Shown: in pieces, positions 1 through 35,551 of the stretch
How positions within the stretch are numbered: position 1 is the stretch's first letter
How the letters are laid out: each line of letters opens with the position of its first letter
Assembly (NCBI GenBank): GCA_009778655.1
Contig: WRFZ01000169.1
Location: forward strand, 1-35,551
Source: Candidatus Azobacteroides sp.
Lineage (GTDB): Bacteria; Bacteroidota; Bacteroidia; Bacteroidales; Azobacteroidaceae
Direction: 5' to 3'
Length of the DNA: 35,551 nt
Position numbers and translations under genes: made by a program
The notes under the pieces: generated by a model
Databases searched by the model: none
The model's input: only the letters and a program-made list of their open reading frames with translations
Told to the model about the DNA's origin: nothing

Positions 1-1729
1 ATTGATCCAATGAATAAATCCGGTTCGTAAGATTTTTTGTGTAATAGAAATCAATGCCGTTTTTCAGCGTTTCTTTTTTGATTACATTATTGAAATCAAT
101 GAAAACCGGTTCAATGGGTTCCGGCTTTTCAGCCAGCAATTTCTTTGCAAAATCCGATTCTTCGTCGCGATTGATTTTAACCGGAGTGATAGCCGGTTTC
201 TCAACGGTAACTTTTTCTTTGTTTTCACCGGTGCGTTTATAAACGGTGACATAGTTTTCTTTAAAAAACTCGTTAGCGAAAGCGACAACATCATCTTTGG
301 TTATCTTAGCCATTTCATCAATTTCCGAAACGCAATCTTTCCAATCCCGTTCGTTACTGAATGCATCTAAAAATTCATAGCAAGAATAATAGCGGGCATC
401 GGTCATTTGAATGATTTCCAACTTTTTATTGTTGATAATCGCTTTTAATAAATCGGCGTCGAAATCGCCGGCTTTCAATTTTTGAATTTCTTCTTGAATC
501 AAAGTTCCGACTTCTTCAAGGGTTTGATTTCCGCGCGGAGTCCCCATAAATACAAATACGCCGTAATCTTTCAAAACATCGGCATCAGCAGATAATTGCA
601 ATACTTTTTGTTTTTGCAGCAAATCCAGATCTATTAAACCGGCTTTTCCGTTAGAAAAAATAGAAGAAATCAGTTTCAGATATAAAGCATCTTTCGATTT
701 AGCATTTTCAAAGCGATAGGCTACCACGATACGTTCTTGGTCGGGAGTAGATACTTCAAAGGTTTTTGCAACCGTAATCGGCTTTTCAACAACCGATTCA
801 GCATGTTTTAAGTTTTCGTTCGGTTTCATCTGACCGAAATATTTATCAACGATTTGGATTGTTTTTTCGAAATCCAAATCACCGCTTAACAAAACAGCCA
901 TATTATTGGGAACGTAAAAATATTTTTGGTGGGCCATAACGCTTTTCATAGACGGGTTTTTCAAATGTTCGGGTAACCCGATAACAGCTACTTTATAAGG
1001 ATGTTCGGCAAATAATCCACCTAAAACCTTATTCCATAAAACATAATTGCCCGCATCTTGATTCATATTAAATTCTTCATAGACGGTTTCCAATTCCGTG
1101 TGAAACAGGCGTAATTGCATATTGGAAAAACGATCGTATTCCAATTGAAAAAATCTATCCAGTTCGTTGGCCGGAATGTCGTTCACATAGGCCGTAAAAT
1201 CGAAGCTTGTAAACGCATTGGTTCCCGAAGCTCCGAGAGCGCCGATGATTCTGTCGTACTCGTTGGAAATCGCATACTTTGACGCTTCTTGAGAAACGGC
1301 GTCAATCTGCTTGTAAATTTCTTTCTTTTCTTTATCTGTTGCCGCAATTTTATGGGCTTCAAACAAATCGGCAATACTGTCTAAGAGCGGTTCTTCCGCT
1401 TTCCAGTTCGCTGTGCCGAAATGATTTGTACCTTTGAACATCATGTGTTCCAAATAGTGAGATAATCCCGTATTGTCTCGCGGGTCGTCTTTACCGCCGA
1501 CTTTCACGGCAATCATCGTCTGGATACGCGGCTCATCCGTATTTTTCGACAAATACACTTTCAAGCCGTTGTTAAGCGTATAAATTCGAGCATTAAACGG
1601 ATCATTGGTGACTTCTTCGTAAGCGTATCCGTTTGCGTCTTTCTTGGATAGGGTAGTATGACCTTTTTTTTCCTGTGTACATGAAATAATCAACAGGAGC
1701 AATGAAAATAAAAAAATTGTTTTTTTCAT
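1..1729 (-). CDS. M16 family zinc metalloprotease lipoprotein, 5' part (gene runs off the left edge)
   Basis: The reading frame is open from an ATG at 1729 to the window edge, giving 576 codons and no stop. The first 17 residues are a lipoprotein signal (MKK, a hydrophobic stretch, then IISC with Cys17), so the enzyme is probably anchored to a membrane facing the periplasm or outside. Residues 91-95 read HYLEH, the inverted zinc motif HxxEH of insulinase/pitrilysin peptidases. A downstream acidic stretch (ETVYEEF) lies where the family's third zinc ligand is expected. The part present covers the active N-terminal M16 domain and the start of the second half. Two-domain family members are usually about 900-970 residues, so the C-terminal half is missing. 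It is divergent from rarA. The substrate is unknown; peptide degradation is the family role. Confidence 0.92.
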   Translation of the reverse strand, partial: MKKTIFLFSLLLLIISCTQEKKGHTTLSKKDANGYAYEEVTNDPFNARIYTLNNGLKVYLSKNTDEPRIQTMIAVKVGGKDDPRDNTGLSHYLEHMMFKGTNHFGTANWKAEEPLLDSIADLFEAHKIAATDKEKKEIYKQIDAVSQEASKYAISNEYDRIIGALGASGTNAFTSFDFTAYVNDIPANELDRFFQLEYDRFSNMQLRLFHTELETVYEEFNMNQDAGNYVLWNKVLGGLFAEHPYKVAVIGLPEHLKNPSMKSVMAHQKYFYVPNNMAVLLSGDLDFEKTIQIVDKYFGQMKPNENLKHAESVVEKPITVAKTFEVSTPDQERIVVAYRFENAKSKDALYLKLISSIFSNGKAGLIDLDLLQKQKVLQLSADADVLKDYGVFVFMGTPRGNQTLEEVGTLIQEEIQKLKAGDFDADLLKAIINNKKLEIIQMTDARYYSCYEFLDAFSNERDWKDCVSEIDEMAKITKDDVVAFANEFFKENYVTVYKRTGENKEKVTVEKPAITPVKINRDEESDFAKKLLAEKPEPIEPVFIDFNNVIKKETLKNGIDFYYTKNLTNRIYSLDQ

Positions 1730-1747
1730 GATTAAAATGTATTTTTG
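1717..1747 (+). promoter_or_regulatory. Bacteroidota-type promoter for rarA
   Basis: TTG at 1717-1719 and TATTTTTG at 1740-1747 are 20 nt apart, matching TTG-N20-TAnnTTTG. The expected start site near 1754 leaves a leader of about 64 nt before the rarA ATG. The -33 element lies inside the first codons of the divergent M16 gene, so the two promoters sit nearly back to back. Confidence 0.45.
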
Positions 1748-1768
1748 TAAATAAATTCAAATTTGAGT

Positions 1769-1800
1769 CAAAGATAATATAAAGTTTTCGAAACGGACAA
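1769..1800 (-). promoter_or_regulatory. Bacteroidota-type promoter for the M16 protease gene
   Basis: On the minus strand, TATCTTTG (1776-1769) matches the -7 consensus TAnnTTTG. A TTG at 1800-1798 lies 21 nt upstream and matches the -33 element. The expected start site is about 33 nt before the ATG at 1729. This is a pattern match only. Confidence 0.55.
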
Positions 1801-1817
1801 TTATTAAATGAATTTTT

Positions 1818-3092
1818 ATGAATCAACCGTTAGCAGAGCGGATGCGTCCCACATCGTTGGATGATTATGTCGGCCAAAAGCAATTGGTGGGGCAGGGGAG
1901 CGTGCTTCGAAAAATGATTGATTCGAGCCATGTCCCTTCTTTTATTCTTTGGGGACCGCCGGGAGTCGGAAAAACCACTTTGGCAAAAATTATTTCCAAG
2001 CAATTGGATATTCCTTTTTATACGTTAAGCGCCGTCAATTCGGGAGTGAAAGACGTTCGGGAAGTAATAGATAAAGCAAAGTCAACAACTTTTTTTAACA
2101 ACAGACGTCCCATTCTTTTTATTGATGAAATTCACCGGTTCAGTAAATCTCAACAAGATTCTTTGTTGTCGGCCGTCGAAAACGGAACGATTACTTTAAT
2201 CGGCGCTACTACCGAAAATCCTTCGTTTGAAGTAATCACTCCCTTGCTTTCCCGTTGTCAGGTATATGTATTAAAAAGCTTGGATGAACAGGACTTATTG
2301 GCTTTAATGCATAAAGCTTTGACGGAAGATTTTGAATTAAAAAAGAAATCGGTAAAAGTTTTGGAAACGGCCGCTCTGATGCGTTTTGCCGGAGGCGATG
2401 CCCGAAAATTGTTGAATATCTTGGAATTGGTTATCGAATCCGATGACGGTTTCGATAATCCGGACGGAACGATTTTTATCACCGATGCCAAAGTGATTGA
2501 TCGTTTACAGGAAAATCCGGTGGCTTACGACAAGGGAGGCGAAATGCACTACGATATTATTTCGGCTTTTATCAAATCCATTCGGGGAAGCGATCCCGAC
2601 GGCGCTATTTACTGGTTGGCGCGGATGGTTGCCGGAGGCGAAGACCCCAAATTCATTGCCCGTCGTTTGGTAATTTCCGCTTCGGAAGACATCGGTTTGG
2701 CGAATCCCAACGCTTTGCTGTTAGCCAATGCCTGTTTCGACGCTCTGACTAAAATCGGATGGCCCGAAGGTCGGATTATTTTAGCAGAAACGACGGTTTA
2801 TTTAGCGACCAGTCCCAAAAGCAATTCCGCTTATATGGCTATCGAAAACGCATCGGCTGAAGTAAGCCAATCGGGTAATCTTCCCGTACCGCTTCATTTA
2901 CGAAATGCTCCCACCCAATTGATGAAAGAATTGAATTACGGAAAAGGTTATAAATACGCCCATAATTATGAGGGAAATTATGTGAAACAAGATTATTTAC
3001 CGGAAGAAATAAAAGATAAACAATTCTGGTTTGCCCAAAATAATCCCCAAGAAATGAAAATACAGGAACATTTAAGAAAATTAAAAGAGTAA
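1818..3092 (+). CDS. rarA: Replication-associated recombination protein A (RarA/MgsA AAA+ ATPase)
   Basis: A 424-residue AAA+ ATPase of the clamp-loader group that acts at stalled replication forks; length and layout are normal for the family. Visible motifs are the N-terminal PLAERMRP signature, Walker A GPPGVGKTT (about residues 46-54), Walker B ILFIDEIHRF (99-108) and a sensor-1 block GATTENPS. The C-terminal region holds typical RarA sequence such as DGAIYWLARM and GGEDPKFIARR, which belongs to the tetramerisation part. The start chosen gives MNQPLAERMRP; an earlier in-frame ATG is not needed. It is a single plus-strand gene, divergent from the protease and convergent with the export operon, with 77 bp between the stop codons and no clear terminator. 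Confidence 0.97.
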   Translation: MNQPLAERMRPTSLDDYVGQKQLVGQGSVLRKMIDSSHVPSFILWGPPGVGKTTLAKIISKQLDIPFYTLSAVNSGVKDVREVIDKAKSTTFFNNRRPILFIDEIHRFSKSQQDSLLSAVENGTITLIGATTENPSFEVITPLLSRCQVYVLKSLDEQDLLALMHKALTEDFELKKKSVKVLETAALMRFAGGDARKLLNILELVIESDDGFDNPDGTIFITDAKVIDRLQENPVAYDKGGEMHYDIISAFIKSIRGSDPDGAIYWLARMVAGGEDPKFIARRLVISASEDIGLANPNALLLANACFDALTKIGWPEGRIILAETTVYLATSPKSNSAYMAIENASAEVSQSGNLPVPLHLRNAPTQLMKELNYGKGYKYAHNYEGNYVKQDYLPEEIKDKQFWFAQNNPQEMKIQEHLRKLKE

Positions 3093-3169
3093 AAAATAGC
3101 TGTCATTCGAATGAACAATGTCAATACAAATGCGGTTAAAATGAACAAATTTATACCGACGGCTTAAAT

Positions 3170-4783
3170 TTATAATCGAATCGGTATTCCGTTATAAAAG
3201 TCCAGAATTTTGGCTCGCAAGATATATTCGTATTTTGCTTGAGCCTGTTCCAATTGGCTGGTTAGCAACCGTGTTCTGGCTTCGTTAAATTCGAAAACGG
3301 TAGCGTTTCCCAATTCATAACGCCTTTTGGCATATTCAAATGATTCGTTTGCCGAGAGGACTGCCTTGTCCGAAGCGCGATATTTTTCCCGAGCTGCCAC
3401 CGCATTCTTGTAAGCGGTTTGAATTTCTTTGTATAATGTCTTTTTGTTATTATCCAAGATTAATTGCTGGTATAAAATATCCACCTTGGCGCCGCGCACT
3501 TGATTGCGTATCTGGAAACGATTGAAAATCGGAATATTCAGAGTGAGGCCGATAAATTCGGATCCGTAATTTCGAAGCTGGTCCGAGATCGGAGTATTTA
3601 ACTCCATCGTAGTCTGACCTGCCGGGTCAGCCGGATTGAGTTGTTTTCGAGGTCTGTAAACATGTTGGAAATGAGTTCTGTATCCCAAGAAAAGGTCTAA
3701 TTGCGGATAATATCCCGCTTCCGCTACTTTCAAGGCTTTCTTAGCGCTTTCCACTTTGAACTCCTGCCCTTTAATAACCGGCTTCGCATTCAAAGCGTTT
3801 TCGTAGATCAAATCCGGAGATTGTAAACTGCCCATAAACATAGCAACTACATTGCCGGTAAAATCGGGAACATAAATATCGAAATTCTTATCTTCTTCCA
3901 ATTCGAGATTTTGTGCAAGGTCTAATAAAGCCAGATCCACATCGTTTTGAGCGTTAAGAACAGCTACCGAGTCTTTTGCTACCTGCGCCTCAATATCATA
4001 TATCTGGGATTTGGGAACGCTCCCCGATTGTACGAGCTGTCGGGTGCGTTCAATTTGTGTGGAACTTAATTCCAATTGCTTTTCATTGATATTGTATAAT
4101 TCTTTATTGAAAAGAACTTGCAAAAACAAGGAAGTTATATTTAAAGATAAGTCATCTTTCGCTTTTTCCAGATTTTGGGTAGCCACTTGAAATTCTAATT
4201 TGGTGCGTGCCATTTCATTCGGAATCCGAAATCCGGTAAAAATAGGTACGACGCTTTGGATGTTAGCGGCAGTAGTTGATTGATTCCAAACATCATATCT
4301 GTTATCTTGCAACTTAGCCAGCAAATCCTCTGTTCGTTCGAAATCCCATTCTTGATTGATGGCCGCATTCAAATTCGGTAAGCGGCTGTTTTTTGCCGTG
4401 TTTTGCTGTATTTCGGCGTCTTCTTGTTGAAGTTGAAGCAGTTTGACGTTAATATTGTGATCAATGGCGTATTGAATGCAAGATTCCAACGACCATTGAG
4501 CGGGTTGTCCGATCGGTTTTCTTTGAATATTTGTTTCTTCTTGTTGAACGGTTGATCGGATAACGGGACCGATCGAGTCGGGCGAAAAGTCGGGTCCGGC
4601 GTTTTGTATTTTCGACTGCGCAGAATCGGCCGGTTGCGTTTTGTTAAACAGCTCGCTTTGTCTGCGCGTTTGTTCCCGTAATTCTTGCAGTTCTTCTTTT
4701 ATTGTTTTTTCTTGGGCATGCACTAAACCGTTAAAAGCCGTCAACAGGCTGAATACTAAAAGCATTATCTTTTGAGTTTTCAT
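3170..4783 (-). CDS. TolC-family outer membrane efflux protein
   Basis: A 537-residue outer-membrane channel of the OEP/TolC family. The ATG at 4783 is preferred; an in-frame TTG directly before it would add one residue. A Sec signal peptide ends near HAQ (about residue 24). An unusual Gln/Glu-rich extension of about 70 residues follows before the first OEP repeat (WSLESCIQYAIDHN). The rest alternates long coiled-coil helices and barrel strands, with the second repeat starting near the middle (PDLIYENALNAKPVIKG) and a final helix containing YELGNATVFEFNEAR. It is the last gene of the operon, 26 bp after the adaptor gene, and should form the exit duct for the adaptor and the two ABC permeases. 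No terminator is visible beyond it. Confidence 0.93.
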   Translation of the reverse strand: MKTQKIMLLVFSLLTAFNGLVHAQEKTIKEELQELREQTRRQSELFNKTQPADSAQSKIQNAGPDFSPDSIGPVIRSTVQQEETNIQRKPIGQPAQWSLESCIQYAIDHNINVKLLQLQQEDAEIQQNTAKNSRLPNLNAAINQEWDFERTEDLLAKLQDNRYDVWNQSTTAANIQSVVPIFTGFRIPNEMARTKLEFQVATQNLEKAKDDLSLNITSLFLQVLFNKELYNINEKQLELSSTQIERTRQLVQSGSVPKSQIYDIEAQVAKDSVAVLNAQNDVDLALLDLAQNLELEEDKNFDIYVPDFTGNVVAMFMGSLQSPDLIYENALNAKPVIKGQEFKVESAKKALKVAEAGYYPQLDLFLGYRTHFQHVYRPRKQLNPADPAGQTTMELNTPISDQLRNYGSEFIGLTLNIPIFNRFQIRNQVRGAKVDILYQQLILDNNKKTLYKEIQTAYKNAVAAREKYRASDKAVLSANESFEYAKRRYELGNATVFEFNEARTRLLTSQLEQAQAKYEYILRAKILDFYNGIPIRL

Positions 4784-4809
4784 CAATGTCAGTTATAAGT
4801 TAATTAGTT

Positions 4810-5919
4810 TTACTTTGTTTTTTCGATTTTTATTCCTCTGATTTGGTCGGATACGGTTAAACCGGAAACAACTTGCAGATTCACTCCGTCCGACAAGCCG
4901 ATTTCGATCGGTCTTTTTACGAAAATTTGTTTTTGTGAATTATTGCTTTTCAAAATATAGACATAAGTTAAACCGCTCTTGCTAAATTCAACCGAACTTT
5001 CCGGGACGGTAATCACATCCTTGGCTTCTTCGGTAACAATATTTGCATTGGCGCTGTAATTTGCCCGGATAAGTTCCGTTTTCGGAGTTTTTACGGCGGC
5101 TTTTATTTCATACAAAACCGAACCGCTCTCTTTTTTCCCTCTTGGCGCTATGTATTCCAACGTGGCTTCAATCGTTTCGTTTGTGATTGCTCCTACGGAA
5201 ATATCGAGATGCATCCCTTCTTTAATTTTACCTATTTCGACTTCATCAACGGTTCCACTGAAAATCAAGTCGTTCATATCCGCGACCACAGCTATGGTTG
5301 TACCGTCGGTAAATCCGTTGCTGTTCATTACGGAGTTACCCACTTTGACCGGAATGTCTAAGATGGTGCCTGACGTTCTGGAGCGAACCTGCGTATTATT
5401 TGCAAGATTGGGATTTTTTGATGAACCGGTTCTTACGATTTGCAATGCGTCTTGGGCATTTTCTTTTTCTTCTATCGCTTTTTCATAGGAAGCCTCAATG
5501 ACTTCATAGTCGTTTCTGGAAATAACGTCTTTTTCATATAATCCTTTTTGACGTTCATATTGTTTTTCTACTTGTTCCAAAGTAATCTCAGCAAGTCTTA
5601 CGCGGGATTCGGCTGAACTCAACTGCGCGGCATCCGGAATAACCCTCAATGTAGCGATAATTTCACCTTCTCGGACTGCATCTCCGACTTCTTTCCGAAT
5701 GCTTGAAATAATGCCGGGTATTTCCGGTTTTACCGAGATTTCGTTTCGCGGTTCGATATTTCCGGTAGCCGTCGTTGTGTTTTTAATATCTCCTATTTTG
5801 GGAGATATAATTTCATACATCGGCGTTTCGGGACGAGAACTATCCCATAAAAACTTAAATGTCGCTATTAAGATTAATACTCCAATAACCAATAAAAAAA
5901 TTCTAATTATCTTTTTCAT
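4810..5919 (-). CDS. MacA/HlyD-type periplasmic adaptor of a tripartite efflux system
   Basis: A 369-residue membrane fusion protein. Residues 5-24 form one N-terminal membrane anchor. It continues with a barrel/lipoyl half (TATGNIEPRNEISVKPEI, then GDAVREGEIIATL), a charged alpha-helical hairpin (about residues 98-165) and the second lipoyl half (SGTILDIPVKVGNSV). Beta-barrel and membrane-proximal domains complete it (ITVPESSVEF near residue 310). This is the domain order of MacA-like adaptors, which link ABC permeases of the MacB type to TolC. The neighbours match: two MacB/FtsX-type permeases upstream and a TolC gene 26 bp downstream. The 60 bp before this gene contain a small heptamer repeat. 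Confidence 0.93.
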   Translation of the reverse strand: MKKIIRIFLLVIGVLILIATFKFLWDSSRPETPMYEIISPKIGDIKNTTTATGNIEPRNEISVKPEIPGIISSIRKEVGDAVREGEIIATLRVIPDAAQLSSAESRVRLAEITLEQVEKQYERQKGLYEKDVISRNDYEVIEASYEKAIEEKENAQDALQIVRTGSSKNPNLANNTQVRSRTSGTILDIPVKVGNSVMNSNGFTDGTTIAVVADMNDLIFSGTVDEVEIGKIKEGMHLDISVGAITNETIEATLEYIAPRGKKESGSVLYEIKAAVKTPKTELIRANYSANANIVTEEAKDVITVPESSVEFSKSGLTYVYILKSNNSQKQIFVKRPIEIGLSDGVNLQVVSGLTVSDQIRGIKIEKTK

Positions 5920-5947
5920 ATATTTTTATTTTTTCACTATTCATTTT

Positions 5948-5968
5948 ACTCGTCACTCGTCACTCGTT
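5948..5968. repeat. Three tandem 7-bp repeats (ACTCGTC) between permease and adaptor genes
   Basis: The plus strand reads ACTCGTC, ACTCGTC, ACTCGTT in tandem at 5948-5968, inside the 60-bp gap between two operon genes. It is non-coding as far as can be seen. No function is evident; it could be a slippage-prone spacer. Confidence 0.8.
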
Positions 5969-5979
5969 ACCGGTTTAAC

Positions 5980-7242
5980 CTATTCTTCGCGGATCGCATC
6001 AATGGCTTTGATTCGCAAAGCTCTGGAAGCTGGTATTGAACCTGCCAATAAACCACATATTATTAAGATAGTAATGGATGTTATGGCCGCTCCGAAAGTA
6101 ATCATCGGTTTGTAAAAAAAGACATTGTCTAACGTTTGTATCCAATATTTATCCGCAAAATACAAGACATAAACTCCCAGACACAATCCCGGAATCCCGG
6201 CCATGGAGGTTAAAACTAAACTTTCCATCAATATTTGAGAGATAATGGAACGAGGATTTGCTCCCAACGCCCGTCTGATTCCGATTTCCCGTGTTCGCTC
6301 TCGGACGGTTACCAACATAATGTTGCATATTCCGACGATACCGGCGATTAATGTGCCGGATCCGATGATCCAGATCAAAACGTCAATCCCGGCAAACAGA
6401 TTGGTGAATAAGTTAAATTCTTCTTCCAGATTAATGCTCCAAATCGCTCTCATATCGTCCGGATGAATATAATTTGTTCTTTTCAGCACTTCCGTAATTT
6501 GTTTTTCCACCCGACTTACCGGAATTTTATTTTTCGATGTTACGGCTATCGCATATATAATATCTCCTTGATTGTTTATTTGTTGCATCGTGGTCAGTGG
6601 AAGCAGTATCGAACTTTCCAATTTGGAGTCTCCTACGGTGATATCCGAAATACCGTAGGTAACGCCGATCACTTGGTAATAGATGCCGTCAATGCGAACG
6701 TTTTGTCCCAACGAACTTTCATTGGGAGGAAATAATTCTTCTTCGACTTTGGTACCTATGACGCAGACTTTTCTTTTCTGCTCAATATCTAATTCATTGA
6801 CAAACCGTCCTCCCGTTAAATGTTGTCGTTCGATTTCTTCATAATTCGGGTATATGCCTCGCACGGAAAAAGTGGCCGATCGTTCTCCGAAGACGACATT
6901 GTTGGGAAGTACCGGCAGAATGAGCATCGGGGAAAGAAGGTCAATATCGGGTATCGAATCCGTCAAAATTTTTAAATCTCGGTTGTGTATATACCATCTT
7001 CTCCCTTTTTGAAATCCGTGATAAGGGATGCTGGTCACGGAGGATCCGAGAAAACAGGAATTACCGGCAAATCCGTCAATACCGTGTATAAACCCGCGTT
7101 TCAATCCGTTTCCGGTACCGGTCATGATGGTTAACATAAAAATTCCCCACAGTACGCCGAAAGCGGTAAGAAAACTGCGCAGCTTATTTCGGCTGATCGT
7201 GATCCATATTTCCTCTATTCTATCTAAATCAAACAGTCCCAT
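5980..7242 (-). CDS. MacB/FtsX-type ABC transporter permease (no ATPase domain), second of a pair
   Basis: A 420-residue inner-membrane permease. TM1 is at about residues 21-42 (LRSFLTAFGVLWGIFML), followed by a large periplasmic MacB_PCD-like domain of about 230 residues. Three C-terminal membrane segments form the FtsX domain. The cytoplasmic loop VRERTREIGIRRALGA is the coupling-helix signature of the family, and the C-terminus ends IPASRALRIKAIDAIREE. Unlike MacB it has no N-terminal nucleotide-binding domain, and no ATPase gene is visible in the window. It lies 3 bp after a paralogous permease, so the two probably form a heterodimer. Substrate export to the adaptor and TolC channel is inferred from context. 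Confidence 0.93.
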   Translation of the reverse strand: MGLFDLDRIEEIWITISRNKLRSFLTAFGVLWGIFMLTIMTGTGNGLKRGFIHGIDGFAGNSCFLGSSVTSIPYHGFQKGRRWYIHNRDLKILTDSIPDIDLLSPMLILPVLPNNVVFGERSATFSVRGIYPNYEEIERQHLTGGRFVNELDIEQKRKVCVIGTKVEEELFPPNESSLGQNVRIDGIYYQVIGVTYGISDITVGDSKLESSILLPLTTMQQINNQGDIIYAIAVTSKNKIPVSRVEKQITEVLKRTNYIHPDDMRAIWSINLEEEFNLFTNLFAGIDVLIWIIGSGTLIAGIVGICNIMLVTVRERTREIGIRRALGANPRSIISQILMESLVLTSMAGIPGLCLGVYVLYFADKYWIQTLDNVFFYKPMITFGAAITSITILIICGLLAGSIPASRALRIKAIDAIREE

Positions 7243-7245
7243 TTT

Positions 7246-8496
7246 TTATTCCTCCCTCATTGCTGCAACAGGCGTAATTTTAACCGCTTGTCTTGCGGGA
7301 AAATATCCGGCAAGAACCCCTGCAATAATTAATACAATCATAGCGATCAACGCTACCCCTAAGTTAATCGAAGGATTTTCAAAGATAGCAAATTCCGTTG
7401 AATTCGGATGACTTTTCAGATACATACCAAACAAATTGCTGACAAGCATCCCCATAAACAGACCGAAATACCCGAACAACGAGGTAAGGCAAACGGCTTC
7501 CATAATGATTCCTTGTAAGATAGAAGCCGGTTTTGCTCCCAGCGCTTTCCGGATACCAAATTCCCGGGTTCGTTCTCTGACCGTAATCAGCATAATGTTG
7601 CTGACGCCGATCATACCGGCAAAAAGCGTACCTGCGCCAATGATCCATATAAAAATGACAATTGTGTTGATGATGCTGACTGTTTGCAGATATACTTTTA
7701 ACTGGTTGAACAGATTGACGGCAACTTTATCGTTCGGATCAAACTTGTGCAACTCGGCAAAATTTGCCATCATCCGATCGGTAAACGCTTCGTTTTCTTT
7801 ATTCGTGTTCAAATTTGTAACAGTAAGAGCAATACTCTTGAGTCCGCTTCCGCCGTTGAACAGGAGTTGGGCCGTCGAAAACGGGATGTATGCCTTTTCA
7901 AAACTGATAATTGCATTTTCCCGGTAAACTCCGATTACCGTAAATTTTGAGTCGTTAATTAATATTGCCTTACCTATCGGATCCTCATGTTTATACAAAA
8001 TATCTCTCAGTCGTTCATTGATAACGGCTACTTTTCTCTTTTCTATGATGTCCAAGTCGTTAATAAGCCGTCCTTGGTTTTCGATAATTTTTATCCCGTT
8101 GATATTGTTATACTCGGCATTAATTCCGGTGCAGGCGCCGATGGTAGAATTATTTTCATAACTCAATGTGGCTTCAGTCGGAATCAAGGCGGAGATATAT
8201 TCTTTTTCCGAAAAACGATTGTTTAACCGGTCATAATCTTTCATATTCAAGTTGATTTTCCTTCTGTCCGGAAGACCTTCGTAAGGCATGGAAGTCAAAC
8301 GTCCTTGTATTTGTATGATATTGGTGGTTCGTTTTTCAAAAACCACCGATATTCCGTTTTGTGCGCCGTTGGATGTTGCAAGAAGAATAACAAACATGAA
8401 AATACCCCACGCAATGGAAAATCCCGTCAGAAATGTTCGCAATTTATTCTTTCTTATAGAACTGAATATCTCCGCCCAATTATCAATGTCAAACAT
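7246..8496 (-). CDS. MacB/FtsX-type ABC transporter permease (no ATPase domain), first of a pair
   Basis: A 416-residue paralogue of the next gene. TM1 is at about residues 20-41, the periplasmic domain spans about 45-270, and TM2-TM4 are at about 276-305, 330-358 and 378-400. The loop VRERTREFGIRKALGA and the end FPARQAVKITPVAAMREE are FtsX-family hallmarks. There is no Walker A or ABC signature, so an ATPase must come from elsewhere in the genome. The gene starts 24 bp after the thioesterase stop and ends 3 bp before the second permease, which places it in the same operon as the synthase genes. Pairs of this kind in Bacteroidota normally sit with a LolD/MacB-type ATPase gene, absent here. 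Confidence 0.93.
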   Translation of the reverse strand: MFDIDNWAEIFSSIRKNKLRTFLTGFSIAWGIFMFVILLATSNGAQNGISVVFEKRTTNIIQIQGRLTSMPYEGLPDRRKINLNMKDYDRLNNRFSEKEYISALIPTEATLSYENNSTIGACTGINAEYNNINGIKIIENQGRLINDLDIIEKRKVAVINERLRDILYKHEDPIGKAILINDSKFTVIGVYRENAIISFEKAYIPFSTAQLLFNGGSGLKSIALTVTNLNTNKENEAFTDRMMANFAELHKFDPNDKVAVNLFNQLKVYLQTVSIINTIVIFIWIIGAGTLFAGMIGVSNIMLITVRERTREFGIRKALGAKPASILQGIIMEAVCLTSLFGYFGLFMGMLVSNLFGMYLKSHPNSTEFAIFENPSINLGVALIAMIVLIIAGVLAGYFPARQAVKITPVAAMREE

Positions 8497-8520
8497 TCGG
8501 TTTTTGTTTTTTAACTGTTT

Positions 8521-9243
8521 CTAATACGGAATATTGTTTTCGGAATCAAGCAATGTTTCCCGTATAATTTCGGTAATTCTTTGTTCTTGTTCCTGTCCGA
8601 ACATGAAAAAATGACCGCCCGTAAAGTAATACATCCGGAAAACTCCGGTGATGTAATTCGCCCATTGTTTTACATATCGGTAATCTACCATCCCGTCGTC
8701 TGAAGCGAAGAAGAAAGTGATATCTACCTGTAATCGTTGCTTTTTCTCCTCGTAATGATATAATTCCGAAATGCTTAAATCTGCTCTCAAAACAGGAAGA
8801 AACACATTTGTCAATCCCGAAGTTTCAAAAAAATCGGCGCTTACGCCCCCCATTGTTACTACTCTTTTAATAAATTCGTCATCAACGAGTTGAGATATAG
8901 GCTTATCAACCAATATATTCGGCGGATTTTTTCCGGATAAGAAAACATGCGCCGGCATCGGAAATTTCATTTCCGATAATTCGTGCAATAATTCATAAAT
9001 TAATAAACATCCCATACTATGACCGTAAACAGCATATTCCTCCTCCTCGTAATTAACTTTTTCAACTACCTGCTTTTTTACGTCAACCATCATTTTTTCG
9101 ATTGTGTTACACAAAGGTTCTCTTATTCTGGTGCCTCTGCCCGGAGGATCAATCGCTATTATTTTTATTCCGTCGAGGTATTTATTCCATCGTTGGAAAG
9201 TTACGCCGGAGGCGCCGGCATAAGGAAAACACAACAGCTTCAT
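8521..9243 (-). CDS. Type II thioesterase (alpha/beta hydrolase)
   Basis: A 240-residue stand-alone thioesterase of the kind found beside polyketide and non-ribosomal peptide synthases. It begins with the family's N-terminal pattern LLCFPYAGASGVTFQRW. The nucleophile elbow is YGHSMGC with Ser76. The histidine is probably His211 in TGGHFFMF, and an acidic partner lies near residues 182-187. Such enzymes hydrolyse stalled or mis-primed acyl groups from carrier proteins, and sometimes release the product. None of the three synthases carries a fused thioesterase, so this one could do either. It starts 10 bp after synthase C and precedes the export genes. Confidence 0.93.
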   Translation of the reverse strand: MKLLCFPYAGASGVTFQRWNKYLDGIKIIAIDPPGRGTRIREPLCNTIEKMMVDVKKQVVEKVNYEEEEYAVYGHSMGCLLIYELLHELSEMKFPMPAHVFLSGKNPPNILVDKPISQLVDDEFIKRVVTMGGVSADFFETSGLTNVFLPVLRADLSISELYHYEEKKQRLQVDITFFFASDDGMVDYRYVKQWANYITGVFRMYYFTGGHFFMFGQEQEQRITEIIRETLLDSENNIPY

Positions 9244-9253
9244 TTTATATTAT

Positions 9254-9856
9254 TTAAATTGTCCATCCAATGATAAAATCGTCCCTATATTTTTTAGTTG
9301 TTATTACTGTGTTTTTAATTTTTAAATCTTCTCCCGTTACCGATTCGATCTCATATTGCTTGGGGTTGCCTTGTAAGCCCACTCCGAGCATTTTCACGTA
9401 GGCTTCTTTGGCTACCCAAAAACGGGTAATCCATTCCGTTTCATCTTTTTTCGTTTTCAGTAAATCCAACTCATGCGGAGTAAATGAGATTTCCGTAAAT
9501 TCTTTATTTCGGGGTTCGATTTTTTCAAGATCTATGCCTACCGGTTTATCCGATATGATAGCAACCGCTCCATTTCCTTTGTGAGCTACGGATACTTCAA
9601 TTCCTTTCACTTTTTCATGTCCGAATACATAAGGCTTTCCTTGTTCATCGTGTCGGACGGCTATTTCTATCGGATAGATAAGGTCTCCGCCCTCCCTTTT
9701 TTGGATGAATTTTCTTACGCCGTCTTTCAATGCGATACGGCTGATCAGATACTCTCTCGCTTGATTGGGGTACAAGGATTGAAAATAGCGTCTCTCTTCA
9801 GAATTAAGAACCCGTTCGTAAAAGAAATCCAAGACGGAAACCTTTCTCCGGGTATC
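9254..9856 (-). other. Fused phosphopantetheinyl transferase domain at the end of synthase C
   Basis: Residues about 1255-1454 carry both Sfp-family signatures: GIDLE for metal binding and W-x-x-KE-x-x-x-K. In PUFA synthase clusters the PPTase (PfaE) is often a separate gene; here it is built into the dehydratase protein. It is the obvious candidate for loading pantetheine on the two ACPs of synthase B. Confidence 0.88.
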
Positions 9857-12800
9857 GAAAAAATAAGAAAATACGTTATCATACGGTTCATCAGCTAAAA
9901 TAAATTCTTTAGGGCGTATGATCAGATTCATTGATTCCGCCGAATAATCGAAGCGACGATTATGCCAACCGTTTGCCACACACCAAACTTTACCGTCTCG
10001 TTTGATTATTACGTTACTGATTACATCGTATTCTTTGATTTCTTTAACGACCATTGTATAATCAAAGACGCCCTTTTGATCTCGAAAGTCCTGATAAAAA
10101 ATCAGTTCGTCCAAGCCCATCGGAAATGTAGCCCGACTTTCCTTTAAGACCATATAACAATAGAAACCCAATAATTGTCCGAGATTATCTAACATGGATC
10201 CTTTTCCTTCCGTTTTGCAGATACGGGCGCGAAGGCCTGTTTTTGTCAAATTCAGTATTTCTAAGATGGATTGATATCGCGGTTCGTGAAACAGAAAATA
10301 AGAATAGATTTGCTTTCTTTGCGGTAAAGCCGGTAAAATATTATCACCCAAGTCAATCTCTTTGGTATATTCTTCCGGAACCGGAGGAAATGTATCGCCT
10401 AAGGTAATATCTCCGAAAACATGGTCCGGCAGCATCCATGAAATACAATCGTCTGTTTTCCATTCTCCGGTTATTTTTGCCTCAAACGGTTCTTTCACCG
10501 ATATCCATTTTTGGACTCCGGCCGAACTTACGCGCAATACTTTCTTACCCGGAATCAGCGCTTGAGCCTGTTCACATAATGTTTCAACCGTCATGGCGAA
10601 AGGAACAACTGGATTTTTTTCTTCCAACGGACAATTCTCCGGTTGGCGGACCACCATGTGGTCAAGCAGGTAGGGATGATCTTCCAAGGTGAAGCGAATG
10701 ATTTGTTCGATTTTAGTACCTGCTCTTCGCCGGTTGCCGGAATCAACCGGCGCCGGATAACTTTCGCTTTGTATTTTTTGAACCGGCCGACCGTTGGTTT
10801 GATACCATTTTAACATGCTTTCCTGTAAGGCGGCAATTTCACGTAAATTTTCATTTGCTTCTTGCAAGACAGCATCTCCTTCTATCTCTTTTACCGAAAA
10901 AGCAGGAGCGGATACAGTCGAAATTTGGGCAGCCTTCTTTTCTATTTGCCGATTCATTATTCTTTGCATAGCAGGAAGTTCTTGTATTTTTCGAACGCTG
11001 AAATCCAAAGTTATCTCCATTTTATTTTGTTTCAGACTGCTTTCCTCTTCTACGATTCCTATCAATTCCTTATTTACTGGTTTTCCTTCGATAAACATCA
11101 AAGCTGCAATGCGCCGGATTTGTTCCAAGCCGGAAAGGGAAGGATGAACGGTAGAAATTACAGCCGAATTTTTCTCTTTTAAAATATCTTCCGTAAAGCC
11201 GGTCAAAGGCCCGATGCCCACTTGGACGAATACCCGTATATTTTCTTGGTTATACAGAATTTCAATCAATTCCCGAAATCGTACGGTTTCTCTTAAATGA
11301 CGGGAGAACAAGGCAAAAATATCTTCTATGTCCTTCGGGTATTCTTGAAGAGTGGTTGAAGACCACAAAGGAACAGCGCCTCCTCTGATGTCTGGTTCCA
11401 ACAAAGCGGTACAAAGGGACTCAAATCGTTTTGTAAATTCTTTAGGAAATAAAGGGGTATGAAATCCCGATTTAAAAGGTAAAATCCGGTAAGAAATCTG
11501 TTCTTCTCTCAATCGTTCCGTAAAGCGGTTGATCGAATCTTCCTTGCCTGCAATCAAGATTTGGTTTCGGCAATTATCGTTTGCCAAATACAGACCTTTA
11601 ATTTCTTTGCACCATGGTTTAACTTTGTCATATCCGCATTCTACCGCTATATAAATGACATCTGTCAACGCTTGCTTTTCCGGATCGTAATCTTCAAACA
11701 GTCGTTCAATGGAATTGAGCGTTATGTAGCGTGCCGCTCCTGCTGCAATCCATTCTCCCGTACTGTGTCCTATGTAAATATCCGGAGTTAATCCTATTTT
11801 TTTCAGCGCTTCGTCCAACAACAAGGAACGACAGAAATGATTGATCGAATGTCCGGCCAACGAGTCATTTTTGACAACTACCTGTTTGAGAGGAATACCA
11901 AAATAATCGCTGACGGATTGTATTTCCATTTTGCCGTTCGGATCAAATCCGGCAAACATAAACGCTACTTTTCCGCCTTCACTCGACATCGGTTGACCGG
12001 AAAACCAGATGTCTGACTTTCCTCTCCAAGGTTGGTCTTTTTGCACCAGCGATTTTGCTTTTTCTAATCTGTCGGCTGTCGGATTAAATACGACCAAACG
12101 GTAATTTCCTTTCGAAACGGTGTAATCTTCTTTTCCCAGTTTGGAAAGAAGTTCTTCTTTGGTTTGAGCCGATAAACAGATTACTTTATCTTTAATCAGT
12201 TCTGCTTTATTGATATGAACGCTTGTTTTTTCCTTCTCGCGATACGGCTCCAGAATGGCATGCGTATTGATACCTCCGAAACCGAAAGCATTAATGGCTG
12301 CTACTAAAGGATATTTTTCTTCATCCCAATCGGTTAATTGCTGTGCCGGCATGAATCGGGATTCAAACATCGCTTTCATGGGTTTTTCGCAGTTTAGGGT
12401 AGGGGGGATTTTCCTGTAATACAACGCTAAAGCCGTTTTTATTAAGCCAGCGATACCGGCGGCGGGCATAATATGTCCGATATTGGCTTTTACCGAACCG
12501 AGCAATGCCGGCGGCGCCGTTTTATCGCCGAAAAATTCGGTGATCGTATTCATTTCCGCCCAGTCTCCCGCTTGGGTTGCCGTTCCGTGCGTTTCTAAAT
12601 AGCCCAATTTTTTCGGATCCATTCCCGATTTCGCCCAAGTCTGTTTCAAGGTTTCCACCTGTCCTTTGGAAGAAGGCGCTAATATACTGACATCCGAACC
12701 GTCGCTTCTCGAACCGTAGGCTTTGATAACGGCGTAAATCCGATCGTTATCGGCTATCGCTTTGTCCAATTTTTTCAAGACGACAATACCGGCTCCTTCA

Positions 12801-13618
12801 CCGATCAACAAACCGTCGGCAGTTTCACTGAATGGAGCCATTACTCCCTTACTCGTAGCCGCTCCGATCACATTAAATACGCTCCAGAAAGAAACGCCTT
12901 GTCCCAAGTGCATGCCGCCGGCCAATGCGATATCGCATTGATCGCTCAGCAACAAGTTGGCGGCATGTTCAACGGCGAGTAGCGAACTGGCGCAAGCTCC
13001 GTCTATGGTATAAGCCGGTCCCTTCAAGTCAAATTTATTCGCTACCAACGACACGACTAAGTTTGGCATGGAGCCGGCGGCGGTATCTGCTTGATAGCGA
13101 CCTAAAGTTGCTTGATATTCTTCTCGAATGGCTTTCATATCCTCTGCTGTTAATTCCGGAAATAAATACTTTGCAATACTTTCTATTACGGCTGAAAGGA
13201 ATGTATATCCGCCTATTCGGGTTTGAGCGACGCCGGCGTAATTTCCTTTGCCCAGTATAAAGCAACAATTTTTCAGAGGGATGTTTTTTTCATACACTCC
13301 GGCGTCTGTCAGCGCTTCTTTTACTAAATGCAAAGCAACCAAATGTTCCGGATCAATCCCCTGTGCAGCCAGCGGAAGAAGACCGTATTCGAGCGGATTG
13401 ATTTTAATCGGAGATACAAATCCGCCTTTATTGAAATAAAAATGATCAATATCTCCCGGTTTGCCGTTGATAAAGAAAACCGGATCAATACGATCTTCCG
13501 GAACATCGGTAATCGAACAGACGCCATTCACCAGATTGTTCCAAAATTCTCCGATATTGTTTGCTCCGGGAAAATAACAGGACATCCCTACAATGGCTAT
13601 ATCGTTACTTTTTCCCAT
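9254..13618 (-). CDS. Synthase C: KS-AT-DH-phosphopantetheinyl transferase polyketide/fatty acid synthase
   Basis: A 1454-residue multidomain protein. The KS occupies about residues 1-460, with active Cys209 (DGACASS), His344 (ETHGTAT) and His382 (NIGHIMPAAG). The AT is at about 545-850, with Ser619 in GHSTGEW and His720 in GFHTP. A low-complexity linker covers about 860-960. A double-hotdog dehydratase-like region follows (about 970-1230), with DHPYLLDH at 980-987 and a DxxxQ motif at Asp1144 (LDNLGQ). A Sfp-type PPTase ends the protein (about 1255-1454), with GIDLE at 1361-1365 and WVAKEAYVK near 1401-1409. It has no ACP and no KR, so it must work on the ACPs of synthase B, which its PPTase presumably activates. 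The gene overlaps the synthase B gene by 14 bp. Confidence 0.93.
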   Translation of the reverse strand: MGKSNDIAIVGMSCYFPGANNIGEFWNNLVNGVCSITDVPEDRIDPVFFINGKPGDIDHFYFNKGGFVSPIKINPLEYGLLPLAAQGIDPEHLVALHLVKEALTDAGVYEKNIPLKNCCFILGKGNYAGVAQTRIGGYTFLSAVIESIAKYLFPELTAEDMKAIREEYQATLGRYQADTAAGSMPNLVVSLVANKFDLKGPAYTIDGACASSLLAVEHAANLLLSDQCDIALAGGMHLGQGVSFWSVFNVIGAATSKGVMAPFSETADGLLIGEGAGIVVLKKLDKAIADNDRIYAVIKAYGSRSDGSDVSILAPSSKGQVETLKQTWAKSGMDPKKLGYLETHGTATQAGDWAEMNTITEFFGDKTAPPALLGSVKANIGHIMPAAGIAGLIKTALALYYRKIPPTLNCEKPMKAMFESRFMPAQQLTDWDEEKYPLVAAINAFGFGGINTHAILEPYREKEKTSVHINKAELIKDKVICLSAQTKEELLSKLGKEDYTVSKGNYRLVVFNPTADRLEKAKSLVQKDQPWRGKSDIWFSGQPMSSEGGKVAFMFAGFDPNGKMEIQSVSDYFGIPLKQVVVKNDSLAGHSINHFCRSLLLDEALKKIGLTPDIYIGHSTGEWIAAGAARYITLNSIERLFEDYDPEKQALTDVIYIAVECGYDKVKPWCKEIKGLYLANDNCRNQILIAGKEDSINRFTERLREEQISYRILPFKSGFHTPLFPKEFTKRFESLCTALLEPDIRGGAVPLWSSTTLQEYPKDIEDIFALFSRHLRETVRFRELIEILYNQENIRVFVQVGIGPLTGFTEDILKEKNSAVISTVHPSLSGLEQIRRIAALMFIEGKPVNKELIGIVEEESSLKQNKMEITLDFSVRKIQELPAMQRIMNRQIEKKAAQISTVSAPAFSVKEIEGDAVLQEANENLREIAALQESMLKWYQTNGRPVQKIQSESYPAPVDSGNRRRAGTKIEQIIRFTLEDHPYLLDHMVVRQPENCPLEEKNPVVPFAMTVETLCEQAQALIPGKKVLRVSSAGVQKWISVKEPFEAKITGEWKTDDCISWMLPDHVFGDITLGDTFPPVPEEYTKEIDLGDNILPALPQRKQIYSYFLFHEPRYQSILEILNLTKTGLRARICKTEGKGSMLDNLGQLLGFYCYMVLKESRATFPMGLDELIFYQDFRDQKGVFDYTMVVKEIKEYDVISNVIIKRDGKVWCVANGWHNRRFDYSAESMNLIIRPKEFILADEPYDNVFSYFFDTRRKVSVLDFFYERVLNSEERRYFQSLYPNQAREYLISRIALKDGVRKFIQKREGGDLIYPIEIAVRHDEQGKPYVFGHEKVKGIEVSVAHKGNGAVAIISDKPVGIDLEKIEPRNKEFTEISFTPHELDLLKTKKDETEWITRFWVAKEAYVKMLGVGLQGNPKQYEIESVTGEDLKIKNTVITTKKYRDDFIIGWTI

Positions 13619-16600
13619 TTTCCAAGCCTTTAAAAAAGTTTTCTACTTCTTCTTTTCCTCCCATGACAATGATTCTGGGAGCTTTTCCGTATTTCAGTTC
13701 TTGTACGAAATAAGCGCCTCCTTCTTTCAACGGAATCAACGATACGCCTCTACGGGCAAATTCGGCTTCCAACGATTCGGAGACCATTCCGGCGCCTTTC
13801 CATGGACCCCAGTTGAATGCTACGATTCGCAAGCCCGGTTTTATTCCGCTCAAAGAAGCTGTGAAATCGAATACGCTGTTGGCGGCCGCATAATCCGTTT
13901 GTCCGATGTTGCCGTAGGAAGAAGCTACGCTGCTGAACAATACGAGCAGTTTCAGATCGTCGTTCATTTCTTCCATGATGACATGCAAGGGATTGACTTT
14001 CGTCTGATATACTTGTTCGAACGTGTCTTTGGTTTTATCCGTAAAGAATTTGTCGTGTAACAAGCCGGCGGCATGAATGATTGCGTCAATTTTTCCGTAT
14101 TCTTTCCGAACGGATTGCAGGAAAGCCCTGAAGTTTTCCCGGTCGGTTATATCTATTGACCGGTAAGTTACTTGAGCGCCTGTTTCTTCTATTTTTGCAA
14201 TCGCTTCCGCTATTTGATTGGATTTGAATATTCTTTGAATTCTTTTTTCAATTTCGACGGGTTTTTTCATTCCTTCCACCGAAATCAAATGCTTCCGAAT
14301 ATCCACCTGCGTTTTCAATTGGGTATATACGCCGGCCGGATCGTCTATTTGTTCCGAACGTCCGACCAATATATAGCGGCAGGGATATTCCGAGGCTAAT
14401 TGTCTTAAAAGTTCGGGCGATATTCCTTGCGCGCCGCCTAACGCGAGTACAACCGAATCTTTGTTTAATTTCAGATTCGTACTTACTTCGGCTTCGTCGG
14501 GAATCAGATCTTCCATCTTGATACCGTCAATGAAACGTTCGGTTCCTTTGTATATGGCTTCGGGAAAAGCGCCATCCACCGTAAGTTCATCCAGTACCAT
14601 TTGAGGAAATGTTTTCGGGTTAAAGGACGTATAAGAAAGAACGGAACGGAATATCATTTCCGGATATTCAAGTTGTAAACTCTTGAGTAATCCCGAAAAT
14701 CCCTGTATTTGCTCGACGCCTTTCAAGTTTTTCTCGTTTTCGATTTTCACGATTATATCGCTGAAAGTGAAGACCCATTTCAAATGTTTCAGCTTTGTTC
14801 CCTGTATCAGGGTAAAGAGATCGTGTATGGTATATTTGTCGGGCGAAGCCGCCGCGTTGATAAGAATCAATCCGTCGTAAGAAGTAATATCCGCATCCGC
14901 TCGGATAATATCCGCTTGTGCGCCGGCTTTTTCCAGAAGCGACTTGGTTTTCGTTGCCAATGAACCTCCGTCGTCGGTTATGGCAAATCGTTTTCCTTCG
15001 ATGAAAATTTTTTCCGGTTTCAACGGATAAGGTTGTAATTGAAACAATATACGGGACAGTTCAACTGGTTTTTGAGGAGCTTCTTTCTGTTTTTCAACAA
15101 CTTCGACGGTTTTTGTCGCCGGTTCGGGAACAACGGTTTCCGCCGGTTTCATTAATTCTTCAATCCAGTTGATTAATTCATTTAAAGTTTTGAGTGAAGC
15201 CATTTTTAAGAATGCATCTTCCGTATTTTCGATATTGTCTCCCAGATTCATCTTATCTTTCAAGTCGCCGATGATTTCCATGCGTTTGATGGAATCAATG
15301 CTCAAATCGCCTTCCAGATCCAAATCCAAGCCGAGCATTTCAGCCGGATAACCGGTTTTGCTGCTTACGACATCTAATAGTATATTTTTAACATGTTCTA
15401 AATCAATAGATTGAAGTTTATCTTGGCCGCTTTGAGAAGTTGTCGCGGTTGCCGTGGTCGGCGCTACGGCTGTTGCATTTGTCGGACTTGATTGGACGTT
15501 TAATTCATCCACCCAAGCAATCAATTCGTTCAATGTTTTGAGTGAAGCCATTTTTAAGAATGCCGCTTCCGTATTTTCAATATTGTCGCCCAAATTCAAT
15601 TTATCTTTCAAGTCTCCGATGATTTCCATCCGTTTGATGGAGTCAATACTCAAATCGCCTTCCAAGTCCATATCCATACCGAGCATATCTATCGGGTAAC
15701 CCGTTTTATTGCTGACTACGTCCAATAGCGTTGTTTTGATTTGTTCGGTAGTCAGAGTCAACGCAGCAGCCGGAGCCGACAAAGTTTTGGAAACAACCGG
15801 TTGGGGCGCTTCTGCTCTTTCAATCGTCTGAACCGTTTGCGCTTTTGTTTCAATAGCTCGCGATGCCTGCGTTTCAATCGCCATCGAACGGATTTCATGC
15901 GGATTCTGACCGAAGTAAGTCAGCATCACATCGCGTTGATTTTGAATCATCGAGCGTACGCTTCCCAAGTATTCCATCATGATTTGATCGGAATGATAAG
16001 CTGTTCCGTTGGGAGATACCGGCGCAAAATTGGAGGTCATCGAAGTTAACTCGGCTTCTGAAACGAGTTTCAAGCCTAAAGGTTCCGTGAAAGGCATTCC
16101 ACCTATATCCGGAAGTTTACCCTCGATAGGATGAGCATATTGTCCGTTTATCTGCCAAAGCATTTTTGGTCTTCTGTATTTTTCCGGCTCATCAATATCA
16201 ATGACTTTAGCGCCTCTTCCTTCGAACAGTTTTCCGATATTGAACGTTTTGCCGGCTGCGAGGTATTGTGCCAAAGCGCTAAGCAGGAATTTGATGCCCT
16301 CTTTTCCGTTCGCTTCGGTTTGTATTGTTGTAATTTTTTTACCTAAAATGGATTGAGCCAAGCTTATCAATATATTTCCGGGTCCGGCTTCAATGAAGAT
16401 GCGAGCGCCGTCGGCATACATTTGTTCGATTTCTTTGCTGAACAGAACCGGTTGGACTAAGTGTTCCGCCATACGTTTTTTGATTGCGCTTCCGTCTTCC
16501 GGATAGGTTTGGGCAGTCGTATTTGACCAGACCGGTAATTTTATTTTTTCAAACGGAACCTCTTTTAATACCTCCGCATAGAAATCTTTGGCTTTAGCCA

Positions 16601-19600
16601 ATAAAGGACTGTGAAAAGCGCAGGCTACGTTAATTTCCTTATATGCAATATTTTGTTTACTGAGCTTTTCCGTAAATGCATCCATTCCCGATGTAGTTCC
16701 CGCTAAGACCGTTTGTTTCGGTGAATTGAAATTTACTGCCCAGACTTCTTTTTCTCCTTTTAACAAGGCATTTAATTCTTCTACCGGAATACTGACCGCG
16801 ACCATTTTCCCTTTATCATCTTGTATGGCATTCAAGATGGAAACGGCTCGTTTTCGACTTAATTCAACCAGTTTTTCGGAATCGAAAGCGCCGGCAAAAC
16901 AGAGCGCCGGCAACTCGCCGTAGCTGTGGCCGGCTACCATATCGGGTTCTATTTCCAAAAAGCGCAAAAATTCGGCAATGGCATAGTCAACAATACCCAA
17001 TACGGGTTGTGCATTCTGCGTATCGGTAATGGTTTTATTTCCTTCTCTTTTTTCCGGTTCACTGAACAAGGTGTGGGGAAAAAGAATTTTCTCGTATTCC
17101 TTGTTTTGAATCAGCAAACGTCTCATGGCGGGAAACGCCACGAAAAGATCGCGTGCCATGTTCACTCGCTGGCTTCCTTGACCGGAAAACAGAAATGCTA
17201 CTTTTCCTTCTTTTTCCTGCCGGAAATACAATTCTTGATGCGTTTCGTTGAAGAGAGCTTCCAGTATTCGCTGGGACAGGTCTGCTACCGAAGACGCCAG
17301 CGCAATGATTTGTACCGGTTTGTCGCTTTCAATAGCTAACGAGTAAGCTAAGTCTTTTATAGATAAACTATTATTAATGGAAAAAAGCCTTTGGACTTTT
17401 TCTAATCTTTCTTTGGCTTCTTCTAATGTATTTCCTCTGAATACAAGTAATTCGGTTGGAAATACGTTCAATGTGCTTCTTTCAGAAATTTCCGGTTTAT
17501 AATTTTCTATTACCACGTGACCGTTTGCACCTCCGAATCCGAAAGCGCTGACGCCGGCAATTCTTCTTTCCGAAGACCAGATACCGGCTCTTGTGTCGAA
17601 AACAAACGGGCTGGTTTTACCGTTATACAGATCAAGCGGTTTTTCGAGATGAAGGGTGGGGGGGATAACGCCGTGATAAACCGATAGAATGGCTCTTAAC
17701 AATCCGGACATTCCGGCTGCGCATTTGGTGTGTCCGATTTGTGATTTTACGGTTCCCAAAGAGGTTTGTCCCGGAACAGCTCCGCCGTCCCAGAAAACGG
17801 AAGAGGTGGAGCGAAATTCGGTACGGTCGCCCACGACGGTTGCCGTTGCGTGAGCCTCGATCAATTCAACTTCATCGGGAGAAATACCGGCCGCACGATA
17901 GGCTCGTTCCATTGCCAAAATTTGTCCTTCTTTGTTGGGAGCAGTCATTCCCAATCCTTTTCCGTCGCTGCTGCCTCCGACTCCTTTAATTACCGCATAA
18001 ATCTTATCGCCGACCCGTTCCGCATCTTCCAATCGTTTCAAAATAATCACGCCGACCCCTTCGCCCATCGTCATACCGTCGGCTTTGGCATCGAACGACG
18101 CGCAATAACCGGTAGCGGATAAGGCATGGGTGGAGGAAAACATGAGGTAATCATTCAACATGCTGTGAAAATCTTCCGCGCCGAGTACCACTATGTCGGA
18201 ATCGTAATTGGTCAATTCCTTACAAGCGATATTCAAGGCGGTCAGTCCGGAAGCGCAAGCCGAATTAACCGTGTAGTTACGTCCTTTCAAATTCAAGCGA
18301 TTGGAAATTCTTCCCGGAGTACAGTTAGACAATAAGCCTGCAAACGTATCCGTAGTAACTGTCGGCAACCGTTTTTTCAACTCTTCGGGAAGTTCGCCGA
18401 CATACTGACGATAGGAAGAACGAAATCCGATTCGGGTTGCTAAATCCGTTAAACCTTCTCCGCCGAAAATCACGGATGTATTTTCCGATTCGTCAGCAGA
18501 TATATCGCTGTAACCGGCATTTTCCAACGCCCGTTTTGCAACCAATAAAGACAATAATTGCAAGGGTTCTATAGAAGCCAATGATTGGGGAGTCAAGCCG
18601 AATTCCATCGGATCGAAATCTATTTCCGGAACGAAACCTCCAGTTTTACAGGAGAGGTAATCGTTATCTGTTGTTTCGGCTCTGTAAAAAACGGATTTGT
18701 TCCATCGAATATCCGGTACTTCCACTACGCAATCTTTTCCGGTAACAATATTCAGCCAGTATTCTTCGATATTTTTTGCTTCCGGCAGGATACATTCCAT
18801 GCCGACCACTGCAATATTCACTGGACGAGACAAGGAAGCCGGCAGCGGAATATTCGTTAATTCCGAAAGAATCTTCCGGTTGTCTATCGCAACGGCCGTA
18901 TGCAGTTTTTCAAGCGTGGTTGCCTTATGAATTAATATGGAAACATCGCCGATCAGAAACATTCCTCTTTCGAGTTGTTCTTCTTCGCTTCGCTTGATTA
19001 ATTGATCACCCTGCGCTTCCTGCCCTTTCGCAGCAATTCGCAAACGTCCGACCATGATGTTTTCCAATGCAACTCGTCGAGTCAAGGAATTGGTTTCTTC
19101 GGAAAGGATGCGTTGTTTTTCCTTAAAAAAGTATTTTGCAAAAGGAGTCGGCAATACTCGGCTCACTTGGCCGGGTACGCTTTCCAAACAAATGGTTTTT
19201 TTATTTTCGATAGACAATTTTTGATATAACGGCGTGATCGCGCCTGTTTTTACGATTTCTTCCGTATAAAGGTAGGAAGTTCCCATCTGTACGCCTATTT
19301 TTACGCCGCGAACAGCTAATCCGGCTGCCATAATAGAAACAAAGGCGGAAGAAAAAGCATCGTGAATGCCTCCGGCAAAGAAAACGCTGAATTTGCTCAG
19401 ATCCTCTTCTTCCTTCATTAAACGGTTAATTTGTTTTTCCCAGAAGAATGTACTCCAATACGGTCCGTCGTGTCCGCCGCTTTCTCTTCCTTCAATAATA
19501 AAATTGGTAATTCCTTCTTTGAGATATTGGTTCATCAATACATCGGATGGAGCGTGAAAAAAGGTGGTGATTCCGGCTTCTACGAATTGTTTTGAAAAAG

Positions 19601-20774
19601 CGGCATGACCGCCTGAAATCAAGACGACCTTGGGCTTTATTTTCAATACAAAGTCGGTTTGTTCACGAAATACATCCGGCAGGTTGTAGCCGAGAAGACC
19701 GATGCCCCAAGTTTGATTTCCCAGTAATTCAGCGGTTTGTTTTACTATATCGTGCATTGACTGTTCTCTCATCACACTCAGCGACAAAAACGGAAGGGCT
19801 CCGGAGTCGGCGACTGCTTTGACAAATTCCGGAACATCGCTGACACGCGCCATAGGTCCTTGTGAAATAGGGTATTTGATTCCCAATTCTTTGGCTAACG
19901 GACTGTCGGGTCCGATTATATTTAATTTTTTCGCTTGAATGATATGACCATGTACGGCTTCATGGAACGCAAAAACGAAATCCCGCAGTTTTTTATGTTG
20001 GGAGAACAAATCGCCGGATAATGCGACGTCTTGTCCCATAGGTAAGTAACAGGTTGAAAGATCGTATCCTTTCAAAAAAGGAAGCAAGTCCTCGAAACGG
20101 GGATTTTCGGGAAGCGCCGGAGAATTTTTCCGTACCAATACTCTGAAATCGTCAATCGCGCTTATTTCGCTCCCGCTCAACTTGGAACAAAGCTCTTTCA
20201 CTTCTTTGGGCGCGCTGCATTCCGGAAAGGCGACCATTTGAGAATCAAAAACGACTCCTTTCGCTCCCAGCGCTAAAAAGGCGGCGGATGTGTGGATTCC
20301 GGCTCCTCCTTGTATATATACTTTTATGCCCGCTTTTCGGCAAGTATCCATAATTCCTTGGAAAAGAATAAAAGAAGATTCTTGCGCTACTTTTCCGGCT
20401 CCTTCTCCGCCTTTGATGACAACGGCGGAAACCTTTTCTTTAATTGCTTTTTTTGCTTCTTCTAATGAGTGAATTTGATGCAGAATTTCGACCGATTTAT
20501 TCACCGGACTCTTCATACCGAAAGGTAACAGAATTTTTGTTACTTGATCCGGAAGTTCTATGTTCGTTAATTCGTCGGAGGCGATACAGATTCCGAAAGA
20601 TTGATTCGTTTTTGAGGATAATTCTTCTACACTTTTTTCCGCGTCCTTTTTATCCCGACCCAAATGCAGGATGGGGAAAGCTCCCGCTCGGATGGTTTCT
20701 ACGGCCAGCCTTACATCCGGTAATTCGAATGGACTTAGAATCAGTAATTCTTTGTTTTCAGTTTCTTTTGCCAT
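13605..20774 (-). CDS. Synthase B: NPD enoylreductase-KS-AT-ACP-ACP-KR polyketide/fatty acid synthase
   Basis: A 2389-residue core synthase. Residues about 8-190 form an NPD-like (2-nitropropane dioxygenase/PfaD-type) half barrel. Residues about 290-580 are a fuller FMN-dependent NPD enoylreductase (ISQGPM, SGGHAAF, ESGGHDGP, FAGGIHDA). The KS (about 652-1092) has Cys840 (NSACASG), His975 in an unusual EAHATAT, and His1015 (IGHTKCAAG). The AT (about 1190-1515) has Ser1284 (GHSYGE) and His1388 (AFHSP). Two ACPs have pantetheine serines at 1712 and 1828 (both LSIDSIKRMEI). The KR (about 1900-2389) has VVLALGGAQGIS, Ser2281/2282 and Tyr2295 (TDYAAANS). The ACP motif and the KS-AT-ACPn-KR order resemble PfaA of PUFA synthases, with a PfaD-like enzyme fused in front. 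It supplies the only carriers in the cluster. Confidence 0.93.
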   Translation of the reverse strand: MAKETENKELLILSPFELPDVRLAVETIRAGAFPILHLGRDKKDAEKSVEELSSKTNQSFGICIASDELTNIELPDQVTKILLPFGMKSPVNKSVEILHQIHSLEEAKKAIKEKVSAVVIKGGEGAGKVAQESSFILFQGIMDTCRKAGIKVYIQGGAGIHTSAAFLALGAKGVVFDSQMVAFPECSAPKEVKELCSKLSGSEISAIDDFRVLVRKNSPALPENPRFEDLLPFLKGYDLSTCYLPMGQDVALSGDLFSQHKKLRDFVFAFHEAVHGHIIQAKKLNIIGPDSPLAKELGIKYPISQGPMARVSDVPEFVKAVADSGALPFLSLSVMREQSMHDIVKQTAELLGNQTWGIGLLGYNLPDVFREQTDFVLKIKPKVVLISGGHAAFSKQFVEAGITTFFHAPSDVLMNQYLKEGITNFIIEGRESGGHDGPYWSTFFWEKQINRLMKEEEDLSKFSVFFAGGIHDAFSSAFVSIMAAGLAVRGVKIGVQMGTSYLYTEEIVKTGAITPLYQKLSIENKKTICLESVPGQVSRVLPTPFAKYFFKEKQRILSEETNSLTRRVALENIMVGRLRIAAKGQEAQGDQLIKRSEEEQLERGMFLIGDVSILIHKATTLEKLHTAVAIDNRKILSELTNIPLPASLSRPVNIAVVGMECILPEAKNIEEYWLNIVTGKDCVVEVPDIRWNKSVFYRAETTDNDYLSCKTGGFVPEIDFDPMEFGLTPQSLASIEPLQLLSLLVAKRALENAGYSDISADESENTSVIFGGEGLTDLATRIGFRSSYRQYVGELPEELKKRLPTVTTDTFAGLLSNCTPGRISNRLNLKGRNYTVNSACASGLTALNIACKELTNYDSDIVVLGAEDFHSMLNDYLMFSSTHALSATGYCASFDAKADGMTMGEGVGVIILKRLEDAERVGDKIYAVIKGVGGSSDGKGLGMTAPNKEGQILAMERAYRAAGISPDEVELIEAHATATVVGDRTEFRSTSSVFWDGGAVPGQTSLGTVKSQIGHTKCAAGMSGLLRAILSVYHGVIPPTLHLEKPLDLYNGKTSPFVFDTRAGIWSSERRIAGVSAFGFGGANGHVVIENYKPEISERSTLNVFPTELLVFRGNTLEEAKERLEKVQRLFSINNSLSIKDLAYSLAIESDKPVQIIALASSVADLSQRILEALFNETHQELYFRQEKEGKVAFLFSGQGSQRVNMARDLFVAFPAMRRLLIQNKEYEKILFPHTLFSEPEKREGNKTITDTQNAQPVLGIVDYAIAEFLRFLEIEPDMVAGHSYGELPALCFAGAFDSEKLVELSRKRAVSILNAIQDDKGKMVAVSIPVEELNALLKGEKEVWAVNFNSPKQTVLAGTTSGMDAFTEKLSKQNIAYKEINVACAFHSPLLAKAKDFYAEVLKEVPFEKIKLPVWSNTTAQTYPEDGSAIKKRMAEHLVQPVLFSKEIEQMYADGARIFIEAGPGNILISLAQSILGKKITTIQTEANGKEGIKFLLSALAQYLAAGKTFNIGKLFEGRGAKVIDIDEPEKYRRPKMLWQINGQYAHPIEGKLPDIGGMPFTEPLGLKLVSEAELTSMTSNFAPVSPNGTAYHSDQIMMEYLGSVRSMIQNQRDVMLTYFGQNPHEIRSMAIETQASRAIETKAQTVQTIERAEAPQPVVSKTLSAPAAALTLTTEQIKTTLLDVVSNKTGYPIDMLGMDMDLEGDLSIDSIKRMEIIGDLKDKLNLGDNIENTEAAFLKMASLKTLNELIAWVDELNVQSSPTNATAVAPTTATATTSQSGQDKLQSIDLEHVKNILLDVVSSKTGYPAEMLGLDLDLEGDLSIDSIKRMEIIGDLKDKMNLGDNIENTEDAFLKMASLKTLNELINWIEELMKPAETVVPEPATKTVEVVEKQKEAPQKPVELSRILFQLQPYPLKPEKIFIEGKRFAITDDGGSLATKTKSLLEKAGAQADIIRADADITSYDGLILINAAASPDKYTIHDLFTLIQGTKLKHLKWVFTFSDIIVKIENEKNLKGVEQIQGFSGLLKSLQLEYPEMIFRSVLSYTSFNPKTFPQMVLDELTVDGAFPEAIYKGTERFIDGIKMEDLIPDEAEVSTNLKLNKDSVVLALGGAQGISPELLRQLASEYPCRYILVGRSEQIDDPAGVYTQLKTQVDIRKHLISVEGMKKPVEIEKRIQRIFKSNQIAEAIAKIEETGAQVTYRSIDITDRENFRAFLQSVRKEYGKIDAIIHAAGLLHDKFFTDKTKDTFEQVYQTKVNPLHVIMEEMNDDLKLLVLFSSVASSYGNIGQTDYAAANSVFDFTASLSGIKPGLRIVAFNWGPWKGAGMVSESLEAEFARRGVSLIPLKEGGAYFVQELKYGKAPRIIVMGGKEEVENFFKGLENGKK
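15156..15749 (-). repeat. Tandem ACP repeat inside synthase B
   Basis: Two ACP units (about residues 1676-1757 and 1792-1873) are nearly identical in protein and clearly repeated in DNA with a period of about 348 bp; GDLSIDSIKRMEIIGDLKDK occurs in the first and an almost identical copy in the second. A Ser/Thr/Ala-rich linker of about 35 residues separates them. The DNA similarity makes the unit prone to copy-number change by recombination. Confidence 0.92.
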
Positions 20775-20811
20775 AAATATTGTTAATTAATGTTATTATT
20801 TTATTCTAATG

Positions 20812-23800
20812 TCAAGCTTTATCTAATATAAAGGGAGGGGTCGTCGTATATGAAATATAAGGCAGCGCTTTGGAAAGTTCATTTTCTTCGGAAGGAACAA
20901 CCTCATTTCCGTTTATCAACCATCCGGTCGAACTTTTCTTGTATTTTTCCGGTTCATCAATGCTGAGAAATGTAACATGTCTTCCTTCAAATAATTTTTC
21001 AATGTGAAAATCTTTTCCTAAAGATAAATACTGTCCCAAAGCTTTCAGGTAGTAACTAATGCCTTCGCTGCTTTTATTCTCGGTTTGTATGGTAGCGACT
21101 TTTTTCCCTAAAACCGATTCGACAAGGCCCAGTTGTACTCTTCCCGGTCCGGTCTCAATAAATATACGGGCGCCGGCTTTATACATATTTTCGATTTGTC
21201 GCGTAAATTCGATCGGTTGATCCAGATGCTTCGCCATATACATTTTGATTGTATCCGTTTCTTTGGGATAGATTTCTCCGGTCATGTTCGACCATACCGG
21301 TATTTCGGGCGATTTGAAATCATAAGCCTTCAAGGCTTCGGCGTATAATTTTTCGGCTTTGGCCAGCAACGGACTGTGAAAAGCGTATTCGCCGTTAATT
21401 TCTTTGCAGATGATATTTTTTCCGGCCGCCTTTTTCAAAAATGATTCTATCCCTTGCGCGGTACCGGCAACGACAATTTGTTTGGGAGAATTGTGATTTA
21501 CGGCCCATACCTCGGTTTCGCCTTCCAATAAAACTTTTAATTCTTCTTCGGTAGTGATTACGGCTACCGATTTTCCTCGATTTTCTTCTCCGATAACATC
21601 GTAGATTGCTTTGGCTCGATCTTCGCTTATAGCGACTAAATTACGACGGGAAAAGGCTCCGGCAAAACAGAGCGCCGGTATTTCTCCGTAACTGTGACCG
21701 GCTACCATATCGGGAATTATTCCCAAAAATCGAAGGCATTCGGCAATGGCTATATCAACGATTCCCAAACTCGGCTGGGCAACGTGTATGTCAATCATTG
21801 TTTTTTCCTGCGCTTCTCTTGTTTCTTCGTCGAAAGCGGTTTCTGGGAAAAGAATCCGGATGTATTCGCTGTGTCGTTTCAACAGCCATCGCATCGGCGG
21901 AAATGCAACGAAGAGATCGCGCGCCATGTTTACGTATTGGCTTCCTTCTCCGGAGAACATAAATGCTATTTTGCCTTCTTTTACGCTTCGGCGATAGATT
22001 TTAAATTCCATTCGGTCTTCCATTACGGCTTTTATTTTTGTCAATAATTCCTCGACCGTATCGGCGACAATAGATACTTGAACGTCCTTATTATTATAAA
22101 GCGCCAAACTGTATGCAATATCGGCTAATCGAAGCGTATTGTTCAACTCCAGCAGTTTTTTTACTTTTTGCATTACGGCTTTTGCTTCATTCAACGAGTC
22201 GCCTCTGAATACAAATAGCTCGGAAGGCCATACTTCAAAGACGGATTTTTCCGGAGGATTCGGCGAATAGTTTTCGATAACGGTATGGAAATTGGTCCCT
22301 CCGAAACCGAAGGCGCTGACGCCGGCAATGCGTTTTTCGCTGTTCCATAATCCGGCGCGTTTATTAAATACAAACGGACTTGTTTGGGGGTTATAGAAAG
22401 CATTCACCGAGTCTATGTGAATGGTAGGAGGAATGATTCCGTGATAAACCGAAAGAACCGTCTTGATAAGTCCGGCAACCCCCGCGGCGCATTTTGTGTG
22501 TCCGATTTGCGTTTTCACGGATCCGATAAAGGTTTGTCCGGGTAAAGCTCCCGATTCTATAAACAAGTCCGTTAAAGCATTTAATTCCACTTTATCGCCG
22601 ACTACCGTTCCGGTTCCGTGCGCTTCAATCAATCCTACTTCGGCAGGAAAAATACCGGCATTTTGATACGCTCTTTCCAGCGCTTTGCCTTCTCCTTTCC
22701 GGCTGGGCGCCGTTACGCTCAAGTTTCGTCCGTCGCTGCTTCCGCCGATGCCTCGAATGACAGCGTAGATTTTATTATTGTCTCGTTCCGCATCTTCTAA
22801 TCTTTTTAAGATTAAAACGCCTATCCCTTCACTCACGACTATTCCGTCGGCGGAAGAATCAAATGCCGCGCAGCGACCTTTGGGAGATAACAGGTGCATG
22901 TGTGAAAACAACAGGTAAGGACCGTATGTATTCGTTAAATCGGAACCTCCAAATACCACCATGTCCGAATGACCGGAGGATAATTCATTGCAAGCAATGC
23001 TGAGAGTGGCCAAAGAAGAAGCGCAAGCGGCATCCACCGTATAATTTTGTCCTCCGAAATTCATGCGGTTGGCAATCCTTCCGGTAAGAAGATTCGGTAA
23101 AATTCCCGAAAAAGAATATTCGGTAATCGGTGGAAGAAACTTTCTTATTTCATCCGGAACCCCTCCGTATATTTGTATAAATGCAGATCGTCCGAGTAAT
23201 TTGGAAACGAGTGAGTTACCCATTCCGTTAGCGCCCATGAAAACCGATGTGTTTTCGAAATCGCATTCGGCAAGATTTTTGTAACCGGCATCTTTCAATG
23301 CGCGTTTTACTACAAGAATACTCAATAAATGAGAAGGTTCGGTCGAAAACAGGGTTTGCGGCATAATTCCGAATTCTACCGGATCGAAATCAATGGTTGG
23401 AATAAATCCGCCCCACTTGGCTAAGCTGAAATCCGTATTTGCTGTTTCGGTTTTGAAAAATGCGTCCTTGTTCCAATGCGAAGCGGGGATTTCGCTGATG
23501 CAATCCTTTGCCAATAAGATATTTCTCCAATATTCATCCAAATTGGCGGCGGCGGGATAGATACATTCCATACCGACGATGGCAATATCCAACGGTTTAG
23601 CAGCCGGACAAACGGGAGAAATGACCTTTAATCCGGATAACAGGTTTTGAGTATCGGATTGCAATTTCTGTTTTTCTCCGGAAGTAGAATCTTTCGGAAC
23701 GGATACTTTGACTTTTATTCCTCTTACCGATACCGGAGCCGCCATAATTGAAACAAAAGCCGAAAAGAAGGCATCGTTGACGGAATCTGAAAATACAAGA

Positions 23801-24597
23801 CTGAATTTTGAAAGGTTTTTTTCTTTTCGGAGCATCTTGGTAACTTGCTTTTCCCAAATGGAAAGCTTGGGAAGCGATCCGTATTCTTCTTTCGAATCCG
23901 TTTCCGCCGTTTCATCGTAACTGACTATTTCCAAGCTTTTTGCTTGGTGAAGGTGTCCGTAAGAAGCTTCATCAACCGCAGTAATAAACCATTTCAAATT
24001 CCGGTAATGTTCAACAAAATCATTAGCTAAACTAAGATCCCAGCCATCGGGAACCGAAACGCTGCACTCCGGAAATAAGGCTATTTGAGAATCAAAGATG
24101 ACTCCCCGTGCGCCTAACGCCAAGAATGCGGCCGATGTATGAATGCCGACATCGCCTTGTACATATACCTTTACATCGTTCTTTAACGATTGATCAATCA
24201 CTTTCCGGAAAATATCAAATGAATCTTCCGTTGCTTCCGTCCCTCTGATAACAATAGAAGAAACTTTAGCAGCAATCGCTTTTTTTGCATCTTCTACAGA
24301 ACCTACCTGACAGAGAATTTCCGCCTGCGTGTTAATTTTAAAATTATAGTCGAACGGAACAATGACTTTGGTCACATTTTCAGGTAAAACAAAATCTAAA
24401 ACAGTCGAAGGACCAATCCATATTCCAAAAGGTTTTCGTGCTTTCTTAGAAAGAGTTGCGATTAATTTTTTTGCCTCTTCACTATTTCCCCCCAAATATA
24501 AAACCCCAAATGCTCCTGCTTTTATTGTATTCAAAATTAATTGAATATCAGTACTTTCAAATGGAGAGAGAATTAGTAACTCTTTTTTTTCTTTCAT
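20812..24597 (-). CDS. Synthase A: vestigial NPD-KS-AT polyketide/fatty acid synthase
   Basis: A 1261-residue paralogue of the first half of synthase B. The ATG at 24597 is preferred (MKEKKELLILSPFES, aligning with B); a TTG at 24606 would add three residues. Residues about 1-297 match B's NPD region but lack large blocks, including the FMN-site motifs. The KS (about 334-777) has a complete triad: Cys525 (DAACASS), His660 (EAHGTGT) and His700 (IGHTKCAAG). The AT (about 873-1205) has Ser969 (GHSYGE) and His1074 (AFHSP). The protein stops soon after the AT, with a tail still resembling the post-AT linker of B (IDEPEKYKK), so it has no ACP or ketoreductase. It probably condenses or transfers chains on the ACPs of B. 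It is the first gene of the tight operon. Confidence 0.92.
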   Translation of the reverse strand: MKEKKELLILSPFESTDIQLILNTIKAGAFGVLYLGGNSEEAKKLIATLSKKARKPFGIWIGPSTVLDFVLPENVTKVIVPFDYNFKINTQAEILCQVGSVEDAKKAIAAKVSSIVIRGTEATEDSFDIFRKVIDQSLKNDVKVYVQGDVGIHTSAAFLALGARGVIFDSQIALFPECSVSVPDGWDLSLANDFVEHYRNLKWFITAVDEASYGHLHQAKSLEIVSYDETAETDSKEEYGSLPKLSIWEKQVTKMLRKEKNLSKFSLVFSDSVNDAFFSAFVSIMAAPVSVRGIKVKVSVPKDSTSGEKQKLQSDTQNLLSGLKVISPVCPAAKPLDIAIVGMECIYPAAANLDEYWRNILLAKDCISEIPASHWNKDAFFKTETANTDFSLAKWGGFIPTIDFDPVEFGIMPQTLFSTEPSHLLSILVVKRALKDAGYKNLAECDFENTSVFMGANGMGNSLVSKLLGRSAFIQIYGGVPDEIRKFLPPITEYSFSGILPNLLTGRIANRMNFGGQNYTVDAACASSLATLSIACNELSSGHSDMVVFGGSDLTNTYGPYLLFSHMHLLSPKGRCAAFDSSADGIVVSEGIGVLILKRLEDAERDNNKIYAVIRGIGGSSDGRNLSVTAPSRKGEGKALERAYQNAGIFPAEVGLIEAHGTGTVVGDKVELNALTDLFIESGALPGQTFIGSVKTQIGHTKCAAGVAGLIKTVLSVYHGIIPPTIHIDSVNAFYNPQTSPFVFNKRAGLWNSEKRIAGVSAFGFGGTNFHTVIENYSPNPPEKSVFEVWPSELFVFRGDSLNEAKAVMQKVKKLLELNNTLRLADIAYSLALYNNKDVQVSIVADTVEELLTKIKAVMEDRMEFKIYRRSVKEGKIAFMFSGEGSQYVNMARDLFVAFPPMRWLLKRHSEYIRILFPETAFDEETREAQEKTMIDIHVAQPSLGIVDIAIAECLRFLGIIPDMVAGHSYGEIPALCFAGAFSRRNLVAISEDRAKAIYDVIGEENRGKSVAVITTEEELKVLLEGETEVWAVNHNSPKQIVVAGTAQGIESFLKKAAGKNIICKEINGEYAFHSPLLAKAEKLYAEALKAYDFKSPEIPVWSNMTGEIYPKETDTIKMYMAKHLDQPIEFTRQIENMYKAGARIFIETGPGRVQLGLVESVLGKKVATIQTENKSSEGISYYLKALGQYLSLGKDFHIEKLFEGRHVTFLSIDEPEKYKKSSTGWLINGNEVVPSEENELSKALPYISYTTTPPFILDKA
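23707..24597 (-). other. Decayed enoylreductase (NPD) region of synthase A
   Basis: The first 180 residues align with B (KELLILSPFE, GIHTSAAFLALGA, FDSQ, FPECS). After a short matched piece (GHLHQAKSLEIVSYD, like GHIIQAKKLNIIGPD in B) the alignment jumps about 150 residues to WEKQVTKMLRKEKNLSKFS. The skipped block in B holds ISQGPM, SGGHAAF and ESGGHDGP. A further block after VRGIKVKV is also gone. The reading frame is kept, so the region was trimmed in frame and is probably catalytically dead but structural. Confidence 0.82.
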
Positions 24598-24602
24598 TGC
24601 AA

Positions 24603-24716
24603 TCAATTTTTTTCAAATAAGTCTTTTTTGTCAATTAGTATAGTTATTTTCAAAATATCAAGTATTTTTGAATAATACAGTTCAAACAAAATAGATAAAC
24701 GATTTTTTATCATCAT
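24603..24716 (-). CDS. Possible 37-codon leader ORF before synthase A
   Basis: An ATG-ATG pair at 24716-24711 opens a 37-codon frame ending with TGA at 24605-24603, five bases before the synthase A ATG and in a different frame. The predicted peptide is rich in Ile, Leu and Lys, with no recognisable family. It would begin about 10 nt after the expected transcription start of the candidate promoter at 24733-24726. The region is very AT-rich, so an ORF of this size could be chance; the tight fit between promoter and synthase start is the only support. Confidence 0.25.
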   Translation of the reverse strand: MMIKNRLSILFELYYSKILDILKITILIDKKDLFEKN

Positions 24717-24725
24717 ATTTTACCG

Positions 24726-24733
24726 CAAAGATA
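24726..24733 (-). promoter_or_regulatory. Candidate -7 promoter element of the synthase operon
   Basis: TATCTTTG on the minus strand (24733-24726) matches TAnnTTTG and is followed by CGG. No TTG/TTTG lies at the usual 19-21 nt upstream, so the -33 element is weak or missing and an activator may be needed. It would leave a leader of about 120 nt before the synthase A ATG. Confidence 0.4.
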
Positions 24734-24814
24734 AATATTCTTTCACAAATGAATAAAATATTATTAAAAACTCGACAATTTATGTGATAGGATTCGTCAT
24801 ATTCTTTTGAGTTA

Positions 24815-26206
24815 TTATAGTATATATTCGTTTTCCAATTCTTTTTGTCGGTTTAGTTCTTTTCGTTGAAAAGCAAGAATAATTATTGCCAATAAAGCAG
24901 ATGAAATTTCCGTAAAAGGAACAGCATACCAGATTCCTCTGGTTTGCCAAAAAAGCGGAAAAATAAACATCGCCGGGACTAAAAATACCAATTGCCGAGT
25001 GATGCTCAATGCAAAAGCTTTGCCGGCAGAGCCGATGCTTTGAAAAAAAGAATTAACCGTCAACAGAAACCCGGATAGTGGTAAGCCGATGGCCAGAATC
25101 CGAAGGCACCGGACCGATTCCTCCGCAATAAGTTTGTCGTCCGGAGAAAGCGCCGCCGCCAACAGATACGAAAAGAAATAGGCGATTATCAAACCGGTTA
25201 TTCCTATCAATACGGCGGCACTGCCGGTTATTTTTAATGTTTTTAATACCCGGGTTATTTTTTTTGCTCCGTAGTTGTATCCGATAATCGGTTGAACTCC
25301 TTGGGACAGGCCGCTTAATATCAATCCTACAAATGTCATGAATGTATTGGATATTGTATAAGTACTTATGGCAAAAGCGCCTCCGTAAGTCATCAAGCGA
25401 TTGTTAGCGATAAGGGCAATGATTGACATTACCGAAATAACCAAAAAAGGAGAAAAACCGATTTTGCTTATCATTTTTACAACAGCTCCGTTTAATTTTA
25501 ATGAACGCATTCGCAGCGGTAAAGAATTGCCTTTTTTTAAAAAATGCCACAAGGTGGGAATAAAAGCGACGAATTGGCACAAAACCATGCCTAAAGCTAC
25601 GCCTTTGATTCCCCATTTCAAAACATAAAGAAAGATGGGGGTTACCAAAATGTTTAACGAAAAACCGAACAATATCAGCATCATGGATTTTTTCGGGTGC
25701 CCGGCCGCACGCATAATGGTATTCATGCAACCGGTTACAATAATGATGATAACGCTCGGAATATAAACAATCATAAAATCCTTTACGTATTGATAGTTTT
25801 CTTCGGAGGCGCCGATCAATCGCAAGATGGATTCAAAGAACAGAAAAAACAGCAAGGTAAATGCTAATGACAAAATAATTGACAGCGTAACGGCATTTCC
25901 CAGCAAATCGCAAGCGGTTTCTTTGTCTCCTTGTCCCATACAAATGGAAATGTGGGCAGCGGCTCCTAAACCCGTAAACGTACTGATAGCAATCAATAAG
26001 ACCATGATAGGCAAACAAATACCTATTCCTCCCACCGCATGAACGCCTAATCCGGAACCATGCGCTATGTAAATCTGTATAATAATTATGTATGATGCAA
26101 AGACAATCATCCCTATAATATTCGGAAGCGCATATTGCAGAATCAATTTGCCTATTTTTCCGTCTTTCAGTATTTCCGCTTTGTCTATGGATTCCGTTTG
26201 AGTCAT
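24815..26206 (-). CDS. MATE-family multidrug/lipid exporter
   Basis: A 463-residue polytopic membrane protein of the MATE family, with about 12 hydrophobic segments in two homologous halves. Family features include the N-terminal GKIGKLILQYALPNIIGM, GLGAAAHISICMGQGD after TM2, and the second-half equivalent GLSQGVQPIIGYNYGA. MATE proteins are ion-driven antiporters that expel drugs or natural products. Its ATG overlaps the stop of the short glycosyltransferase remnant (ATGA), and it lies downstream of the acyltransferase, so these form one transcription unit. A role in product export or self-protection is inferred from position; a general detoxification role is possible. Confidence 0.93.
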   Translation of the reverse strand: MTQTESIDKAEILKDGKIGKLILQYALPNIIGMIVFASYIIIIQIYIAHGSGLGVHAVGGIGICLPIMVLLIAISTFTGLGAAAHISICMGQGDKETACDLLGNAVTLSIILSLAFTLLFFLFFESILRLIGASEENYQYVKDFMIVYIPSVIIIIVTGCMNTIMRAAGHPKKSMMLILFGFSLNILVTPIFLYVLKWGIKGVALGMVLCQFVAFIPTLWHFLKKGNSLPLRMRSLKLNGAVVKMISKIGFSPFLVISVMSIIALIANNRLMTYGGAFAISTYTISNTFMTFVGLILSGLSQGVQPIIGYNYGAKKITRVLKTLKITGSAAVLIGITGLIIAYFFSYLLAAALSPDDKLIAEESVRCLRILAIGLPLSGFLLTVNSFFQSIGSAGKAFALSITRQLVFLVPAMFIFPLFWQTRGIWYAVPFTEISSALLAIIILAFQRKELNRQKELENEYIL

Positions 26207-26352
26207 CGGATCGGTTGCTTATTAAATTTTCCAATAATGATACCGCCCGACTCGCGCCGCCTGCTTTCTTGAATGAAGCTTGTATCTTTCTGGCGTTTAA
26301 TCGGATTATCATGCCCGTCTAAAGGTGGAACCGTAAATGCAAATTTTGCCAT
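26203..26352 (-). pseudogene. Deletion remnant of an MGT/UGT-type glycosyltransferase gene
   Basis: A 49-codon frame starts MAKFAFTVPPLDGHDNPI, which closely resembles the start of MGT-family (macrolide/UDP-sugar type) glycosyltransferases, where PPL-x-GH-x-NP is typical. After about 18 codons it loses resemblance. In the +1 frame, about 26303-26223, the same DNA encodes ARKIQASFKKAGG followed by ASRAVSLLENL, which looks like the C-terminal helix of the same family. The simplest reading is that about 1.1 kb of the catalytic middle was deleted with a frame change. The remnant starts 10 bp after the acyltransferase stop and overlaps the MATE start. The family assignment rests on recalled motif patterns. 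Confidence 0.62.
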
Positions 26353-26361
26353 TTTTTAAAC

Positions 26362-27696
26362 TTAAATAGAACTATTCTCGTTTTTTACTATATATTCTTT
26401 GATTAACTCTTTGACAGACTGTTCAAATTCAGATCGAATCGCTTCCATCTTTTCGCGGGGAATAAAACTTTCATTGGAGGCAAAAATAAATTCATGAGTC
26501 ATGTTGCGGTCGCTTCCCACCCCGAAAAAGGTGGAATTAAACCACGGACTGCGGATTTCCGGCGGCGCTAAGGAGGAGATTATTTCAAATTCCGGATTTT
26601 TTAGCGGAGTAGTAAAAACGCCTAAATTGATAAAATTAAAATCCGAGCCGTCGTTTACGGTCAAATTCCGCTTGACCATAAGTTTAATAACCCGGTTGAA
26701 ATATTCGCTGAAAACGATTCCGGTGGTTATGGAACGTTTTATCGGCAGATTCTTCTCTTTTTGTTCTTTTAAAGCCCTCTCAACCACTGATTTTTCAAAA
26801 GAACGCGCTTCTTCCAAAACATCCGTATGGTCCGACGTCTGAAATAGCAGGCGAATCAACGGAGCGAACGCCCAAAGCATATCTTTCTTTAAAGAGGTGG
26901 TGTAACGTCTTAAATCCACGGCCAAAGAGATGATGCATTTCGGCTTTTGCGGGTGAATATGTTTTATAAACAATTCAGCGACAATGATACAGAAAATGCT
27001 GCCGACAGATACTTTACTTTTTTCGGCGATTTTGTTCAACGCTCCACTCGTTTCTCTGTCCAATACTAAAGGAAGTATATATCGCTTGTAGTGTTGTATT
27101 TTTTTACCCCGCACAGAGGAAAAAAGTTGCCAACGCATATATTCCGTATATACATTTCCTATCAGTTTTTGCTTCCAATTGAGCGTGACTTCCGGCAGAA
27201 GTTCTTTCATGGATAGTATCGGCGGATACGGTTTCATTTCTCTATCCGGTTCATTGATAAGGATGTGAAATTCTTTTAGTAGTTCATAAAGCGATTTTCC
27301 GTCAATGATCACATGAAGTCCGATAAATACAAATTCCGAGCGTTCTTTCGATCTTACCCAAAGTAAACGGACGAACGGCCCTTTTTCGAAAACAAAAGGT
27401 TCAGCGATGAGTTTTTCCTTTTCGGTTTTCCACGTATTATCGGAAACCCGTTCTGCAATCCGAAGAGGAATCGGCGGATAATCCGTGTCTTCATAATGAA
27501 TGTATTTCCCTTCGGTGATTCGTGCGCGAAGCGCCGGATGCCTTTTCTGCAATTTATCTAATGCGAGTCTTACTCTTTCTTCCGGTATATTTCCGGCAAA
27601 AGCTGCATGAATGATAAGCGTTAAGGGGTCAACCGACCGGATACCGTTCAAAAAGAGCATTCGTTCGATATAAAATAACTTTCGTTTGATTTCCAT
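26362..27696 (-). CDS. PapA5/condensation-fold acyltransferase
   Basis: A 444-residue member of the CoA-dependent/carrier-dependent acyltransferase superfamily that includes condensation domains, PapA5 and WES enzymes. The catalytic motif appears as LHVIIDG (residues 127-133): the second His (His128) and the Asp-Gly are kept, while the first His of HHxxxDG is Leu. The N-terminus (FLNGIRSVDPLTLIIHAAF, then LQKRHPALRARI) is typical of the fold. Such proteins move an acyl chain from a carrier protein or CoA to an alcohol or amine. Next to synthases without a fused release domain, it may offload the product by ester formation. It is the first gene of the minus-strand cluster, preceded by a long AT-rich region. 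Confidence 0.85.
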   Translation of the reverse strand: MEIKRKLFYIERMLFLNGIRSVDPLTLIIHAAFAGNIPEERVRLALDKLQKRHPALRARITEGKYIHYEDTDYPPIPLRIAERVSDNTWKTEKEKLIAEPFVFEKGPFVRLLWVRSKERSEFVFIGLHVIIDGKSLYELLKEFHILINEPDREMKPYPPILSMKELLPEVTLNWKQKLIGNVYTEYMRWQLFSSVRGKKIQHYKRYILPLVLDRETSGALNKIAEKSKVSVGSIFCIIVAELFIKHIHPQKPKCIISLAVDLRRYTTSLKKDMLWAFAPLIRLLFQTSDHTDVLEEARSFEKSVVERALKEQKEKNLPIKRSITTGIVFSEYFNRVIKLMVKRNLTVNDGSDFNFINLGVFTTPLKNPEFEIISSLAPPEIRSPWFNSTFFGVGSDRNMTHEFIFASNESFIPREKMEAIRSEFEQSVKELIKEYIVKNENSSI

Positions 27697-28070
27697 AATA
27701 TGAATAATTCAATTTTTGTCAATGTGTTAATTATTATTATTCTCTATGTAAGAAGCGAACTTTCCACACTCAAGGTGGGACTCAAATGTCCGAAAAATTG
27801 CATATTTGTGTTTTTTACTCTTAAATAAAAATTGACATGCACTATTTTGGCGCAAATTTAATAATAAATTTTAAATAATATTGCACTATCTGATTTTTTT
27901 TGCAAAAACAGCAAATCAACGAGTGAGTTACTAAAAAATAGTTCGTTATATTATCATAAAATGATTATGTTGTTATTGAATGTATTATAAATAACTGTTT
28001 CGATTTTTTTAATTGTCTGAAAAAGTCCTGTATTTTTGGTAATGCGTTGAATTACTATTTTGGTGACATA
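27697..28070. other. AT-rich intergenic region between the cluster and metK
   Basis: About 370 bp without a credible gene, the longest non-coding stretch in the window. It holds the putative acyltransferase promoter, two short hairpin-forming sequences on the minus strand (GGAC-ATTTGA-GTCC at 27791-27778 and CCAC-CTTGAGT-GTGG at 27777-27763), and otherwise A/T-rich sequence. No RNA gene, integrase site or repeat family was recognised. Confidence 0.7.
27853..27860 (-). promoter_or_regulatory. Candidate -7 promoter element upstream of the acyltransferase
   Basis: TAAATTTG on the minus strand matches TAnnTTTG. No -33 TTG is found at 19-21 nt. The leader to the ATG at 27696 would be about 150 nt and would include two short hairpins near 27760-27791. 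In such AT-rich DNA the match may be chance. Confidence 0.3.
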
Positions 28071-28106
28071 AAAAATAACGGCCGTAACTTGAATAAGATA
28101 CGGCCG
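28071..28106 (-). terminator. Intrinsic terminator of metK
   Basis: On the minus strand an 8-bp perfect stem, CGGCCGTA (28106-28099) with TACGGCCG (28086-28079), encloses a 12-nt loop and is followed by TTATTTTTT. It lies 27 bp after the metK stop codon, at the expected place for rho-independent termination. Confidence 0.88.
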
Positions 28107-28132
28107 CTACTTTTGAAAATTTTTTTATAATT

Positions 28133-29398
28133 TTACGCCTGCATCAGTGATTTTTTGATTGCATTAACGTAATCGAGTTTTTCCCATGTGAATAGTTCTA
28201 CTTCTATTTGTTTAGACGGCTCCGATTCGTATCGGGAAGCAAATGTTTTTACGACTTTACGGGGCTGACGTCCCATGTGACCGTAAGCGGCTGTTTCCAA
28301 ATAGATAGGGAAACGGAGTTTGAGCCTTTCTTCAATCGCTTTGGGACGCATGTCGAAAATAGTCGCTATTTTTTCGGCAATTTCGCCGTCGGTTAATTTG
28401 ACTTTGCTTTTTCCGAAAGTATTGACAAAAATATTCATCGGTTGCGCTACCCCGATCGCATAAGCCACCTGTACTAAAATTTCATCGGAAACTCCCGCCG
28501 CTACTAAGTTTTTCGCAATGTGACGGGCGGCATAAGCAGCCGAACGGTCCACTTTCGAAGGGTCTTTTCCCGAAAAAGCGCCTCCTCCGTGCGCGCCTTT
28601 TCCGCCGTAGGTATCAACGATGATTTTTCGTCCGGTCAATCCGGTATCTCCGTGAGGCCCTCCGATTACAAACTTGCCGGTCGGATTCACGTGGTATTTG
28701 ATACTGTCTTTAAATAAGTCTTGAACGGATTTCGGATATTTGGCTTTTACTCTTGGAATTAAAATATTTTTAATATCTTCCGTAATTTTTTTCTGCATGG
28801 CTTCATCCGAATCAAACTCATCGTGTTGAGTTGAGATAACAATGGTATCAATGCATTCCGGAGTTCCGTCGTCATTGTAGCGGATAGTGACTTGCGATTT
28901 AGCGTCCGGACGCAGATAAGGCATCAAGCTAAGCTCTTTCTTCCGAATATGCGCTAATTCAATCAGCAGATTGTGAGAAAGATCCAAAGCCAAAGGCATA
29001 TAGTTTTCGGTTTCGGCGGTAGCGTAACCGAACATCATGCCTTGATCGCCGGCCCCTTGATTAAGCGGATCTCCCCGCTCCACTCCGCGATTAATATCCT
29101 CGGATTGTTCGTGGATAGCGCTGAGTACGCCGCATGATTCCGCTTCAAATTGATATTCGCTTTTCGTGTATCCGATTTGTCGGATGACGCGACGCGCCAC
29201 GTCCGGAGCGTCCACATACGTTTTGGATTTAACTTCGCCCGCTAAAATGACTTGGCCGGTAGTGACCAATGTTTCACAGGCTACTTTCGAATCCGGATCA
29301 TAAGCTAAAAACTGATCCAGAAGCGCGTCGGAAATCTGATCGGCGACTTTGTCGGGATGTCCTTCCGAAACCGATTCAGAGGTAAATAAATAACTCAT
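28133..29398 (-). CDS. metK: S-adenosylmethionine synthase
   Basis: A 421-residue methionine adenosyltransferase, which makes S-adenosylmethionine from methionine and ATP in the cytoplasm. The N-terminal [17 protein letters not shown] contains the ATP-binding His14 and Asp16. The [13 protein letters not shown] signature and the P-loop-like [19 protein letters not shown] are intact. The length is slightly above the E. coli enzyme, as is usual for Bacteroidota. It is a single gene: its terminator separates it from the cluster, and on the other side it is divergent from bamD. A leader of about 155 nt follows the candidate promoter at 29566-29559; I saw no SAM riboswitch consensus in it. Confidence 0.98.
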
Positions 29399-29558
29399 AA
29401 CATTTACTGGTTTTAAAATGAAAAATCTTTTTATTAATTTTCATCGAAAAGCAGGAATGATTTGATTGATTTGCAGAAGTGAACCGGACCGAACCGGTTT
29501 TTAGCATTTTTTACTGTGGTTGCAAGCATACAAATCTTTCCACTTTCGTATGTGAGTG

Positions 29559-29566
29559 CAAAGGTA
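29559..29566 (-). promoter_or_regulatory. Candidate -7 element of the metK promoter
   Basis: TACCTTTG on the minus strand matches TAnnTTTG. A -33 TTG is not found at the preferred spacing. The predicted leader is about 155 nt and includes a small hairpin (AACCGG-N6-CCGGTT, 29499-29482). Confidence 0.4.
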
Positions 29567-29642
29567 ATCAATAATTATAAATAATGAATGATTCGAAATG
29601 ATAAAAATACTTAAAAACTTTTCTTAATTCGAAGAGATTCGT

Positions 29643-29650
29643 TACTTTTG
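29643..29650 (+). promoter_or_regulatory. -7 element of the bamD-rpoZ operon promoter
   Basis: TACTTTTG matches TAnnTTTG and lies 19 nt before the bamD ATG, giving a short leader of about 13 nt. The -33 region is T-rich (CTTTTC near 29618-29623) without an exact TTTG. Confidence 0.5.
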
Positions 29651-29669
29651 CAGTCAAATTAAGTTTTGC

Positions 29670-30500
29670 ATGAAACGATTGAATTCAAAAGTGATAGGCT
29701 TTTTCCTTATTGTCTTGCTGTTTACCGCTTGCGGAGAATATAACAGGATATTGAAATCTACGGATTTGAATGTTAAATTTGAATATGCCAAAAAATATTT
29801 TGATGAGGGAAAATACAACCGAGCAGCTACTTTATTGGAAGATATTGTACAACTGACGCGAACAACTTCGCGAGGTGAAGAAGCGTTATACTTGTTGGCG
29901 CAAAGCTATTATAAAATGAAAGATCATTTAACGGCGTCCGAATATTTTAAAACTTATTATACCACTTATCCGAAAGGCGAATATGCCGAATTAGCGCGCT
30001 TTTATTCCGCCTACGGATTGTATCTCGATTCTCCGGATCCTCGTTTGGATCAGTCGGACACCTATAAATCCATGGAGCAGTTTCAAGATTTTATTGAATT
30101 GTATCCCCAAAGCGAACGGAAAGAAGAAGCGCAAGCCGCTTTGTTTGAGTTGCAGGAAAAATTGGCTTTTAAAGAATTAATGGCTGTTCGATTGTATTAT
30201 AATTTAGGTAATTATACCATTATCGCATTTCCGGGCGGAAATTATCTTTCGTGTGTAATCACCGCTCAAAATGCCATTCGGAACTATCCGTTTTCCAAAT
30301 ACAGGGAAGAATTTATGTATTATATGTTCAAAGCGAAATACGAAATGGCTACTAAAAGCGTGGAAGAAAAGAAAGAGTTTCGTTATCGCGATGTTGTGGA
30401 TGAATATTATTCTTATAACAATGAATTTCCGGATGGAAAATACAGCAAAGAGCTTAAAAAAATGTACGATAATATTGATAAAGAATTAAAAAAACAATAA
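29670..30500 (+). CDS. bamD: Outer membrane protein assembly factor BamD
   Basis: A 276-residue lipoprotein. The signal ends in the lipobox FTAC with Cys21. It consists of TPR-like helical pairs, for example FDEGKYNRAATLLEDIV, RGEEALYLLAQSYYKMKDHLTASEYFKTY and PKGEYAELARF. BamD is the essential accessory lipoprotein of the BAM complex, which inserts beta-barrel proteins into the outer membrane. Length and repeat layout fit the family. It is first in a compact plus-strand operon: the omega-subunit gene follows after 9 bp, an order common in Bacteroidota. Confidence 0.93.
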   Translation: MKRLNSKVIGFFLIVLLFTACGEYNRILKSTDLNVKFEYAKKYFDEGKYNRAATLLEDIVQLTRTTSRGEEALYLLAQSYYKMKDHLTASEYFKTYYTTYPKGEYAELARFYSAYGLYLDSPDPRLDQSDTYKSMEQFQDFIELYPQSERKEEAQAALFELQEKLAFKELMAVRLYYNLGNYTIIAFPGGNYLSCVITAQNAIRNYPFSKYREEFMYYMFKAKYEMATKSVEEKKEFRYRDVVDEYYSYNNEFPDGKYSKELKKMYDNIDKELKKQ

Positions 30501-30509
30501 ATATAAACT

Positions 30510-30851
30510 ATGGATTATAAGAAAACTTCAGCTCCGGATAATACGATTACCCGAGATATGATCAAACTCGGAGACGCAACGGGTAATATTTATGAAACCG
30601 TGCGTATTATCGGCAAACGTGCGAATGAAATAGCCGTAGATATTAAGCAGGATTTAAGCAAGAAATTGCAAGAATTTTCTTCAAGCGTGGACAGCTTGGA
30701 AGAAATTTTTGAAAATCGGGAACAAATAGAAATTTCCCGTTATTTTGAACGTTTACCTAAGCCGACATTGATTGCTCTGCAGGAATTTCTGGATAATGAA
30801 ATTTATTATCGCAATCCGGCAAAGGAAAAAGAAAAAATGGAAGAAATATGA
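30510..30851 (+). CDS. rpoZ: DNA-directed RNA polymerase omega subunit, Bacteroidota type
   Basis: A 113-residue protein matching the Bacteroidota form of RNA polymerase omega (Rpb6-like). The conserved core is MIKLGDATGNIYETVRIIGKRANEIA (about residues 17-42), whose KRANEIA helix corresponds to the omega R-A-x-E-I/L motif. A charged C-terminal half follows, ending in EKEKMEEI. It is a small structural subunit aiding RNA polymerase assembly. It lies 9 bp after bamD and its stop overlaps the next start (ATGA), so translation of the pair is likely coupled. Confidence 0.88.
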   Translation: MDYKKTSAPDNTITRDMIKLGDATGNIYETVRIIGKRANEIAVDIKQDLSKKLQEFSSSVDSLEEIFENREQIEISRYFERLPKPTLIALQEFLDNEIYYRNPAKEKEKMEEI

Positions 30852-31225
30852 TTCAACGCATTCAAACCGTTTATTTATTTTTAGCGTTTTGCTTAATGGC
30901 GGCTGTCGTGTTTGTGCCGTTCTCTCCTTCGGGGGTGATCTTGTCAACGTCGGGAACAGTTGCCGTTTTAGCGTTAATTACTATTTTTCTTTATAAAAAG
31001 CGCCGCTTGCAGATTAATATGTGCTATGTTATGCTGCTTTTATCGGTTTTAGTATATGCGTTTTATTTTATTTTTGATCGGCAAAATTTGTCGCGCGGAG
31101 AATTTTTCCCGCACCTTCAATCTACTTTTGTTTTTCCTTTTATTGCAATCATTTTCCTTTACTTAGCTATCCGTGGAATAAAAAAAGACGAAAAATTGAT
31201 TCGTTCGCTCGATCGCTTACGGTAA
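30848..31225 (+). CDS. DUF4293-family membrane protein
   Basis: A 125-residue inner-membrane protein with four hydrophobic segments and a basic C-terminus. The opening MIQRIQTVYLFLAF is characteristic of DUF4293, a Bacteroidota-specific family of unknown function usually found next to rpoZ. It overlaps rpoZ by four bases and the next permease gene by one (TAATG), which puts it in the same operon. No catalytic motif is visible. Confidence 0.85.
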   Translation: MIQRIQTVYLFLAFCLMAAVVFVPFSPSGVILSTSGTVAVLALITIFLYKKRRLQINMCYVMLLLSVLVYAFYFIFDRQNLSRGEFFPHLQSTFVFPFIAIIFLYLAIRGIKKDEKLIRSLDRLR

Positions 31226-32241
31226 TGAACAAGAAAGGCGTTATTTGTACAGGAATTGCGATACTTGTTCTTTTCTTTTTCCTTGTTAATCTTTTTTACG
31301 GTTCCGTGTCTATTCCCGCATCGGCAGTGATTGACAGCTTGTTGGGAAAAGAACTCGAAAGGAGCGTATGGACAAATATTGTATTGCAATCCCGTCTTCC
31401 GCAGACCATCACCGCTTTATTAGCCGGGTCGGCGCTGGCAGTTTGCGGATTAATGCTTCAAACCCTTTTTCGGAATCCTTTGGCTGGTCCATCTATTTTA
31501 GGTATCAGCGACGGCGCTAATTTGGGCGTTGCTTTGGTGATGCTTTATTCGGGAGGAATCATGGCCGTCGGCGGCGAACGTTCGCATCATCTTTCCGTCA
31601 TTTTCTCGGCTTTCTTGGGCGCTTCTTTGGTTCTGCTTCTTTTGCTTTATTTTTCGTCCAAAGTGAAAAGCAATGTTTTGGTTTTAATTATCGGAATCAT
31701 GATTTCCTATCTGGCTTCATCCGGAATATCCGTTCTTAATTCGTATGCGTCGGCCGATAATGTGCGTACCTATGTGATGTGGGGGATGGGCAGTTTCTCC
31801 GGAGTCCCGATGACGCAAATCCCTTATTTTTCATTCGGTATTCTGATCGGATTATTTTCGGCGGTTTTGTTGATTAAACCTTTGAATGCCTTACTGCTGG
31901 GAGAAAATTACGCGACCAATCTCGGCGTTCATGTCGGACGAACGCGCACCGCTGTATTATTGACAACCGGATTCTTAACAGCATTGGCGACCGCATTTTG
32001 CGGACCGGTGACATTTATCGGTTTGGTCGTACCGCACATTGCCCGAATGTTTATCGGAACTTCCAATCAAAAATGGCTTCTTCCGACAACGCTTTTGATG
32101 GGAGGAGTCATCGCTTTGCTATGTAATTTACTGACAACCGTCCCGTTTGGAAAAGGAGTTTTACCGTTGAACGCCGTTACGCCTCTTATCGGAGCCCCAA
32201 CGGTTATTTATATTATTTTGAAGAATAGAAAAAGTTTTTGA
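31225..32241 (+). CDS. FecCD/BtuC-type iron-siderophore or cobalamin ABC transporter permease
   Basis: A 338-residue integral membrane protein with about 10 segments. Family signatures are QSRLPQTITALLAGSALAVCG, LQTLFRNPLAGPSILGISDGA and the cytoplasmic coupling region GPVTFIGLVVPHIAR. These permeases form homodimers that import ferric siderophores, haem or vitamin B12 from a periplasmic binding protein. No binding-protein or ATPase gene is adjacent; the next gene has its own promoter and is unrelated. The partners must be encoded elsewhere. The start codon overlaps the stop of the DUF4293 gene by one base. The substrate cannot be told from sequence. Confidence 0.93.
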   Translation: MNKKGVICTGIAILVLFFFLVNLFYGSVSIPASAVIDSLLGKELERSVWTNIVLQSRLPQTITALLAGSALAVCGLMLQTLFRNPLAGPSILGISDGANLGVALVMLYSGGIMAVGGERSHHLSVIFSAFLGASLVLLLLLYFSSKVKSNVLVLIIGIMISYLASSGISVLNSYASADNVRTYVMWGMGSFSGVPMTQIPYFSFGILIGLFSAVLLIKPLNALLLGENYATNLGVHVGRTRTAVLLTTGFLTALATAFCGPVTFIGLVVPHIARMFIGTSNQKWLLPTTLLMGGVIALLCNLLTTVPFGKGVLPLNAVTPLIGAPTVIYIILKNRKSF

Positions 32242-32267
32242 GAATGAAAAAAATAATTGTAACTTTG
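32237..32267 (+). promoter_or_regulatory. Bacteroidota consensus promoter of the WG-repeat gene
   Basis: TTTG at 32237-32240 and TAACTTTG at 32260-32267 are 19 nt apart, an exact match to TTTG-N19-TAnnTTTG. The expected start is near 32274, about 25 nt before the ATG at 32299. It is the best promoter match in the window and overlaps the last codons of the upstream permease. Confidence 0.72.
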
Positions 32268-32298
32268 CGACAATATTAACCTAAAAAATATTTGACAT

Positions 32299-33375
32299 AT
32301 GAAAATGAAATTTGTTCTATTTTATTTATTATTAGTTGCTTGTGTATTTGGAGCGAATGCTCAGAAAGTAGAAAAAGGATGGGCGCGCGTGTATGTGAAT
32401 GGAAAGTTCGGTATTATCTCTAAAACCGGAGCTGAAACAGTCAAACCGGAATTTGATTTCATCGGTAATTATAACAACAAGTCGGTTCCCGTTATTAAAA
32501 ACGGAGAGGCATACGCTATCAATGAAACCGGTGATCGAGTACCTTACACGTCCGAAGCCAAAGGAAAAGCTGTTCCGTTTATAGAAAACAGTAAATGGGG
32601 ATTGAAAAGTGATAAAGGAGTCGTTTTGGTTACTCCCAAGTATGACTTTATCGGTAAATTCAATGACGGAAAAGCGCCTATTTCGTTGGATGGTAAAATG
32701 GGATTGCTTTCCGATAAAGGACTTGAAATAATTCCCCCTACCTACAATCTTATTTATGATTTTGATAAAGGGAAAGCCATCGTGCTTCGGGACTCGCTTT
32801 ACGGATTGATTGACGACAAAGGCATGGAAGTTGTAGCTCCTCGTTATCACCGGATTGAACGGATTAAAGGGAACAATTATCTGATTATGCAAGGCGGCGC
32901 GTGGGGCGTGTTAAACTCCAACGGGAAAGAATCCATCACTCCGAAGTATTCGGCTGTTTTCTCTTGTAAAGACGGATTTCAAACATTCTTAGGCGGTAAA
33001 ATCGGTATGCTTGCCGACGATGGAACTTTGATGTTCGAACCGACTTACGACGAAGTCGGAAGTAAGGATAACAATGTATATATTGTTGTTTTGAACGGAC
33101 TTTACGGCTTGCTGAATAAAAGCGGGAAAAAAATAATAGCGCCCACTTATCAATATATTGATAAATTCGACAGCGGCCGGGCGTTTATTTTGCAAAACAG
33201 TTTGTGGGGCTTAATCAATACCGATGGAAATGAGATAATTGAACCGCAATACAATGCAATAGAAGAAACGAAGGATAATTGTTATAAGGTGTATAAAGAC
33301 GATAAACAAGGTATTTTAGATAAAAGCGGAAAAATAATTGTTCAGCCGATTTATCACGATATCAGCATTTTCTGA
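32299..33375 (+). CDS. Exported WG-repeat protein
   Basis: A 358-residue protein with an N-terminal export signal, cleaved either by signal peptidase I after ANA (residue 21) or as a lipoprotein at LVAC (Cys15). The rest is about eight WG beta-repeats of roughly 40-45 residues. Each carries the pattern x-W/F/Y-G-L/I-x-x-x-x-G-x-x-x-x-x-P-x-Y, for example KWGLKSDKGVVLVTPKYDFI, LYGLLNKSGKKIIAPTYQYI and LWGLINTDGNEIIEPQYNAI. WG-repeat proteins are widespread in Bacteroidota, and their biochemical role is not established; a binding scaffold at the cell envelope is plausible. The gene has its own consensus promoter, and the metallo-hydrolase gene begins 6 bp after its stop. Confidence 0.9.
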   Translation: MKMKFVLFYLLLVACVFGANAQKVEKGWARVYVNGKFGIISKTGAETVKPEFDFIGNYNNKSVPVIKNGEAYAINETGDRVPYTSEAKGKAVPFIENSKWGLKSDKGVVLVTPKYDFIGKFNDGKAPISLDGKMGLLSDKGLEIIPPTYNLIYDFDKGKAIVLRDSLYGLIDDKGMEVVAPRYHRIERIKGNNYLIMQGGAWGVLNSNGKESITPKYSAVFSCKDGFQTFLGGKIGMLADDGTLMFEPTYDEVGSKDNNVYIVVLNGLYGLLNKSGKKIIAPTYQYIDKFDSGRAFILQNSLWGLINTDGNEIIEPQYNAIEETKDNCYKVYKDDKQGILDKSGKIIVQPIYHDISIF

Positions 33376-33381
33376 AATGTT

Positions 33382-34785
33382 ATGAAGATTGCTTTTCATG
33401 GCGCTGCCCGTACTGTTACGGGCAGCAAACATTTAGTGACTTTAAATAACGGTAAAAAATTTCTGTTGGATTGCGGGATGTTCCAAGGAATGGGACCGGA
33501 AACCGAACCGTTGAATCGAAATTGGGGTTTTGATCCGGCAGAAGTCAGTTATGTATTCTTATCGCATGCGCATGTTGATCATTGCGGATTGTTGCCCAAA
33601 TTAGTGAAAGACGGATTTCGCGGAACGATTTATGCCACGCCGGCCACTATTGATGTCATTCAAGTGCTTTTACTGGATTCGGCCTCTATCCAACAACAGG
33701 ATACCTATTTTTTGAACAAAAAACGTCGGGAAGAAGGTCGGAAATTACTGGAGCCGCTCTACACGGAAGAAGATGTGCGGAATATTTTTCAATATTTGAA
33801 GCCGGTACATTATTATCAAGCCGTTCAAATAGATAAAAATATCGTCTTACAGCTTTTTGACGTGGGACATATTGTCGGAAGCGCTACGATTTTTCTGACT
33901 TTGACGGAAGACGGAAATACAACTACATTGGCTTTCAGCGGAGATGTCGGTCGTTACGGCGACCCGATTTTGCATTCGCCCCAAACGTTCCCTCAAGCCG
34001 ATTTTATCGTGATCGAATCAACTTACGGAGATAGGTTGCATGACCGCATTGAAACCTATGCCGATGATTTGCTTAAAAATATAGAACACACTTGTTTACA
34101 TAAAAAAGGAAAACTGATTATTCCCGCTTTCAGCGTAGGACGTACTCAAGAATTATTGTATGCGCTGAACGATCTGGAGTTGGATGGTTGTCTTCCGCCG
34201 CTTGATTATTATGTTGACAGTCCGATGTCTATAAAAGTGACGGAAATTGTCAAACAACATCCGGAATGTTTCAATCGGTCGGTACAAAAATTACTTCGTA
34301 AAGACCTCGATCCGTTCCGGTTTGAAGGGTTGCATTACATTTCCGATAAACGGGATTCGCAAGCGCTCAATACGGATTATCGCCCGTCGGTCATTATTTC
34401 CGCTTCTGGAATGGCTGAAGCCGGACGAGTGAAGCATCATATTGCCAACGGTATTGAAAATTGGCGAAATACCATCATGATTATCGGTTATTGCGAACCC
34501 AACTCTTTAGGCGCTCGCTTAAAAGAACATCCGGATACGGTCGGTATTTTTGGGATTCCGCACAATGTAAAAGCGGATATTGTTACGCTCAATTCGATGA
34601 GCGCTCACGCCGATTACGGTGATTTATGTCAATACCTTTCCTGTCAAGACGCTCAAGAAGTGAAACGTGTTTTCATCGTTCATGGCGAACCGGAGGTACA
34701 GGTTGAATTTAAAAGGCGTCTGGTAAGAAAAGGATTTTTGGACGTTACGATTCCGGAATTACATCAAGAATTCGGGATAAGGTAA
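33382..34785 (+). CDS. Beta-CASP metallo-beta-lactamase-fold RNA hydrolase
   Basis: A 467-residue protein of the CPSF73/YSH1-like bacterial family. The zinc site is complete: HAHVDH at residues 62-67, His163 (GHIVGSA), Asp188 (FSGDVG) and His434 (VHGEP). The beta-CASP insertion is present with motif A (IESTYGDR), motif B (His-poor region around IISASGMAEAGRVKHH) and motif C with His409 (SAHADYGD). The IPAFSVGRTQELL block is typical. Members are predicted or shown endo/exoribonucleases acting in RNA processing. It is probably cotranscribed with the WG-repeat gene, and it converges on the receptor gene with only two bases between stop codons. Confidence 0.93.
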   Translation: MKIAFHGAARTVTGSKHLVTLNNGKKFLLDCGMFQGMGPETEPLNRNWGFDPAEVSYVFLSHAHVDHCGLLPKLVKDGFRGTIYATPATIDVIQVLLLDSASIQQQDTYFLNKKRREEGRKLLEPLYTEEDVRNIFQYLKPVHYYQAVQIDKNIVLQLFDVGHIVGSATIFLTLTEDGNTTTLAFSGDVGRYGDPILHSPQTFPQADFIVIESTYGDRLHDRIETYADDLLKNIEHTCLHKKGKLIIPAFSVGRTQELLYALNDLELDGCLPPLDYYVDSPMSIKVTEIVKQHPECFNRSVQKLLRKDLDPFRFEGLHYISDKRDSQALNTDYRPSVIISASGMAEAGRVKHHIANGIENWRNTIMIIGYCEPNSLGARLKEHPDTVGIFGIPHNVKADIVTLNSMSAHADYGDLCQYLSCQDAQEVKRVFIVHGEPEVQVEFKRRLVRKGFLDVTIPELHQEFGIR

Positions 34786-34787
34786 TT

Positions 34788-35551
34788 TTATCTTGTTCCA
34801 AACCTTGAGGAATCAAATTCTTTATACGTTTTATCATACCCGCCGAGCTTGAATATAAAAGATAAAGAGATAGCCCGTGAGTCGGGAATAATATTCATTC
34901 TCAAGTCTTGAGTATTGTATTTCATGTTCAGATCGGGCGACCAGCTGTTAAACAAATCAGAACCTCTCAATCTTAACTCGGCATGGTCGTGAAAGAATGT
35001 CCATTTTAAACCGGCATCCAGATTCCACAAGGAAGTAAGTTCAGCAGGTCCCTGTATGTTTTTTGAAATATAAGCCCCGTTAATTTCCATCGTAATATTG
35101 GGCTTCGACGAAATATGAATAGTATTGTCCAATCGTGTATAAAACACAACTTGGTCATTGGTAAACGAAATATCATGAAACCGGGAACTCTTGACCTTAT
35201 CATAAAACCCTATGAGCGTAAGGCGTGTATTTAAAACATGTTGAATATTGAAAGGGAGTATAAGATTTAATCCGGCCGACTGCTTGTAATCAAAATTCAA
35301 AGTTTCATAAATGAGAATCAATTGATCCGGCGCTTGATAGGGTAATTGTACAAAATATCTGTCCTGATAATTAAAAAATGCAGTAAGGACATATTTACTG
35401 TTCAGTATGTAATTCAATTGAGTAGAATAATCCCGGTACGGCTTCAACAAAGGATTGCCGTGAATTTCACTGTATCCGTTCAAGTAGCTTATTGCTCCGT
35501 GCATTTCCCAATAAGCGGGATATATTTTGTCGGAAGAAAAGGATAATTGCA
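34788..35551 (-). CDS. Outer-membrane beta-barrel (TonB-dependent receptor-like) protein, C-terminal part
   Basis: The frame is open from the right window edge to a TAA at 34790-34788, giving about 253 residues; the ATG at 35504 is internal, since codons continue upstream (LSFSSDKIYPAYWE). It shows alternating amphipathic strands and periplasmic turns of a large barrel. GYSEIHGNPLLKPYRDYSTQL is typical of the late strands of Bacteroidota OMP_b-brl_3/TonB-dependent receptors, as are LRGSDLFNSWSPD and SLSFIFKLGGY near the end. The last residue is Arg, not the usual aromatic. The N-terminal plug is outside the window, so the substrate cannot be judged. Confidence 0.88.
   Translation of the reverse strand, partial: QLSFSSDKIYPAYWEMHGAISYLNGYSEIHGNPLLKPYRDYSTQLNYILNSKYVLTAFFNYQDRYFVQLPYQAPDQLILIYETLNFDYKQSAGLNLILPFNIQHVLNTRLTLIGFYDKVKSSRFHDISFTNDQVVFYTRLDNTIHISSKPNITMEINGAYISKNIQGPAELTSLWNLDAGLKWTFFHDHAELRLRGSDLFNSWSPDLNMKYNTQDLRMNIIPDSRAISLSFIFKLGGYDKTYKEFDSSRFGTR

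Follow-up and report, generated by a model that had tools for sequence, protein, structure and literature searches.

A predicted secondary-lipid synthase of the fused pfaDA/pfaBC-PPTase type with an additional ACP-less KS-AT protein in Candidatus Azobacteroides

Results

Composition of the locus

A secondary-lipid synthase of a known type, supplemented with a third subunit (protein A) that acts in the way proposed below, is the reading we favor, with moderate confidence, for the cluster found in the window, that is, the stretch of 35,551 nt analyzed here (Candidatus Azobacteroides sp., a gut bacterium; contig WRFZ01000169.1). The novelty of the cluster is protein A, which has been found in five genomes only, all from the genus of the window, and in none of the other B–C clusters searched. 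Three uninterrupted minus-strand open reading frames, proteins A, B, and C, are present where they had been annotated. Domains were called with Pfam and with HMMs built in this analysis, and the domain orders initially proposed for all three proteins are borne out:

20812..24606, minus, protein A (1264 aa), [non-catalytic TIM barrel + catalytic ER remnant]-KS-AT, no ACP
24049..24585, minus, N-terminal TIM barrel of A, aa 8-186 (HMM, AF2 model with 8 strands, dN/dS)
23689..23901, minus, remnant of the catalytic ER barrel of A, aa 236-306 (HMM, motifs, AF2 model)
22267..23598, minus, KS of A (DAACASSL, HGTGT, GHTK)
21145..21963, minus, acyltransferase of A (GHSYG, AFH; Pfam)
13605..20774, minus, protein B (2389 aa), ER-KS-AT-ACP-ACP-KR
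20247..20750, minus, N-terminal NMO-like TIM barrel of B, aa 9-176 (AF2 model)
19020..19898, minus, catalytic FabK-like ER barrel of B, aa 293-585 (QGPMARVSD, ESGGH)
17499..18827, minus, KS of B (NSACASG, HATAT)
16365..17195, minus, acyltransferase of B (Pfam)
15501..15758, minus, ACP1 of B (GDLSIDSIKR)
15153..15410, minus, ACP2 of B (GDLSIDSIKR)
13797..14450, minus, ketoreductase of B (Pfam)
9254..13618, minus, protein C (1454 aa), KS-AT-DH-PPTase
12242..13612, minus, KS of C (triad intact; PfaC side of the KS tree)
11105..11905, minus, divergent acyltransferase of C (GHSTG, GFH; Pfam)
9944..10726, minus, dehydratase of C (PKS type by family)
9260..9898, minus, Sfp-type phosphopantetheinyl transferase of C (P1a QGKP, P1b' VSVAH)

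The initial annotation listed protein A without singling it out; the frame starts with TTG, and the ATG at 24597 is the start taken there. In the alignment the KS domains of A, B, and C all retain the Cys, both His, and the Lys, which confirms the reported Cys-His-His triads and the lack of a CLF-type KS; Pfam and motifs likewise place the PPTase behind the DH in C. Because of this order an enediyne-type PKS was also considered, the layout of such enzymes being KS-AT-ACP-KR-DH-PPTase. The AT of C, read by eye, lacks the Arg that A and B carry after GHSxG.

The ER half of B is a tandem of two TIM barrels, the first of which has no conserved catalytic His (the motif III His is not conserved in it across the family) and, judging from the AF2 model, is an NMO-like, probably non-catalytic barrel. 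The ER of B is FabK-like and falls outside the PfaD family: it scores 95.8 bits against FabK and 14.8 bits against the PfaD-family model TIGR02814 (cut-off 449; a control PfaD scored 588), and Foldseek yields E=3e-18 for FabK and 4.5e-8 for PfaD. Of the proposed fusion of a PfaD-like reductase ahead of KS-AT, the fusion therefore stands, and the PfaD identity does not.

Proteins B and C represent a widespread layout

The B+C layout is common in Bacteroidota: almost every one of the best 80 loci shows it, and together they contain 75 ER-KS-AT-ACPn-KR and 73 KS-AT-DH-PPT proteins; carriers among them include Chryseobacterium, Pedobacter, Chitinophaga, and termite-gut MAGs. With the B+C order so widespread among these loci, and the layout already published, the suggestion of a distinct synthase class fails for B and C.

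The KS tree comprises rows from 21 of the best 80 loci, with eight rows (B and C of L102, L113, L126, and L146) dropped, and contains no HglE, enediyne, Shewanella, or Azotobacter KS; it was midpoint-rooted, as no FabF was recovered for an outgroup. Canonical Pfa references come from actinobacterial genomes and were recognized by domain content, in the case of L203 also by a PfaD-scoring neighbor ORF. The KS domains of A and B join other B-type KS, and that of C joins other C-type KS. SH-aLRT support for the B KS is 100 with Bacteroidota and 99 with actinobacterial B proteins, and for the C KS, 99 and 85, respectively. The B KS has the Ars type as its next neighbor, followed by canonical PfaA, the C KS lies near canonical PfaC KS, and CLFs are placed outside, on long branches. 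The phylogenetic comparison suggested initially thus yields B-type and C-type family clades relative to PfaA and PfaC, its HglE part lying outside this tree.

Judging from the domain content, B+C is a secondary-lipid synthase of the fused pfaDA/pfaBC-PPTase type. The accessible text of one study reports this layout in two Flavobacteriales, Aquimarina TRL1 and Flavobacterium N502540 (clade VI), likens it to that of Renibacterium salmoninarum, and words it in the same way as we describe B and C (PMC13291983). An Aquimarina locus of our set (L163, sp. RZ0) has both proteins, with KS in the B and C clades. Clade VI clusters adjoin PKS-NRPS lines according to the same text (PMC13291983), whereas in the window no NRPS/PKS line is seen and protein A is present.

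The pair also agrees, at the sequence level, with type N of Shulse and Allen, described in the accessible part of their paper from Chitinophaga pinensis and Chryseobacterium gleum, type M being that of Frankia and Renibacterium (PMC3098273). The 2011 strains of C. pinensis, C. gleum, and R. salmoninarum are outside the best 80 loci, and the likeness is drawn via congeners of the first two, Chitinophaga and Chryseobacterium species that carry B+C. Read by eye, the PPTase of C has P1a (QGKP) and P1b' (VSVAH) and no P0, as do the type M/N enzymes, the motifs being defined in the accessible text as x(G/D)xP, hShxH, and hRxhLS, respectively (PMC3098273). That text mentions no A-like protein for types M and N (PMC3098273), whereas the window has one. 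The domain order is thus a known one, while no product is named for it in the literature compared; the initial reading of a secondary-lipid-synthase-like system in Bacteroidota, with its product left open, is supported.

The Ars systems (type P; Azotobacter, Beijerinckia) have an ER fused ahead of KS-AT-ACP-KR, as in B, and in Beijerinckia a PS-DH fused to a PPTase, as in C, and their KS are the nearest neighbors of type M/N B KS in the tree (Azotobacter's own ArsA being outside it). In contrast to C, the Ars DH-PPTase protein has no KS-AT; there is no protein A, and type III PKS-like partner genes are annotated, whereas a Pfam scan of 21 ORFs of the window reveals no type III PKS.

Protein A and the KS of protein B

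Protein A is an old duplicate of the first half of B. In the A/B tree, built from 17 of the best 80 loci, the five A orthologs form a single clade (support 100/100) with a branching order identical to that of B; the AU test does not discriminate between an A–B split inside the genus of the window and one outside it (p-AU 0.28). The ER remnant of A has neither motif I nor the motif III His, and QGPMARVSD, ESGGH, and the C-terminal lid are missing from A and its four orthologs alike (5/5), so that the ER of A, as had been noted, is dead by its sequence. The N-terminal TIM barrel is kept in all five proteins; it is non-catalytic and under purifying selection (dN/dS 0.19). Between G430 and G431 dN/dS of A equals 0.19 in the ER region, 0.18 in AT, and 0.072 in KS, and the KS and AT motifs are intact.

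Protein A has no ACP, KR, or catalytic ER barrel, the adjoining glycosyltransferase gene is decayed (see below), and the C protein of G398 lacks an AT. These losses could mean that A is a truncated relic of a tandem duplication of B, on the way to being lost and without a synthetic role. We consider this unlikely, as the ORF is open in all five genomes, the clade is old, single, and mirrors that of B, and both the dN/dS values and the intact KS and AT motifs speak against it.

Two candidates were rejected: G442:C46, from a Dysgonomonas-labeled genome, is not a second A but a B fragment carrying ACP and KR, and 7zma, taken for a close solved relative of the A KS (478 bits), owed its score to the sum of two KS in one chain.

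The motifs NSACASG and HATAT of the window's B KS are unusual within the family. Asp is replaced by Asn three residues before the Cys in all five A-bearing genomes; the best 80 loci include 78 B KS, of which 76 have Asp and one is unread, the single Asn being that of L095, identical with G398. The presence of A hence coincides with an Asp-to-Asn substitution close to the KS cysteine of B. In the G430–G431 pair dN/dS is 0.180 for the B KS vs. 0.072 for the A KS, and in the window–G398 pair, with dS near saturation, 0.084 and 0.114, respectively; as the B KS is not the faster one in all pairs, a division of labor between A and B is not uniform. The substitution and the window's HATAT, set against the ancestral motifs of A, might also indicate an asymmetric pairing of the A and B KS, in which one of the two drifts to a role like that of a chain-length factor, but this is a distinctly weaker candidate: the Cys and His are still present in B, the rate difference is inconsistent, and KS domains form homodimers too.

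Dehydratase and relation to PUFA synthases

The window's DH by itself has no match in Pfam, nor does a PDB search with it alone produce any; the DH family profile has a sole PDB match, the CurK DH, at E=0.2. Thirteen of 18 aligned family members match PS-DH and none FabA, and the DH His and Asp are invariant in all 18; the window's DH is assigned to the PKS type from this family membership. No FabA-type domain is detected in A, B, C, or the scanned neighbor genes, and the initial claim that the cluster holds the activities of the Pfa machinery fails on this point. Two control PfaC proteins carry FabA, and one of them (L205) also has a PS-DH stretch beside it, so that PS-DH alone cannot exclude kinship to Pfa; on the DH side, the argument against PUFA is only the absence of FabA among the scanned cluster genes.

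A re-partitioned genuine PUFA synthase is accordingly improbable. The canonical PfaABCDE core, KS-AT-ACPn-KR, is like that of B, the positions of the B and C KS near PfaA and PfaC agree with such an origin, as does the PS-DH stretch of the control PfaC, and matches to the PfaA model TIGR02813 are strong, but none of them reaches the threshold. Compared to canonical Pfa, the window moreover has no CLF, a non-PfaD ER, and a fused PPTase, and the PKS-type DH without a FabA-type domain makes a PUFA product unlikely. Least probable of all is a collinear line A to B to C, each module used once to make a short polyketide: the three KS-AT sets and the gene order suit it, but ACPs occur in B only, other B–C clusters lack A, the DH of type P systems has no KS-AT next to it, and the kinship is to the ArsA type, whose products are long fatty acids according to a published passage.

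Neighboring genes

3170..4786, minus, TolC-type outer membrane channel (Pfam)
4810..5919, minus, HlyD/RND-type periplasmic adaptor (Pfam)
5980..7242, minus, MacB-type permease 2 (Pfam)
7246..8496, minus, MacB-type permease 1 (Pfam)
8521..9243, minus, stand-alone thioesterase (Pfam; also present in G398 and G401)
24815..26206, minus, MATE transporter (adjoins the cluster in several relatives too)
26208..26352, minus, glycosyltransferase remnant (34.3 and 31.2 bits, against at most 26.6 in 300 shuffles)
26362..27696, minus, PapA-like acyltransferase of the condensation-domain family (PapA5 8s6l, E=1e-7)
27750..27797, minus, possible second glycosyltransferase remnant (29.3 bits)

The glycosyltransferase remnant retains the first 17 codons and the last ~30, in different frames and without the middle, and no glycosyltransferase is found elsewhere in the genome (89.6% complete). 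In the same genome a search for a free ACP gives weak matches only, and the window's permeases have no ABC ATPase next to them, in contrast to those of G401, G430, and G431; given these two observations, the window's copy may be partly decayed. Three Flavobacteriales relatives have two PapA-like acyltransferases. In many relatives from Bacteroidota and Actinomycetota a free ACP, a hydrolase, and a glycosyltransferase are located next to C, which suggests, by analogy, that the family product is perhaps a glycolipid; several relatives have no glycosyltransferase.

Discussion

In the reading we favor, B and C would act together and iteratively. The PPTase of C would arm both ACPs of B, the ATs would load malonyl units, and KS would condense them, with full or partial reduction in each round by the KR of B, the PKS-type DH of C, and the FabK-like ER of B. 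The resulting chain would be a long acyl, mostly saturated or hydroxylated and not a PUFA, which the thioesterase may release or the PapA-like acyltransferase may pass on to an acceptor, with export via MATE and MacB-HlyD-TolC. A glycosyltransferase probably takes part in many relatives and has been lost in the window.

Protein A would have arisen by duplication of the first half of B before the five A-bearing species separated, shedding the ACP/KR part and the catalytic ER barrel and retaining the non-catalytic barrel, KS, and AT. Most likely it works in trans on the ACPs of B, docked via the barrel and KS dimer contacts, and takes over part of the condensation rounds. A precedent for subunits joined by ER contacts is the Schizochytrium PUFA synthase, which has two ER domains forming an ERb-ERc heterodimer and, like A and B, two ER-bearing subunits, although FMN is bound by both its ERs (PMC13311796), whereas in the window one ER has no catalytic barrel. 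More tentatively, and with real doubt, A and B may constitute a new two-armed iterative synthase, with an ACP-less KS-AT arm held on B by a dead structural TIM barrel, where the KS domains split the rounds or set the chain length as an asymmetric pair.

A FabK-like ER combined with a PKS-type DH and no FabA speaks against PUFA, which narrows the possible products of this layout, and the label of a PfaD fusion is to be corrected, the ER half being two TIM barrels in tandem. As it kept the first barrel and dropped the catalytic one, protein A is a natural experiment on the purpose of the first barrel. If the two-armed reading is true, chain-length control by a KS partner would have originated twice in evolution.

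Synthase genes and domain architecture

Three long open reading frames of the minus strand are arranged head to tail in the window, whose source is a draft genome of 2.9 Mb (89.6% complete).

20812–24606, minus strand: protein A, 1264 aa, ER remnant-KS-AT
13605–20774, minus strand: protein B, 2389 aa, ER-KS-AT-ACP-ACP-KR
9254–13618, minus strand: protein C, 1454 aa, KS-AT-DH-PPTase

These domains were read with Pfam and purpose-built HMMs, confirming those in the initial annotation, as well as its statement that Cys-His-His is kept in every KS: the catalytic triad and Lys are present in A, B, and C. A and B share the AT motifs GHSYG/AFH, and C has GHSTG/GFH. Protein C of the relative G398 (L069/L095, 1080 aa) is KS-DH-PPT without an AT, and hence, barring an assembly error, the AT of C may be dispensable in this close relative.

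Distribution of the B and C architectures

The DH-PPTase part of C, used as a query at E 0.001, has matches in 123 of 395 genomes of the phylum and 21 of 45 of the family. Strong matches (E <1e-100) are few, seen in the source genome, G210, G245, and G265 in the phylum set, and in the source genome, G398, G399, G401, G430, and G431 in the family set, the remaining ones being confined to the PPTase portion. Scanning of named genomes with the ER alignment yielded at least 592 candidates, 588 of them ER relatives, and the best 80 loci were retained. These contain 75 ER-KS-AT-ACP(1–3)-KR and 73 KS-AT-DH-PPT proteins, the others being cut, split or altered, and come from Chryseobacterium, Pedobacter, Chitinophaga, Dyadobacter, Flavobacterium, Mucilaginibacter, Apibacter, Aquimarina, and MAGs, several of which bear labels of other phyla. 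Of the three-protein system initially proposed as a possible distinct class, B and C thus have the order usual in these 80 loci, and protein A occurs among them in L095 alone. The latter is contig C79 of G398 (Candidatus Azobacteroides sp. isolate Mp193P4bin3), from the same genus as the window, and represents one locus, not two. Mp193 stands for the termite Microcerotermes parvus, according to the text of PMC7024585; by kinship with G398, the window probably also originates from a termite gut.

B proteins are also found in seven MAGs labelled Clostridiales, Coriobacteriales or Propionibacteriaceae (L100, L121, L131, L160, L166, L171, L173). The six placed in the A/B or KS trees are all inside the gut clade, reflecting either gene transfer in the gut or binning errors.

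Types M and N, together with PPTase motifs, were defined by Shulse and Allen (2011; text of PMC3098273), and fused pfaDA and pfaBC-PPTase were described in two Flavobacteriales and likened to Renibacterium (text of PMC13291983). In the main texts and listings searched, we found neither a product of this fused type nor an A-like subunit.

Phylogeny of KS domains

The KS tree (77 rows, quick method, SH-aLRT supports, midpoint root) included canonical Pfa loci, all actinobacterial, found with TIGR02813 (12 of 296 genomes, 3 above the cut-off) and then read by domain. The KS of A and B group with B-type KS of Bacteroidota and gut bacteria (100); this clade adjoins the actinobacterial B-type (99), followed by the Ars-like KS of Beijerinckia/Methylosinus (fork 92) and by canonical PfaA (89). 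The KS of C groups with other C-type KS (99), joined by the actinobacterial ones with support 85, near the canonical PfaC KS (94). CLFs are outside, on long branches, so that their join is unsure.

The C protein of Apibacter muscae (L101), complete in other respects, carries a dead KS, with Tyr in place of Cys, both His replaced, and a very long branch.

ER domain

The initial label of a PfaD-like reductase has to be dropped. The ER scores 95.8 bits with the FabK model TIGR03151 (below the cut-off of 453) versus 14.8 bits with the PfaD family (cut-off 449). The PfaD score of a control ORF next to the canonical cluster L203 is 588 bits. Foldseek with the AF2 model (pLDDT 91.3) also favours FabK (3e-18) over PfaD (4.5e-8).

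The ER is modelled as two barrels of eight strands each. In the second barrel the motif III His is kept in all 80 ER proteins of the best 80 loci, whereas the matching residue of the first barrel is L in 30, K in 20, R in 10, Q in 6, H, W, and I in 2 each, and T and N in 1 each; the pattern is missed in six, one of which, L158, has His by eye. As this His is so seldom present there, most of the family probably has a first barrel without catalytic function. An ER heterodimer has been demonstrated in the Schizochytrium PUFA synthase (text of PMC13311796).

Protein A

Protein A is present in five genomes of one genus, the source genome, G398, G401, G430, and G431; no stand-alone A was found by whole-genome search in ten other cluster-bearing drafts. 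In 68 of the best 80 loci, by visual count, the match begins no earlier than base 3000, which sets the scope for A there. G399, of the same genus, gives no A count, as its two B-C pairs end at contig edges. These pairs (contigs C324 and C340; L075, L076) differ, one being closest to L096, labelled Tannerellaceae, and this may bear on the origin of A.

The A clade has support 100/100 and branches in an order like that of B; monophyly of the A and B proteins of the genus taken together is not rejected (p-AU 0.28). An additional KS-AT subunit occurs on another branch too: the actinobacterial locus L206 (G551, 5517–17239) encodes ER-KS-AT-ACP-KR and, next after it, KS-AT-ACP as a separate protein.

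QGPMARVSD is missing from all five A proteins, as is the region of the catalytic His, and the chains stop 54–64 residues past the AT, before any ACP. The first barrel of A is modelled with confidence (whole-model pLDDT 77.5), with weak structural matches to FabK/NMO and other TIM barrels (best E 7e-6). Selection is seen in G430 versus G431 (dS ~0.5), where dN/dS is 0.19 for the ER region of A and 0.17 for the ER of B, and 0.07 and 0.18 for the respective KS; between the window and G398, with dS near saturation, KS values are 0.11 in A and 0.08 in B. Three residues before the KS Cys, B has Asn for Asp in all five A-bearing genomes; at this site, 78 B KS of the best 80 loci comprise 76 Asp, one Asn (L095, that is, G398), and one unread (L160). 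HATAT replaces HGTGT only in B of the window, 78 B KS of the best 80 loci reading GTG. Protein A would dock on B.

Neighbouring genes

Downstream of the synthase genes are a thioesterase, two MacB-type permeases, an HlyD-type adaptor, and TolC, and the product may be exported; on the upstream side, a MATE transporter is accompanied by a protein of the condensation family, matched best among solved structures by PapA5, an acyltransferase (8s6l, E=1e-7). Between the latter two genes, 26208–26352 retains the first 17 and last ~30 codons of a glycosyltransferase (34.3 and 31.2 bits, where 300 dinucleotide-shuffled versions of this region reach at most 26.6), intact in relatives and decayed here; 27750–27797 is perhaps a remnant of a second glycosyltransferase of the operon. 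No glycosyltransferase of this type was found elsewhere in this 89.6% complete draft, and a free ACP yields weak matches alone (E 0.02 and 0.13). Accessory genes were sought in 30 loci, and the glycosyltransferase is present in 13 of them.

Accessory genes in loci with the glycosyltransferase
Glycosyltransferase, free ACP, hydrolase; Bacteroidota: L064, L065, L067, L197, L199
Glycosyltransferase, free ACP, hydrolase; Actinomycetota: L088, L208, L209, L211, L212, L213
Glycosyltransferase, free ACP: L071, L073

In the same search, L198, L201, and L210 have part of the set without the glycosyltransferase, and the other loci are cut or show no accessory genes.

A SAM-II riboswitch (29491–29549, minus strand) lies ahead of the S-adenosylmethionine synthetase gene (28133–29398).

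Dehydratase type and predicted chemistry

PS-DH matches are observed in 13 of 18 family members (best 9.5e-7), and FabA matches in none of these 18 DH domains; the DH of the window itself has no match at E 0.1. FabA is matched by two control PfaC proteins (~1e-84), of which one carries a PS-DH stretch as well (7e-16), and therefore the missing FabA type, not the presence of PS-DH, is the deciding point. The product of ArsA is C23–C25 fatty acids (text of PMC4824345). The synthase studied here would be used iteratively and may make a long acyl chain, mostly saturated or hydroxylated; with the FabA type missing from the DH domains of its family, PUFA chemistry of the Pfa kind seems unlikely.
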